From Schizochytrium sp. TIO01 (taxonomy: Eukaryota > Sar > Bigyra > Thraustochytrida > Thraustochytriidae), in the NCBI GenBank assembly GCA_004764695.1, contig SMSO01000014.1, positions 6,190,029 to 6,254,028 on the forward strand: a stretch of 64,000 nt of DNA. Direction: 5' to 3'. The notes below the pieces were generated by a model, which was not told the DNA's origin, did no database searches, and saw only the letters and a list, made by a program, of their open reading frames with translations. Position numbers and translations under genes: made by a program. This document shows positions 1 through 64,000 of this stretch, in pieces. Position 1 is the stretch's first letter. The number at the start of each line of letters is the position of its first letter.

Positions 1-12
1 TTACACTTGCCC

Positions 13-507
13 ATGGATGAAGTTGTCGGGGCATCGTCATCGTCAACTAACTCTAGAAGTCCAAATGGTAAAGTCACCAAAGCACGTGGAGGGCGTAAAC
101 GCGCGCGTACAGACGATACCAAAGAGGCGGAGGAGTTGAGATGTGCAACCTGTCATGTATTAGCTCGGTCTACTACTACTCATCATAAGCTGATGCTGCC
201 ACCGGACGCATTGGAAGAACTTCAGGCCACTGATGGTGCTAATAACCAGCACCGGACTATTAATTCATTCTATGTAGAGGGTTGTGTGGTTTGGGATGCA
301 GAGATGTCTGCACCTGGCGACCCTCCCGTGAGCCGTATGTCAGTGCTTTTGAGTCTTCCAGAGACATTCAATCAGCGTTGGCTATCTGGGTCTCGTAGTA
401 TTGTCAACGAACAGGGAGAAGTAACGCTTCAGTTTTGCAAGTATGTCCGAGGTTTCGGCACTCTGCTCGCAGAGAAACTGCTCGCACAACGTAAACAAAC
501 ATGCTAA
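13..507 (+). CDS. Hypothetical protein, 5' end uncertain
   Basis: I do not recognise this protein. From the ATG at 13 it encodes about 164 residues. The frame is open all the way to the window edge, so the real start or an upstream exon may lie outside. The N-terminus is Ser-rich and then carries a basic stretch (KARGGRKRAR, about residues 20-30) that looks like a nuclear localisation signal. A CATCH motif with two following histidines could bind a metal, but the spacing matches no finger I know. The C-terminal half is an ordinary mixed sequence with no membrane segment. The next gene is convergent and about 920 bp away. Confidence 0.4.
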   Translation: MDEVVGASSSSTNSRSPNGKVTKARGGRKRARTDDTKEAEELRCATCHVLARSTTTHHKLMLPPDALEELQATDGANNQHRTINSFYVEGCVVWDAEMSAPGDPPVSRMSVLLSLPETFNQRWLSGSRSIVNEQGEVTLQFCKYVRGFGTLLAEKLLAQRKQTC

Positions 508-1429
508 CCTATCACTATAAAACATGCCATTTGATAAATCAAACCGTAACATTTTTCTTTCTTTTTTTCTTTCTTTCACTGTAGCATTCCTAGATCGCCA
601 TGAACATTTTATGTAAACCTTGGCAGACTAATTCAGTAGTCAGTGATAGCTTAATATCTTTCTTCAAAATCCTGCGAAATTATGTATACTATAAAAAGTG
701 ACAAGAAGATTAGCTACACTCACAACATTAAGAAAATTGAGAAATAAATAACATCCATTCAACCTATAGATAGCTAGATCTATGCTCCATGATTAAGAGA
801 GGAGTGTCATCAAGAAAATCACAAGCTCAGGCTAGTAAAAAGTGAGAAGGCAAAAAGAGGTAAAATTATTTAGACAGGAGTTCAAGAACGACAATCAAGC
901 AACACGAGTCTCTACAGACATCAGCACACCATCAGGAGAGCGCATCTGGTGTGGAAAGGTGAGGGACTTGTCATAGTGATATAACAGGTCAAACTGGGGA
1001 GGGGGGTGGAGGTATCATCGAGGTGAACGATCGCCTCGCATGCAGCAGTTACTGTTGTCTGGAGAAATTCTGCAAGCCGCGAATCACTTCCGGCCCAGCA
1101 GAATATCTATCTCAGACAGGATCCTAATGCCCAGCTCTTGATGTCGGTACTGGAGCACAGGAATGTTGAACGTAGCTATAGAGTATGGATGCTTCTGGGA
1201 ACAGACAAGCACATCATTTCCTATATATCAATCGGGAACCTCACATGCAATACAATTTGCAGAGATGCCAATCAACATAGTATCGTCACATCATCATTGA
1301 ATATAATACTCTTCAACTATCTTGTTATCAAACAAGAAGCATAACTGATCACAGTATGCTTTCACTTTCATGAATATAAAAGAGTATACATGAACATAAC
1401 GACCAAAGGTGTATCAGAATTCATCTTCC
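508..1429. other. Intergenic, no gene seen
   Basis: AT-rich sequence between two convergent genes. It holds short pyrimidine runs (TTTC repeats near 555-576) and only short frames with no recognisable product. It probably contains the 3' ends of both neighbouring transcripts. Confidence 0.5.
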
Positions 1430-2743
1430 TTAGAAGGTGTTGCGTGCACGGAGTTCCGCAATAGCATCCTTGATGGGCAGCAGGTCAACCTTGCCAGTCT
1501 TCCGGTCCATAAGTTCGACACGAGGGTTCGCCTCATCCAGCGCGTGTTTACCAACAATGATAATGTCTGGGTACCCCACAAGCTTTGCTTCCGCCAATTT
1601 TGCCCCCAGCGATTCCTTCCACCTATCATCTAACAGCACGTCCAACTCCTGCGGCACCTCATCACAGAACTCGCCTGCTTTCTTTGCGTATTCCTCCCTT
1701 GCCTTTGCGTTCCCCGGTGCCGTAACAACAACGCAATTATACGGCGCCACGCACCTTGGCCAGATAATGCCATCCTCGTCCGCTCCTCCATCGGCCTCGA
1801 TCATCACGGCCATAAGTCTTGAAATTCCAATTCCATAGCAGCCCATGATCAGTGGCTTTCTGGTTCCATCCGGGGCCTGGCTATGCGCATTAAACGCCTC
1901 GGAGTACTTGGTGCCAAGCATGAAGGTGTGACCGATCTCAATTCCGGGTCTGACTTTAAGTTCACCACTCCCACCACAGGAGCACGCTGGGTCTGTGCAT
2001 GGTCCACTAGTTGCCGGCGCAACCTCCGTGTTTGCAACAAAGTCTCCTTGTGAGCAAAAAACGACCTGGTCCTCGCCAACTTCTGCGGGCACTTGAAACT
2101 CGTGTGTGAGCGTGCCACCAATGGCGCCTCCGTCTGCGGCAACACGGTCGTAAGGCACACCCAGGCGTTTGAAGATGCGGTCATAGGCGTCGCAGACGAG
2201 ATTGTACGTCTCCGTAGCACAGGACTCAGTCTCGTGAAACGAGTAGAGGTCCATCATGAGGAACTCCCTGCCTCGAAGAAGACCAAAACGAGGTCGCAGC
2301 TCATCGCGGAATTTAGTCGAGGTCTGGTACAATCTAGCGGGAAGGTCGCGAGAAGGCAAGGCACCAAAGGAGGCAACAAGGTCAGAGATCTCTTCTTCAA
2401 ATGTAGGACCAAGGCAGAAACCAACGCCACGACGGTCCTCAAAACGGAGTAGCTCACCACCGTAGGCATCAAGACGACCTGACTGTGCCCAGAGATCCTG
2501 GCGAGTCACGAGAGGCAAACGGAGCTTTTCGGCGCGAAGAGGAGCACGACGCAGCTCGGTGTCAACAATCGCCTCTAGTTTGGAGAGAACACGGTCAGCC
2601 AGAGGGAGAAGACGGAAGATACCGGCACTACTTTGCTGCACGAAGCCACCGCGGAGGAGCAAAGCATGACTACGAGTGACAGCATGCTTTGGAGCCTCCT
2701 TCACGGGACGCAGCAGCAGACCGCTACGGAGCCACGCACGCAT
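1430..2743 (-). CDS. PARS2: Prolyl-tRNA synthetase, organelle/bacterial type
   Basis: This class II aminoacyl-tRNA synthetase charges tRNA-Pro with proline, probably in mitochondria. The 437-residue product starts at a true ATG, and its first 25 residues (MRAWLRSGLLLRPVKEAPKH) are Arg/Leu-rich without acidic residues, like a mitochondrial presequence. Visible elements in order are motif 1 around residues 40-60 (GIFRLLPLADRVLSKLE), the GPTFEEEISDLV segment, motif 2 (FRDELRPRFGLLRGREF), motif 3 (GCYGIGISRLMAVM) and a C-terminal anticodon-binding domain with DDRWKESLGAKLAEA. The length is that of the short mitochondrial PARS2 form, with no long bacterial INS editing domain. It is divergently arranged with the gene at 3554, with 810 bp between them. 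Confidence 0.93.
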   Translation of the reverse strand: MRAWLRSGLLLRPVKEAPKHAVTRSHALLLRGGFVQQSSAGIFRLLPLADRVLSKLEAIVDTELRRAPLRAEKLRLPLVTRQDLWAQSGRLDAYGGELLRFEDRRGVGFCLGPTFEEEISDLVASFGALPSRDLPARLYQTSTKFRDELRPRFGLLRGREFLMMDLYSFHETESCATETYNLVCDAYDRIFKRLGVPYDRVAADGGAIGGTLTHEFQVPAEVGEDQVVFCSQGDFVANTEVAPATSGPCTDPACSCGGSGELKVRPGIEIGHTFMLGTKYSEAFNAHSQAPDGTRKPLIMGCYGIGISRLMAVMIEADGGADEDGIIWPRCVAPYNCVVVTAPGNAKAREEYAKKAGEFCDEVPQELDVLLDDRWKESLGAKLAEAKLVGYPDIIIVGKHALDEANPRVELMDRKTGKVDLLPIKDAIAELRARNTF

Positions 2744-3553
2744 GGCTGATTAGGAAAGGGGCTGGGAGGTGCTGTAAGCACAGGTGAAGGCACGAGGCCG
2801 GAAAAGCTGGTTTGAAGGCCGGCCGCGAATGACAAATGATTGAACCTTTTTATGGTATTCAGGCAGGCAAGGCAAACAATGTAATGCAATGTTACTCATC
2901 CTTCGGCTATAGTTCTCCCTTCTTTTTGCTGTTCTCTTCTTCTCATACATTACTTTAGGCAGTACTGTTCTTATTCTTTGTTTCATGGTGATAGATAGGT
3001 AGGTAGCTGCTAGTAAATTACTTAACTAGGCACTGAATGTAAGACGCGCGAATGGATAGAATGCAAAATTCAATGCGAAACTCGAAGATTAACGAGGAAC
3101 GATGGGCTTCAGCTCAGGGGAAGTTTCGTCGATTACGCACGGCCGAAGACTTCATATTTTGCAGTTAAATAGTATGCAAAGGTTTGCCTTGATTGCAAGG
3201 AATAAGCGAAAATGCAATGTAATTTTTACTAACCTGCACAAATTGTTGCCGTAGCAAACTTGGTTGAAGTGATCTGCAGAATCTTTCAATGGAGCACAAA
3301 TGGGGTATTCACAAAGAGTACAAGCTCATCAAGAGAAGAAGAAGCAACTCGGTTTAAGCCAAGGAGCTAACCTGGTAACGCAGATAAAGATGAAAAGCAC
3401 TCGATGAAAATAATTAAAAATGACCAAAGAATGATAGAACACACACATTCATGTCAACAAAAACTGATAACAGCAATCCTTTGTTGTGATGTTGCAGTTT
3501 ACAAACTTCAACCAACTGGGCATAACAACGCGAGGTAGGCACTGGAACCCGGC
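2744..3553. other. Divergent intergenic region
   Basis: This 810-bp gap separates the divergent starts of the synthetase and the orphan membrane protein, so it should hold both promoters. I see no coding frame I would defend and no clear TATA box or initiator. Confidence 0.4.
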
Positions 3554-4618
3554 ATGCAGGAGGCTGTGTTCTTCCGTGTCTTCCTGCCAGTGGCAGTGCT
3601 GGCAGTGATGCTGGCACCTTTGGCTTCACTGTTTACTTTAAGGGCCATCTTCGCTGAGGATGAAAACCACCGCCACCGCGCACAACAAGCGAACGGCAAG
3701 TGGAATCCACCTCTCGAAAGTGAACTCAGAACAGAAAAACAACTGGGGGATGCAGTATCTGATAATGTAGAGGACATTAGGATACACGAGATAGAGACAG
3801 AACAAACGGGATCAAATGGTAATGCTGAACAACAGCAGCATCAAAATGAAGTTGACCAAGACATATCTGAATCTCAATATGAGAGTAACAAAGAGACTTT
3901 GCAGAGTGATCAGGCCCTTGTAGAAGAAGAATATGTAGAGAATATTCAGGTCGTCGACGACCTCGTGCTAGACATTGATCCACAGGGCGACTCCATGACT
4001 CTCCTGACAGCATCTAAAAACCCCGACGCTTTGCAGATACTCACTAAGGCCCTCGCAGGCCAAATCCCAGAATTTGTTGTTATCTATGGCAATATGCAAG
4101 ATGGAGCAGTCGGTGTGATCTTCCAAGCTTTGGAAGGTGGCTATCAGAGCACTACGCGTGTGGTTGCCGCAGCACGGGAAGTTGCTGTTGTGTACCTGGA
4201 GGAAGTCCAACCAGGGGATGCTCGTGGCACCGGTACTGCAACAGCAGTGCTTTTACCAGAGCTCACTCCAACACCCTTCATGAGAGGGACCCTTGTTCGC
4301 CACCGAGAGCTTGGCTTTTGCGCAATTGTCGTGGAACTAGATCCAGTTTGCCGGGCTACTGAGGAATGGATCGAAGCACGAAACGCTCTCAGGGCCAACT
4401 CTAGTATCGACCAGATCTTTTATGCTGTGCTTGTGGGAGAGCACGACATTGATCGTCTTGCTGATGAGAACATTTTATTGGAGGATGAAGGATTCGCTTA
4501 TGTTGCGCACGAAGAAGTAGAGAGACAAGACAACTGTGTTGTACACCACATTCGGCGGCGAGAGTTCTTCGAGACCTTTGATGACGAAAAGGCTCGCTTT
4601 ATTCCTGTTAAAGTATAA
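3554..4618 (+). CDS. Hypothetical single-pass membrane-anchored protein
   Basis: I do not recognise this 354-residue protein. It begins with a hydrophobic segment at about residues 5-32 (FFRVFLPVAVLAVMLAPLAS), which could be a signal anchor or a signal peptide. An acidic, Gln/Glu-rich, low-complexity linker follows to about residue 140. The remaining ~210 residues look like a folded alpha/beta domain (for example PEFVVIYGNMQDGAVGVIFQ), ending in a charged tail. Topology would put the domain outside the cytoplasm if the segment acts as a type II anchor. No catalytic motif is apparent. ATG at 3554 is the first in frame. Confidence 0.65.
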   Translation: MQEAVFFRVFLPVAVLAVMLAPLASLFTLRAIFAEDENHRHRAQQANGKWNPPLESELRTEKQLGDAVSDNVEDIRIHEIETEQTGSNGNAEQQQHQNEVDQDISESQYESNKETLQSDQALVEEEYVENIQVVDDLVLDIDPQGDSMTLLTASKNPDALQILTKALAGQIPEFVVIYGNMQDGAVGVIFQALEGGYQSTTRVVAAAREVAVVYLEEVQPGDARGTGTATAVLLPELTPTPFMRGTLVRHRELGFCAIVVELDPVCRATEEWIEARNALRANSSIDQIFYAVLVGEHDIDRLADENILLEDEGFAYVAHEEVERQDNCVVHHIRRREFFETFDDEKARFIPVKV

Positions 4619-5108
4619 GTGTCCCCATAGGCATGGAAGCTCTACCCCCAATCAGAAACCCTATGTCTGATATAAGCCACCAGAATATAGCACTTTCCCT
4701 GAAAATGGTAGTTTCGAACGCGCAAGGCTTATTTGCAAGAAAGCAGGACAAAGAGCAAATCTTTCATATGTTCGTTTTTGTTTATATGCGGACAATAGTA
4801 CTTCGTCTGCAGTGTAAACTATTATAATTAATTCTGTTTGAGCAAAAAAGGTGGAGCGTTCAGAAATATATCCTTCCCGAGTGCCAAGCAATCCTCTTCC
4901 TAAATCTTTTAATTTCTAGTGCAGACAGGGCAAAAACATTATCTGACACTATAGTATCGGCAATGATGAAATAGGTTTAAAAAAAGTCCGGACAAATCAA
5001 GGTTAGGCTAGGCAATACTTAACTATTTATTTTTTACTTTTGTGCACACAATGTACTTTTTGAACTAATTGTAAAATATTTGCTCCTACGAAACTTTATG
5101 ATCAAATC
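4619..5108. other. Intergenic between convergent genes
   Basis: 490 bp of AT-rich sequence between two convergent stop codons. Nothing beyond short frames is seen. Confidence 0.5.
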
Positions 5109-6422
5109 CTATGCATGCGATGCGGCAATGAGCTCATCAGCCTCCTCAAAACCAAAAAAGCGCATCGCGTTAGCAGTAGTCTGTCGAGCGACGTCCGCTG
5201 CCCCGTACCTTCCACCCGCATAGCGGCTGGCTACAGCAAGGCAGACTGCTGGCATAGCAGCTGGTTCATTGTTCCGAGCCTTGCGAAAGCCTGTTGCCTC
5301 AGGAAACCAAGACTTATCAGGCCGCATAAATGGTGAGTCAGTCTCAATCATAAGTCGATCAAAGGCAAGGTGCGACTCATCCGCAATAGCATCGAGTGTA
5401 CCAGTCCCCTCGGCACGAGAAAGCATGCCCACAAAACCAGTGAGGCCAATACAATAGCCCTTTGAAGTAAGGGACACCAAATCGCTCGTCGAACCTGTGA
5501 AACAGTGAATACAAACCCGTGAAGGATCTAGGCGGTCTGCGTATTTGGCCAAGATATCGGCACAGTGTTGTACGGCGCCTAGAGGCTCGCCTTTGTCCGC
5601 ATCGCGCTCCCTCAAATGCACAAAAAGAGGGCGCTTGAGCTCAGCAGCAAGAGCTACCTGAGCATCAAAAGCAAACTTTTGTGATTCCATGGGTGAGAAC
5701 ATACGGTCATAGTCGAGACCACATTCGCCAAGGCTCACGCAAAATGGGTTTGCAGCCATCTCTCGAAGAATTTCTAGCTTTTCCGGATTCACTCCGGAAG
5801 TTTCGTCAGCGATTTCCTTGGCATCGTGAGGATGAACACCAACAGTGGCGTATAAACGGATTGGCGTTTGGGTAGCCCCATCAACAGGGTACTTCACCTC
5901 AAGTTTTTTCAGCGTATCAGGGTCACCTACACCATGCCAGGCCTGGCTCAACTCAAGGCCCTGCCTTGAGCTTTTGAGTGAGCATCCTGTGAGAACAGCT
6001 CGTGAGACGCCTGCAGCCTCTGCCCTTTGAAGTTGTTCCAGAATTTCGACCTTCTTGAACCTGCTTTGGATGTTGATTCCAATATCTACCAGTTCACAAA
6101 CCTGATTGAGCTCATCTTTGATACTGAAGTCCCGCAGAGCTTTTACTCGATGTTCATGATCTTCTTCTGGCCTTTTCTTCTTCTGGCCCGTCGAAGGTGG
6201 CGGGGGCGGTGCTGTGAGTGCTTGGCGTTTATCTTCGGAAAGGTTTTCCAGAAATTCTTTCTTGCGAGCACGAATCTCTCTGATCTGAGCAAGCACTTCA
6301 GGTTCAGGTTTCTTACCCTTGGCAGGTTTCGGGGTAGCAGCTTCCGCAGCTAAGATGGATTGCCATGCCTCAGCTTCTGCTTCGTCCAAGACTTTTAGAG
6401 CTTGTGGTGTAAACGACGCCAT
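5109..6422 (-). CDS. TatD-family metal-dependent deoxyribonuclease
   Basis: A TatD/TATDN1-type TIM-barrel hydrolase, a family of 3'-5' deoxyribonucleases linked to DNA repair and apoptotic DNA degradation. The frame continues upstream but has no ATG there, so I start at the ATG at 6422 (437 residues). The first ~100 residues are a charged, low-complexity extension, including KGKKPEPE and a proline run before QKKKRPEEDHEH. The domain then reads VDIGINIQSRF, VGVHPHDAKEI, SLGECGLDYDR, RPLFVHLRERD, VCIHCFTGSTSDL and LMIETDSPFMRP. These supply the His, Glu and Asp metal ligands of the family. The N-terminal DIG-N form matches E. coli TatD rather than the HxH form of YcfH. The long N-terminal extension is unusual. 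Confidence 0.88.
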   Translation of the reverse strand: MASFTPQALKVLDEAEAEAWQSILAAEAATPKPAKGKKPEPEVLAQIREIRARKKEFLENLSEDKRQALTAPPPPPSTGQKKKRPEEDHEHRVKALRDFSIKDELNQVCELVDIGINIQSRFKKVEILEQLQRAEAAGVSRAVLTGCSLKSSRQGLELSQAWHGVGDPDTLKKLEVKYPVDGATQTPIRLYATVGVHPHDAKEIADETSGVNPEKLEILREMAANPFCVSLGECGLDYDRMFSPMESQKFAFDAQVALAAELKRPLFVHLRERDADKGEPLGAVQHCADILAKYADRLDPSRVCIHCFTGSTSDLVSLTSKGYCIGLTGFVGMLSRAEGTGTLDAIADESHLAFDRLMIETDSPFMRPDKSWFPEATGFRKARNNEPAAMPAVCLAVASRYAGGRYGAADVARQTTANAMRFFGFEEADELIAASHA

Positions 6423-7155
6423 TCCTCTGTGGGCCTGCCTTCGAGCAGCCACCCCCAGCAACCCTACTGGCGTGCAAAGCCTCGTCGTGCCGACCTTCAG
6501 GTAACCGACAGCGATGATTTATGTTTTCGTGGCGCTTGTGATTCTAGTTTTGATTCCAATCTTCAAGTTATCTTCTTCATCTGTGAGTCATTTTCCTTTT
6601 CCTTACCATACCTGCATTACTAACTTCTAAGCGCGTTTATTATGACAGAACCAACCCAGAACCGTACCAGAACGATACGAGATGAAGGCAGAAACAAAAA
6701 GCTCGCGGAAGACACCTCCTCCAGGCCTTGTTTTTGGAGGATTAGTAATTATGGAATCGGTTTGTTTAAGACAGGATCAGCGAAAGACTATGTGATTGTG
6801 AAAAGATCCACAATGTAAGAAGACTTGTCGTTCCCTTTTTCATTCCGAGACACCTAGTACAAATGGGCGTTTGTTCGTCCTTTCTTAACTTTCGTGGAAC
6901 TACGCAATCACCAATCAATAAGATTCTTGTGAATGTGCATTTTAAATACAAACAAGTCGATCAACATAAGCAAAAACATACCAGACAAAGTAGAGGTAGT
7001 GGAGGTTGAAGATGGTTTTATAAAGCTGGAGAACCTGGCTGTCTGAACGGTAACATTCTGGTTGAGTTGAGATGGACCATCATCTATCACCTTATGCTTG
7101 TCGGAATAAACACAAGAAAGGAAACTGCAAATAACCTTTTTGTTCTCTCGAGAAG
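6423..7155. other. Intergenic, left border of accessory island
   Basis: AT-rich stretch between the TatD start and the first island gene. No coding frame can be supported. The drop in GC toward 7 kb marks the change from host genes to the accessory region. Confidence 0.4.
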
Positions 7156-7656
7156 CTAGATTGTAAAAACTTTATGAACTACCAAACTACATGAAAACCT
7201 GGAAGAATTGATCCAAGAATCCAAGGGAACCACTTTGATGTATGATTTATATTTGGGTAGATCTTGGCGCAATGTGGTGGTTAGCATATAAATTAACCAA
7301 GTCCATATCACTAACGCAATTTTAAAAATTATGCAACGATAAATGATTACAGCACTTGCTCTTTCTGGTCCTACTTCAATATTCCATTTTGCTGTTCCTT
7401 TGAGGTTTTTTTGAACTTGGAAATCATTTAATGACATGAAAGTAACGTACTCATTGTTACTGACAAGGTTTATTATGCCGGACTCGTTGAATAGTTTGCA
7501 TATGCATGATAATTTACTGTGTGATAGTCCCTTGCAATGAGAATTGACCTGACATGGTAGCCAGCAATCATTGAAAAGACAAACGTTAGGCAATGAGATT
7601 ATCAGGTTGCCATCGGTGAGTGCCGTGTGATTAGAGGGTCCTTTCAATGAGCTCAT
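7156..7656 (-). CDS. Small PAN-like membrane protein
   Basis: A 166-residue product starting at ATG 7656. No function can be named. A cysteine cluster at about residues 26-53 (CLFNDCWLPCQVNSHC, then LSCICKLF) lines up in spacing and surroundings with the cysteine region of the protein at 14746-15309 (CLNLCVMAQDC, then LRSCIVF), including a trailing NNEYVTFMSL versus NVSYDVFTLE. Both resemble degenerate PAN/apple modules. A hydrophobic segment at about residues 108-127 (IIFKIALVIWTWLIYML) would be a membrane anchor, followed by a short tail. Unlike its relative it lacks an obvious signal peptide, so its 5' end may be lost. It is the last member of the co-directional minus-strand series. Confidence 0.5.
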   Translation of the reverse strand: MSSLKGPSNHTALTDGNLIISLPNVCLFNDCWLPCQVNSHCKGLSHSKLSCICKLFNESGIINLVSNNEYVTFMSLNDFQVQKNLKGTAKWNIEVGPERASAVIIYRCIIFKIALVIWTWLIYMLTTTLRQDLPKYKSYIKVVPLDSWINSSRFSCSLVVHKVFTI

Positions 7657-7841
7657 TAATTCGGATTAAATAAATAAATTTAAAGAATTTACCACTGATT
7701 GGTTGATTAATTTTTTGCCTATTTGTCAACGCTGCTGTTATCGATAAGCCAAATAAATGAATGAATGTATAGTAATATACTTTATATGTAAATATAAATA
7801 TTAGATTTGAAGATGAGTCTGGCTTTGTTATTACTATACTC

Positions 7842-8219
7842 ATGCAAAAGTCATTACCTAACCATGGATTTATTCCTGTGGTCACAGGCCCCACATCTGT
7901 ATCTCTGATAGAAGTGAAAAATGTTGACTACTTCGTCGATGTGTTGCGTATTTTCTTCAAGGAGGGTACTGCCTTTGAGGAAGCAATGAATCTTGCATTC
8001 TTGCATCGTAGACACGACTATATCGACCAACACTTTGAAATATCAACTCGCGCGACGCGTAGGCATATTGTCGATAAACATACTATGAATAGGAAGGAAT
8101 CAGAGTTTCCTTCTGCATGCTCTCCAAGTCTTGATCATCTGGGTTCGCACGGTAGTTTGAATGTGGTTCCTAAAATCTGCAATAATGGTGCGCAGGTATC
8201 CTACATTAGAGCTGGATGA
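7842..8219 (+). CDS. Hypothetical ORF antisense to truncated stalk protein
   Basis: A 125-residue frame with an ATG start that overlaps the 3' end of the minus-strand gene at 8100 by 120 bp. Residues about 25-85 look like a plausible charged helical protein (FFKEGTAFEEAMNLAFLHRR), and GC is locally higher than in the flanks. The overlapped part (after residue 86) is probably just antisense sequence. It may be a fragment of another gene brought next to the truncated paralog. Function unknown; it may not be a gene. Confidence 0.25.
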   Translation: MQKSLPNHGFIPVVTGPTSVSLIEVKNVDYFVDVLRIFFKEGTAFEEAMNLAFLHRRHDYIDQHFEISTRATRRHIVDKHTMNRKESEFPSACSPSLDHLGSHGSLNVVPKICNNGAQVSYIRAG

Positions 8220-9230
8220 ATATCCAAAGTTTGATTCATCAAATGGCCCCCATGATTGTGCAGGATTATAGCCAAGCTCCTTAAGAGTATTTTTAAGAGT
8301 TGCTTCAAGTGTATATGTTTGTTTGTTTGTCATTGTCTGTGGAGATGTAATTGGAGCCTGTGTTGGCACAGGGAGTGTTGTGGGTGATTCAGATGGCATG
8401 TAAGTAGGATTAGATGTGGGCACAACTGGCGCCTTAGTTGGATAAGTCGTTGGGTTTGTCGACTCATCGCTTGTCGCTTGCTCGATTGCTGTTGTGACAT
8501 CAAAAGAACTATAGTCCCCATCGTCACTTTCATAGTCTTCTTCATCTTCTTCATTGTCACTTTCATAGTCTTCTTCATCATCTTCTTCATCGTCTTCTTC
8601 GTCATCTTCTTCGTCATCTTCTTCATCGTCCTCTTCATCATCATCAGTCGTTGAGTTAGAAAGAACATCAGATGTTTGTAAATTACGCCTTGATCCGCCA
8701 AGACCACGAGTCAATGTGTTATCGTCACCATGGGTGGGGTTTTCTTCATTCAAAATGCTTAGTCGGCGTCCTAGACCACCGAGGCGCCTGCGACTGCTAT
8801 CACCTGAGCTATATTCTCCACCAGATGATGCATATGCACTTGAGTATGCAGAGCCACTGCTGCTGCTGCTGCTGCTGCTACTACTACTACTACTACCACT
8901 TGAACCGGATGAATATGAATCATCTCCAGTACTTGTATATTCATTAGACTCACTGTACCCCGATAGATACTCACCGTCATAGTACGCTGAATAGGCATCT
9001 GAGGATGCAATTGAAGATGCGGCACTAACACCTACAGACGCACCAATCGCAATGCAAATAATGAGAAAAAGAATAACGCAAGCCACGATCCCGTGTTCGT
9101 GAAGTAATGTTTTGAAAGAACCCCAGCATCCTTTTTCTCTGGATTCTCCTTCATTGGAGGCGACAATCCGCATTCCACGTCGCCCCCCACGATTTGAAAA
9201 CCCACCATGATGTTGCTGGGACCTCTTCAT
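8100..9230 (-). CDS. Truncated stalk-type surface protein, protease domain missing
   Basis: A 376-residue type II membrane protein. In order it has a basic cytoplasmic head, one transmembrane segment (about residues 45-68, ACVILFLIICIAIGASVGV), a stretch of 13 serines in a Ser/Tyr/Gly-rich region, a long Asp/Glu repeat (DDEED units), and a Pro-Thr stalk (PTTYPTKAPVVPTSNPT). The final part (LGYNPAQSWGPFDESNFGY, then GYLRTIIADF) matches the same stretch just after the stalk in the neighbouring metalloprotease gene (LGYSPYLEQGNVSDFG, then YGYLRTLVPDF). Right after this similarity the frame ends in an unrelated basic tail. I infer a duplicated copy that lost its catalytic domain. It lies 173 bp downstream of its relative, on the same strand. 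Confidence 0.6.
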   Translation of the reverse strand: MKRSQQHHGGFSNRGGRRGMRIVASNEGESREKGCWGSFKTLLHEHGIVACVILFLIICIAIGASVGVSAASSIASSDAYSAYYDGEYLSGYSESNEYTSTGDDSYSSGSSGSSSSSSSSSSSSSGSAYSSAYASSGGEYSSGDSSRRRLGGLGRRLSILNEENPTHGDDNTLTRGLGGSRRNLQTSDVLSNSTTDDDEEDDEEDDEEDDEEDDEEDDEEDYESDNEEDEEDYESDDGDYSSFDVTTAIEQATSDESTNPTTYPTKAPVVPTSNPTYMPSESPTTLPVPTQAPITSPQTMTNKQTYTLEATLKNTLKELGYNPAQSWGPFDESNFGYSSSSNVGYLRTIIADFRNHIQTTVRTQMIKTWRACRRKL

Positions 9231-9403
9231 AAGTACTTACTTAAATAAATACTTTTTATCGCTTATATCGCGCTTATGATTATCTCTCTTTTGAAGTCTA
9301 TGTATGGTTTTCAGCGTCCAATGCCAAAAAAATGTATGCGGTGTTACTTTTTAAAACTTGGAAATGTGAATATTAAGTTATGTACTGGTAGTTAGATAAT
9401 TTG

Positions 9404-11374
9404 TTATTTGAATGAAATGAGAATATCCTGCCACAGGAAACGACCTATCTTTAAAGTACACTGATAGCTCGTATTTTTCTCAGAACTTGTTAATTTCTTT
9501 TTGCTTGAATAACTAACTGTCACGGATATAGTTTGATGTTCCATGTTAGTCGTGACTGGTTTTTTGTAAACCAAAACAGAACCAGCAAACTTCAATCCAG
9601 GTCCAATCATTGATGGTAGGTCTTCAACTCCATTAGTGTAAGTACCCCAATCACACACCACAGTTGCATAATTATCGATTGAAAATGGGTCTATGGTATA
9701 CTCATCATAGTTTCTTTGTAATTTCGCAGTAACTGTGGTCTGTGCATACCGAGTTGAACTGCCAGATTTAATCTTTGTTTGATAAATATCATACTGTGGA
9801 ACCCACGTCGTCTGGTCTGCCTTATCATAAGTGACTCGAACATCTACATAGTCTCGATTAAAATCCACCGTTTCGAAACGCAAACCATTATGATGAGTGT
9901 AATTCTTACCGAATGTGGTAATTTGTGTGGCGTGGTTCCTAGGTTTTGATTTTGTATTGCCAGAGGCAACATGAAACACACACCCCATTCCATCTCCATG
10001 TGCATTGTCACCCTGGTCTTCCTCATATGTTGAGCTAAAAACCTTTGGATATCTGTAAAATGAGAACCATGATTCAGAGTCATACACAAGGTCTCGATAA
10101 AAGAGAGCCATGGGATATGATGAATTAACAATTGTGTTCTCCCAAACAGTACGCAGGCGATAAGTATTCCCGGGGACTAAATTGATATAATCGTCTTCAT
10201 CAAACCAGCCAAATGCGTGCTTTTGTGCAGGTGTATAGCCTTCAGGGCCATAGTGATCGATGCCACGAGAAAGCTCCATACCACCAGAGCACGAGAAGTG
10301 ATCTCCGTATTCGGCGAGTTGACCCCAGCGCCCATCATCGAGTCTTTGGAAGAGATGGTTGTGATTCCATTGAAGTAAATGGCCATATTCATGAAAATAA
10401 CTGAGTAAACTTCCATTGGCTAATTGAATAACAGCTCCATTGCCTGCACCAATGTAACAAATTGCCGCAAAATAATGCTGGGTGCTCTTGTTAAATACAA
10501 AATTCGTATTATCCTTCTTTGCAAGTGTGAGTAGTTTCTTACGAACTAAGACACATCTGCCTTTAAATGAGCTCTTTTTTGCCAATGTGTATCTCTTGAA
10601 TCCCTAATCACCGTTATTTTTTATTGAATATGTGTAGTTTGACCAAAGTGCCATTTTATTCACGAAATAAGCCCAATAGTCATCATCACTGATAGTATTA
10701 TCAGTAGATTCTGGGTAGCCAATCATAGAGTAAGTAATGTCTTTAAAGTCAGGAACTAAAGTTCGGAGGTATCCATAGTCAGAAAGCTTAAATCTACCAA
10801 AGTCAGAGACGTTTCCTTGTTCTAAATATGGACTATACCCAAGGGCTGATTCTGTATTGACGACACGAAATTCAACATCACTGTGAGTTTTACTATTTGT
10901 TAGGTCCACGACTGTAACATCAGATGGGTTAATTGTTGGATATGCAGTTGGTTTGCTCGTCGGTGTGGTCGGGGCTGATGTTGATGTTGATGTTGATGAT
11001 GTTGGCTTTGCCGTAGGTTTAGAGGTTGGCGCTGATGTTGCGACTTGAGTTGTATAATCATCTCCGCTGCTGCTGCTACTACTGCTGCTACTACTGCTGC
11101 TGCTGTAAGTTTCACTTGTATAGTCATCCGAGGAGTAAGCAGAGGAGTCTGATACTGTTGATGTACTAGAAGACTTCGATGACGAGGAGCTACTTGAAGA
11201 AGACTCCGTTGTTGTGGTTGATGAGTTAGAAACCACAACTCCTGTTACAGTCCCAATTAATATCACTAAAAATGCAACAAATGCAAGTGTTCTTTTTGTT
11301 TTGTAGCTCATTCTGTGATCAGATTCGTGTTTAGAATGAGCTTTTTTAACATCGTGGTACTTTTGTTTCGTCAT
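9404..11374 (-). pseudogene. Stalk-anchored gametolysin-like (M11) metalloprotease with in-frame stop
   Basis: One reading frame runs from ATG 11374 to 9404, interrupted only by a TAG at 10604-10606. The N-terminal part (256 residues) is a type II membrane protein with a TM at about residues 29-49, Ser-rich blocks and a PT stalk (PTSKPTAKPT). The downstream part carries a metzincin zinc site HEYGHLLQWNH (H328, E329, H332, H338 counted from the ATG through the stop). It is followed by AEYGDHFSCSGGMELSRG and QKHAFGWF, the pattern of peptidase family M11 (gametolysin). The usual Gly before the third His is replaced. The family degrades extracellular matrix or cell walls. Either the gene is dead, the stop is read through, or the base is a sequence error. 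The downstream half has no nearby ATG of its own. Confidence 0.65.
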
Positions 11375-11543
11375 GTACAAAAATTAACAATAATATTAAA
11401 ACAATAATTAAGCTGAATCCTTGTTATTTTTTTTTAAGAAGCAATTTTATGTACACATAGATGTGAAATTCATCTTTCATGATATAAACTAACTACAACT
11501 TATGTATCGAGTTCAAATAATATAAATTACGAATTATCATCAC

Positions 11544-13565
11544 TCAGGACGTGCCGAAAATTGCTACAGGAATGTATGAGTTGTTTGCCAATGTTAGTCC
11601 ACATGACATCGGGACACATACTAGGTCTTCAGTCGATGCAATGTCAGGGTCAACGATATCGCCACAACATGGAAAATTAGTTTCACCGAAGAAAACCTGA
11701 CTCAATGTTGTGTCTGATAGGTCTTCACTCACATCAGTTCTAACGATGGTAAGTGTAAGGCCATCCTCCGACAGACTTACATAAGTACTATCAATTATCT
11801 CCGACGAATCACTAAAACCATAGTAACTTGAAGAAGATAGAGGACTCCATCTAAAGGGATGTGAAGTTGCATTTTCTGTTGCAGGTGTTGGCACTAAGAA
11901 GGCAACTGCTCGATCAAACACTATTTCAATTTCATCCGAACTTATCTTAGTCATACTACTAATTTGCGCTGGCTCCTCCGACATGTACAACTGTCGAAAG
12001 GCTCTGTAACCGACAGGTCCTCTCAGGCGCGGAACGCCTACTTTCTCTTTACCAAATGCAGTCGAGTCATCGGCATTTTCACACCAACCCTTGATAAACC
12101 AGGGTTGACTTGCAATCGACGATTCGGAACATGATGCGTTACTAAGAGTAATTGTACCTTCAGTTCTATAATAAGGATCTGGTAAATCGTACACACTCAC
12201 ATATGTTGTCAAGGAATCGCCTAGAGATTCAACTGTATCGTGGAAAGCAAGTCTAGCCTTTGTTGCGAGGCCTGCTGAATTTATATCCTGGACATCAACA
12301 CCGATAATTGCAATTTTAGACAGCGGATGTGCTTCGCGCCAATAATTTGTGAAAAAGTAATCATAATATTTATCTTGAAAATCTGAAACATCGTCCTCCG
12401 TCATAAAACTGTTACCATATTGAACTAAGAGAGCTTCCACAGTGCTGGACTCGAGTTGATGAAACCCCTGTTCATAGCCGGTCTCGTCACTCAAAGAGTC
12501 AATCTCGTATGGGTACCAATTACCGATACTTATTTGAGGTAATGAAATCACTACAAGTCCTATGAAATTAGTATCAGGGTATTCCTCTAAGTAATTTAGT
12601 GCAAAACTGTAACACGATGAAGAAGCATCTTCAAGACTCTCTTCAGAATTTGACCATCCATACGGAAGTGGATCCGATGCAATCGTGGCAATACCATACC
12701 TCATGTGAAAAATTCGAGAGTCGTAGCGAGATCGAAAGGAATCTGCTGCAAGGTCATGTTCTATAGGCAGTGCACTCGACTCTTCGCCAGCGCAAATAAA
12801 AACAACCCCAAATTGAAGATTTGATACAACAAATGTGTTATCAGCATAAAGATCCCACCTCGAATAGGGATATAATGTAGTTATATTCGTACCCACCTGT
12901 ACTGTGATAACTTGACCATCAGTATCGATTGAACATTCCCTCGTGATTTCTTCATCGCTATCGACATTGATCAATGTGCAAGTCTGGATATCAGAAGATA
13001 TACTCAGACCAAGGGGTTCGTAGTAAAGACCGAATGTGCCATCAGTGTCTAATTGAATAACAAGATTACCGGATGCAAGATAGGGGTCTTTGCCGCTTGT
13101 ATAACTAGAGCCCGTAATCGCCTCTATATCACTGGCTGTGCGCGCAGTTGGCGCAGTTGTGGGTCCTGATGTAGTTGGAGCTCCAGCGACGGTAGGATAT
13201 GGTGTCGGGTTTAGAGTCGGTGCATTTGTAGATTGGGGATCGTTGCTATCTGCCGTTGGACTAGAAGTAACCTCCTCAATTATATTTGCATAGTCATCGG
13301 AATTACTTGATGTGGAACTTGATGTTGTCGATGAAGAACTAGACAATGAATCGCATACAATTTTTTCACTTGTGAATGCCACCTCCACTGATGTACTATG
13401 GTTGAGTGGAATACATACTCCTGTCTCCTGAACAGAAATGTACATGGCGACTAATACAAGACTAATCATCAAGAGCGGATTGATTAGGATAAACCATAAT
13501 CGAAGAGCACTTGCGACAAAATGACTAGACGTTGAGTTACTCTTTTTACGCATGTTTACTGACAT
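11544..13565 (-). CDS. Stalk-type type II surface protein with large ectodomain
   Basis: A 673-residue protein of unknown function with the same plan as its two downstream neighbours. It has a short basic head, a TM at about residues 24-46 (FILINPLLMISLVLVAMYIS), a Ser/Thr-rich block and a Pro-Thr stalk (about residues 105-145). The ~530-residue ectodomain is rich in beta-type sequence with about ten cysteines, including the late CCGDIVDPDIA and CVPMSCG. No protease or lectin motif is convincing. GNLVIQLDTDGTFGLYYE vaguely recalls bulb-type lectin strands, but I do not call it. It follows the PAN-like gene by 66 bp and precedes the protease gene by 169 bp on the same strand. Confidence 0.7.
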   Translation of the reverse strand: MSVNMRKKSNSTSSHFVASALRLWFILINPLLMISLVLVAMYISVQETGVCIPLNHSTSVEVAFTSEKIVCDSLSSSSSTTSSSTSSNSDDYANIIEEVTSSPTADSNDPQSTNAPTLNPTPYPTVAGAPTTSGPTTAPTARTASDIEAITGSSYTSGKDPYLASGNLVIQLDTDGTFGLYYEPLGLSISSDIQTCTLINVDSDEEITRECSIDTDGQVITVQVGTNITTLYPYSRWDLYADNTFVVSNLQFGVVFICAGEESSALPIEHDLAADSFRSRYDSRIFHMRYGIATIASDPLPYGWSNSEESLEDASSSCYSFALNYLEEYPDTNFIGLVVISLPQISIGNWYPYEIDSLSDETGYEQGFHQLESSTVEALLVQYGNSFMTEDDVSDFQDKYYDYFFTNYWREAHPLSKIAIIGVDVQDINSAGLATKARLAFHDTVESLGDSLTTYVSVYDLPDPYYRTEGTITLSNASCSESSIASQPWFIKGWCENADDSTAFGKEKVGVPRLRGPVGYRAFRQLYMSEEPAQISSMTKISSDEIEIVFDRAVAFLVPTPATENATSHPFRWSPLSSSSYYGFSDSSEIIDSTYVSLSEDGLTLTIVRTDVSEDLSDTTLSQVFFGETNFPCCGDIVDPDIASTEDLVCVPMSCGLTLANNSYIPVAIFGTS

Positions 13566-13631
13566 GCTTCTATCTATCTAATAATTTATGTTCAAATATC
13601 ATATGTATGTTAGTTATATAGTTTTACTTGT

Positions 13632-14753
13632 TCACTCCATCTGTGGGATTTGTGAATATTCAACCCTGGGAATAATAACGTCTACAAAATGCCAATGAAA
13701 CATAGACAAACTAAGAAGAAGTGTTGTTAAAATGGCATTCATGAGGAATGTACTACTGAGCATACTTCTTTCCGCCATTTTAATGACGCGGGTGATATTC
13801 TCATGCTTGATTGTATTATAATACGGAGACTCGACTGCGCTTGTTGATAAGAACGTACTTGATGCGTCATTTACTGGTTCTGCACTACCATAAAGTACTT
13901 TAGCTATGTAAATTGCAGCGTGATCATCCTCTTCTTGAAAACGAAGTGCATATGCGTCGTGGATATCACAGTATGCCACGCTACCTAACACAGCACGATA
14001 AACAAACGCTGCACATACAAACACAGTGTAAGAATTACATAGTTGAGCACATTCGTCCAAGGATATTCTACTAAAACTCTGGACTAGATTTTCACTTGAA
14101 AGTGTCATGTTTATGATGGGTTCCTGGAAGCCTGAAAAATATTCATCGTTCGTATTATATTCAACGGTTGGTGGATACGTTGGAAACCTACCGTAGCAGA
14201 GATGGGGTTCCATCAGCCAGATGGAACGTACAAGGTTATTCGTATTTGTAGTATCCAATGAAGCACGGGGTAAACGTTCCGCATAGGTGCTGTTTTCATC
14301 AAATGTTATCGTTTCGCCTATGTAACAACTCATGAGATTACACGTGTACAACACATCAGTATAAACTGTTTCTATGCGTATGGACCTACATTTGAAATCC
14401 TCGAGTTCCAAGCATTGTTCAACACATGCTTCATATGCTTCCGCACCAGTTACACGGGCTGATACTTGAGTGGTGTAGCCACTATCGCATGTGTAATATG
14501 TAGCAGAGGGAATGACACTCGACTTAAGTGCATCTGTATCAACAAGTCCATACTGGCATGTTTCAGTCCAGTTAGATTCATCTAGTGTGATGTTTACATC
14601 AAATATACAGTCTAAAACATTACCATATGCAGAATTTACTTCAGACACCTGATCTGATGACGAGCAGTTCCACGAACTGGATTTCACTGGTGTGCCTGAT
14701 GTGTTCGAAATAAGAATAATTAGAATAATGAAGTTGTGAATGTGCTTAAACAT
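13632..14753 (-). CDS. PAN-like type I membrane protein
   Basis: A 373-residue product starting at ATG 14753. It has an N-terminal signal peptide (FIILIILISNTSG, about residues 7-20) and many N-glycosylation sequons. Two cysteine clusters resemble PAN/apple modules (about residues 108-160: YEACVEQCLELEDFKCRS; about 229-275: LDECAQLCNSYTVFVCAAF, then AYCDIHDA). A C-terminal hydrophobic segment (about 333-352) is followed by a short tail, giving type I topology. PAN modules bind proteins or carbohydrates outside the cell. Its ATG lies inside the end of the upstream CDS (8-bp overlap). A TATATAA-like stretch precedes the next downstream start. Confidence 0.65.
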   Translation of the reverse strand: MFKHIHNFIILIILISNTSGTPVKSSSWNCSSSDQVSEVNSAYGNVLDCIFDVNITLDESNWTETCQYGLVDTDALKSSVIPSATYYTCDSGYTTQVSARVTGAEAYEACVEQCLELEDFKCRSIRIETVYTDVLYTCNLMSCYIGETITFDENSTYAERLPRASLDTTNTNNLVRSIWLMEPHLCYGRFPTYPPTVEYNTNDEYFSGFQEPIINMTLSSENLVQSFSRISLDECAQLCNSYTVFVCAAFVYRAVLGSVAYCDIHDAYALRFQEEDDHAAIYIAKVLYGSAEPVNDASSTFLSTSAVESPYYNTIKHENITRVIKMAERSMLSSTFLMNAILTTLLLSLSMFHWHFVDVIIPRVEYSQIPQME

Positions 14754-15309
14754 TACTAGGGATTATAATTCTTCTCTTCTCACCCTTTATGAAAAGATCT
14801 GCCATATGATATGATAGAACGCTGTAAAGTAGCCCGCTTAATATACTTACGACACACACAAAAAGTTTCACATTGTTAAAAATGACTTGACCTTGCACAG
14901 TGTACGTGTAATCTAATGAATGCATTGTTTTAACCAAAGTGGCAGTGTCGTCTACATCTGTATCATATTGATATTCAAGCGTGAAGACATCATAGGATAC
15001 ATTTTCAATCAGTGTGACAGCTTTGAAGGTGGGGAATACAATACAGCTTCTAAGAACTGATGAATAACCTACCGCTTCACAATCTTGTGCCATGACACAT
15101 AGGTTTAAACAAGCTGATTCTTTAGTAACCCCTTCAATATAAGTTGCATCACTAGTGTTATCCGGCAGAGTGCTAGGATATGTGCTTACATTATAGAATG
15201 CTTCAGAATTTTTAATAAAGAGTAAAAATGCAAGTAGGACTTTATTTTGGAAGCCCATCATATTACTTACTGTGTGCGGTACAGAGATAGTTTTTTTATA
15301 CATATACAT
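14746..15309 (-). CDS. Small PAN-like type I membrane protein
   Basis: A 187-residue product. A signal peptide (KVLLAFLLFIKNSEA, about residues 23-38) leads to a short ectodomain with a cysteine cluster (ESACLNLCVMAQDCEAVGYS, then LRSCIVF). A hydrophobic segment at about residues 148-167 (KLFVCVVSILSGLLYSVLSY) and a basic tail follow. The plan is that of a one-module PAN-like receptor or glycoprotein. The cysteine region is related to the product at 7156-7656. Its TAA overlaps the downstream gene's ATG (8 bp shared), which is unusual in a eukaryotic genome. The start is ATG 15309; an internal ATG at about residue 18 would give a tighter signal peptide. Confidence 0.6.
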   Translation of the reverse strand: MYMYKKTISVPHTVSNMMGFQNKVLLAFLLFIKNSEAFYNVSTYPSTLPDNTSDATYIEGVTKESACLNLCVMAQDCEAVGYSSVLRSCIVFPTFKAVTLIENVSYDVFTLEYQYDTDVDDTATLVKTMHSLDYTYTVQGQVIFNNVKLFVCVVSILSGLLYSVLSYHMADLFIKGEKRRIIIPSNV

Positions 15310-15360
15310 GACTAAGGATAAATACTTATATCTCTAGTGGTATCTTTCTTTTAATTAGCA
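15310..15360. promoter_or_regulatory. 51-bp divergent intergenic gap
   Basis: Only 51 bp separate the ATGs of the minus-strand surface-protein series and the plus-strand pair. The gap is AT-rich (AAATACTTATAT) and must hold 5' ends for both directions if both are transcribed. No defined box was recognised. Confidence 0.3.
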
Positions 15361-15540
15361 ATGAGAGCGTTTTTAGAACTTATCACGAAAGTTCTTACTT
15401 CAACACCAATTATGATTGCTTTTGAGGTTTTAGCCCTGCATATAATCAACGAAAAGCTAGGTGCAGTTAGTGCTACATTCCTCGTATTACCGTACACTTG
15501 TTTATTTAACTTACTCGCCCTTGGTTGTTTTAAGTGGTAA
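15361..15540 (+). CDS. 59-residue hydrophobic microprotein
   Basis: A short frame (ATG 15361, TAA 15538-15540) encoding 59 residues. It has two hydrophobic stretches, about residues 11-29 (VLTSTPIMIAFEVLALHII) and 36-57 (VSATFLVLPYTCLFNLLALG), separated by a charged NEKLG turn, and ends in FKW. A two-pass membrane hairpin is the natural reading. It sits 28 bp upstream of the next gene and 51 bp from the divergent series, which argues that it is a real gene of the compact island. No homolog is recognised; small membrane proteins of this shape are common in viruses and mobile elements. Confidence 0.45.
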   Translation: MRAFLELITKVLTSTPIMIAFEVLALHIINEKLGAVSATFLVLPYTCLFNLLALGCFKW

Positions 15541-15568
15541 ACCCGCGACGAGGGAGTGCAGTGCAAGG

Positions 15569-16291
15569 ATGCAGGATAAGAGACGTGCGAAGCGCGTGCG
15601 GTTTAACTTACCAACCGAGGGCGAGAGGCGAGGGGCGAATGAAGAGGACGCGATGTGTGGTCCATCCATAGAGACAGTTATATGCCCACTCCATGGCGCA
15701 GTCCAAGAATCTTGTGGATATCATTGCAAGGAAATCAAACAACATTCAGTGATCACGCGGCAGTCAATCAGTGATCGGACACTAGCTCTTAACACAGAGT
15801 ATTTAAAGATCGATCGCACAAATCCACAAGAATGTATCATTTTCTGTCAAAAGATGACGCAGTTATACATCGATAAGGGACTGCTTGAAATTGGGATCCA
15901 GGGGAATGGAAATAATGTTATCATGGATCACGAAACTGAAGAATATAGCACAGCGGAGTTGCGAAAAGATATCAAGGAACTTGGTGATTATAGAAGAAGT
16001 GACAAGTTGAAGAAACTAATTAATGAATATCTCATTCTCCGGGAAAACTATACAAACCGTACCTTCCTTCGTGAGAAGAACGCATTTTCTGTTTATGTGG
16101 AAATGGTATCAGCTTCAGAAGACCTTAGTGATCAAATTGAGCAGATGATGCTACGCGAGGCAACTGAGTATGTGATTTCTCAGAAATATTCAGAATCCGC
16201 TCGGCGTGTTAGGAATAGGGAGTTTGAAATCAACTTTCTGTTTTCTTACTTTTCACCCATGGAATTAGGCTGTATTTTCGAGACAGAGTAA
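15569..16291 (+). CDS. Hypothetical 240-residue soluble protein with RVxF motif
   Basis: The open frame extends upstream, but I choose the ATG at 15569 because the earlier part overlaps the microprotein in another frame. The product starts with a basic patch and AKRVRFNLP, which contains an RVxF sequence of the kind that docks protein phosphatase 1. Cysteines and histidines follow (CPLHGAVQESCGYHC), possibly a small zinc site. The rest is charged and helical (for example STAELRKDIKELGDYRRSDK) with no membrane segment. Function unknown. It is the second gene of the plus-strand pair. Confidence 0.5.
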   Translation: MQDKRRAKRVRFNLPTEGERRGANEEDAMCGPSIETVICPLHGAVQESCGYHCKEIKQHSVITRQSISDRTLALNTEYLKIDRTNPQECIIFCQKMTQLYIDKGLLEIGIQGNGNNVIMDHETEEYSTAELRKDIKELGDYRRSDKLKKLINEYLILRENYTNRTFLREKNAFSVYVEMVSASEDLSDQIEQMMLREATEYVISQKYSESARRVRNREFEINFLFSYFSPMELGCIFETE

Positions 16292-16393
16292 CAATTGGTA
16301 AAATATATCTTTTTAATTTTGATTTTAATTTTAATTTTAAGAATGTAAATAATTATTTTAAAAAAAATAGAAACAATGGTTTCAACTACACTT

Positions 16394-16930
16394 ACATTAA
16401 CTAAAGAAACTCAAACTGGTGGCCCTCAAGGTTTTTTACAGACCTGTCTATTAATTAGTACCTGCATTGATCACGAATTTGATCATATCTACCTACACAA
16501 ACGAAACATATAGTCACTGAAACGATTTACACTCCCTCGCTCGCTTATCGTTCTATTCCTACCTAGTTATTTTCGTCTTACCAAACTCATAATAAAGCAA
16601 TCCCAGCTATTTTCGCCTATGAGAGTGCTACCAGGCCTCCTAGTAAACCGTCCTAACTATTTTCACATTAACCCGGTACTACATTAACTAAAGAAACTCA
16701 AACTGGTGGCCCTCAAGGTTTTTTACAGACCTGTCTATTAATTAGTACCTGCGTTGATCACGAATTTGATCATATCTACCTACACAAACGAAAGATCTTA
16801 CTTATTTTCGTCTTACCAAACTCATAATAAAGCCATCCCAACTATTTTCGCCTATGAGAGTGCTACCAGGCCTCCTAGTAAACCGTCCTAACTATTTTCG
16901 CCTATGATACATTAACCCGGTCATATATTT
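16394..16930. repeat. 287-bp tandem direct repeat, two copies
   Basis: Copy 1 runs 16394-16680. Copy 2 begins at 16681 with the same ACATTAACTAAAGAAACTCA and continues to about 16930. Copy 2 lacks about 50 bp present in copy 1 (around 16509-16560). Each copy contains a near-palindrome TGATCACGAATTTGATCA and two or three TATTTTCG(C/T)CT boxes. The pair fills the gap between the 240-residue gene and the nuclease-kinase gene, so it could be regulatory or a footprint of a mobile element. No protein is encoded. Confidence 0.85.
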
Positions 16931-17018
16931 TAAAGTATTCATGTATCTATGAATTAGTTATATTATACCATTATCCCGAAGGTTTACCTTCACGGCAGAC
17001 CCGAAACGCGCTGGCAAA

Positions 17019-19085
17019 ATGCGTAGATTTACAACTACTTTGAGACAAGCCGCGAGGGGGATGATCAGTTCCCGCAACGATCCTAGTGCCCAATTTAGAC
17101 CTGTGCAACCTTTTCAAGAGCTGGCTTTGAGAACCATCGATGAGAATAAAACACAGATCGCGGAGGCATCCGAAGAGCTAAAAAGGTCAGGTACACGACT
17201 GGATGAGCTTTATGCTGATCGAAGAGCATTTATGAACAAAATTAGTGAATTAGAAAGCTCGTTTAGCAGCCAAGTGTCAGAAGAAGATGCTGTTTTTATT
17301 AGAGCGCATGTATCAACCCTTGGTGATGATGTGTCAGACGAAGAGGTTGATCGGCACGTTGCACAACTAGAACGTAACGAAAAGCGGCAATTCAAGTCGG
17401 CGATGCGAATCTTTAAAGATATCTATGAGGAAAAAAGTTTCCTAAAGCATATTCTCGATGATATATCTGACGAAAAAAGCTATCGGGATAAACTTTTTGA
17501 TGAAAGGAGCAAACTTCTAAAGATTAATAATGGGCTGCTGGACTCTATGAACGAAAGAATATCCCCCGCTCCTGTTATCGATGCCTTAAGCACGGAATGT
17601 CCAGTCTTGGATCAAAGCGATCCAGGCCAGTCCAATCCAACAGATCTTTCTAACATGAAGAACTACTATGCAACACCTGTGAAAGTACGTAATTTGCCTA
17701 TAAGTTCATTCGTGAGCTATTGCGCGGCAAAGCATTACATTGAGCGCCTCGAAAGGACCCATACAACCCACAACGTGGAGAAAATGATGAAAATTCTAAA
17801 AACTCGTAGATTAGGTGCCGAGGCGTCGATTACCGCACCATTCAGTGACATGTTCAGTATAGTTGAACAAACCTTAAAAGAGGAAGAGAGTCTTGATCTC
17901 CCCAAGGATATCGTTCTTCTTATCGGTAACACGAGACATATTGTAGGCAATCCAGACTTTGGTATACTTTGTCGTAATCACGATCCAGATGCTGAAGAGG
18001 TACCAGTGATTGTTGGCGAATTCAAAGGTCTTGGTTATCAATTCGACGATCTCGCTGAGCACTATTGTGACGCAGGATGTCAAGATGAAGCTTGTGAGTC
18101 GCAGCGGCATACAAGAGACTCAATTATTCGCCAGTTGTACAATTACATGGTACGAAACGGTGTCTTTGTTGGCATCTACACCAACTATAAGCAGACGTTT
18201 GGGTTATACAGAGACTGTTCAGGAAATTTGCTGACCTCTGAGCCAATTTCAGAAAACACCGAGGGGAATATAGAGCAGGGTCAGGTCAGCGTACTACAGT
18301 TTCTTGCACTCAGTATTATGATTGCCTACGATGGTGCGGTACCCGAATTCGAAGGTAGCGGTATAGATGGTTTGCTTATACCCTGTCCAGACGGTCATCA
18401 AGGTGGTCCTTGTCAAGGTCACACAAAGCTACCAGAGGCTTGCAATGCGAAAAATGACCGCAAAATAAATAAACATGAAACTTATAATTCTCCACCGGAC
18501 GATAGCTTCATCGGTTTACACCTGACTTCAGATGGAGAGCCATTATACTTCATTGATCTACACGATCGGGAGCATCTAGTACCTGGGTCCACAGGTCAAG
18601 TGGTGCGTGCTCGGATGCCGCTGAAGTCAGGCGAAGTGGACACCGTGTTGAAGATGTTGGACACGTTTAAGGAGCAAGAGAAGATACCTGAACTTAAACA
18701 TGAAGCTTCAATCTACAGGGAACTTGCCTCGCTACAGGGCGAATGCATCCCGGAGTTTGTCGATATTGGTTACTTTAGGGAGGGTTTTCTATACGCTCTT
18801 GGCACTGTCTATTCAGGTGAGAATGTTTCGAGTGAGGCAACTTTCAGTAACGAGTTCGTGGACAAGGCCGTTGAGTCTCTAGTCAAAATCCACGACCATG
18901 GTGTTTTACACGGCGATTTGAGCAAGAACAATATTCTTCGTCACAAAGAAACAGGAGAACCTATGTTCATCGACTTTGCCTTATCCGAGCGTGCTGATAC
19001 TATGAGTTCAGATGACTTCGAGAAGTCTAGGGAAGCGGAGTGCAAGCAACTTCGAAACATGCTGGCTAAATCTAGTAACTTATAA
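17019..19085 (+). CDS. PD-(D/E)XK nuclease-like plus protein kinase fusion, Crinkler-like
   Basis: A 688-residue protein in three parts. Residues ~25-190 are charged and coiled-coil-like. The middle has a restriction-endonuclease-fold signature: NPDFGI (PD at 312-313), then VIVGEFKG (E334, K336), with a later IIRQLYNYM helix. The C-terminal ~170 residues are a divergent protein kinase: GSTGQVVRARM loop, VLKML with likely ATP-binding K545, HGDLSKNN catalytic loop (H631, D633, N638) and IDFALSE, where DFG is DFA. Nuclease-kinase fusions of this order are known among Crinkler (CRN)-type effectors and FunK1-like proteins of oomycetes, fungi and protists. I see no LxLFLAK-type header and no signal peptide. 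It may act in the nucleus of the same cell or of another. Activity is inferred only. Confidence 0.65.
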   Translation: MRRFTTTLRQAARGMISSRNDPSAQFRPVQPFQELALRTIDENKTQIAEASEELKRSGTRLDELYADRRAFMNKISELESSFSSQVSEEDAVFIRAHVSTLGDDVSDEEVDRHVAQLERNEKRQFKSAMRIFKDIYEEKSFLKHILDDISDEKSYRDKLFDERSKLLKINNGLLDSMNERISPAPVIDALSTECPVLDQSDPGQSNPTDLSNMKNYYATPVKVRNLPISSFVSYCAAKHYIERLERTHTTHNVEKMMKILKTRRLGAEASITAPFSDMFSIVEQTLKEEESLDLPKDIVLLIGNTRHIVGNPDFGILCRNHDPDAEEVPVIVGEFKGLGYQFDDLAEHYCDAGCQDEACESQRHTRDSIIRQLYNYMVRNGVFVGIYTNYKQTFGLYRDCSGNLLTSEPISENTEGNIEQGQVSVLQFLALSIMIAYDGAVPEFEGSGIDGLLIPCPDGHQGGPCQGHTKLPEACNAKNDRKINKHETYNSPPDDSFIGLHLTSDGEPLYFIDLHDREHLVPGSTGQVVRARMPLKSGEVDTVLKMLDTFKEQEKIPELKHEASIYRELASLQGECIPEFVDIGYFREGFLYALGTVYSGENVSSEATFSNEFVDKAVESLVKIHDHGVLHGDLSKNNILRHKETGEPMFIDFALSERADTMSSDDFEKSREAECKQLRNMLAKSSNL

Positions 19086-19132
19086 CATAGGTAGGTATGA
19101 AGAATCTAGATACATAAACAAAAGAACTCAAT

Positions 19133-19864
19133 TTAGTTCATGTTTACTTCTTTTAATTCGAAGTCGACGACGAGCCTTGGAAGAATTACTTCATAACGTA
19201 GATTCACATAAACGGGTTTGTGCGGCCCATCAAAACCATTCATAAAGAATACCGGGTTCTCATAAGCCTTCGTTTGGATTGATGCGAGGTGGCTGGCTAA
19301 ATTTTGAGCTTTGACTAAAACGCTATATTGAACAACCTGATTGGTTCTACCAGGCTTCGATAGTTGCTTAATAAAGGCAAACTTGATGTGTCTCGAAAAC
19401 TTTAGACTAAGTGCTTTGGGGTCAATAATGTTATCTTGTAAACCAAAGAAGTTACTCGAGTTCGCACGATGATTCCCAATAGCACTATAAACCGTGAGTT
19501 GAATCAAATCACCAGAAGCATCATTCTTGTGACACTCATAACGAGTAGATTGTACGTAATTTGTAATTACACGAATACGCGGAATAATTAAGCGATGGCT
19601 CTGTACGGGCGACATATGTGTTCTAAAATAGTACACATTTTCAAGTTCTAAACCCGAGGTAATGTTTTTCCATGCTTTGGATCTGGGGATGACATCAACC
19701 ATCACATGCTTGTTCGTCCCCCAGTTCATTTGAATATGATGCGCGTGATATATCTTATTCAAGATTTGAAGCCATTCATCTGGTTCATCCGAAAGCTCAT
19801 TCTTAATCGCACCCAAAGCGGATGCTAACTTATCCGATGAATTCACTACGCAACTAAAGTACAT
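19133..19864 (-). CDS. Hypothetical 243-residue protein
   Basis: I do not recognise this protein. It has an ATG start and no signal peptide or membrane segment. The first ~70 residues are helical and mixed (KLASALGAIKNELSDEPDEW). From about residue 90 on, the sequence alternates in a beta-strand fashion (SHRLIIPRIRVITNYVQS; LRYEVILPRLVVDFELKEV). It is convergent with the nuclease-kinase gene, with 47 bp between stops, and shares the AT-rich composition of the island. A structural or binding role is possible, but nothing in the sequence proves it. Confidence 0.5.
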   Translation of the reverse strand: MYFSCVVNSSDKLASALGAIKNELSDEPDEWLQILNKIYHAHHIQMNWGTNKHVMVDVIPRSKAWKNITSGLELENVYYFRTHMSPVQSHRLIIPRIRVITNYVQSTRYECHKNDASGDLIQLTVYSAIGNHRANSSNFFGLQDNIIDPKALSLKFSRHIKFAFIKQLSKPGRTNQVVQYSVLVKAQNLASHLASIQTKAYENPVFFMNGFDGPHKPVYVNLRYEVILPRLVVDFELKEVNMN

Positions 19865-20121
19865 AAACCCGTAAAGATATTACTGATCCATTTAGTAACC
19901 AGATATGAGTGCTACTCAAGGTGGTCATGAGCTCTTTTGAACTAGATGATCCTACAAAAATAGTGGAAGAGCAATCAATCCCTTTTAAGTAAGATATTGA
20001 CTGCAAAGGATCAGTGTCTGCAACACAAAGACATTTTTTCTAGATTTTATAAATTAATGTTTGTGCAGAACATATGATGAGTTCATCTAAAGTATGTTAT
20101 CTACAAGCATGCGTTCATTGA

Positions 20122-20916
20122 TTAGTTTGCTTCAAGTTGCGGCACGGTTTCGGGTTTCTTGCTATCCTGGTTTGGGCTGCGAAACATTGTAACAATATTG
20201 GGAGTTTGCGCAACACCAAGGCCTGCGGTGATTGCACTGCCTAGCACGACGAGTGCATTTCGCACGCTGGCAATGATTTTGGCCGCCAGGTCGAATGGAT
20301 TTGATTTGGCGCCAGAAAAGAAGGCAGCAATTTGAGCCATACTGTTGGCTCCGCAAATTTGGCCTTGCAACTCAGGAATCTGAAAATATTGTGCTTCCAT
20401 GAAAATATCACGCAAAGCCTTGGGGTCCTTGGTGGGCAGTTGTACATGGGACTTGAAGATGTCTGATTTTTCCCCAATCACCTTGCGCAGTGCATACTGC
20501 TCGTGGCTGAGACCTTCTGCTTGGTTCCGCAAATGGTTGAGGATAAGCCCAAAGTAGGTTGGATCGCGGTCTACAAAGACCTTTTCGCCAACTACCTCAG
20601 AATTCCTCTCAGCACGGACAACATAGGCTGCTAGTACCGGATTAAGTGCAATCGTAGATCGCAAAGTGCGAAAGTCCTTGCCTCCAACATCTAGCACGAT
20701 AACACCATCTCCAGCACCATGTCTCTCTACATATGCAAGAGGGTTCTCAACCGTCTTGATATTTGCTGGAATTTCGATTGCCCCGGACTCAGCCGAGGAA
20801 AACATTCGCATTTGTTGTTTGAAGCTTTGTATGCGATTTACAGAGTTGCGCAAAAGTGCTACCACGCCCAGGGTCGGGGTTTTGATCCTCATACTGGCAT
20901 TCATGAATTGGAGCAT
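20122..20916 (-). CDS. KCTD-type BTB/POZ domain protein
   Basis: From ATG 20916 (the first real ATG; the frame is open upstream) this encodes 264 residues. A T1/K-tetra BTB domain is clear: VIVLDVGGKDFRTLRSTIA, then FVDRDPTYFGLILNHLRN. Such domains form tetramers or pentamers and often serve as Cullin-3 adaptors or in channel assembly. An aromatic/acidic helix follows (DIFMEAQYFQIPELQGQIC), and the C-terminal part has a moderately hydrophobic stretch (NALVVLGSAITAGLGVAQ) that could associate with membrane. It is intact and more GC-rich than the genes to its left, so it may be an ordinary host gene that interrupts the accessory region. Confidence 0.75.
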   Translation of the reverse strand: MLQFMNASMRIKTPTLGVVALLRNSVNRIQSFKQQMRMFSSAESGAIEIPANIKTVENPLAYVERHGAGDGVIVLDVGGKDFRTLRSTIALNPVLAAYVVRAERNSEVVGEKVFVDRDPTYFGLILNHLRNQAEGLSHEQYALRKVIGEKSDIFKSHVQLPTKDPKALRDIFMEAQYFQIPELQGQICGANSMAQIAAFFSGAKSNPFDLAAKIIASVRNALVVLGSAITAGLGVAQTPNIVTMFRSPNQDSKKPETVPQLEAN

Positions 20917-21511
20917 TTTCCCACTATCCGTTTCCTTCTTTCTCACACGTTGCTTGAAATGTTCCGCAAATAGAAATCTTGCAACCTCTATAAGCACAAA
21001 AACTTCTTTATCTTTCACTCGTATTGCTACCCTGTAACCCTCTCTCCTTTGCACCAGTTATAGCCAAGCTCAAGTCAACGAAGTTCGCTGGCCTAATCTT
21101 GCGAATTCTACCCCGCACTAGGATGCTCTCCCAGGCAAGGTCTCAACGATGTTTAGGTCTTGCGATGGTAGCAAGCTTCGAAATCCGCCGCTTTTTGCCA
21201 ACGCACAGCCCAGCCTAGCGGCCTCTTTGTTGCTTGAACTGTTCCCGCACAAATGAATTTGCAGTTTGATCTATCTTCTTTTTGAGACTTCGAAGAATTC
21301 CTGTTTTCCTGCTTGATCACAATTAAAGCAGCCATCCTTATGATTTTCCTTATCCACTCCTAATGGTCACTTTGTTTAAGCTATTTATTTACTATTACCC
21401 AGCCAATAGACGAATGAGGTGGCGACTTTAGGATTTTGATCATCTGTTCTCCCAAACTCTTGATTTGCTTCAAATCAAATTCCAGTAATTCGTAAGCAGC
21501 CGTCTCCTTCC
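20917..21511. other. Intergenic upstream of KCTD gene
   Basis: The KCTD reading frame stays open for about 46 codons upstream of its ATG without another ATG. Beyond that I see no gene. Likely promoter of the KCTD gene plus the 3' flank of the decayed gene to its right. Confidence 0.35.
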
Positions 21512-22294
21512 TCAAAACCTCAGCAAAATATTTTGGGGGCTGGAATTGAATCTTAGTTTTGAGCGTATTGTCGAGTTCTCTGCTTGCTTTTGGAAAAGAC
21601 TTGGGATTGTTGATGCATAGTAAAAGTACTCTAGACGATTGTGGTTCCGTACCCGAGCCTCATTGAAAGCTTCTGCAGCCCATGCGGGACTTTTCAACCA
21701 CAATTGGCTGAGACGTTGGCTAACCTCTGTCACAATCCCGTGGCGTGGGGTCAAGGTCAGGCCAAAGCGTATCCGTACGTCTGCAGGGCACAAACGAAGA
21801 ACAACTTCACTTGTGTTACGAAATTCTTCATTGCACCTTTTACATTCATACTTTTGAGCTACGAGAAACCAATTTCCAGTCGCACTAGCAATCTCTCGGT
21901 AATTTGGTGCCCAGAAGCCATCGTCACCAGAGACGCTGACAAGAGGTTCACCCAAATGCGCTCTTTAGTTGCAGTATGGACATGGCATGCGACTCTTCAT
22001 CGACGCATACATTTTTGCTGGATGCCATAACCCAACGCTGCGCTGGTGAAAGTACTCTGGTGCAATTTGTTGATCTCTTTTTACTTTCGGCAGTTTGGGT
22101 TTCTGGAGCCAAGTGATTGTCCCATCAGGAACAATGTCATGCAGGGACTGGCATGTTTTGATGTCCACATTATCAAGTGTATCTTTGCAGCTGTCTATAA
22201 ATTTTTGTTGGATTAAGGTGATCGTAGTCTCGCGTTTCTCCTCATCTACATTAGCGCTCTCATTTTTAAGCCTTCCAGATCCGTTCTGATATCC
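21512..22294 (-). pseudogene. Decayed Cys-rich transposon-associated-type gene
   Basis: A single minus-strand frame runs from about 22294 to 21512 but has no ATG at its upstream end and is cut by a TAA at 21965-21967. The visible pattern is LWHPAKMY, then SRMPCPYC, then (after the stop) a YECKRCNEEF knuckle and LTPRHGIVTEV. This W-H-P / CPxC / YxCxxC / LTxRxGI layout is what I recall from a Cys-rich domain of unknown function expanded in fungal and protist genomes and often linked to transposons (I believe DUF6729). That family name is from memory and should be checked. No catalytic part is visible. I read it as a dead fragment. Confidence 0.45.
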
Positions 22295-22965
22295 TCATGA
22301 CTCAAGGATTCCTGGTAATTGTCCCCGGGAGTGGCTGTCGCCTGGCGAAGCTTGCAACGTGATGAAAATTGCATCATTTTCGTGTTTGATGTTTACCTCG
22401 TTGTTGAGTCTCGCTACCTCAGAGTATCATATAATATGCCTATCTGAACATTTCCAAGTCTCTTTGCACATGTATTCGAGCCCAAGGAATACTAGCTTAT
22501 CACCATACAAGTCCGGTATTAAATTGCGTCAGTGAAACTTACCCATAGTAATAGTTGAGGTGGATTAACCATTTTACCGGAAACATGTAATATCCTTGTA
22601 AGGAGACCCAGTAGTGATACACTCAACTATTCTCAGTGGCTTTAGAGGAAGATCACCACTGAGTGTTCTTGCTAAAACCAGTAACAAAGTTCATAAAGAG
22701 TTTAAAATTGAAAGCTAAATGTCATGTCAAGTCCCACAGTTAAAGCCATATATCCTATAAAATGCATATCAAAAAACTCGCCAACACAATATTTTTGTGA
22801 GGAAAAGTAGAATTTCCCCCCATATTTTCGCCTGTTCTCTCCTATGTTCTCTCCCCCCCCGCGAGTTCTTTTTTTGAGCTCATATAATATATATATACAC
22901 ATGCGTGTAGTGCCAAAATCCCAATTATTATTTTTTAATAATAGGGTAATAACCTAATTTTGTTG
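22295..22965. other. Intergenic between decayed genes
   Basis: No gene seen. Contains a TATTTTCGCCT box near 22823 like those in the 16.4-16.9 kb repeats, and a short C-run near 22852-22860. Confidence 0.35.
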
Positions 22966-23619
22966 ATGATGAACCTAGCGTACTTGCGCGCGCGCTTTGT
23001 GGCGAGTGCGTTAGAGATGGAGTCCTCGCGCCCGACCTCGGCGAAGGCCGATGCGCTGGGGCGTGCGTTGGACTTTGCGCGGTCGCACCAGGGCGGTCTA
23101 ACGATTGCGTTCATCCAAACGATCAACGAAAAAGTTATACCTTCTTGACACAATAAGAAAGGATTGAGGACTCAAGTAGCCTTCACTCGAAGACTTACTT
23201 CTCAAGGCGAACTTTCGAAGGATATTATTGTTTATTGTTTGCCACACGAAATCCACGCCAAGATTGAAAGTTTGATTCAAGGACTAGCCATGGGGTCCAT
23301 CGAGAGTATTGCTAGGTTTTATGCCACTTTCCTTGACATTCATCCCTTCGCCAATGGTAATGGCAGGACTATGCGTGTGCTCTTCGCCTGGATCCTCGAA
23401 CGCAGCGGCCTGGCGCCGCCATGCACTGACTTGGTCCATCCTTACGTCCTCAAGTTTTCACCCGACGACCTCGCGTGCCACGCCAATTTGCAACTATTTC
23501 CCAAGCGTCTTTACTTGATGACACTTCAACAAGAACGCAAGAGGTCAAGTCACCACATCCCTACCTTTGTAGAGTATGTCAAAGCTTCTTTGGAAACAAA
23601 TTCATTAGAATTTAGTTAA
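22966..23619 (+). pseudogene. Fic-domain protein gene with in-frame stop
   Basis: Fic domains transfer AMP or other phosphate-containing groups to hydroxyl side chains. One frame runs from ATG 22966 to 23619, broken by a single TGA at 23146-23148. The upstream piece contains FVASALEMESS, aligning with the inhibitory-helix region (SxxxEGN type) but degenerate. Immediately after the stop come GLRTQVAF (the conserved GxxRT segment) and HEIHAKIESLIQGL. The core motif HPFANGNGRTMR follows at about residues 126-137. In the canonical HPFx(D/E)GNGRxxR the fifth residue is acidic; here it is Asn, which should weaken metal binding. So the gene is broken and also carries an altered active site. A spliced intron is an alternative, but I found no good in-frame donor/acceptor pair around the stop. 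Confidence 0.6.
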
Positions 23620-23635
23620 TGTCGATGTAGTCTTA

Positions 23636-24818
23636 TTAAACGTTGTGTCTTTTTATATGACTATATATCGCGGAGGGACGGGTTGCATGAAAACCACTCA
23701 TACCACACGCATAGCGAGTTTTCCCAACATTGAAAATGTCAATACCCTCGTATTGCTCTTTAAAAGAGATTACCCTGAGAAGAGTACCTTGATATGGACA
23801 CATTGTGTGTTGGAAAGCGCTGTAGTCCGCCGCGGGGGTGCCGCAGCGATCAATCTTTGCGTTTTCCACCCGCCACTTCTCCAGTTCCAGTTCACCTACC
23901 GGATCATTAGGAAAAACATTAGAGGCTTGGTTGGGTAATTTGCTTAGATCCCAATGTTTTGAAACATGATTTCTCATCCAGGACCTTGCATTGCATTGGT
24001 CTCCACACATTCCACACACATAACGACCAAAGCTCATAAAAACGTTAATACCCATAATTTTCCTGCAGAAATCATCCACCGCCAGGAGAAATCCACGGAA
24101 AGGATGTTTTGTTGGATGAACGAACGTGTAGTCCACATCGGGAGCGTGCTTCTTCTTTTTCTTCAACTGCTCAACAGTATCCTGCCGCCAATTGTACAAT
24201 TCAAGCTAGCGGGTTCGGTCGAAATGAAATGAAATGTCTTCGAGATCGGTACTTGTCTGTCTATTCTCTAGGGGACATGTGTATTCGCATGATCTGTACA
24301 ATGAGTTTGGTCCATGCCATGTCACCCACACATACCACAGACGTACCTGCCATCAATGTTCTTGAAAAGGTTAATGTCACCAATTTGAGCAAAGAAGGAA
24401 ACACTTTTATCGGGAAGCGGCTTTATCGGCTTACTTGAAGTGTAAACACATGACCTATAGTCCGTGTGCGGGGCGTTGCGAAAGCGCGCACGAAGGTCCT
24501 CCCGCCACCTCTGAAGAGCCTGTTCATCATTCCTGTCATAAGCAGATGTACTTCGATCAGCCGGATTGTATTTTTTTCATGAATAAGGACATGGGCCCTT
24601 AGGTCTACCATTCTAGATGATTGAAAGCCACACAAGCCCCACACGTGCAAATTAGGATTCTCCAGCTTGAATATACTTATACCGTAGTCCCCCTCATCAC
24701 ACTCATATTTATTTACCTTCAATAAAGGACCCGTGTACACATCCCTCAGACTAGACCGATAAAACTTGCTATAGTCAATCTGTGGACTCTTCTTCAGGAT
24801 ATTGTTACCAATTCTCTA
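23636..24818 (-). pseudogene. Decayed gene of tandem zinc-finger-like modules
   Basis: At least four copies of a ~75-residue module lie in three reading frames with stops and frameshifts between them and no ATG. The module reads roughly: basic run, DYSxF, a PYxGxLLxV segment, GIxIF, RYxCGMCG, then a His pair. Examples are HPFRGFLLAV with GRYVCGMCG and NHVSKH (24130-23990), PYQGTLLRV with TRYACGMSG and SHIKRH (23800-23640), YTGPLLKV with LHVWGLCG and AHVLIH (24740-24570), and GRYVCGMCG followed at once by TGA at 24322-24324. The third module has a complete C2H2-like spacing (C-x2-C-x12-H-x3-H); the others have lost ligands. The original protein was probably a nucleic-acid or protein-binding array. 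Nothing here suggests it is still made. Confidence 0.55.
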
Positions 24819-25323
24819 AGTCACCGGGGACCTGGTCCTGCTGCTACCCGGGAACGTAGTAACGATGACACTAGACATTTTCTGCTCGCCATCGTTTCAT
24901 GACGGCCCCTATCAGTTCATATGTGTATATATACTAAAATAAAAAAGGACCTTTGTTTCTTTAATTAGCTAGAGCAAGCTGTTCCGCACTCGTCAGCCGT
25001 GACGCTGTCGCCGCAACAGTTGTGTCTCGGCTGCCTACAATGATTGGAACCTACTTGTGAAGTTGTTCGCGTTCTCAATATTCTTATTGTTCTTTATGAT
25101 CCTATTGTTCCATATGTTCTAATATTTCAATGACTCTGAAATCGTCATCGTCGTCGTCGCAGTCGTCTTCTTCTGCTGGTTGGGCAGTTCCGGTTCATCT
25201 TGCTTTGCTGGCGGGCTGCTGGCGCAAATAGCAAGACCTGAACGACCTTTCAGTTTTGTTTGTCTTCCCCGTCTGCAAGGCGTGAGGAGCTTTGGTGCGG
25301 AGTGGATCGGTAGATTGAGCGCA
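24819..25323. other. Intergenic, right border of accessory region
   Basis: No gene seen on either strand. Composition rises in GC toward 25.3 kb, where ordinary host genes resume. The frame of the next gene is open upstream of its ATG but has no earlier ATG. Confidence 0.35.
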
Positions 25324-27432
25324 ATGGTGCTCTCTGCGGCACCGAGAGCCGCTCTCAGGCGTGCCATGCCTCTCGCGTGGCGTTCATTCGCAGGGTCGGC
25401 GTGGACGAGATCTCCCTCGGGTCTGCATCCTGCACTGCCTACGATTTCCGCACCCTTCTCGAGGTCCTTGGCGGCGGCAGCGGACTCCGGATCAGGCTCA
25501 GACCGCGAGAACGGCGAGAAGAACGACAAGAAGAACGGCGAAGAACATCGGGAAAATGACAAATCCACAAAAAATAACAGTGATTTCGTAGAGGACTTCC
25601 TTGAAGGCGATGGCGACAAAGTCCGTGTGCAAAGTGGTGCAGAAGTCAGTAGCATAGCTCAGGAGTCTCAAGGCTCGGCCGCTCAAGATTCCGATTCTAC
25701 GAATGAAAATTCTGATGCCACAAATGACGATTCTGGGGCGAAGAAGATAAGTAAATCCGAGAAACAAAACCTTGACAAGTTTGTAGAAAGGTTTGGGGAC
25801 GATGGTTTTGGTGATGACGATGATGACGATGATGACGATGACGATAGCTTTGGCGACGACAGTCGTAAGTTTCGCGACGATGAGAAGGGCTCCTTTGCAG
25901 AGGTTGCTGAGTTTTTCGGGGGTAGGTCAAACATCCCTGGAAATAGTAATGGGTCGGGATGGCTCCACGCTTCAAGCTGGGGTGGAACCTCTTCAGGAAC
26001 CGGTGGTTTTGGCGGTTTTGAGGACCGAATGGAGATTGCTCGCGAGATTCAGGACCTCGTGAGGCAAGGGTACCGCGAGCTTGAGCCCAAATTCTACGCA
26101 GAGGCTGCTGAAAGCGTAGAAAGGTTGCCCTCTGGGTCCCTTACCCGTAGGTATCTGAGCGGCTTCATCATGAATGGTCAAGGTAACCTCGTAGTTGCTC
26201 GCGACGGGAATACTGCTCAAGCTGGTGAGCTGCTTAAGGGCGCCTTTGAGCACGCTATGACCGAAGCCTCCGAGGGTCTCGGCGACGATAGATTCTCTGA
26301 CATTGTCTCGTTTGCATCCGACCTTGCCATCAACCACATTGCCAACGGCCGTTTCAACGAAGCAGAAAAGCTGCTTAAGCGAGCATTGTACTGGGTTTCT
26401 TCTTCGCGCGTTGAGCCCGATAGACCACTGCTTGTGGCGACACTCTCCAATATCGGCCAGCTCCACCTATTGCAGAACAGGCCTTCTGCTGCTCTGGACC
26501 AGTGTGAACGAGCTTTTGTAGAGGCTGCAAACGTCTTTGGCTCTGATAACGACCTTGTCAGGCCAGCGATGCTCACGCACCTCTCAACAGCTTTGCGGCT
26601 TGAGGGAATTACAGAACGCGCCCTGGAGGTCAGCCAGAGTGCTGTGGACGCAGCTCGAACGTCTCATGAAACAATGTGCAAGACTACATCGCAGAATGAA
26701 AGAATTCAAAGCGCACATGTTTTGGCTGCAGCACTTGTGAACCGAGCGATTTGCGTTGTGGAGAACATGACCAGCTTTGAAGATGTGGAACTGGCGAGGG
26801 CACTAACCACAGAAGCACTCAAGGTGAATCCAGATAAGTCTGTGACGGGACGTGTTCCAGCTCTGCTAATTCAAGCTCTTCTTGCGAATTCGTGCGACGA
26901 ATCAAGATATCTTTATGAAGCTATTGCAGACAATGTGGAAAACGAGGTTATCCAGCATGCAATGAGGGAAAATGCGCAGGTTATGATGAGCCTCCGTGAA
27001 GCACCGGGAGCACCAGACGCAGAGGCTCGCTCGGATTCTGCGCAAAAAGATACAACATCAGCAGAGGCTAAAACTTCACAAAAGCCTACATCTGACGCAG
27101 GCGTCGAGGTTGCATCTACTCAGGAAAAGGCGGATGCTGTCGAAAGTCCGCAAAAAACTATTAAATTAGATGTAGATGAGGAGGTTTTCTCTGCTGAGCC
27201 GCTGGGGCGTGATGAGAGTAGCCCCGACTTTCAAGAGCAAGCAGAAGCAGAAGATCAGGGCATTTCCGAGGAGGATGCTGCCCGAAACCTTTTGCACCGC
27301 CTTAGAATCCCAACAACCTCCACTGATGGTGCATCTGGTCCTGTACAAACTGTGTGGGTGCAGAGTAAATCTGCGTTTGTGCATGGTGTCACCCTCCGTG
27401 CGTTCTGCAAGCAAAAAACATCTACGCCTTAA
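25324..27432 (+). CDS. TPR-repeat protein, probably mitochondrial
   Basis: Starting at ATG 25324, the product has 702 residues. The first ~45 (MVLSAAPRAALRRAMPLAWR, then RSLAAAADSGSGS) are Arg/Ala/Ser-rich without acids, a strong mitochondrial-targeting look. A long acidic, Ser-rich linker contains an 11-residue aspartate run (about residue 165). Residues ~310-480 hold helical pairs of the tetratricopeptide type (FNEAEKLLKRALYWVSS; ATLSNIGQLHLLQNRPSAAL; ERALEVSQSAVDAARTSHE), which usually serve as protein-protein scaffolds. The C-terminal ~150 residues are again acidic and low complexity. No enzyme motif is visible and I cannot name an ortholog. Confidence 0.7.
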   Translation: MVLSAAPRAALRRAMPLAWRSFAGSAWTRSPSGLHPALPTISAPFSRSLAAAADSGSGSDRENGEKNDKKNGEEHRENDKSTKNNSDFVEDFLEGDGDKVRVQSGAEVSSIAQESQGSAAQDSDSTNENSDATNDDSGAKKISKSEKQNLDKFVERFGDDGFGDDDDDDDDDDDSFGDDSRKFRDDEKGSFAEVAEFFGGRSNIPGNSNGSGWLHASSWGGTSSGTGGFGGFEDRMEIAREIQDLVRQGYRELEPKFYAEAAESVERLPSGSLTRRYLSGFIMNGQGNLVVARDGNTAQAGELLKGAFEHAMTEASEGLGDDRFSDIVSFASDLAINHIANGRFNEAEKLLKRALYWVSSSRVEPDRPLLVATLSNIGQLHLLQNRPSAALDQCERAFVEAANVFGSDNDLVRPAMLTHLSTALRLEGITERALEVSQSAVDAARTSHETMCKTTSQNERIQSAHVLAAALVNRAICVVENMTSFEDVELARALTTEALKVNPDKSVTGRVPALLIQALLANSCDESRYLYEAIADNVENEVIQHAMRENAQVMMSLREAPGAPDAEARSDSAQKDTTSAEAKTSQKPTSDAGVEVASTQEKADAVESPQKTIKLDVDEEVFSAEPLGRDESSPDFQEQAEAEDQGISEEDAARNLLHRLRIPTTSTDGASGPVQTVWVQSKSAFVHGVTLRAFCKQKTSTP

Positions 27433-28355
27433 AATTTTGAATGACTGATCGTAACAATTGAATAAGGATAAACTTTCGTATATATCAGCTGTGCTAACCA
27501 TTTGTAGGAAGTCGACTTTCTCTATATTTTGCCAACTCTCTCGTCAAATCTACCTGAGTAAGCGGTATGTTTAAGACAAGAAAATGTCTTAATACTCGCT
27601 CCGCATTGACATAAGTTCCATCTAAAACGTGTTAACTGTGTTGCCTGGTTTACGTTATTTTGCTTTGTATAACTCAAGTTTCGATGTACATGCTTTGTTT
27701 GAGGTTATCAACCGTTTTCCTCTTCATCGGACGAGTTCGTTTGACTTATGGTCAGTTGGTGAGTACGCTTTTGTTCTGTGATAGCACATTCCATTGTATC
27801 AATCATGTTGGAACACGAATTATAACGCGGGCGCCTCCGTGACATGGATGTCTTCGGTAGTTGTGATGTGTAGCACAACAGAGGGGGAATTGGGAAGATG
27901 TAAGTCCGGAACAAATTTAACAAGTAATTTCCCTAGACAAATGAAAATGCATGTCTCATTTCTAAAAATCGTTACATTTAAGACAAAACTTGCACTGAAT
28001 GAATAGCTAGATTTCTAATATTAGAATTTTTTGGTAGTAACTTCCATCCTCAAATTTGATGTTTAACCTCTAATGGATACATGTTGTTTATTCACATCCC
28101 TGCTTGAAAGGTTTGACAACTGTTTGAAGGTACAAATTTCAAATTAGAACTAAAAAGAGAAATTTTCAGAAGGTTAACACCTACATAATATCATATAAAA
28201 AGGAAAGATCCCTGGAATGTACTCTATTGAGCATATAATCTTCTTTGAGGTGGGCGTTCAAATGCCTGATAAAAGGAATAGTGTATCCAATTTAAGAACA
28301 TAAAATGGAATGCCAGGTCTAGCATGCACGGGAGTCAAGGCATATCGCAATCCAT
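27433..28355. other. Intergenic between convergent genes
   Basis: About 920 bp of AT-rich sequence between convergent 3' ends; no gene recognised. Short frames here lack codon character. Confidence 0.5.
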
Positions 28356-28659
28356 TTACTTACCATCTTTAGCCTTTGCCCCTTCTTCAACCTTAGAGCG
28401 TTTCTTTTCAGGGCCATTAGCCTCGCTTGACTCGTCCAAAGCCCGAATCCAGTCATCGTGGTCATAAGGCACAAAGAGAGGCCCAGAGGCCGGGTCCTCG
28501 TCGTCTTCATCTTCGTCCTCTTCGTCGCTTTCATGGTCGCTTGCACACTCCTCCTTTTCGCATTTCCTGGGGCCCGTAAGGTCACTCTGCTCCTCCATCT
28601 TCTTCTTTTCTGCAGGGTTTTCCCACTGGCCTTCATCAGCAAGGATGCGGTAAGGCAAA
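28356..28659 (-). other. Probable frame-shifted C-terminus of the CobW GTPase
   Basis: In the next frame the sequence continues as LPYRILADEGQW, which is what normally follows WYKGTV in this Tudor-like module (a YxVxLDDG-type strand). An acidic tail (HESDEEDEDEDDEDPAS), a second segment PLFVPYDHDDWIRALDE and a basic end follow, closing at 28356. The shift falls at a run of three T (28657-28659 on the plus strand as AAA). One base fewer there would make one continuous CDS 28356-29955. It may be a sequencing error, a natural indel or, less likely, programmed frameshifting. Confidence 0.55.
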
Positions 28660-29955
28660 TCCATCGGCCCAGGTTGCTTGGACGGTGCCCTTGTACCACT
28701 TATCCTTGCTGACGTTAAACTCAACGCGATCGTTCACCTTAAAACGAGTGGGAAGTGCCTTACAGGCCTCAAAGCTGGCGGAAAGGGCCTTTTTGTCAAG
28801 GTTACGGCCAATGAAGACAAGTTTGGACTCACGCTTCTCATCCTTCTTCCACTCAGAAGCAAAGTTGCCTTCGAGCAGCTGATGCACGCCCTGGAATACA
28901 TACTTCTCAGGTACTCCGGCAATGGAGACGATGCCCTTGTAACGGAGCAAGTCCTCCGCGCCGTCACCAAGGAGTTCCTGAAGCCACTCCTCAAGCTTGG
29001 GCTGGGACACACTTCCATCAAAGTGGAAGGCGACAGAGGAAATAGACTTATCATGCTTCTTGCCATGGTGATGGTGGTCATCGTCATCATCATCGCTATC
29101 ATCGTCGTGGTGGCTGTGGTCATCGTCGCTATCCACATCCTTGAAGTCAGGCTGGAATTCAAGTACACGGTCAAGACTGAATCCCCGAATCCCGATAAGA
29201 CGAGCAGGGTCAACAACGGAGCGCTCAGTCTCAATAATCTCTGCTGTGGAGTTAATGCCGCGGATGGCTTTCTTAATCTTTTCGAGCTCCTCCTTATCAA
29301 CAAGATCAATCTTGTTGAGAAGGACTCGGTCAGCAAAGGCGAGTTGCTCCTGGGCCTCATTCACAACGCCCTCGGGTTTGACCTCATTGAGACGGGTGAG
29401 AATGAACTTGGCGTCGACAACGGTGATGATGCCATCGAGCTCGCACTTCATGGCGACCTCCTCGTCAGCAAAGAAGGTTTGGGCTACAGGAGCAGGGTCA
29501 GCCATGCCTGTGGTCTCAATGATGATTGCGTCAAACTCATCGCTGCGCGCAAGAAGCTTCTTGACGACAACGGCCAAATCACTGCGGACAGTACAGCAAA
29601 TGCAGCCGTTAAGCATCTCAATAATCTGGCCCTCAACATTTTCCTTGATGAGAGCATCATCGATGCCAACTTCTCCAAATTCGTTCTCAATGACAGCAAA
29701 CTTTTTGCCATGCATGGCAGTCAGAATGTGCTTGGTCAAGGTGCTCTTGCCAGATCCCAGAAATCCTGTAAGGATGGTGACAGGCATGCGTGGACCTTGG
29801 TCCTCCTCATCCTCCTCATCCTCCTCATCTTCGTCCTCACCTTCCTCGCCTTCTTCATCTTCTTCCTCCTTCTCGTTGTTCACCTCCTCATCCTTCTTCA
29901 CTGCATCTGCGTCCTGGTCCTGCTGTGCAATCTCGTCAACAGTTTCCTTAGCCAT
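28636..29955 (-). CDS. CobW/COG0523 (CBWD-type) GTPase, metal chaperone
   Basis: G3E GTPases of this family deliver zinc or related metals to client enzymes. The 439-residue frame starts at ATG 29955. After an acidic N-terminal ~55 residues come the P-loop TGFLGSGKSTL, ENEFGEVGID (switch), NGCICCTVRSDL with the family CxCC metal site, IIETTGMADPAPV, and NKIDLVD (NKxD). A His/Asp-rich insert (HSHHDDDSDDDDDDHHHHGK, about residues 275-297) is typical of metal-binding loops. A CobW C-terminal domain follows. The last ~35 residues (NDRVEFNVSKDKWYKGTVQA) start a Tudor-like tail also seen on many stramenopile and dinoflagellate proteins, but the frame stops 15 residues later. See the next entry for the probable continuation. 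Confidence 0.88.
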   Translation of the reverse strand: MAKETVDEIAQQDQDADAVKKDEEVNNEKEEEDEEGEEGEDEDEEDEEDEEDQGPRMPVTILTGFLGSGKSTLTKHILTAMHGKKFAVIENEFGEVGIDDALIKENVEGQIIEMLNGCICCTVRSDLAVVVKKLLARSDEFDAIIIETTGMADPAPVAQTFFADEEVAMKCELDGIITVVDAKFILTRLNEVKPEGVVNEAQEQLAFADRVLLNKIDLVDKEELEKIKKAIRGINSTAEIIETERSVVDPARLIGIRGFSLDRVLEFQPDFKDVDSDDDHSHHDDDSDDDDDDHHHHGKKHDKSISSVAFHFDGSVSQPKLEEWLQELLGDGAEDLLRYKGIVSIAGVPEKYVFQGVHQLLEGNFASEWKKDEKRESKLVFIGRNLDKKALSASFEACKALPTRFKVNDRVEFNVSKDKWYKGTVQATWADGFALPHPC

Positions 29956-30084
29956 CTTTTCCTGGGTGAGTTCGCTTGTTGCTCAGAACCTTCTCTGGAG
30001 TTTATCTCCAACAGCAGTTCAGGTTTTGTAGCTCGCTCGAGCTGCGCAGACTTCAATGTGGGTGGATGTATTTATGTATTGATC

Positions 30085-30123
30085 AATGAATGAATGAATG
30101 AATGAATGAATGAATGAATGAAT
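30085..30123. repeat. (TGAA)n microsatellite
   Basis: About nine tandem AATG/TGAA units, lying ~130 bp upstream of the GTPase start codon and therefore possibly within its promoter or 5' UTR. Confidence 0.9.
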
Positions 30124-31247
30124 ACTCGTCGTCGTCACCGCCAAAGAGGAATTGGGAGGTTAGACAGACCTGAAAGAATTCTTTAACTGATTAGTTGATT
30201 TGTATGTGTTGTTTTACTTTTACGCTCTGTACTAGGTGCCTACCTATGTGATAGTCTAGTAGAATTAGTAGTCACAGATGTTTTATCTCTATCTTTTATT
30301 TTTGAGAATACTAAAAAAGATCGGTCATCAAACCACTCAATAAATGAATGCTCTCTTATCAAATTGGTTTTCATATACATATTTTTAAATAAATTATAAA
30401 TTCATGAATTGAAGAGATGTTATTAAAAAAGGAATACATACACACACAAGAGGCCCGGCTAATTAAATAGACGTAGCAAGAGAGCACATGAAAGAAAGCA
30501 AACTGCAGAATCGCTCGATCGTCACTACCACTGCCACGCTTATCATACCAGGGAGAAAGATTGCGATTGAGCTATTGATTGAGTCATCGATTGAAGAGAT
30601 TTTGAAGGGGATATATGCGAGTTGGAGGCTAGATACGAAGTTGTTTTTTGTGAATATGCTCCAGAGATGCAAATTACTTATTAAAAGAAATAACTAATTT
30701 ATAGGAGTATAAGTAAAATGTTTTACATAAACACCAAAAAATACTAGGGCAGCTAGCTTTTCTCTCGTGCGCGCCGCACTCTCAGTTGCGAGCGATCGCT
30801 TTGCCTTGAGCTTCTACCCAAGCTAAAGGAACCAAACGAGTTGCACTCTTCACTTTGCATCAGGGTATCTAGGTCCTTACTTTTGAAGAAAGGCATTATG
30901 ATATTAATCTAATTTATTAAAAATAAATAAAAATAAAAATAATATAAAAAAAAGGGAGAGAGGGAGAGAAAGGAGCGAGAATATGTAGATGCTAATACAT
31001 GTTAGTACTTGAATAGCCCCTGGTCGCATCGTTTTAAGATCCTTGATTTGCAATTACCTTCAGAGATTATTTTTAATGAGTTTATGGAGAAGCAGAATAT
31101 CCTTTCCTACTCAGCCGGCATCTCAAGTGCACGAGGATGCCTTTGCGAAGGGAAATTGGTGGTCGTCAAGCATCTGCGGTCGTAAACCTGCTCGGCCGCG
31201 GCGCCATGGGCTCTGACACTCTTTCCACATCGCCAACTGCGTGCTAC

Positions 31248-31275
31248 TTTTCTTTCTTTCTTTCTTTCTTTCTTT
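31248..31275. repeat. (TTTC)n microsatellite
   Basis: Seven TTTC units in a pyrimidine-rich stretch of the long intergenic region. Confidence 0.85.
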
Positions 31276-32723
31276 GTGTTCGTTTTTGGGCGAAGATGAA
31301 TCGAATCAAATTCCGCTTTGTAAACCGAAGAGCCCAGTCAGACTGACTGCTTCATTACGAAGCCACGAAGCGAATCTCGAGATGCCATCGCGCTGCGAAT
31401 CGCAATCTATCTGCATGTAATCAGAGAACACGTAAACTCGGTGCCTCGTCGACACCCTCTGAAGAAAAGGTGAGCGAGCAATCTCAAACTGAGGAATTAG
31501 GGAAACAGTGGAAACTTGTAGAATCTCGGCATTCGCCCGTTGCCTGCCCAAACTAACACCAAACTCAAACTGGCTAAGTTTTCGAAGCCTTTGATAGCTT
31601 TATAGTAGGGAACTTCGAAGGCCTTGACGCACTTGGGTTCTTCACTCCAGGGATGCCATTCATGACATAGGTACACTCTAGAAATGCCTCACAAGAAGGG
31701 CTCGCTTCGTTGGAATGACAAGCACATATCATAATTAGTAGTTGTTGTATTGTAGTTGCTGCTGCCGCTGCTGCTGCTGCTGCTAGAGGAGTGGCTAGAA
31801 GGCAATCTCTGACGGCATCCCGGAGGAAGCGATGCAACTCACAAGAGAGGTACAGAAGGAAAATTAATTCGTTTGGGGATCGCAAATATGCCTTACACAT
31901 TTTGGTTTTCCATATCTTTTCTCTTGAACAAATCAAGATCAGAAATAGTATAAAGCAGCATGAAAATTCGATGTTATACGGAACGATTGCGCACATGATG
32001 ATTTAATCAAGAGCTGGAGCAAAAGGAGATTCACAAGGAATAGGGGCGCCTCCTTCTTGCCATGTGATTGCATGACATGCCTTGCACTGTATCTCTCAAC
32101 AAGTCTTACGAAAGTTCATGACATTAAACGTTGCATGAGATGATATCAGCTGCACAAGACCGCAATGCGGTTTTGATCGGGCTCCTAACATAGAATTTTG
32201 ACCTCAGACTGTTCATTGACTGTGCTGGTCCTTTTCACGACTTGAAAAGATAGTTTAGAGTGGAGCATGTAAAGGTTATAGATGACGAACTATAGTGGTG
32301 CCAGAAAAAAATCATAATTAACGTATATTCAACTTGCAATGCGCGCAGCAAGCTTACTGCCAGCAAGCGCATGATATTTAAAATATAAATTTAGCATGCT
32401 GGCGCAGTGTTATAGCTTTTGAGAGTTTGTTGTAAACAAGAAAAACGTTGTCCCAATTAAAAAAAAAAATGTTATACCATAAGGAGTTTATTCAACGTAG
32501 AAGAGGGGCTCTTTTACAATTATTTCCGTTGACAAATCCTGAAAGATTGCATTTGTGTATTTGTTGGAGCATACTTGCATGCACAAGATCGATTGCCGCT
32601 GAGAGCAAGAAGCGTATTAGGCTTGCGATGTGAACCGCAATTATTACCGTTCGCACGCCGTGTTCCCGCATGCTTTGCTTTACATTGAAGGAATATACAG
32701 CTAAGTGTCTAATCTGCCTAGCC

Positions 32724-32771
32724 CAACCTAACTTAACCTAACTTAACCTAACCTAACCTAACCTAACCTAT
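32724..32771. repeat. Telomere-like (CCTAA)n tract
   Basis: About nine units of AACCT/AACTT. On the minus strand this reads TTAGG repeats (with two TTAAG variants), a five-base telomere-like unit at an internal position. Confidence 0.85.
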
Positions 32772-33925
32772 CTCTCCTTCCACGCACTCATCCTGCGTGT
32801 TTGCAGACCCGAAACCCCAATGACTCAAATATGATCCTCTTTCTCTTTCTCCTGAGTTCGCCACCCTTGTCAGGCTACCTCTGCATGCTTCACAGCACAA
32901 GCTACTCTGCAATAATCTACTCACAAAGTGAGAATAGAATCAATAAAGCAGCAACCAGCTGGATTGTTTAAGCCTAACTTACTATGCAGATCCTAGCAAC
33001 TACTAAGTGCACAGCAGCCTAAACAAAAAGGTTGCCCAGCCTATTCCACTCATTCCACTCAAAGGTTGCGTCCTTTAAACAACTAAAATCGCGTTTTCAC
33101 GCAGAGGAAGCTCCGAGCTGTGTTCTCTTCTCAAGTGCCAGATAAGATGTCAGCACCATCTTCTTCTCTCATCTTTGGTCATTGAAACTGCGGCCTTCGA
33201 AATGAAAACAGTCCTTTTGCAAGTGTCTTTCTGTCATTGCACATACAGCGGATCATGTTAAGCACCGAAAAGGATGCGCTGTGTGCTAGCTTGGACTTCT
33301 ATAGGCAGGCAGGCAAGCAGGTAAGTAAAGTAAGTAAGTACCTAGCATCCAATTCGCAGGAGAGTTCAGGTCCCACACTCTTGGCCTTTGAGGTCTGTCA
33401 GGAGTGGGAAAATGGAGCAACTTAAAGACAACCGCGAGTCCAAGAGGGTCCAGGCAGGAAGCCCTTTGACTAGCAGTACTGCTGCCCAGGTAGTCAGTCA
33501 GTCTTGGAAACATAACATGCCACATTAGTCTAATCTAGGCCTGAGATCAATTCTTCGTTTCCGTTAGGCAAGGCGTTGCTGACCTCGAAGAGCGGAGATC
33601 ATCGGTAGCTAAGAATCAACCTCGTGGCAGGATTTCCGCCTGCCCTTACATGCTTCCCTCCTGCCGCTCTCATTTCCCACTGTACGTCTCCAGCCAAATT
33701 ATTGGTAGCCAGCCTCTTCTTCCCGAGCCAAATTCCAAGTCCTATTCCATCACCTCAGCTCTTTCATCACCGTCAGCTCTTACGAACTATGATCCCCTCA
33801 AAACCGGAGCACTCGCCTCTTCGCTGCCTGGTACATGGCCAAAACCAGCAAAGCACTCGCCTGCACTTTGTTCTTCTTCAGCTCGTACACGTACGTTCTG
33901 CACTACACTTTGTAAACCCCCGGGT

Positions 33926-33993
33926 TTTACATGTATGCACGCATTTACATGTATGCACGCATTTACATGCACGCATTTACATGCATTTACATG
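33926..33993. repeat. Short tandem repeat, CATTTACATG(TATGCACG) units
   Basis: Units of 18, 14 and 10 bp share GCATTTACATG. The repeat opens several frames at once, which explains the spurious overlapping ORFs here. Confidence 0.85.
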
Positions 33994-34855
33994 CGAGGAT
34001 GTGTGCCTCTGTCACTCTTCCGCCAGCTTCTCTGCTTCGTCCTCCGTCTCCACCTCCATCAACTCCATCGTTTCCGTTTCTTCGCAGAACTGCGAGTTCC
34101 CACATATCCCCAAACACAGTGAGTGCTCAGTTCTTCGGCCAATCACCGACACCCTTAGCACCTGCATAGCCACTGCTACTGCCCCCCTGCACTGACTCTT
34201 CGTCCTACTGTGGCTATCCAAGTCTTATCATCCCGCTTTATTTTGACCCCAGGGGACCCGGCGTTGTGCGCATTCCACCAGACCTGGTGTCTATTAGGAG
34301 CTATATAGACTGATGTGCGCGCAGTCTTGTTCATAGTCGCGCGTAACCTTGTGCCCAAGTTCTCTTCATTCGAGGTTATATGGTGTATGTATGTATGTAT
34401 GTGTTATGGAGCGATGGCCTGTCTTAAAATGGAGGCGGGATAGGGACAAGCAGAGCGAGCGTGTGTCCGAAAAGGCGGCGGCGGGCGTCCTAAAATGGCC
34501 TCGAGGAGGTGTCGTTGGTGGGCGAGGCAATTCCGTTTGCAGCGAAGGTACTCGCGGCGAGCTCGAGCTTTGGAGGGCGTTGGAGGCGCTGGGGAGACTC
34601 TCTTGAGGACATCTGGCGAAAAAGAAGAGCGTGTGGGGCGACAGGTGCGGCTGCTAGGTATTCACCGAGCTTGGAGGGCGTCTTTAAGGCAGCATTGGGG
34701 GTGTAAGTACGTGCCTATCACGGACGTGCTACTAGGTACAGACAGCATAGTCCACGGGTTTATCAAAAGTCGAGACCCAGGAAATCACTCAACAGGTTAA
34801 GAAGGTGTGAAAGAGCGTTCAAAAGATTAAGACTTTGCAAAACCGTGCTTGATCG

Positions 34856-35740
34856 ATGCAGAGACCTGAACGCACGACGTCTTCTTCTTCAGACCGCAAC
34901 TCGACGTCTCCGGCGTCTTCTCCGGAGCCAGAAAACGTGGCGTCCACTGCCAAGCTCTGTACGACCACCTCTTCTGGATCAAATTCGTCTCTCTCGATCG
35001 CATCCAAGAAAAGCGACGCCGTTGTTGACCTTGACGCGAGGCCTTACGAAGACGCTTCATACTGGGAAGGTCGCTATGGCCGCAGGTCCAAAGAGGATGA
35101 GACTGACGAATGGGGCTTTGAGTATGCCGATCTTGAGCCTCTTTTGACTCCACTCAAACCTCAAAGACAAGATGGTCTCATTGTTGATCTTGGCTGCGGT
35201 GTGAGCCAACTTCTGATCGACATGGCCTCGCAAGGCTGGGATAGGTTCGACCTTCTTGGGGTGGACCTCTCGGCCAATGCGGTCAAGACCATGCAGAGTC
35301 GCGTTAGGTCCCTCAACCTTCGTGCCAATATCAAGTTTGAGACTCTTGATCTCTGCAAGCTTGCGGAGCGTTTCCGCCCCAACTCTGTGGATCTGTACAT
35401 GGACAAGATGACCATGGATGCCATCCTCCACGCATCCAAGGGTGAGACCATGGTGCGAAAGATTTTCCGCCAGATTGCATCCACGCTTCGCGTCGGAGGT
35501 TCGTTTGTTCTTGTGTCACAGATGAACCCAGAGACTAACACTGACTTCCTCGAGCTCGTCGCAGAAGCCCTCCAGGAGGGCTGCCAGCACAAGGCTAATT
35601 GGCTCATCAACGTGCATGTTGCGGAAGACTCGGGCGTTGGCCTCAATGTATATATGTTCAAGAAAAATCCTCGTCACCAGATGTCACGCCGCAGCGGCAA
35701 CCAGGCCTCTCGCGTTACCCTTAAAATTCACGAATACTGA
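34856..35740 (+). CDS. METTL13/EEF1AKMT4-like methyltransferase
   Basis: A 294-residue SAM-dependent methyltransferase. After a Ser-rich N-terminal ~60 residues comes the family entry motif YWEGRYGRRS. SAM motif I is VDLGCGVSQLLIDMASQG (about residues 108-126), motif II region LLGVDLSANAV, and the family-specific MDKMTMDAILHA (equivalent to DKGTLDAL) at about residue 182. GSFVLVSQMNPE follows in the late strand. These are the marks of the group that methylates eEF1A lysines or its N-terminus (METTL13, EEF1AKMT4). The exact substrate cannot be read from sequence. ATG 34856 is the first in frame. Confidence 0.8.
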   Translation: MQRPERTTSSSSDRNSTSPASSPEPENVASTAKLCTTTSSGSNSSLSIASKKSDAVVDLDARPYEDASYWEGRYGRRSKEDETDEWGFEYADLEPLLTPLKPQRQDGLIVDLGCGVSQLLIDMASQGWDRFDLLGVDLSANAVKTMQSRVRSLNLRANIKFETLDLCKLAERFRPNSVDLYMDKMTMDAILHASKGETMVRKIFRQIASTLRVGGSFVLVSQMNPETNTDFLELVAEALQEGCQHKANWLINVHVAEDSGVGLNVYMFKKNPRHQMSRRSGNQASRVTLKIHEY

Positions 35741-36230
35741 GTTTAGTAAAAGTCAGTTTTGTTGCTTTTTTTTGTGTGTTTCCATGATCTTTTTCCAACC
35801 GTCTTCACCTCTGGAAATCGATGTGCTTCCTCTTTTAAACTAATTGCATCGCATAAATTAAACGTGTGCTTGAGATGTCTTTTGTTGTACATCTACTGTT
35901 TTATCAGCATTCGATTTTAGAATTCAAGGCATTTGACTAGGAATGTGCTACTTCTGCGAATTAGAGGTCTAATCTATGCACGAGTAATCTGGTCGACAGT
36001 TTTTTTGTTGTTGGATCTGCTTGACCAATCATTTAGACAATAAGAAAATAAATGTGAAATTTAGATTCCTCAACTCTCAGTAAAGATAACATCAATACTC
36101 ATTTATTTAAGGAATGCAAGAAACATTATGGTACCAACATTGTTAAATAATTCATGAATCAATCTCTTTGCAAATGAAAATCAGAAGACTATGATACCGA
36201 CATCTCTAGGAGAATTATTACTGTTTTTAA
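35741..36230. other. Intergenic between convergent genes
   Basis: 490 bp, AT-rich, no gene seen. Confidence 0.5.
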
Positions 36231-37508
36231 TTATTGGGTTACAAATCCAGGGTGGGTCTTTTCGATTTGATCGACAATGCCATTAACAGAGTGGCAAAGA
36301 TCTTGGATAAGGGCATCGAAGCTGATAAGTGGATCGTCAGATTCTGCGGCAAAGTCCAAGATGCCATCGACTTGGTCAATCGTACCACTCATGCGTTTCT
36401 CCTTGATCATTGCAGAGGCAATCGACTCTGCACGTGATTCAGCAATATTTAATAGCTTAGCGAGCTCAGCAAAAGATACATTAGCATAGATCTTGGTAGC
36501 GGCCAGAACATTGTGCTCCAAAACTGCACGTTCCAAAACTGTGGCACCATCAGCAAGAATAGCCTTCTGGTGCGGCTCGAGGGTCTGCTCAAAGGCAACA
36601 ACTTCTGCGTTTGAAAGAATGCGCTCCATGTACATTTTCTCAAGCACCATCCACGATGTCGTTAGCGTCTTCGATCGCTCGTCTTTGTACAAGAGGTTAA
36701 GCATACGTTTTCGCTGAGGTCCAGCGCTTGCCAAGATGGCACACGTGACAGCCTTTGCAAGCAGGTGCATGAGATCCTCTTCTGCAACAGACTTTCCATC
36801 CACCATAACGGATTCCGTCGATAGTTGATAATACCTGTGTGCAGCATCTAAAAACCGCCTTTTTGAATCTAAGATCCGTGCATAAGATACCTTGTGGCGA
36901 ACTTGCACAAGTGGATCACAGCTATAAACAAACTGACTGGCGCGGTTCACATACATTTCAGCCTCCACGGTCTCATCCACTTCGAGGAAGAGCTCTGTGA
37001 TGCGAACGTACTGTTCCGCCTTTTGTGCATCAGAGTATCGTGCACCATCCATGTTGATAGCACTAAGCACACGGGCAGCACCAATATAGTCTTCCATTTC
37101 AGCAAGCACAGCGCCAAGAAGCTCGCGAATTCTAGCTTCGGTCTCTTCAAAAGCGCTTCGGCGTTCTCCAAGGATTTCCAACACAGCTTTGGCCACGTTC
37201 TCAACTTTCTCTCCTGAGACCGAATGTAAATCTTCTGCGAGCTGCTGCAGAGCGGGTTTGGAGACAACAACCGGAACGGAGTCCCTCATAAAGTAGCGAA
37301 CAGCCTCTATAACGGAGGACTCTGCTGCGCTGGATGAGTTCGAGGCCTCTGAAATAGCTCCACCATGGCCATGATCGCTCGTTTGCAACGCCCCAACGAG
37401 ATCAGAGACGACTTGCTTTACGTTGTGTACGAGAGATGCCTGATCAGATCCGCTGGATAGCAACGAATCCAGGCGAGCGGAAACGAGAGCGGCGGCTTCC
37501 TCTGCCAT
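36231..37508 (-). CDS. CSN4: COP9 signalosome subunit 4
   Basis: A 425-residue subunit of the COP9 signalosome, which removes NEDD8 from cullins. It shows helical repeats in the N-terminal two thirds (EYRITELFLE-like stretch QYVRITELFLEVDETVEAEM; YARILDSKRRFLDAAHRYYQ) and a PCI winged-helix domain (about residues 330-400). The diagnostic VLEHNVLAATKIYANVSFAE and ELAKLLNIAESRAESIASAM correspond to the CSN4 PCI core, and a C-terminal helix CHSVNGIVDQI matches the family end. Length and order fit human and plant CSN4. The start is ATG 37508. Ser/His-rich residues 45-60 are a small insertion. Confidence 0.9.
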   Translation of the reverse strand: MAEEAAALVSARLDSLLSSGSDQASLVHNVKQVVSDLVGALQTSDHGHGGAISEASNSSSAAESSVIEAVRYFMRDSVPVVVSKPALQQLAEDLHSVSGEKVENVAKAVLEILGERRSAFEETEARIRELLGAVLAEMEDYIGAARVLSAINMDGARYSDAQKAEQYVRITELFLEVDETVEAEMYVNRASQFVYSCDPLVQVRHKVSYARILDSKRRFLDAAHRYYQLSTESVMVDGKSVAEEDLMHLLAKAVTCAILASAGPQRKRMLNLLYKDERSKTLTTSWMVLEKMYMERILSNAEVVAFEQTLEPHQKAILADGATVLERAVLEHNVLAATKIYANVSFAELAKLLNIAESRAESIASAMIKEKRMSGTIDQVDGILDFAAESDDPLISFDALIQDLCHSVNGIVDQIEKTHPGFVTQ

Positions 37509-39996
37509 CCTCGCGAGGCTGTAAGAGCGTCACGACGCTGCACAGTTCGAACTCTAGCGAAGAAGATATCAATTCAGATTTCTCTTTTATTTATTTCATT
37601 TAAAAAGTTTTTAATTTTTTAAAAAATTTCCTTGTCTTTAACAATTGAACATTTCAGTCTTGTTTATTGGAAAGCAGCTCGGATTTACACCATCGCCTGC
37701 CTACCATGATGGAGAGACTTCGAATCAGAGCTTTTGTTGCATATTGCATGGTACCCCGACGTAGCAAAACTCTACAGCAAGCTAAACACCACAGACAAAA
37801 AAAATGATGCAATTTTCAGCACGTTGCAAGCTTGGCCAACCAAAAGCCAATCTGGCAATTATCAATTTTTCTTGAGAGGTGAGAGCACCAGAAATCCCAT
37901 GGAAGGCTACGATGAAAGACCTAATATAGATGAGCCGCAGTGCAAGACCACGGCCGCTGCAATTGAAAAACAAACAAACAGAAATGACAACTGTAAAGAC
38001 ACATTTGACAATATGGATCTTAAATCGTGCCAAGCCTTAGCGCTCATTCACAAAGCCGATCCTTTTCCCTGGTTCAGGCTTGTTTTTTTGTCAAGAGGAC
38101 TACATTTGGAAAGCATGCAATGAATATGGTACCATTCACAACAAGCGTGGAACACTGAAGGTATTTTTTAATCGAAAGCCCCAAATGCAAACACGTAACC
38201 AATCGTGATATCCACACACCGCCAGAAGCATCCTTTTGCGCTATCCATCCACGGTCGCGATTCTAAGAATGTAATCGAGGAGCAATTCATTTTTGTATCC
38301 CGCGATTGGGTAAGGCCTTAGCCCCACATCACCGTCGCAAACGCAAGTTTTGCAAATTTCAGGTTAATTATGAAGTGACGATCAAGCTTTGACCGTAGCG
38401 ATGCGACCGGGGAGCTTTACCAGAAGACCGTTCCACAATGGTTCTGTGTTCTGCAAATTACAACACATAGGTCTCAGCTACTGCACAGTAGAGATTAGTA
38501 GCTAGTGAAAATCTTCGGTCGTAGGTGCAAGGATCTTTGGGTACCTACTTACTTACTTACTTTTCGAGCAAATGAATCAATCCTTTGACTTGACGGTTGG
38601 ATAAAAGCTCAAGTCATAGTCTCGCATGAGCTCAGAGGAATGTGCCTGAGCCTTGGTTGATTACAGATCAAAAGTCCGTATGACTGAGTTGTGTTATTTG
38701 GGGCGTTGGATCAACACTGTCTACAGCAGCACACGCAAGCGTGCTAAAGCATACAGGAAATTATGAAAGATTGGGTGTAGAAAACCAAGTCACAGGACTG
38801 AAGTTGATCTTAGACATCCATAGTGCATATGTTTTGTGCTTTCTCATATGCTGCTCAAGTTCAAGGCCAAACCCTTTGACAAGTTGATGTCGGCAAAGCG
38901 AGGACGCAATGCATGCTTTACGTTTCTTCAACCTTACCATGTCAAGGTATGCGCTTTGGCAATCAATAATCAATACCCACTGATTGAATCATAAATCTCA
39001 TGCTAGTATGAGGTACTAGTACTACTACCTGCTCAATCCCGAGTAACGAGTAAGCAAATAGGTAGAGTGTGTTAACGAAGCCTTAAATCATGTTTGTCTA
39101 GCATAGTCTTGAATTTAGCTAGTTATATAGCTAGTTCTATAGTAGCCCCCTCGGTAATACCGGTGTTATTAGTATTACATATATCTATTAGATAGATCTC
39201 AACGACACTTCCTATCTACCCGACAAAACAAACGTGGCAGTGGTTATTTTGTACCCCTTAAAGGGTATATTATAAAACTTAGTGTATTATCCGATTTTTC
39301 CGCTGCTGCAGCTGCACGGCAGCGCCAACAAGTTAGTAGGGCAGATCAACTACGCCAGGTACGTGGCACGCGGGGCTCTTGCGGCGCTCGGGACTTGTGG
39401 AAGCGGAGGCGCTCACCTCCTCTGTGGCCCTGAGTTTACTTCTTTACCTAGTTTCTGCGGGGAGTTCTCTCAGGCTGGACAGAGATGAAGGTGCGGCGAT
39501 CGAAGCTTGGCTGTGTGGAGGTGGCCTCTTTCTATATATGTGATATTTATTCGTAGATATCGTATATTCATGCTTAATTACACACAGAGATGCTGGTGGG
39601 TCGTATCGATCGCTGCACATGCCTTTGGCTGTGGTGTCTCACTTCTGGGCTGCAGAAGGCTCCACCCTAGTCTGCAACTTTGTAGGCAGGCGCTGTATAG
39701 ATTTTTGTATGATATGAGATTAATTCGTTGTTTGAGGGTAATTACTGCACTAGGACATTGGAAAAACTAACTTTTGAGGCTCTTTGGATGGATCGATGGA
39801 TGGATACACTGATTGTTTTCTATGATGGTGTGGCGGTGATGCTCTGCCGGCATGGTATTACGTCATGAACAACTTGTTGCCCATGGTGCGACCTTTTGGA
39901 CGGTTTTATTTTATATTTCCTCGCTTACGTTTCTTGATGTCTACAGTCTAGCACTAGATTACTTGTTCTTTCGTGAACACTACCCTTCAACTCAAA
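37509..39996. other. Long intergenic region
   Basis: About 2.5 kb with no supported gene. Frames at 37734-38123 and elsewhere lack an ATG or codon character. Short TACTTACT repeats (38547-38563) are present. The sequence just upstream of 39997 (ACACTACCCTTCAACTCAAA) should be the 5' UTR of the small intron-containing gene. Confidence 0.4.
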
Positions 39997-40360
39997 ATGT
40001 CTGTTGCTAACGCTAACAAGATCTTCGCCAACGTTGGCCCCACCCTCAAGGCTGCCGCCTCCACCGAGGGTGGCAAGTGCTTCATGGTCGTTGGTGGTGC
40101 CGCCGGCATGGTACGTTTTCAGTTTCTAGCTGCGTTTTTATAACACTGAGGATTATCCCGTTTATGGAATAACCGCATACTGACCAAAAAGGTACAATCC
40201 CGAACGTGATTTCAATCTAAAACAATGTACACAGCTCCTCGGCCTCCAGTCCTACTTCTCCCTCTCTGAGGACTACCTCAAGACCGAGTCCACCTACGCT
40301 CGCCGCTACATCGGCCGCATCCGCAAGTACCACCTCGAGCAGGCCAAGGAGCACCACTAA
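39997..40360 (+). CDS. Small intron-containing gene, probable mitochondrial membrane protein
   Basis: Exon 1 is 39997-40110 (38 codons) and exon 2 is 40235-40360 (41 codons plus TAA). They are joined in phase 0 across a 124-bp GT-AG intron (donor GTACGT, acceptor TACACAG). The 79-residue product begins MSVANANKIFANVGPTLKAA and has one hydrophobic segment spanning the junction (CFMVVGGAAGM, then LLGLQSYF). It ends basic (RRYIGRIRKYH). Codon use is extremely biased to C-ending codons (AAG, GCC, CTC, CGC, TAC), unlike the neighbours, so it is probably a very highly expressed protein. Size and shape recall small single-pass subunits of respiratory or ATP synthase complexes, but I cannot name it. 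Confidence 0.8.
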
Positions 40361-41767
40361 GTGCTTCTTCGCTAGTACTCCCGTAACTGCGAACCTATGA
40401 CGAAAATTTGATTATCTTTCAATTTTCTCTATCTTTTGTTTTCTTGCTTTGTCTAAATGTTTCCTGTTTGTAACCAAACATAGAGATGCGCTGGCATATT
40501 ATTTTCTTGAGCTAAGCACAATCCTGCTGGCTAGCTTCCTTTAGATTTCTTTCCATCTGAATGAGAAAATGAATGATTCTGTCTTATGGCTTTGCTGAAG
40601 TTTTATATCTTGTATTGCCGGGCCAGTATTCTAGTGGAGATGTTTCCTTTACTCGATGATACCCTTAAAAAATGTGCTAGCCATGATCTACAAGCATCCC
40701 GTTGAAGCTATTGCGATTTGGAGTTTTTACTCATGCACAGCGCCCAAGAAGCGAGGCCCCAATTTAACTATAGGGAGGCTTTTATCTGTTCTATGAAACT
40801 GATACATTCTTATTTGTGTAAAAATCTAGACGAATGGGTTCTTTGGACAATCATATTTAAATACTTTGGAGAGCTTTTCTTGTGCTCGTCCAGGTTTTGA
40901 CTGCTCAAGTGCAACATGAGCTCGAATACAGTACTTTTTGTTAACTCTTCAGTTTTCAAACTGATCGGGTTTAGCTTAATTTTCAATTAATCAGTGCATT
41001 TAGATACAATAAATCTACGTAAGGGTGCTATGAATTTGTACAAGCGATCACCAGGGCTTCACGTCAATGGTCCCTTGTACAAAAGGGCAACATACCCAAC
41101 AAAGAGATTTATTCAGAATAAGGGACTTCATTTCTTCTTTCTTGCAGAACAAGAAAAACACCCTTGCTCTAAGGCATAGTTGTTTAATGCTCGATACCCA
41201 ACTATATGTCATTGGGAGCATACAAAAGTGCCCCCTCAGTCAGTGTAAACTGCCACCTCTTTTACGAACTGACAAACTCTCTTACTTAAGAAAGAACGTT
41301 GATTGTGGGTACACACCAATGCCTTATGCGCACCCCTATAGTATTGGATACCATCATGGTAGGTAGATGATACCTATGGTGATAATTTTTCCCAGCATTA
41401 TTTGGAAACCTTACCCCATGCCGTCAGACCTCAAGCAGACATTGATCTGCCATGCGAGCTTCCTTTGTGTACGCTGTGTGAATGGTCCAAGTTCAAGAAG
41501 ATTCTCATATTGGCGAGGGGTGATTACGTCTTTGGTTTAGAGTATACTCCAGGGAGCACGGAGAGGCAGCTAGACTGTCCGTTGTACATTGCGTAAAGCT
41601 TAAAAGCTTCTTCAACTTATCGAAGATCTGAAGAGGGTCGCGACCACAGGACCAGAGACAAAGTCGTGATACGACTAGTGAAACAGATCACCATCATTGT
41701 CTTGTAGAAAAGTTCAGACACTGTCACAGTCAATTTATTTATAGAACACGACAGGAGCAAAAACATT
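40361..41767. other. Intergenic region
   Basis: 1.4 kb holding the 3' UTR of the small gene and, at its right end, the promoter of the carboxypeptidase. A perfect palindrome AAGCTTAAAAGCTT-like element sits near 41597-41610. No gene recognised. Confidence 0.4.
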
Positions 41768-43516
41768 ATGATGAAAAGGTGGCACCTTGAAAGTATTGGA
41801 GCGGAGGTAAGATGCGACTTTGATTCTGGAAATCTGGGCGGTGTTGAAGCCGTAAATGCGAGGCCAGGCTCACAGAGACCCATTCTTCGTGTCTGGCCGT
41901 CCCATGACTGTGCTGATACCGAGTACGAAACGCATTCACGGACATGGTTTTATTTTGGTGTTAAAGGTCTTCCGACTGGTGCAAAGCTCGAAATTGAGAT
42001 TGTCAATATGAACAATCAAAAACCTTTATTTGGATATGGTATGAAACCCGTTTTTCGTACCGAGCAAACTGGATGGTCTCGCGTACCTGGAGCCATTCAT
42101 ACAGAGGACTCCGGTAAAGACGAATTTTCTATTCGTTTTGCCCATGTGTTTTTTCATGGACCTCAGATTGAAACATTTTTTGCATTTTGCCACCCGTATA
42201 CCTTCAGTGAATGGGAAAGACGTCGACAGATGCTTGAAACTAGGTTTGTTGGGCGAGGTAAACGGCCCGGAAAATCGCTGTACTTTCATCGTGACATTTT
42301 GACATATTCTCTGCAAAAGAGACCTGTTGACATCCTTACTGTGACAAGCGATCCAGGTCCGACAGATCAGAGTCCAGAATCTGATTTCATGCAAGGTGGT
42401 ATTCAACATGAGCATGGACATTACCTCTTCCCCCAGCGAAAGCGGACTACAAGTTGCAAACATTTCCCGAACAAACCGATTATTTTTGTCAGTTCTCGCG
42501 TACACCCAGGCGAGACTCCTGCGTCATTTTGCTTTGACGGTTTCCTAGACTTTTTGTTAGACGAGAATGATCCGCGTGCATGCATTCTTCGGCAACTGTT
42601 TGTATTTAAGCTAGTTCCTATCCTTAATCCAGACGGCGTTGCCCTGGGCCATTATCGAGCTGACACTCTAGGTCAAAACCTTAATCGGTTCTATCATGAA
42701 CCAAAACCCTCAAGGCAGCCCTCAGTAGCGGCTGTCGTAGCACTAACATCATTCTATGCTAGAGATAATCGCTTCTATATGTACCTAGACATGCATGCGC
42801 ATGCTTCAAAGCGCGGCTGCTTTATTTATGGAAATCACTTTGAAAACCTTGAGGCACAGGTTGAGAACATGATGTACTCCCGTCTCGTCGCACTGAATAC
42901 GCCTTATCTCGATGTGAAAGCATGCTCTTTCTCTCAGAAAAATATGAGCATGAAGGATTCACGTGATCGAAGTGTTTCTAAAGAAGGCTCTGGCAGGGTT
43001 GGTATTTTTCGAGCAACAGGAGCACTCCGGTGTTATACTTTAGAGTGTAACTATAATTGTGGGCGTGTGCTCAACATTGTTCCACCAGCTCGACTGAAAC
43101 CTTGGCAAGACTCTCGACTTGAAGATGTAGATATGCAAGATTGCCCGCCATCGCCTGAGAGGTCTTTCAGTGAGCCTGCTTCGGCAATTAAGTATGGACA
43201 GGCCGAGTGGCGTGATGTTGGAAAGGCTTGTGCTGTAGCTTTACTTGACTTAGGTAGTGCAAATCCTTACTCGCGCATTGAACGCTCGGCATTTCACTCA
43301 TTAGAAAACCTTCGGCTTCAAACTGCTTCCCAGCTTGTGCAAATCCGGCAGACAACTCGCAAGCCGAAGAAACGGTCAACCTTGAACGGGAGCAAGCCTA
43401 CTAAATCAGTAGCATGCCTCGGTCTGCCGACGGCAGGTCTAATTTCTACATATGCACAGTATAATTCAAAATCGGCTAGCAAAATGATGAACACTCGGCT
43501 ACCAGTGCTACGGTGA
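41768..43516 (+). CDS. AGBL5: Cytosolic carboxypeptidase 5 (tubulin deglutamylase)
   Basis: An M14D metallocarboxypeptidase that removes branch-point glutamates from polyglutamylated tubulin, so it acts on microtubules and cilia. The 582-residue protein has the CCP N-domain (FDSGNLGGVEAV; FYFGVKGLP), then the zinc site SSRVHPGETPASF (H246, E249), PILNPDGVALGHYR, LGQNLNRFY and LDMHAHASKRGCFIYGN with the third zinc ligand. After these come KEGSGRVGIFRATG and YTLECNYNCGR, with the catalytic Glu. The KNM..KD and SKEGSGR stretches match CCP5/AGBL5 rather than CCP1 or CCP6. The ~120-residue insert seen in the human protein between the zinc ligands is absent. A conserved PWxRI-type tail (NPYSRIERSAF) follows. 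Confidence 0.9.
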   Translation: MMKRWHLESIGAEVRCDFDSGNLGGVEAVNARPGSQRPILRVWPSHDCADTEYETHSRTWFYFGVKGLPTGAKLEIEIVNMNNQKPLFGYGMKPVFRTEQTGWSRVPGAIHTEDSGKDEFSIRFAHVFFHGPQIETFFAFCHPYTFSEWERRRQMLETRFVGRGKRPGKSLYFHRDILTYSLQKRPVDILTVTSDPGPTDQSPESDFMQGGIQHEHGHYLFPQRKRTTSCKHFPNKPIIFVSSRVHPGETPASFCFDGFLDFLLDENDPRACILRQLFVFKLVPILNPDGVALGHYRADTLGQNLNRFYHEPKPSRQPSVAAVVALTSFYARDNRFYMYLDMHAHASKRGCFIYGNHFENLEAQVENMMYSRLVALNTPYLDVKACSFSQKNMSMKDSRDRSVSKEGSGRVGIFRATGALRCYTLECNYNCGRVLNIVPPARLKPWQDSRLEDVDMQDCPPSPERSFSEPASAIKYGQAEWRDVGKACAVALLDLGSANPYSRIERSAFHSLENLRLQTASQLVQIRQTTRKPKKRSTLNGSKPTKSVACLGLPTAGLISTYAQYNSKSASKMMNTRLPVLR

Positions 43517-43858
43517 ACTCTTCTATTTCTAATTATTCTTTTAAACTAAAGATATATCACTTTAGCGGTGTTTCGCATCCTTAAACTGCTCTTGTTTCCT
43601 TCTAAAGTCTGTTCTAGTATGAGAAAGTTAGATATTATTTCGAAGAAAATCTGAGAAGCTAGGAGGACACTGCCCATACTTTTAGAAAGAAGAACGTGAA
43701 CAACTACAAGAACAAGAACAAGAAAAACAATATGTCCAGAAAACCCTTCTCACAGAAGCAGGCGGCAAAAACAAGGATTAAGAACTAGATAGGTAGGTAT
43801 AATGTTGTTTTTGGTTATGCTTGTGATTCTTACTATTATTATTCTGATGTTTGTATGA
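43517..43858. other. Intergenic between convergent genes
   Basis: 342 bp, AT-rich with CAAGAA repeats (43708-43726); no gene. Confidence 0.5.
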
Positions 43859-46800
43859 TTACTTGCGACGACGCTTCCTATCAAGGCGCTCTTCTTCGTC
43901 AATCTCGCGGTCACGGCGGTTGCGCTTGCGGTCATCCTCAGCAGCTTGCTGTTCAAGCTCATCCCAGTCTTCACCTTCTTCCTCAGAGTCATCACCAGCG
44001 GCACTAGACTCCTCATCCTCATCATCAATGTAATCGTCGACATCATCGTCTTCATCCTCCTCTTCGTCCGCATCTGACTCGCCAAAATCAGATTCAGACT
44101 CACCGCCTTCTTCTTCATCTTCATCATTCTCATCATAAGCATTCAGGACGTTCCAGCCCAAATCCTTGGGTTCACCATATTCGTCTTGAGACTTCCAGAA
44201 GACACCAGTCTCAAGCTCCTCATACACAGCCTCCATAACAACCTTCCACTTGAGTGCTTTAGTACCAACTGTGAATGAAATATTACCCTTTTCGTATATC
44301 CAAGTACGGATGGTGTCAAACTTCTCCATAGGAATAGAAGAGATACGTTGCGGAATGCCACTGTTGGGTTTCATTTGCGACTTGAGAACAATTGTCATAT
44401 CAAAGGCCTTCATGCTAGGCTCAACACGCTCAAAGTGGATATGTTCGATTTCGTCAAGGGTCACGCAGAAGATCGGGTTGCCGCTGAGGTTGACCAACGC
44501 GTTAAGAGTAGGTGTGATAGTTACCATCTCACGGAAAGGTACACCATCGAAAGCCAACTCTGGAGAAGGCTTGTCGTAGTCATCGAGTTCATCCGTAGAA
44601 TCAACAACGCGACGGCAAAATTTGCGAAAGATGCTGTTGAGCTTGCGCTTGTACTCCTGTTCACGGCGCTCCTCATCGATTTCATCAGGATCATGACCAT
44701 GGCGACGACGGCCATCGATAGCTACAGATGCCTCAACAACTTCAGTGTAGAACTGCACATCGTATGTCTTTGTTTTATTGATAAGCACCGGGTGCTTGAG
44801 GTGGAAGTGTACGAGCACCTCGTGTTCACGTTCTTTGCATTCTTGCAGAATAAAGTGTTTGATGTTGCTGTAGATCAGATCAAAGATCTCGTTGGTGCGA
44901 CCTGCACGAAACCGGAGACCGTTCTCGTGTGCTTGCAAACGGCCAATGCATTTACCCTTGCGCACAGGCGGACGCATGCTCACGTCATTTAGAATTGGGA
45001 GTTTCTTGGTAGGATTCTTGTTGAGCACTAGAGCCTCCTGTTCAACAATGTCGCGCTCCACCTCACGCTGGCGCGCCTTGAGGCGGAGCTGTTTCTGCAG
45101 CTCCTTGATTTGGCGAAACTGCCTGGTCAAGTTGTGGGGGTCCTTTGAGCGAAAGGACATTTCTTTGACATAGTGCAGATTGGGAAACTTTGTCATCACT
45201 GTACGCATATTGGCAGACACATCTTTTGCAAAAGTGTGTCCACTTGTTGGGAAGAAAAAGTTGAGACGCAGAATCGTACCAAGCTCTTCATCAAGCTTTG
45301 TCACAGACTTGATAGCAGAGATGTGGAACGGGACATGGAAACCTCCAAGCGGTACAAAGACAGCCTCGCGCTCACGATCACAGTAGATTTGGTTCCTCTC
45401 GAGGTCACGCGGGTAGTCCTCAGGAGTCTTGAAAGCCTCTACAATGCGTTCCTGCGTCTTGTCACTAGTCTCGTCATTGACGTCTTCGTTCTCATCGTGG
45501 TTCTCGCCGAGAGCCTCACGCGCCTTTCTAATCATCAGCTCCTTTTGAGCCTTTTCGATTTTGACAGTCATTGATGCCATTTGTTGCTCTCGTTCACGCT
45601 GCTCCTCCGTCTTGGTTGCACTACGTGTGACACGGCGACCCGAGGTGTTGTTCACGATCTCCTGAAGACGATCCACCTCATCTTCATCGTCATCGTCATC
45701 AGCCTCATCGTCGCTATCACCGAGCGTGTACATGATGTCGTCAAAGCCAACCTTGACAGAGTTTGTAAATACTTGTGCCGACTCGCCTTTCGTGGCGGCA
45801 ACTGTCTCAGTAATAAGCATATGGTACTTGCCATCCGGCAGGGTGGGACGTGATGATTTCTCCTTCAGAGGAACACGTTCGAGTCCTACAGTGACAACAA
45901 AGGTCATACCGGCCTGAACCACCTGTTTGTTGCCTGACTTGATTTCAAATGTCTTGTTCTCCATTTGTAGACCGGTACCATAGCCGAAAGATTGAGCGAT
46001 GTAAGGAGCAAGCTCGGGCCGCTTTTCTGCAATGGCTTTAGTTGCGGCATCATAAACTTCTCCAAGACTCGCGCCAGGCTTAAGAGCTTTAAGCAAAGTC
46101 TCCAAGCCCAAGGAAAGTGCTGTGTAGGCCTTCTTTTGGTCGGAGGTTGGGTTAATGAGGAACGTGCGACCAATCTGGGCGAAGTACTCCTTGTACTTGA
46201 CAACAAGCTGGCAAATAATGACATCCGCTGTCATCTCATTAGTGTTGCTTGTAGCATTTTTGAGACCAAGCGTGTAGCTTCCGCCACTCTGTACAACGGG
46301 CTTGAGAGGGATCTCGAGTTCCTCAGGGACAAGATCTTTGATCTTGAGCTTCTTGGCAGGATCCTTGAGGGCCTTTTCGACAAGCTTGCTCAGAGCATCG
46401 TTGGTCACTGGTTTCTCCTCTTGAAGAGCATTCTCCATGTTTTTCACAAAGGCCTTCTTCATTGCTCGTGCAGCGATTTGTGCAGAGGTTTCCTCAAGCT
46501 TGAGCTCATCTGACATTTTCACAACAAAGCAGGAGTTCAGACTGGATTCCAAGCCCACCTTTTCAGGAGAGATTTCATCGAGAGCAGCAATCCAGCGTTC
46601 TCCAAGTTTGGCGTCGGTACCCTCATTTGTGGGTGCAGCGATGCGTTTGCCCCCAAAACTTGTCTTTACAGATTCCACAGTAGTGGCAATCTGCTCAGCT
46701 ACAGACTCCTTGGACAGCTCCTCCAGTTTAAGCTCAAAGTCAGCTGCCTCGGGTTTGCTAGCAGCTGCAGAGCTGATGTAGGCGATTTTCACACGACTTG

Positions 46801-47053
46801 AAAGAACAAAGAGAGTCTTCTCCGTCATGACAATGAGCGTATTTGGGAGTACCATGTCAAAAAGGTACATGTGAAGTAGCGAGGAGGTCATCGATCCAGG
46901 CTCCTCGGGGGCCTTACCCAAGATCACGTACCACGCGTCTAGACCATGCCACACGCTCTTCTCATCCTCGCGACCCTTCACCCACTCACTACGAATCTTA
47001 AGGAGGCGGGCCCAGAAGGCTTTCACCTGACGCTTATCCATAGTCTCGCTCAT
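43859..47053 (-). CDS. SPT16: FACT complex subunit SPT16
   Basis: The large FACT subunit, a histone chaperone that reorganises nucleosomes during transcription and replication. I start at ATG 47053 (1064 residues); the frame four codons further up has no ATG. Visible in order are the SPT16 N-terminal domain (FWARLLKIRSEW; WHGLDAWYVILG), an inactive M24 aminopeptidase-like fold (YFAQIGRTFLINPT; LAPYIAQSFGYGTGLQ; GMTFVVTVGLE), an acidic hinge with GRRVTRSATKTEEQ, the dimerisation/middle PH-type domains (FHVPFHISAIKSV; GKCIGRLQAHENGLRFR; LTLDEIEHIHFERVEPSMK) and a strongly acidic C-terminal tail. The very end is basic (RLDRKRRRK), probably a nuclear signal. Length is normal for the family. Confidence 0.95.
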   Translation of the reverse strand: MSETMDKRQVKAFWARLLKIRSEWVKGREDEKSVWHGLDAWYVILGKAPEEPGSMTSSLLHMYLFDMVLPNTLIVMTEKTLFVLSSRVKIAYISSAAASKPEAADFELKLEELSKESVAEQIATTVESVKTSFGGKRIAAPTNEGTDAKLGERWIAALDEISPEKVGLESSLNSCFVVKMSDELKLEETSAQIAARAMKKAFVKNMENALQEEKPVTNDALSKLVEKALKDPAKKLKIKDLVPEELEIPLKPVVQSGGSYTLGLKNATSNTNEMTADVIICQLVVKYKEYFAQIGRTFLINPTSDQKKAYTALSLGLETLLKALKPGASLGEVYDAATKAIAEKRPELAPYIAQSFGYGTGLQMENKTFEIKSGNKQVVQAGMTFVVTVGLERVPLKEKSSRPTLPDGKYHMLITETVAATKGESAQVFTNSVKVGFDDIMYTLGDSDDEADDDDDEDEVDRLQEIVNNTSGRRVTRSATKTEEQREREQQMASMTVKIEKAQKELMIRKAREALGENHDENEDVNDETSDKTQERIVEAFKTPEDYPRDLERNQIYCDREREAVFVPLGGFHVPFHISAIKSVTKLDEELGTILRLNFFFPTSGHTFAKDVSANMRTVMTKFPNLHYVKEMSFRSKDPHNLTRQFRQIKELQKQLRLKARQREVERDIVEQEALVLNKNPTKKLPILNDVSMRPPVRKGKCIGRLQAHENGLRFRAGRTNEIFDLIYSNIKHFILQECKEREHEVLVHFHLKHPVLINKTKTYDVQFYTEVVEASVAIDGRRRHGHDPDEIDEERREQEYKRKLNSIFRKFCRRVVDSTDELDDYDKPSPELAFDGVPFREMVTITPTLNALVNLSGNPIFCVTLDEIEHIHFERVEPSMKAFDMTIVLKSQMKPNSGIPQRISSIPMEKFDTIRTWIYEKGNISFTVGTKALKWKVVMEAVYEELETGVFWKSQDEYGEPKDLGWNVLNAYDENDEDEEEGGESESDFGESDADEEEDEDDDVDDYIDDEDEESSAAGDDSEEEGEDWDELEQQAAEDDRKRNRRDREIDEEERLDRKRRRK

Positions 47054-48664
47054 GGTTCTGCCCAATCAATATCAATACCAACGTCAAAACTAGGCACTCC
47101 ACGATCCGCAGCAGTCACAACCACAACTTGATCCAACACTTGTCCAAATCTTCAATTTTGGAGGCAAGAGCGCAGACAAGTACAAGCAGTTTTCCCTAGA
47201 AAACAAACTCTCTCTCGACGTCCTGCGAAAGTAAGCTATCTATATATATGAGACACTTCCCGTTAGGTTGCCTAGCCGAGCCGTGCTAGTATCTCCCGAG
47301 TCACACAATGAACAATTGCCAAGTAAAGCGCCAAGAGTGGAGCCCGTGTACTTTCCAAGCACGGTGGACTGTTCCCTCAAAAGGTCTGCTTGTCTTTGCG
47401 GGAGAAGGTCTTCGCGAGGCCTCGAAGTCGCCAGCGAAGTCCACCGCCGCTGGTAGAACTCTCCTACTGATTACTAGCACCGTTGGCTACTAGCGAGTTA
47501 ACTGTGCGGTCTGCGCCGCCGCTCCGATGCCGCAGGCGGGGAGGCGGGCCAGGAGGGGCCGCTTTAGCGCCTCAATAAGTTGTATGGGTGCCGGTAGCGG
47601 CAGGTGCTCCACTCTCCTCAGGCAGGCGGCCGCTTCGAGCAAGCCACGCCGCGCAAGAGGCACTCTGCGAGGATGGTGGTTTGATGCTCGCCCTCTTCTA
47701 CATCAACAAAGATGTGAAAAACAACATCTGTTCTTTTCGTTCTCTCTTCTGATTATTTTATTTCTTCAAACCTTTTATGCTCCCTAAGTGTGGATACTCA
47801 ATCACTAACAGCCTCGTCCTTAATTTTCAAATTTAAAAGAACGCCCCTTCTATTCTTTTATTTCAGACATTAAAAAGACTTTCTTTTCAAAGGCGAGTTC
47901 TACTGTGCGGTATTTGACTGCTATGGAGGGGCGAGGCAGTGGAACAGGGGGAGGCAAATTCCAACGAAAATTCCAACGAAAATGCTAACGGGATCTTCAC
48001 GAGAACGAATGAAACTTCAGAGTTTGGACAATACATTCGCACCAAACTGTCAAAGAGGGTACATTCTTCAGGAGAGAGAGGAGAGGAGCTTCGCTATGCA
48101 CGCAATAATGGTAAAAAAGCGGCCAATTACACGGACAATTCTGCATCACACGAGGCAATTTATAGCGCAGAAGACGACCACGATTGTTACGGACGGCGCG
48201 AAGAGAATGAGTGATGGTTAGGTTGAGCAAAATAAAAAACATTCGCCAAAAGGGAAAAGGAGAAAAGAGAAAAGAAGTGTTAAAAAAGATCCATAAAGAG
48301 GCCCAAATTTAGGCCAGTTAGGCCTGTTTTCATTTTCATTTCTCGACTGCTAAGACTTATTAGTAGCAGGCTTATTATATAGTTAGTGGTAACTATAGGA
48401 GTACCGTACCCTCAAGTTCAACGAAGATCGTGGCATGTAAAGTGATGATATTTTGGGAGCGGTAGCACTTGAGGATGGGAAATGAACAATGCGTCGTGGT
48501 ACTATGCCAGACGCCTGACCTTGCCAGGAAGGAACCATATGTAAAATATTGGGCTATAACTATTTTAAGGTATGTGTAGGGACGGGAGTAAGGGTTACGA
48601 ATGAATGTAATAAGGCAAGACTTAATGTTGCAATCGAGGAACGAACGACGCTTGGTTGGCTTGC
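47054..48664. other. Intergenic region
   Basis: 1.6 kb upstream of SPT16 and downstream of the 48665 gene. GC-rich between 47.3 and 47.7 kb, where several short frames overlap, AT-rich afterwards. No gene can be supported. Confidence 0.4.
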
Positions 48665-49642
48665 TTAGCGATACATAGAGGCCCCACCTTGGTCCTGGAG
48701 CTCAGCAAGCTGTTTCTGCTTGCGATCGAGAAGGGCCTCAAACCAGTTGGACGCCTGGTCGAAAAATTCACCTGCCGTCTCAGGGAGCTCCTTGATCCAG
48801 ACATTGTGACCTGCCTCGAGCTTCTCAGCAGAAATGTCAAGATCCTCAAGCAAAGTCTGAAGCTTCTTGCGATCCTGACGGCTCTTCTCCATATCTCGAT
48901 GGTTGCGAAGGGTAGGCGAAGGGGGAGGCTGAACAGGACCAGAAGACTCCTCTTCCATTGGAGTGCTCAAATCAGACTGCGATCCGACCTTGCCGATCTT
49001 CTCTTTACAAGCTTCATTGGGACGACCTTCCACGTTAATCACAAGCACTCCAAGGCGCTCGGATTCTCCATTGCCCGTCAAAGATCTTGAGGAGCCTACA
49101 CGCGCACTCTTTTCAGACTTTTGAGGGTAGGCGTCAATGGCCAAGTGGTAGGTGAACTGGAATTGGCGTGTACCAATAGCCTCAATGAGGGCCTCGTCTT
49201 CAGTGAAGGCCTGGTCGACGCTCTTTCGGATAAGGCCAACATAGGTGTCAAGCTCGAGGCCGTTGTCCTTTCCATGTTTGACGATGTAGTCTTCGAAGGC
49301 ACGCTTGGGGAGCTTAGAGGAAATCTCTTTCCAAATCATCTCCTCGCGAGTAGACTTAATAGGCGCGAGTTTCTCTGGAACCAGCAACTTGCCAATTTCG
49401 CGACGGAGATCAGCCATCACATCTGGCGTGGTCGATGCTAGACGCTGATTTCTCGTCCACGGCAAAAATGGATCAAAGAGCACTTTGACAGACACCTGAC
49501 CTCCCTTAGGGCTGACCCAGGTCGTGGAGTCTCCAAAAGGGGCCTTAAAAATAAGCTCACCTGCAGCTGTTGTGGCGGTCAACGTCTTCTGCAGACCTCC
49601 CATATCCTCTCCACCACCTCCAAGCAACGACGCGAAGTCCAT
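48665..49642 (-). CDS. Hypothetical 325-residue protein
   Basis: I do not recognise this protein. It has an ATG start, no signal peptide and no TM. The N-terminal ~170 residues look folded (APFGDSTTWVSPKGGQVSVK; MIWKEISSKLPKRAFEDYIV; GTRQFQFTYHLAIDAYP). A Ser/Pro-rich acidic linker follows (about 185-235), and then a C-terminal helical segment (QDRKKLQTLLEDLDISAEKL; FFDQASNWFEALLDRKQKQL) that could be a coiled coil. Codon use resembles the surrounding housekeeping genes, so it is very likely expressed. Confidence 0.7.
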   Translation of the reverse strand: MDFASLLGGGGEDMGGLQKTLTATTAAGELIFKAPFGDSTTWVSPKGGQVSVKVLFDPFLPWTRNQRLASTTPDVMADLRREIGKLLVPEKLAPIKSTREEMIWKEISSKLPKRAFEDYIVKHGKDNGLELDTYVGLIRKSVDQAFTEDEALIEAIGTRQFQFTYHLAIDAYPQKSEKSARVGSSRSLTGNGESERLGVLVINVEGRPNEACKEKIGKVGSQSDLSTPMEEESSGPVQPPPSPTLRNHRDMEKSRQDRKKLQTLLEDLDISAEKLEAGHNVWIKELPETAGEFFDQASNWFEALLDRKQKQLAELQDQGGASMYR

Positions 49643-51976
49643 GATGCCAAGTAGTTTCTAGCTGTGCTACTCCCTGCTCTAATTTGTGTTCTGTACTGCA
49701 ATCGATATCTTCACCTTCAATCAATCGTCTCTCTTCGGGGACGCTTCCCAGAAGATCAATCCCAGTTGCTCAACGAGATATACGAGTTCCCTTGCCGACA
49801 CCCAGCTCTACGTGGTGCCTCAACTCCTTCGCTTCTCTTCGCTTGTCCTTCTCAACAACGTCCTCAGCTCTTCGGAGTCCAAATCGCGGACTTTGGTTTG
49901 GTATCTGGCGAAGAATTGATTTCAAGAAAGATTGATTCTCTTTCTTTCTTACTTTCTTTCTTTGAGTTCCTCATTGCTTTAATCTCCTTACTATGTTACA
50001 TTTATGCTAAATTACTCTTTACATCTTTCCTCTTTCTTTGCTCACAACTGCGGGACTCTTAATGGGACCCTACTTTCGCCTAGGCAATACTCTGCGCCTC
50101 AGCGAAGGCTTCGATTCTTGGAAAAAGGTAAGATCTGACGAAGTGCTTGAGAACAGGGCCAAAGACCCAAAGATTTGCGAAGCATCGAGCTGATTTAGGA
50201 GCGGGGAAATTGCATAAGAACGGGAGTGCATTTCGCGCGAGACAGTTTTAGGTTTGAAGCGGCAGCTTAGCTACTCAGATGCTGGCTTGTCTCGGTACAT
50301 GTGAAATGTATAATGCTCAATAGTTCGAAGAGCCTGTACGACTTTCTTGAGGGTTCAACAAAGTTTTGCTCCGCTCTGAGCTTCGCTGAGGGATGAGATT
50401 GGGGGCCACTTTGCATAGTATTAGACCTGGCTTAGTTTGGCGGAGACACATGGGCTAGCTGCAGGGTCAGTCCTGACAGGATCTTATGTACATGACTTTC
50501 ATGAATTTAATATTTGGGTTTTGTTGGGTCATTTTGGATCTTTAAATAATGGATTCGCATCGCATGAACACGACAACCTCGCATATGCTTGGGACAAAGC
50601 TAGATACATTAAGAAATCCACTGCAAATAGTTGATTTCATCGACTGATTGAGCTTGCCTAAGAGTTTGTTGGTTTGGTTATCTACTGCTGACAAGGAGGA
50701 GTATGAACCATTTGGCACTGTCGACGCAAGTCCTGCACGAGGCAGGACAAGCATATCACCTCAAGACCAAACCATACTTAGGCAGTTTTATTCTTTTGTA
50801 GTGAATTAAATGGTTATGAAAAACTGCTAGGTTTGACTGCAATGCAAGTGCCACAGTCAATCGTTTTAGCAACTCGAAATATAGGCCTAGTACGAGACTG
50901 GACGTGACATAGACCCTCATTCGGTCATAAATATATCCGGATCACTTCAAGTATTCTCTACGTGCAGATGATAGTTTAAACAAAGACAAGAACTGGCAAC
51001 TAAACACAAGGTATGTGACTTTGTTACCCTTGATTAACAAGCAGTTGGGGCATTGGAAGGGAATTTGACATTGCCGCTTTCTTACTTTGGTACATACCCA
51101 ATAGTGTATAATAAGGTATTTATGATAGAATTCTTTTCTTTTCATATGCTTTTGCCACGTGCTTACTAGATAAATACTGCTTCGAGCAGGTACGTTGAAG
51201 TATGTTCTGCTGGTTATTTGCTCTACACAACAGTTTAATATTTAGAGATAGCAGAAAATGTAAAGTATTAATCAGAAAATACAGTAATAATATAGTTTCT
51301 ATACTCATAAATCTTTCATGTATCGGAGCAATGTTTCGGGATATCCCCATCAATAAAAATGCGTAGATTTTATGTGATTTCATCATGTTTTTTAATTTTT
51401 AAAAACTATAATCGACAATGCCAATCTTAATCTCGAAAGAAGAAAAGCAAGAGCAAGAGCAAGAACAATATGTAGGTATGGCAGATGATTTACTACTTGC
51501 TTCTCCTTCTCAATATCATTCGATTTGCACACTATTTATTTCCACAACAAAGCGAATACCAAAAAACATCTATCTTTTCTACACTTCGATTGAAACATAA
51601 GTAGGATGAGAGCGGTTTTTTATTTTTTCGCCTTGTATATTACCTTTACTATCGTCCTTCACACGATTGTACCCCTCGAAGTTTAACAACCAACTCTCGT
51701 ATAGAATTGTGTTCATCGTCAGCTTGCTCACACCACCCGAAAGTACCAAGGTGGGTACCTGCCAATAGAATCTCATTGCAATCGATAATCGAAGTTAAGA
51801 GCGGTTTGCCTATCACATATCCAGTCACTGACTAATAGAATTTACTACCAGGGTCCTAAAGGCTTTTACTAGTTGTCATTGACAAACGTAATCAGCTGGA
51901 GGCATTAAATGCACAACGCCAAGCTCGACTCGCGCCAAGTCCGGTTGGCTAGGTAGCCGCTTGGTCCCTAATCACA
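49643..51976. other. Long intergenic region with divergent promoters
   Basis: 2.3 kb between divergent genes. Pyrimidine repeats (TTTC, 49938-49963) lie near the left gene's promoter. No gene recognised on either strand. Confidence 0.4.
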
Positions 51977-53485
51977 ATGTCCCAACCTTCGCTTGCAGGC
52001 CTTCGCCGGCAGGGCCAAAACAAAGCAGACCGGCAAGGCTTCCCTAGCGAAGCATCCATGGCACCAACCATCGCTAGGCAGAACACAACAGAGGCAACTT
52101 CAGCAAAACCTGCGTTGGCGATGGGAGGCACAAAGGCCTCGACAACAAAGCCTGCGAAACCTTTTTTTGCTAGCATGCATGTGGCTAAACCTTCTGAGAA
52201 TGACCTCATAGTACAGGAATACCTTCATGTCAAGAAAGATAGTCGAGCCAGTATAACTAATCGATACACCAAGAAGGATCAGGATCATTGCACGTCAATC
52301 AGCAACTATATCGAACTTCTTCGCGCCCAGAAGCTATCAGTTAGGGAAATACAAACACCAGCCGCTAAACCTGAGCCCATGCAGATTGAGGATGACGACA
52401 TGGATGTGAGCTTAATCTCCGAAACTCATGGCGAGGCCCCAAAATCAACAACTTCTGTGGCACCACCTCTGAGGTCCACGAAACGAAATCGTACTAGAGA
52501 TTCTTTGCAAGAACCTGTGCCGTACGAAACTCTAGCGAGCTTGCTTAATACGATGAGTTTTGTTTCGTCAGAACCGGAGGAAGCTATCATGCACCCTAAC
52601 TACACATTACGCACATCATCCACATACACGCGAGACTCGTATTTCAGCCATATCTGGCAGAAGTCACGCAATAAAACGTTTCAGGCAACCCGAAAGCTGT
52701 TGGAACCTCTCCCTGTCCCTGTAGAGGAACCAAAAGGTCCACAAGTAAACCTGACCCCAGCCTTTACGGAGGAGGAGGAAGACATGTATGATGCTGCGAT
52801 GAACTCGAGCGATGACAATAAGGTGCTTGTCCAAAGGTTTAATGTTGATCTTATGGCTCAACAAATGTATTGCCTTGAAGGACTTCAATGGCTGAATGAC
52901 GAGGTGATTAATTTTTATCTTTCCCTACTTCGGGAACGCTCACTTCATTTGGTAGAAACGAATGCAACACCTGGTCTATCATGCTATTTTCACCTCACTC
53001 TCTTCTATTCTAAATTGACGGAGAACAACAAATACAACTATAAAGGTGTGCAGCGTTGGACGAAGCGTGGATTCCGCAAGTGTGACTTATTCACTCAAGA
53101 CATTGTGTTTTTCCCTCGTAACATCGGCAACTCACATTGGACGCTTTGTGTCGCCTTCATTAAGGAAAAACGTGTTGAGTACTTTGATTCTATGGCAGGT
53201 GTAGGCCGTGAGTGCATGCAGAACATTCTCCATTACCTTCGTGACGAGCATGCAGACAAGAAGGGAAGCGAACTTGATACTAGTGATTGGGAGCTTATCG
53301 ATCATGGCCCGAACGTACCGCAACAAAATAACGGTTCTGACTGTGGTGTTTTCCTCTGTACATTCTGCAACTTTTTGTCTATGGGCCAACCGTTGGATTT
53401 CGAGGCCAAAGATATGCCATACATGCGCAAACGCATTGCAATTGATTGTTTGAAGGCTGCCAGCACTTATGAAATTCAATCCTAA
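51977..53485 (+). CDS. SUMO-specific cysteine protease (ULP1/SENP type)
   Basis: A C48 peptidase that matures SUMO and removes it from targets, usually at nuclear pores or in the nucleus. The N-terminal ~270 residues are low complexity and poorly conserved, with a basic RSTKRNRTRD patch as a possible nuclear signal. The catalytic domain (about 285-502) has LEGLQWLNDEVINFYL, the entry motif of ULP1/SENP1. The triad is H387 (IGNSHWTLC), D404 (VEYFDSMAG) and C456 (NNGSDCGVF), with the oxyanion Gln at about 450. The motif spacing is normal, so the enzyme should be active. It fits ULP1/SENP1-2 better than the SENP6/7 group, since no loop insertions are present. Confidence 0.9.
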   Translation: MSQPSLAGLRRQGQNKADRQGFPSEASMAPTIARQNTTEATSAKPALAMGGTKASTTKPAKPFFASMHVAKPSENDLIVQEYLHVKKDSRASITNRYTKKDQDHCTSISNYIELLRAQKLSVREIQTPAAKPEPMQIEDDDMDVSLISETHGEAPKSTTSVAPPLRSTKRNRTRDSLQEPVPYETLASLLNTMSFVSSEPEEAIMHPNYTLRTSSTYTRDSYFSHIWQKSRNKTFQATRKLLEPLPVPVEEPKGPQVNLTPAFTEEEEDMYDAAMNSSDDNKVLVQRFNVDLMAQQMYCLEGLQWLNDEVINFYLSLLRERSLHLVETNATPGLSCYFHLTLFYSKLTENNKYNYKGVQRWTKRGFRKCDLFTQDIVFFPRNIGNSHWTLCVAFIKEKRVEYFDSMAGVGRECMQNILHYLRDEHADKKGSELDTSDWELIDHGPNVPQQNNGSDCGVFLCTFCNFLSMGQPLDFEAKDMPYMRKRIAIDCLKAASTYEIQS

Positions 53486-53693
53486 TTTATCCTGCTCTTT
53501 TTCCCTTTTTGTCTGCTCTTTAAATCATCAATCTATTGTTTCTTTACAATATCTGAGCTCTATTTTTATTCTATTTTTTCTGAAATCTCAGTTCTCGATG
53601 TTTACCTTTTTTTGGTTTACATTCCTTCACACAAATTTAGTTCGTGAAACAACAGACACAAACAATTGGAAATATAAATAACATGAAGCAAAT
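53486..53693. other. Short convergent intergenic gap
   Basis: 208 bp of T-rich sequence; 3' ends of the SUMO protease and the fusion gene. Confidence 0.5.
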
Positions 53694-55733
53694 TTATTGG
53701 AGATTATTAACCAGTTCCATGTACGCCTCGCGCTCGACGTCGATACCATGGTTTCTTTGAATAAAATTCATTGCTTGAGCAATGAGACGCTTGCGGAACT
53801 CCATCGTATGGTCTGATAATATTCGTGTGACCTGTGTAACAAATTCACTCGGAGAATGAAAGACAAGACCAGAGTATTCATGTTTAATGAGCCGTAGGTT
53901 CCCCTCAATAGCCCGAGCTATAACTGGAGTCCCAATGGCCATCGCCTCAAGTATGGCTCCACTCATACCTTCAGATTCAGACGAATTGATCAACACATCT
54001 GCATCTTGAATCGCCTGCAAAATGCTTGTGTGAGGAACTTCGCTATGGTAGACTACGGAGCTGTCCGTGGTTTCCTGAACCCAGGCCTTAATTTCAGAGT
54101 ATACATCTTGATCCAAGCTGGGCCCGACAATAACAAGGTGAGCGAGGGGGTGCAGCTTGCGAACAAGAGACCAAACTTCTCGCAAGTATGTTGGGGCTTT
54201 CACCCTACGCAGGCCGCATATAAGTAACACTACTTGAGAAGTTTTGGGTAGTCCACAGGCTTTGCGCACAGACCAGCGGCTGATCTTTCTTGACTCATTA
54301 ATGCTTCTGATCATGTTTTTGCAATCGACACCTTGTGGAATAATATGAATTTGGGGCATTCTATCGTATTCCCTGAGCTCCTTAGCCATTTCTGGACTGA
54401 AAGAAACGACTGCAGAGCTCTTGCGAAAGCTCTCTACGACAAAGCTTGCGTTCAAAGAGCGGTCCTCAACTGAATCGTCTCCTTTCTTCATACTGACGTT
54501 GACGTCTGTGCCGCCAGTTACAATGAGAACATTATAAGAATGGTTTTCATGCAGCGGTTGAGTAAGGTGACCAACCCTCTTCGCATTAATTCCGATGACA
54601 GTGGTTACTTGAGCTTGCTTCAGCAACGGTAGCACCATATTCACATCTTTGCAAGCCTTTACATTTATGAATAGGGTAGAACATCCAGTTTGTTCTAGTA
54701 TCGAAGCAATTCGACGCGCCGTGGTTAGGTTACCTGTTCCAAGAGTTGTAACTGTAAGAATAGCAATACATTGCGTCGTTCTCCTGGAGCCTGCCAAATC
54801 AGATGTCAACATTGCTGCCAGGCATGAAGCATCTGAAGAAACTGAGCATAGGTTTAGCTGCAAATCATTCTCCAGTACTTGCCGCAGCTGTTCGGATTTC
54901 AAAAGAGTAAGTTCTGACTCGCGCTCAGGTGATTGCGAGAACTCGTCAGGCCCGAGTGGCCAACACCCTTCCTCAGTATCCTTAATTCCAGTACAGCAAA
55001 CACCAGGATGTACCATGAGTTCTATGGATCTCATCGTACTTGGCACTGCCAAGACAGCATCCACTAGGTTTTGCTCTGTGAGATACTGTCCCATCAAAGC
55101 CATGCCAACAAATGCATCTGAAGATCGCCGGATACCCCGCGTTTTGAAGATGTTTTCATAACTTGCTTGAGCATCTCGAGAAACATTACGATAGAACTCC
55201 TCTTTTCCAGGAGGAAGCGCATCGAAGAAATCGGATTGGAAAAAAAGCTCACTTGGGACACGCACCTCCCTCAGTTGATACTGCTGCATCATGATGGCTA
55301 CCGCTGTCGCCACGGGCTCGAGAACATGGGCATGGTTGTGCCCATCTACATGCACAGGGAGGTACCCTGTCAGATCCTTAAACTTGCAAATTTGCGCTTC
55401 GACCTCGCGCAGAAGGTCTTCGGAGCACAATAGACCGCGTTGGGCAAGATCTGCAAGTCCTGAGGGTCCAATGAAGCATTCGTTAAACCCGACCAAAGAT
55501 TTGGGAACAGGCTTTGCAAGCGGAGCTCCTTCCGTCACGTTAATGTGAAGGCCCATGGGAAGACCTGCTTGCAATGCCTTTCGGGCTGCAGACTCTGCAG
55601 AGCGCCCATTCACGAGAAGGGTTGTACGTGTGACCAAACCGTTGCTAAACGAGTCCAGGATGCCATTATCTCTGACAACTCCATAGCCAAAGTCGTCAGC
55701 CGTCACGATTAGCTGCCTTGGCGACATCTGCAT
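53694..55733 (-). CDS. YdjC-type deacetylase fused to GLT1D1-like glycosyltransferase
   Basis: A two-domain protein, 679 residues from ATG 55733 (the frame six codons further up lacks an ATG). Residues ~5-285 are a YdjC/ChbG carbohydrate deacetylase: IVTADDFGYG (metal Asp), GLHINVTEGAPL, LPVHVDGHNHAHVLEP (metal His pair) and SIELMVHPGVCC. Residues ~325-679 are a GT-B family 4 glycosyltransferase: LIVTGGTDVNV, IHIIPQGVD, LLICGLRRVKAP, and the nucleotide-sugar site SSESEGMSGAILEAMAIGTP. The pattern TGGTDVN plus GLRxVKxP is that of GLT1D1. In animals YDJC and GLT1D1 are separate genes; here they form one frame without a stop. The pair suggests removal of acetyl groups from, and transfer of, an amino-sugar. 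No membrane anchor is seen. Confidence 0.85.
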   Translation of the reverse strand: MQMSPRQLIVTADDFGYGVVRDNGILDSFSNGLVTRTTLLVNGRSAESAARKALQAGLPMGLHINVTEGAPLAKPVPKSLVGFNECFIGPSGLADLAQRGLLCSEDLLREVEAQICKFKDLTGYLPVHVDGHNHAHVLEPVATAVAIMMQQYQLREVRVPSELFFQSDFFDALPPGKEEFYRNVSRDAQASYENIFKTRGIRRSSDAFVGMALMGQYLTEQNLVDAVLAVPSTMRSIELMVHPGVCCTGIKDTEEGCWPLGPDEFSQSPERESELTLLKSEQLRQVLENDLQLNLCSVSSDASCLAAMLTSDLAGSRRTTQCIAILTVTTLGTGNLTTARRIASILEQTGCSTLFINVKACKDVNMVLPLLKQAQVTTVIGINAKRVGHLTQPLHENHSYNVLIVTGGTDVNVSMKKGDDSVEDRSLNASFVVESFRKSSAVVSFSPEMAKELREYDRMPQIHIIPQGVDCKNMIRSINESRKISRWSVRKACGLPKTSQVVLLICGLRRVKAPTYLREVWSLVRKLHPLAHLVIVGPSLDQDVYSEIKAWVQETTDSSVVYHSEVPHTSILQAIQDADVLINSSESEGMSGAILEAMAIGTPVIARAIEGNLRLIKHEYSGLVFHSPSEFVTQVTRILSDHTMEFRKRLIAQAMNFIQRNHGIDVEREAYMELVNNLQ

Positions 55734-56894
55734 CTTCCACACCCAGCTCAACCAGCGCCAGCCGCTATGGTCCTTGCTTGTCTGGTCTTCACGGTCGTCC
55801 TCAGAGACTTGCGAGTCCTCGAACTGGGTATTGGGACTTTGTTGTACTCGTTTTAGCCTTTCCTAAACTAATAGATGTCATAAAATTAAGTTTCGGATTT
55901 GCAAGCTCCTCGAACCACGCGAATCAGCCAGTCACAGCAAGCAAAGTGCTCAAGAGCGCGGCACATGATCTCATGAAGCGAAAGATGATACTAATCGCAA
56001 TGAAGATGATGTTGGAAGCGACCTTAGCAAAGGATGCAAAAGGGGAACATGGTTAGTTATATGGAATCTTGTCTTGGAACAACTGTTTTATTTAGTTGGA
56101 CACGTCATTCAGGGCTACGTGGTCTTGCTGCCCTCCTGAAGGCTTTTCGTGGGCTGCAATCGAATCCACATTTCGTCCTCACTGTTGTCTCAGAAACGTT
56201 CTTCATAAAAGTAATCCAAACCATGGGTACCATGATATGGCGCATGAGATCCCATCTTGCAAAGACGAAACAGGGTAGGTAACTAAGTATAAAAGTAGTA
56301 CATGGTGAAAAGAAGAACAGTAGAAAAATAGACGAAATACTAATAAATTTGAGGTGATGGGACTAAAAGTAAACATTACATAAAATGATGACGATTATGC
56401 AGGACAAACTGATATTCATTGTGACCCAGACAGGAATATACTAGCTGCTTACATGGTGTTGGGTGTCCAGGGTATATGGCCATCCAGTTCGGTTGCTAGG
56501 GGATATGGGGAACAACAGAACAAGCAATTCGTAAAAGCAACAAAAAACGGAGAGATCAGCCACATAAGAAATAATCTCATTAAAAAAAAAATAATAATAA
56601 AATCGATTTTCAACTCGAAAACTTCAATCAATTCTAATTTTAAGCCAAACTCTGGGCCGGTCATCTTCATCAAACTCTCTAATAAATAAAGACATTTTGG
56701 GAAAGGAGAGAGGAGCTTCACTACTGGCTGGTGACTTTCCAAAACGTCGAACCTGAAGCGAAAAGCGTAAGAAGTCCCCCCTCCCTCTTTCTCTCTCTCT
56801 GTCTCCAGTTACACTGAGGGAGAGGATTGCGTAGTTAGTCAGTTTGACAGAAGTGAAGCAAATTCGAATCTTTGAAGGCGCTCGACTCTCAAAA
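55734..56894. other. Divergent intergenic region
   Basis: 1.16 kb between divergent starts. It has CT-rich tracts (56780-56805) just before the right-hand gene, plausible core-promoter pyrimidine runs, and no supported gene. Confidence 0.4.
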
Positions 56895-58889
56895 ATGTCG
56901 GGAGCTCAGGACTATGCGTCGCTCTCTGCCGTTGAGGCAGATCTGGACACAGTGATGACACTTCCTCCAGCTTCCTCGATCTCCACTGCGTCCTCGGCCC
57001 CCGTGCCAGCAGGAATCCGCAGTCATGGAGGCATGGGCCTCATGTCAAGAAGTGGAAACTCCTTTTCTGACCAAGGACATTCACATGAACATCATGGGCA
57101 TTCACACGAAGACCACGGACATTCGCATGAATTCCATGGACACTCACATGGGCACCATGGACATTCGCATGAGTTCCACGGCCATTCCCACGGTGAGGAG
57201 GACTTTTATGACGATATGGAAGGAACGTTGGAGGATCTTGACCAAGACGCTCTCGCAGACGCACTGCTGGCCATGGGCATCGAAGAAATGGCCAATGGAG
57301 GTACTGGAGACGGCCGTGGCGAGGACCAAAATGACGAGGAGCATGAGGAGCGCGAGAAGGACCAGCAACGACAGCAGGGCGACAAAGAGAAGCAGGATAA
57401 TGACCCGAACGTAACAAACTTCCAGTCTGCAGCTCGAAATGCATTTCGTGAGCTTTTTCAACAATTTGGCCAAGACCCGAGTCAGTTTGGCATGGACTTG
57501 GACGAAGACGGACCCACGAAGCCCCTGGAACACTCGAAGAAATCACCATTTCGCACAGTGGTTGACAACTCAGATGATGAAGATGACGAAATCATGGAGG
57601 CCAATCAAACAAGAAAAGAAACCACCGATGCCAGCACTGAAGATGGAGATGATGCCGAAGATGAAGACGAGGCTGATAGTAATGAAGAAGATGACTCGAG
57701 TGCGGATTCGGATGAAGACCAGGACGATGGTCTTTGTTATCCAACGCAAATCTTCTTCGCAGTGAACGGCGTACAAAACTCAACGCAAAATGGTTTGCAG
57801 GAGATTGGCGCACTCTCCGCCACAAAACCTGAGCAGATCGTTCTTAGTTTGGATCAGCAAACCCGATCTGTTGATATCGAATACTCCTTTTTCGCCACTG
57901 GCGAGGACACGGCAACAATAGTGGCGGCTGTAAGTATTCCAGTGGATCAAGTGCGCGCGGAACTGCGCACATCAGCGCTACCGCGAGGCCCTTCAACACA
58001 AACAATGTTACTCTTGACATTGCAGAATCATCTTGCGGAGGGCTCTTTTTTGGCACAAGAAATGATGGGAGAGAACGCGTTTGAAGAAGTTTCGGACTGG
58101 ACAGATGAAAAATGCGCGTCTCGCGCTGATGCCATTGTTGTTATTGGACGCACGGCTGATTTGATCGACTTTGCTGCAATTTTTGCTCGCCAATTTCCTG
58201 AGTCAGGAGTTGCTTTGGTTGAAGGCGGCACATCCTCTTCTCAAGACCAGTCAGATGCAGATAACGAAAATGACGTGCAGAATGCTAAGCAAAATTACCG
58301 TACGCCAGCTCGAGAGGGGGCTCTCATTGATTCGGACGATGAAGACGAACTTGAAGAAGTATCGGATGCTGATATGATGATAAAGAATGGCGACCATGCC
58401 AATCGCAAGACCTCTCGTAAGAAGTCTCCTACCCAAGAAGACGATAATAACGCAAATATGCCTCCTTTTCCTAGTGATGACGATGTGTATGAGCCTCTGC
58501 CTGTTACGGAGCAAGATATTCTCGCTGCGATGCTGGAGGGAGGACTGCAACTTCAAGGTGATGATCCTTTAGCAAAGCTCAATGATGAGGACCTACAGGC
58601 TGCAGATGAATTTGTAAAGGCTCTGCTGATGGATGATGACGATGATGAAAAAATTGAAGTTGGGGACCGTAAGAACTTAGGAACGGAGGAAACCAACGAC
58701 AATAGCAACAACAATACGGACAACTGGAAATTCGGAAATGATGACAATTATGAAAATGACATGATTGATACTGGTTTGGACATGGATGATGACTCTTTAG
58801 GCTCTGATTTGCTGCAGAGCGGGGACTTGGACGACGACCTAGCCGATGTTTTTGCTGATCTCGGTGCGCTACCCGCCTCTAAAGAGTGA
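56895..58889 (+). CDS. Acidic protein with His-rich tandem repeat
   Basis: Starting at ATG 56895 (the upstream frame has no ATG), the product has 664 residues. I cannot name it. Residues ~61-102 are six imperfect 7-residue repeats of the form GHSHExH, a likely zinc or nickel-binding run like those in metal transporters and CobW proteins, but no membrane segments exist here. Acidic Asp/Glu blocks surround a moderately conserved-looking central region (residues ~290-465; LCYPTQIFFAVNGVQNST; EQIVLSLDQQTRSVDIEYSF; ADAIVVIGRTADLIDFAAIF). The C-terminus has repeated helical units (EQDILAAMLEGGLQLQGDDP; LADVFADLGALP). It converges on the next gene with 5 bp between stops. Confidence 0.65.
   Translation: MSGAQDYASLSAVEADLDTVMTLPPASSISTASSAPVPAGIRSHGGMGLMSRSGNSFSDQGHSHEHHGHSHEDHGHSHEFHGHSHGHHGHSHEFHGHSHGEEDFYDDMEGTLEDLDQDALADALLAMGIEEMANGGTGDGRGEDQNDEEHEEREKDQQRQQGDKEKQDNDPNVTNFQSAARNAFRELFQQFGQDPSQFGMDLDEDGPTKPLEHSKKSPFRTVVDNSDDEDDEIMEANQTRKETTDASTEDGDDAEDEDEADSNEEDDSSADSDEDQDDGLCYPTQIFFAVNGVQNSTQNGLQEIGALSATKPEQIVLSLDQQTRSVDIEYSFFATGEDTATIVAAVSIPVDQVRAELRTSALPRGPSTQTMLLLTLQNHLAEGSFLAQEMMGENAFEEVSDWTDEKCASRADAIVVIGRTADLIDFAAIFARQFPESGVALVEGGTSSSQDQSDADNENDVQNAKQNYRTPAREGALIDSDDEDELEEVSDADMMIKNGDHANRKTSRKKSPTQEDDNNANMPPFPSDDDVYEPLPVTEQDILAAMLEGGLQLQGDDPLAKLNDEDLQAADEFVKALLMDDDDDEKIEVGDRKNLGTEETNDNSNNNTDNWKFGNDDNYENDMIDTGLDMDDDSLGSDLLQSGDLDDDLADVFADLGALPASKE
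57075..57194 (+). repeat. 21-bp coding repeat (GHSHExH)n
   Basis: Six tandem 21-bp units within the CDS at 56895, encoding GHSHE/GHSHG heptads with His at three or four of seven positions. Third-base differences between units suggest the array is old rather than newly slipped. Confidence 0.85.
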
Positions 58890-58894
58890 TCAAT

Positions 58895-60751
58895 TTAAAG
58901 TAATTCAAGGGAGCGAAACAAGTCTGCGAGCTCCTTCGCGTACGCCTGAGGATTCTTGTAAAATACGCAATTGTTCGCACAGTGCTCCCACGGAGCACTA
59001 GCTGCACCAAGAGTACTTGATGAAGCTGTCGCAGCAGCGGCGGCAATAGTCGGGTCTTCTTGCTGATGAAAGAATGCGTTTGCTCCACGTGACGACGAGT
59101 TTGAAAATGGGCTAGGGTTTTTAGCTGCTGATCGGGCTGCTGCACAGCTGCACAGGGCAGGCAGCTTCACTCCCTTTGAGCCTTGCGCAAGATCCTCAAG
59201 GCGACGCTGAAGGGCTGCAATGTAGCGAAGACTCTCCTCCTTCTCACGCCGCTTTTGTGTTGCTGTCGATTCTGCTGTAGAAGACTCCGAAGACTTGGTG
59301 GAAAAAGCTCCCGGCGAAGATTGGTGAGCAGTAGGCTCATTACTTTTCTGATTTTGATGATAATTGATTTCTGCAACTTCTTGCTTTGATTCGACGTTTG
59401 ATGACGCAGCTGGGGACTTTTGGTGTAACCTTGATGACTTTACTCGATCACCCCGCGGCGTTCCTGCACTGTCGGCTGGTGCTTTCTTCGCTAAAGTAGT
59501 TGACTTGGTCAGGTTCATTCGAGATTCAGTTCTGTTTGGCCCTGTTTTGCGAGAGTTTGGTGCCTTTCCTGTGCTCAGACTATGCTTTGCACGAGAATTG
59601 GACGGAGCGGTGGCCTTGCAAGTTCTTTGCGGAGGTTGGGGCGGCTTTTTACTTTCTGAAAGTTTCTCTTCTCGCTCCTTGCGTGCAAGGTAGAGCTTTT
59701 CTTGTTCCTCCTTGACGCGCTGTTTATGCTCAAGCACAGCTCGGCGGCGTCTTGCGAGGATGCGATTGAAGGCAGCCTCCTTCTTGCGTACATTGGCCTG
59801 GTGCTTGGCAATCCTTTCTTTGCTGTGAACAGCTTCGATGCCATGAAATGAGGTGTCAAGTTCGCGTGTTGGCATTGCAGGAACAAAAGAATTGGGCCCG
59901 GTCACCCCGCCCGTCGGGAATACTGGAAGGTCCTCATCATCTTGTCTTTGTGATCGTGGCGTTGTTGATGCAGTTTCCTCTTTTGAGATAATCCTAAACG
60001 ACGGCCTTCCCTTCGTGAACCTCAGCATACTCTGCCTCGCTGCCATTGCTTGAGAATGCGTCTCATTAAAGCTTCGATTTAGTTCCTCCAGGTCTTCATT
60101 CCCTGTGAGGAACCCACTCGTATCCAGCTCCTCACGATCTGCAAACAAATTTTTCCCCTTTGCCTCTGGGTCTTCAATTTCTCTATGTTTACTTTCCGCA
60201 AGATGATCTACAAATCCTGTACCTTTTCTATCAAACTTGTTGCCCATCCCTTTCGTTTTATTTCTAGCTTCCATCTTCAATCTCGTCTTAATCACATCCA
60301 GCTCCTCTTCTTCAGCTGCATTATCCGCATCTTCTTCCGACGGTTCTTCTGCCAATTCCCTTAAATATTTTGCCCTGACCGAGGATGAGTTTAGAAAAGC
60401 CTCTGCTTCTGCCTCTTCAGCAGCCGCCTTCTCTGCTCTCCGTCTTGCGACCCGTGCTTTTGTCCTGAGCCCAAACGCCCTCAATTCATCTTCCCTCGCG
60501 TCTCTCCGTGCCGCCGCTTCTTCATTTATTTCTGCAGCCCGAGCACGTGCGTTGTCGTGTTTACGAACAGCATGAACATGCACGAGCACCGGCACGCTGT
60601 GCGAAGCGGCGTTGAACTCGAGTTGTATGTTGTGGATGGGCTGGGATACCGAAGAGACCAAGCGAGGCGATATACATGCACTACTACTCTGCGAAGAGCC
60701 TGACGAGTGCCGGGCCAGGGAGAGCTGCGTGCTGCCGCTTAGGCGATACAT
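58895..60751 (-). CDS. Coiled-coil protein resembling CCDC15
   Basis: A 618-residue, highly charged protein starting at ATG 60751. It has long Ala/Glu/Arg helices (RRRAEKAAAEEAEAEAFLN; NRILARRRRAVLEHKQRVKE) typical of coiled coils, and Ser/Lys-rich low-complexity linkers. The C-terminal ~80 residues are the recognisable part: KLPALCSCAAA, then WEHCANNCVFYKNPQAYAKE. The CANNCVFYKN pattern with an upstream CxC matches, as I recall it, the C-terminus of CCDC15, a centriole-associated protein. That fits an organism with flagellated stages, as does the tubulin deglutamylase at 41768. Function here is inference. Confidence 0.6.
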   Translation of the reverse strand: MYRLSGSTQLSLARHSSGSSQSSSACISPRLVSSVSQPIHNIQLEFNAASHSVPVLVHVHAVRKHDNARARAAEINEEAAARRDAREDELRAFGLRTKARVARRRAEKAAAEEAEAEAFLNSSSVRAKYLRELAEEPSEEDADNAAEEEELDVIKTRLKMEARNKTKGMGNKFDRKGTGFVDHLAESKHREIEDPEAKGKNLFADREELDTSGFLTGNEDLEELNRSFNETHSQAMAARQSMLRFTKGRPSFRIISKEETASTTPRSQRQDDEDLPVFPTGGVTGPNSFVPAMPTRELDTSFHGIEAVHSKERIAKHQANVRKKEAAFNRILARRRRAVLEHKQRVKEEQEKLYLARKEREEKLSESKKPPQPPQRTCKATAPSNSRAKHSLSTGKAPNSRKTGPNRTESRMNLTKSTTLAKKAPADSAGTPRGDRVKSSRLHQKSPAASSNVESKQEVAEINYHQNQKSNEPTAHQSSPGAFSTKSSESSTAESTATQKRREKEESLRYIAALQRRLEDLAQGSKGVKLPALCSCAAARSAAKNPSPFSNSSSRGANAFFHQQEDPTIAAAAATASSSTLGAASAPWEHCANNCVFYKNPQAYAKELADLFRSLELL

Positions 60752-60789
60752 TTCGGAAAATTATCTTGGCGGGCTCGCGTTCCCGCGCA

Positions 60790-60820
<31 letters not shown>

Positions 60821-61748
60821 GATCGCTTTCCGGTTTACTTTGCCTTCTCGCTGATTTTAAGGATTGTTTGATTTGCGCGCTTTTACTTACCGGACGGTTT
60901 TGGAAAAAATTATAAAAGCGTCTGAGAAAATCAAACGGAAACGAAAGCAAGAGTTCTTGGGGAAGTGCTACTGTTTAGGTTGAGGGAAGACTACGCAGTG
61001 GTATACGAGGGGAAAGAGCAACGGCTGTGCTTATGTATTTGATTGCCAGGGTTGAAGAAGGAAATTGAAGACGAATTGTAGAACTTGAGAGGTGCTCTGT
61101 CTCATCAGAGAGAAGGTTATAGATAGGCAAGCCCAGATACGCTGCCAGACCGAGATACTGACTTATGAGGTAGCAAATTAGATCTGGAACTCGGTCATGT
61201 AGGAAAGCGTAGACTATATTTTTACATCAATCAACTACATCACCCTGCTATTGAAGTACGTGTTGGTGCCAAAGGATTCCTCTTTGATATATAATACATA
61301 GAACCTGTCCTTTCTAGCTAGAATCATAAGATCTTAAATCAGAACTGCATAGGTGCTTTCTGTTTTGCTATCATTTCGTCCACAGCTTCACAAGTTGAAC
61401 TTGAGAGGAATCAGATAACTTATATATTGTCGGTTCTCGATGTCGCAGTAACCCAATAAGAACTCCATTAGAACTCCATTGGCTACCCAACAAATAAATT
61501 TACTCTTTAGATTGAGAGAGGTTCTTTCGCAACGCCAAGTCGTGGAGTTGTTTTCTCTTCGTTGACGCTCTCGTGCAAACTCTGAATACGAATAAGGCAT
61601 ATGCGTCGAAACTCGTGTGACTTCCTTCCCACACATAGGTTATTTTAAAGTTAAATAAACAAAAAGCACCTTTAACTCGAACGAGCATTCTGGTCATCTT
61701 CAAGCGGAAAGCGCACACGTGGAATGCAAACCTTGAAGCCTTGCCAAA
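60752..61748. other. Divergent intergenic region
   Basis: 1 kb between divergent genes with no supported coding frame. A (TGCC)n microsatellite (60791-60820) lies ~40 bp upstream of the coiled-coil gene's ATG. Confidence 0.4.
60791..60820. repeat. (TGCC)n microsatellite
   Basis: Seven TGCC units in the presumed promoter or 5' UTR of the CCDC15-like gene. Confidence 0.85.
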
Positions 61749-62468
61749 ATGGACTCGACAGCAAGCGATGCCACGCAGACTATGCAGCCTCTGCGTGTGA
61801 AGTATGACTCTCCTTCACCTCAATCCGTGGCTTCACACGTGAAGACGGTGTATTTAGTGCGCCATGCGGAGTCCATCGAGAATGAGAAGTTAGGTAGCCT
61901 GAAGCGGTGGGCGAAAACGTGGAGTCGCCAGGACTTTTGGCACGGCGTGAGCCTTTGGAGTGAGCCCAACATGGCGGATACACCACTGTCTCAGAAGGGT
62001 CGGCAACAAGTTGAAACTTTGAGCTCTAAATTGCGGAAAGATGATTTCCTCAAAACGCAGGGCGTTGAAGTCGTACTCCACTCTCCACTTGAAAGAGCTC
62101 GCGAAACTTGCGACGGAGTGGTGGGGTCTGATTCAGATAACACGTACCCACGCGAAGAGCTTATTGATCTGCGTGAGAAAACTGTTGGCGAGTGGGTTCC
62201 GGGCTTTAAAGGCAGCTTGGATGAGCGCATTGCCAGCTTTGAACGTGCACTCTGTGCACGCAAAGAGGAGCGCATTTTGGTGGTGGGGCATTCGCAGTTC
62301 TTCCGGCACATGCTTGGCATGGCGGAGAAGTTCAAGAACTGCGACGTGTGGAAAGTTGAGCTCTCGAGAGATACCTTGGGAAGGCCCATCTGGTCTAACC
62401 CGGAGAATGTAGTTAGCGTATTTGATGAGGTGCCAGGAGAACTCGTATCTGCTCCTGCGCTCACTTAA
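61749..62468 (+). CDS. Histidine phosphatase (phosphoglycerate-mutase-like)
   Basis: A 239-residue branch 1 histidine phosphatase. The phospho-acceptor motif is VYLVRHAESIEN (about residues 35-46); the second Arg/His region is LHSPLERARETC, the acid is in LIDLREKTVGEWV, and the second catalytic His is in ILVVGHSQFFRH. The usual mutase insertions are absent, and an insert between the first and second motifs (LKRWAKTWSRQDFWHGVSLW) is unusual. It is probably a phosphatase on a small molecule or protein rather than glycolytic phosphoglycerate mutase. No targeting signal is seen. ATG 61749 is the first in frame. Confidence 0.85.
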   Translation: MDSTASDATQTMQPLRVKYDSPSPQSVASHVKTVYLVRHAESIENEKLGSLKRWAKTWSRQDFWHGVSLWSEPNMADTPLSQKGRQQVETLSSKLRKDDFLKTQGVEVVLHSPLERARETCDGVVGSDSDNTYPREELIDLREKTVGEWVPGFKGSLDERIASFERALCARKEERILVVGHSQFFRHMLGMAEKFKNCDVWKVELSRDTLGRPIWSNPENVVSVFDEVPGELVSAPALT

Positions 62469-63383
62469 TAAGCTGGTTCCTTTGGCTCTATCGCTAGCAT
62501 GACCAAATTCAAGATAAAGATTGGAAAAGAAGACAAGAAAGTGAAAGCTTGCATATAGATACACCACAAAAGTTATATATTCGAGGAAATATTGATGTGG
62601 TTGTTTGAAGGAACAGTTTATAGATTTCCTTTACTGAGGTGAATGACATTACAAGATTCGAGATACAAACCTTCGGTAAGGAGAGAAGCTATTGAAAATA
62701 AATAAATTATAGAGTTTTTTTAGTATATATATATATATATGCATGTATCCGAGGAATACCTCCATCAGAGAGGCATGCGAAGCAAGAAATCTAATATAAG
62801 AATATCAAGAGAGGGCTGACAGCAAGCAAAACAGAGAAGAATATTTTTAGTTTTTTCATAAGTTTTTGTTGTTGTTGGATGAGGAGGAGATGCTGCGCAA
62901 TGACAAGCGCAGGGTTTCGAAAGTCAGGAATGATTTTCTGCAGAGATGAAACAAGCGTCGCACTGCATTGGCTATGAAAATAAGATGTTGGGAAAGACTA
63001 GCTTGCTGCAAGAGGCAAAGCCTCCTTTACCTCCTGTCGCAAGCAGCCTTGCCCTGTTCCCAACTGAGCTCATAACGTGGCCAGATGTCTGGTGATTTAA
63101 AAAAAAAAGGATTGATTGTGTGCAGTGCAAGAGGCACACGCAGAGCTCGGCAAACTAGACAGGTAGGTGGTAAAGGAGTAGGCGGCAAGCAAGCATGTAG
63201 GTAGGCGCATAGCTCGCATAAGCAAAGAAGTTCGTACTTACGCAGGAAAGTAGCTACGTCGTTTTTTTTTGAGGGGGGGGAGGGGGGTCGCTGTGAGGAG
63301 AAAAACACCTTGAAGTATGAGGCGTGGATTTAAATGGAGATAGATAAGCCTAGACCTCGTAAGTCAGCAAATCAACATGGTAC
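62469..63383. other. Intergenic between convergent genes
   Basis: About 915 bp with an (AT)n run (62723-62739), a poly-T/poly-G stretch (63261-63287) and no supported gene. Confidence 0.5.
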
Positions 63384-63914
63384 TTACTCCTCCGCGGTAG
63401 GGAAAATTTTCTCAAGGATGAGGCAGTTGGGCGGGTCAAGGCGCTTGTAATAGCCCTCAATAGTTTCTTTCTCCTCAAAGTCAAACTTCTTGCGGTAGAA
63501 CTCAATACCCTCCTTGTTCTCAGTCCACACGTGCAAAAAGATGCCGGCGGCGCCCAGCTCCTTAGCCTTCTCGATCATGAAGTCCAGAAGTTTGCTGCCA
63601 ATAGATCTGCCTCTGTATGCAGGCAATACCGCAAGCGTCATGACGTACAACATGACCTTACCGTCGCGCTCCTCGAGACGGCAACAGGCGGCGCCGACCA
63701 TGACGTCCTTAAAGTAGGCCAGCTTGGCGATGCCCTTGTTTGAGTACTCAACGACATCAGTGTAAAAGCTGTCCTTGTAGCGTACAGGCAAAATTGTCTC
63801 CTGAAGACGCCTCAACTGTCCAACATTGTTTACGTGGATCGGGCCGAAGTACACGTCCGGAGCCACTGCGATGGTGTCGCCGCTCGTGTCACCCTTGCCT
63901 TTGTCTCCCGCCAT
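63384..63914 (-). CDS. NAA50: N-alpha-acetyltransferase 50 (NatE catalytic subunit)
   Basis: A 176-residue GNAT enzyme that acetylates protein N-termini (Met-Lys/Ala/Val/Leu-type starts) beside the ribosome, often docked on NatA. Evidence: ILPVRYKDSFYTDV (substrate-binding alpha1-loop, matching the NAA50 PVxYxDxFY pattern), VGAACCRLEE, LAVLPAYRGRSIGSKLL with the acetyl-CoA RxxGxG/A loop, FLHVWTENKEGIEFYRKKFDF, and the NAA50-specific YYKRLDPPNCLILEK. The N-terminal ~20 residues are a Gly/Asp-rich extension. The start is ATG 63914; its promoter would lie at the window's right edge. Confidence 0.93.
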   Translation of the reverse strand: MAGDKGKGDTSGDTIAVAPDVYFGPIHVNNVGQLRRLQETILPVRYKDSFYTDVVEYSNKGIAKLAYFKDVMVGAACCRLEERDGKVMLYVMTLAVLPAYRGRSIGSKLLDFMIEKAKELGAAGIFLHVWTENKEGIEFYRKKFDFEEKETIEGYYKRLDPPNCLILEKIFPTAEE

Positions 63915-64000
63915 CTTTAGAGATTACCCGCAAATATCCCAAGAGCCCCAATTCGCAACAGGACACTCACTGTTCAGCGAGCAGTCTGACCAATCAGCTG

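Follow-up and report, generated by a model that had tools for sequence, protein, structure and literature searches.

Gene content and extent of the island

The window, by which we mean the whole stretch of 64,000 nucleotides analyzed, lies at 6.19 to 6.25 Mb on contig C13 (7.46 Mb) and contains an island within host DNA that is flanked by TatD DNase and BTB genes. The first-pass annotation had delimited an island of ten or so genes at positions 7156 to 19864 and had considered a subtelomeric cassette, an option at odds with this location. A motif search for 18S in the genome gave four hits, on C13 (~0.3 Mb from the contig end), C27, C28 and C29. Whole-genome DNA and protein searches upheld the central part of that interval, namely a multicopy core of ~10.9 kb (8170 to 19084) as the detectable extent of the element, and removed its two ends. 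The AT-rich ORF at 7156 to 7656 (minus strand) was left out of the element; it gave only PAN_1 with an E value of 0.02, the DNA search returned no match at any other place in the genome, and comparison with three PAN-type proteins yielded nothing significant. The ORF at 19133 to 19864 (minus strand) belongs to a separate multicopy sequence that occurs on C3 and C5 too, close to nuclease-kinase loci, with DNA matches at C3:998139-998727 and C34:1326526-1327059.

The island had been described as AT-rich and gene dense, and analysis of the window bore this out, with both GC content and codon use shifted. The GC content was 0.406 over positions 8170 to 19084, compared with 0.461 for the window outside 8170 to 19864, and 10.9-kb stretches sampled every 100 bp to the right of the island ranged from 0.449 to 0.473. 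The mean GC3 was 0.365 for 10 island ORFs and 0.497 for 15 flanking ORFs (Mann-Whitney, P = 7e-5). The claimed coding sequence overlap is present (14746 to 14753), whereas the gaps are not uniformly within the 28 to 173 bp reported, since those at 7656 to 8100 and 16291 to 17019 measure 443 and 727 bp, respectively. Likewise, no 51-bp divergent gap was found; the divergent gap, between the ORFs at 14746 to 15309 and 15461 to 16291, is 151 bp long.

The left half of the core contains surface-protein genes, all on the minus strand. Most products had been read as membrane anchored, and 6 of the 7 ORFs on the left indeed had a strong hydrophobic segment; the one without it (9404 to 10585) is the rear half of an interrupted gene. 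The leftmost gene (8100 to 9230) is a truncated second paralog of a PTxxPT-stalk surface protein with a membrane anchor, a Ser-rich and acidic region, and PT repeats. Its 3' half was lost at the left breakpoint, position 8170, where a 94% DNA match to a copy on contig C34 stops; in the C34 counterpart, the frame continues into a domain resembling ORF 9404 to 10585. The ORFs at 9404 to 10585 and 10604 to 11374, initially taken for separate genes, instead form one surface-protein gene (9404 to 11374) split by a single premature in-frame stop. We considered a programmed stop and rejected it, since the relatives on C34, C24 and the virus-like contig C2 are open at that position; on C34 the gene has breaks of its own, at other places. 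It is followed by a membrane-anchored surface protein of 673 amino acids (11544 to 13565) that is 99% identical to its C34 copy, a cysteine-rich membrane protein of 373 amino acids (13632 to 14753) that appears PAN-like by eye and had no Pfam match, and a PAN-like membrane protein of 187 amino acids (14746 to 15309; PAN_1 E value of 2.9e-4, just below the cut-off) that overlaps its neighbor by 8 bp.

A divergent intergenic region (15310 to 15460) separates the surface cluster from the nuclease-kinase side and, in a six-copy alignment, is common to the window and the copies on C33 and C34. The plus-strand genes beyond it are ORF1 (15461 to 16291; first ATG at 15569, 240 amino acids) and the nuclease-kinase gene (17019 to 19085), upstream of which lie two interleaved direct-repeat pairs (16393 to 16899; 117 nucleotides with 98% identity and 101 nucleotides with 97% identity). 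The right breakpoint falls at 19085 to 19132: homology to the copies on C33, C34, C3 and C13 (6.32 Mb) ends at 19084. Beyond this point, the C33, C34 and C3 copies run for ~150 bp into repeats of 41-bp units, which the window lacks.

Collinearity with a virus-like contig and dispersed copies

The 64-Mb assembly holds two virus-like contigs, C1 (289 kb) and C2 (275,050 bp), both of which encode PolB; the viral nature of C2 is taken from its PolB, size and gene types, not from a capsid gene. Four consecutive surface proteins of the window (9404 to 15309) matched a cluster on C2 with order and strand kept and identities of 27 to 37%. In the 692-amino-acid protein encoded at C2:220763-222841, residues 309 to 691 aligned with ORF 9404 to 10585 (37%, E value of 2e-88) and residues 30 to 293 with ORF 10604 to 11374 (27%, 4e-20); the direct match of the truncated paralog (8100 to 9230) to the same protein was weak (0.005). 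The 673-amino-acid protein shared 35% identity with C2:223010-225241 (743 amino acids), and the 187-amino-acid protein shared 27% with C2:226626-227144 (172 amino acids; 2e-13). For the 373-amino-acid protein, identity was 35% over 284 residues (3e-48) among the loci retrieved. Its C2 relative spans two of these loci, and BLASTP run separately on the two ends gave 31% (1e-17) and 27% (2e-14). SNF2 and Snf7-type genes lie on C2 within about 8 kb of the cluster.

The near-complete second island copy, on C34, extends further. It runs into a viral-type AEP primase (PF23162, E value of 3.2e-4, below the cut-off), an SNF2 gene with 39.5% identity to the C2 SNF2 (2e-37), and a third gene resembling C2:216986-217210 (9e-11), the latter two in the same order and relative orientation as on C2. 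Partial copies were detected on C33, C6, C3, C24, C31 and elsewhere; they are scattered and cut at different points, and many are broken or truncated. The C33 copy has P450, phosphoesterase and HEAT-repeat genes beside it.

The island is real and foreign to the host chromosome, and several of its neighboring genes are homologous to and collinear with a virus-like genome, as for an endogenous viral element. Because the surface block is collinear with C2 and the C34 copy runs into primase and SNF2 genes, we consider it probable that the island is a truncated endogenous piece (~10.9 kb) of a large DNA virus, a likely candidate mirusvirus, that is related to, yet distinct from, C2. Among the natures originally suggested (virus, plasmid-like element or subtelomeric cassette), it is therefore the virus that is supported, as a truncated fragment and not as an integrated whole virus; such truncation would account for the lack of any capsid, polymerase or packaging gene among those first noticed in the island.

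No gene for a capsid, terminase or portal was recognized in the minor part of C2 that was read or in any copy, and the Terminase_6N profile had no match anywhere in the genome. An alignment search with PolB gave 56 loci of low identity (20 to 37%), and the surface-protein alignment had no match among 7,986 candidates scored in the protein search. Scans of IMG/VR, where records very near this genome may be absent, retrieved no relatives with the nuclease-kinase, the 673-amino-acid protein, an alignment of the latter with its C2 relative, or the C1 PolB alone.

Two of the alternatives can be weighed on these data. Since related virus-like contigs are present in the same assembly, viral reads might have been joined to a chromosome artificially; however, protein identity to C2 is only 27 to 37%, several differently truncated copies have different flanks, and the assembly comprises just 37 contigs, so that such an artifact is barely credible. 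A host surface-protein cassette might also have spread by segmental duplication and then been captured by a virus. PTxxPT repeats and PAN domains occur also in stramenopile surface proteins, and the copies other than that of C2 sit on large, chromosome-like contigs. Against this transfer from host to virus speak the many broken or truncated copies, the primase and SNF2 genes of C34, the latter collinear with C2, and the virus-like codon use of the surface genes: for the six surface ORFs, the correlation was 0.74 to 0.90 with C2 and 0.47 to 0.74 with the host (the host reference includes the host ORFs under comparison, of which 1 of 15, at 41768, was likewise nearer to C2). We rejected this very improbable origin in view of the viral continuation in C34. 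In the 11 comparisons of surface genes or ORF1 between copies, w ranged from 0.08 to 0.35 and the 95% interval of dN-dS did not include zero in 8, as if the surface genes of the copies had diverged under purifying selection.

A cellular transposable element or a large cargo-carrying transposon, with the nuclease-kinase as mobility enzyme, would account for the dispersed copies and for their common nuclease-kinase side running into 41-bp-unit repeats, and Crinkler REases have been linked to transposons, according to the part of PMC5289972 used here. Nevertheless, terminal repeats, for which a check near the island ends had been suggested, were not found, either as inverted repeats of at least 20 nucleotides in positions 6000 to 20500 or as direct repeats of at least 20 nucleotides bracketing 8170 and 19084. 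Moreover, Pfam revealed no transposase or integrase family in the 10 island ORFs, the points at which the copies are cut are many, and no nuclease-kinase lies within 170 kb of the surface genes on C6 and C24. Lacking ends, this highly unlikely explanation was rejected. We also rejected the idea that the right side is a mobile module with its start in the intergenic region, as the six-copy alignment had no clean shared end; the C3 copy starts and the C6 copy stops there within 40 bp of each other.

The nuclease-kinase family and its association with surface genes

The nuclease-kinase consists of a basic N terminus, a coiled coil (residues ~30 to 180), a presumed PD-(D/E)XK-type nuclease and a minimal Bud32/RIO-like kinase (K545, E562, H631-G-D633, N638 and D652). 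Of the fusion proposed initially, the kinase half is supported by HMMs. The nuclease half is presumed from a conserved D...E-x-K / RQ motif set (D313, E334-x-K336, R371-Q372, together with a Cys/His cluster at 350 to 364), and Pfam gave nothing significant over it. A structure prediction from two sequences (pLDDT of 37.9) was too poor to assess the nuclease domain; the coiled coil is read from its predicted long helices, the model being poor elsewhere.

This coiled coil changes in a cassette-like manner among copies. For example, when the otherwise identical genes at C13:3.27 Mb and C31:6.69 Mb are aligned, the 54 columns that differ all fall in residues 50 to 174. Comparisons of nuclease-kinases gave w values of 0.89 to 1.95, above 1 in seven of eight non-independent pairs; we make no claim of positive selection, since cassette exchange can mimic values above 1 and the 95% interval excluded zero in only one of the eight pairs.

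The genome contains at least 55 nuclease-kinase loci. For 7 of the 14 surface-gene loci, one of them is found no more than 5 kb away, compared with a random mean of 0.15, and none of 20,000 shuffles reached 7. This count merges protein-search matches with one DNA match, drops the rows of C2 as a virus-like contig and leaves out other DNA-only matches, such as the unpaired C34:1327 kb. Judging orientation from coordinates, six of the seven adjacent pairs are head-to-head, including divergent ones on C36 and at C34:3.41 Mb, and on C33 and C34 it is the nuclease-kinase that borders the viral DNA toward the host sequence, in head-to-head order with the surface genes. ORF1 had 10 matches at five places (two on C13 and one each on C33, C34 and C3), each of which adjoins a nuclease-kinase copy, with w values of 0.26 to 0.35 in two comparisons; it is unlike the weakly Snf7-like gene at the corresponding place on C2. 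Beside the C34 nuclease-kinase is a 648-amino-acid ORF that reads as a protein kinase.

The nuclease-kinase may nevertheless be a host family, antiviral or selfish, beside which viruses integrate or survive, only the surface genes then being viral. This is because none of the 67 matches listed lies on C1 or C2 and 48 of the 55 loci are more than 5 kb from any surface-gene locus, surface genes being the sole viral neighbors counted. The intermediate codon use of the gene (GC3 of 0.425; r of 0.81 to host and 0.85 to C2) and the organelle-import-like N termini point in the same direction: the first 30 residues contain at most one acidic and at least four basic residues in 6 of 10 copies, four of which are one sequence, compared with 8 of 175 internal control stretches. 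The head-to-head arrangement in six of seven adjacent loci, the divergent pairs included, and the shared ORF1, which separates the nuclease-kinase from the surface genes in the window and on C33 and C34, argue against a host family, a reading that we regard as quite possible but short of an even chance.

Relation to known systems and possible roles

Mirusviruses of Aurantiochytrium limacinum, as described in the portions of PMC12911909 and PMC12210455 considered here, include one integrated element of about 300 kb and one episomal element of similar size. The present genome resembles that case in its two virus-like contigs, each with its own PolB, and in the viral DNA in host chromosomes, but what the island preserves is short and truncated, derives from a divergent third candidate lineage and occurs in several copies. 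Endogenous giant-virus fragments are also known in Acanthamoeba and Phytophthora parasitica (parts of PMC12210455 and PMC8204020), where broken viral pieces are similarly scattered among host genes. The P. parasitica study annotated four CRN genes around its viral sequences; here, in contrast to the fragments covered in those parts, there is a statistical link, mostly in head-to-head order, between a nuclease-kinase family and one viral cluster of surface genes. Several related viral genomes may have been taken up in fragments, with double-strand breaks as the probable sites of capture.

The idea of an effector cassette survives in part, for the nuclease-kinase, the architecture of which is like the C termini of Crinkler (CR/CRN) REase-kinase effectors (Zhang et al. 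2016, as summarized in the part of PMC5289972 drawn upon). Both are expanded modular families with a REase-type nuclease, presumed in our case, followed by a small protein kinase. Unlike the Crinklers described there, no Ubl header was found, its place being taken by the basic N terminus and the hypervariable coiled coil; the best 25 of 28 Pfam rows for eight members included no Crinkler or ubiquitin-like family.

The surface cluster would encode membrane-anchored virion proteins with stalked and PAN-type ectodomains, serving in attachment or egress. As to how the nuclease-kinase works, we infer a virus-associated, Crinkler-like conflict effector in which the variable coiled coil would set the partner or target and the kinase would gate the nuclease. 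Cleavage of competing or host (possibly organelle) DNA, leading to superinfection exclusion or host control, is a tentative and rather doubtful suggestion. Unlikely, in our estimation, is the broader proposal that a large-DNA-virus lineage carries, beside its surface genes, a polymorphic nuclease-kinase with a coiled-coil specificity region swapped as cassettes, acting as a superinfection-exclusion or host-control system and as a virus-borne source of Crinkler-type REase-kinases.

The island would represent a third, divergent virus lineage, fossilized in several pieces alongside the two virus-like contigs in the assembly of one protist, and it singles out surface genes, conserved as a block, that are candidates for virion genes. 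The link between this block and a fast-changing nuclease-kinase hints that such enzymes travel with, or fight, giant viruses, and allows a test of whether Crinkler-like REase-kinases serve viruses as weapons, serve hosts as defenses or are selfish passengers. A protein search with the nuclease-kinase returned a single match (P0001) among the 7,993 candidates scored, which by eye is nearly the C5 copy and probably derives from another strain.

Setting and virus-like relatives of the island

The window (C13:6190029-6254028) belongs to a eukaryotic assembly of 64.06 Mb in 37 contigs, and those genes flanking the island that have Pfam matches are ordinary. Pfam identified a class-II tRNA synthetase, read as prolyl and mitochondrial, as well as YccV-like, TatD DNase, BTB, Fic, TPR and PCI/PSMD12-type proteins, with no match for 3 of the 10 flanking ORFs scanned. 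The first-pass annotation had described the island as AT-richer, and its composition bore this out: the GC content was 0.406 in the core (8170-19084) versus 0.461 in the window outside the island, the mean GC3 was 0.365 in 10 island ORFs versus 0.497 in 15 flanking ORFs, and codon use was shifted, that of the surface genes being nearer to the virus-like contig C2 than to the host. Pfam annotation of the island was nearly empty, comprising a sub-threshold PAN match, a weak kinase match (RIO1, barely above the cut-off), and low-complexity matches. The initial count of ten or so separate genes did not hold for 9404-10585 and 10604-11374, which are the halves of a single gene split by a premature in-frame stop. 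At 8100-9230, a paralogous gene is represented by its front half, being truncated at 8170.

Judging from its homology to C2 (275,050 bp), the surface block (9404-15309) is viral. The PolB of C2 lies, in two pieces, within a single long frame, and SNF2 and Snf7-type genes are present near the C2 surface cluster. At C2:220763-227144, relatives of four island surface proteins occur with order and strand conserved, namely, a 692-aa protein (37% and 27% identity to the two halves of the stop-split gene), a 743-aa protein (35%), a cysteine-rich protein (35% across 284 residues), and a 172-aa PAN-type protein (27%). Alone, 8100-9230 matched the 692-aa protein weakly (E 0.005), and it was tied to this cluster because of its paralog on C34. 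Beyond the surface cluster, the island copy on C34 has an AEP primase (PF23162; E 3.2e-4, slightly below the Pfam cut-off). It also has an SNF2 gene, 39.5% identical to that of C2 (E 2e-37), and a gene with similarity to C2:216986-217210 (E 9e-11). The latter two keep the C2 order and relative orientation, with more intervening genes than on C2. Against a viral origin, a search of the whole genome gave no match to a terminase, and IMG/VR scans found no relative of the nuclease-kinase or of the 673-aa surface protein. The earlier proposal of an integrated virus is supported by the collinearity of the surface block with C2 and by the C34 primase and SNF2 genes, but not for a whole virus, the island being truncated. 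Two Snf7/ESCRT-III-like genes near the C2 surface cluster (positions 1735-2478 of locus L067 and 1230-2024 of locus L065; E 8e-14 and, below the cut-off, 9e-5) suggest a viral membrane-remodelling kit.

For the PolB of C1, the other virus-like contig (289,439 bp), 48 relatives in the database score E 1e-20 or better, and the closest of them is at 60%. PF14890, an intein family, occurs in five of the 48. Mirusvirus is a likely label for the parent virus, since Aurantiochytrium limacinum harbors two distinct mirusviruses of similar size, one integrated and one episomal (PMC12210455; PMC12911909).

Dispersal and divergence of the island copies

DNA and protein searches of the same genome revealed a second island copy on C34 that spans window positions 8170-19084 with 85-100% identity per 400-bp step. 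Partial copies were found on C33 (12743-19084), C6 (12424-15369), C3 (15408-19084), C24, C31 and elsewhere, with cut points that differ from copy to copy. Identity was mosaic, the window being closest to C34 across most surface genes and to C33 across the nuclease and kinase parts of the nuclease-kinase gene (17019-19085). The window copy ends at the stop codon of this gene, whereas the C33, C34 and C3 copies extend about 150 bp further, into repeats of a 41-bp unit. On C34, a tandem array of about 11 such units (L011:905-1362) borders the nuclease-kinase copy on its host side, with related repeats at C33 and C3. Window segments 19145-19675 and 8440-9029, which occupy opposite ends of the island, have relatives that adjoin each other at C34:1326526-1327605.

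The surface genes and ORF1 (15461-16291) of the window were compared with those of the C34, C33 and C6 copies. Eleven comparisons gave dN/dS-type ratios (w) of 0.08-0.35, and zero lay outside the 95% interval of dN-dS in 8 of them. Dead DNA duplicated after insertion is expected to have a w near 1. Because the ratios were not near 1, most of the divergence seems to predate any loss of function, the copies being derived from related viruses that were each captured independently; more recent duplication, or continued use by the host, may also have played a part.

Linkage of surface genes and the nuclease-kinase

The dispersed surface genes, homologous to those of a virus-like contig, are linked to nuclease-kinase genes: 7 of the 14 surface-gene loci on host contigs had a nuclease-kinase locus no more than 5 kb away. 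The pairs in the window, C33, C34:3.29 Mb and C31 are closely related and may reflect one event, in which case 4 of 11 would be left. Random placement paired 0.15 surface loci on average and reached seven in none of 20,000 trials. The pairs at C34:3.41 Mb, C36 and C30 are divergent in sequence. Orientation, taken from coordinates, was head-to-head in all pairs except that on C30. Seven surface loci and 48 nuclease-kinase loci were unpaired. The 67 nuclease-kinase matches listed merge into at least 55 loci, a lower bound, scoring being confined to the best candidates, and none of the matches listed was on C1 or C2. The C2 position corresponding to ORF1 holds a weakly Snf7-like gene unrelated to ORF1. 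According to the main rival explanation, which we regard as plausible though not probable, the nuclease-kinase belongs to a host gene family, and viruses insert, or persist, next to its members.

A tentative hypothesis is that the nuclease-kinase serves virus-virus or virus-host conflict. In Crinkler-class REase-kinase proteins, the nuclease is thought to be the toxic part and the kinase a regulator (PMC5289972); by extension, the nuclease here would be toxic and the kinase would regulate it, and the coiled coil may be the variable recognition part. We found no description of the association in the accessible portions of the mirusvirus, thraustochytrid viral-element and Crinkler literature, and it may be described in part in the primary papers on the mirusviruses of Aurantiochytrium.

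Domains and rapid change of the nuclease-kinase

Eight aligned full-length members share invariant kinase residues K545, E562, H631-G632-D633, N638 and D652, as well as D313 and E334 of the presumed nuclease, whose K336 is substituted in the C5 copy. No Pfam model matched the presumed nuclease. The kinase matches Bud32/RIO-like models and is minimal: in all 10 copies examined it ends 32-36 residues past the DFG-like motif. At most one acidic and at least four basic residues were present among the first 30 in 6 of 10 copies (4 of the 6 having one identical sequence) versus 8 of 175 internal control stretches, which suggests mitochondrial import.

Across eight pairs, the w of the nuclease-kinase was 0.89-1.95 and exceeded 1 in seven, and zero lay outside the 95% interval of dN-dS in one. 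In both comparisons with the window copy, w was above 1 in the coiled coil and nuclease and below 1 in the kinase, the nuclease value against C33 depending on one synonymous change. Between the copies at C13:3.27 Mb and C31:6.69 Mb, the alignment has 54 differing columns, every one of them within the coiled coil (residues 50-174), a pattern that looks like a cassette exchange. This confinement argues that variation is driven by domain swapping and not only by point selection.

The nuclease-kinase copy at C31:5887428-5889434 lies about 5 kb from a 1151-aa family-B DNA polymerase frame (C31:5894475-5895758), possibly another viral insertion. Divergent nuclease-kinase pairs about 3.5-4 kb apart were present at C13:7135824-7142930 and C36:4520-11682 and likewise on C6 and C31; an 18S rRNA motif (C13:7158871) lies 16 kb from one of them, and another is at a contig start. 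Two different nuclease-kinase genes recur 8.7-11.8 kb apart, start to start, on C7 (C7:818757 and C7:830568), C13, C31 and C35, as if a larger block had recently been duplicated.
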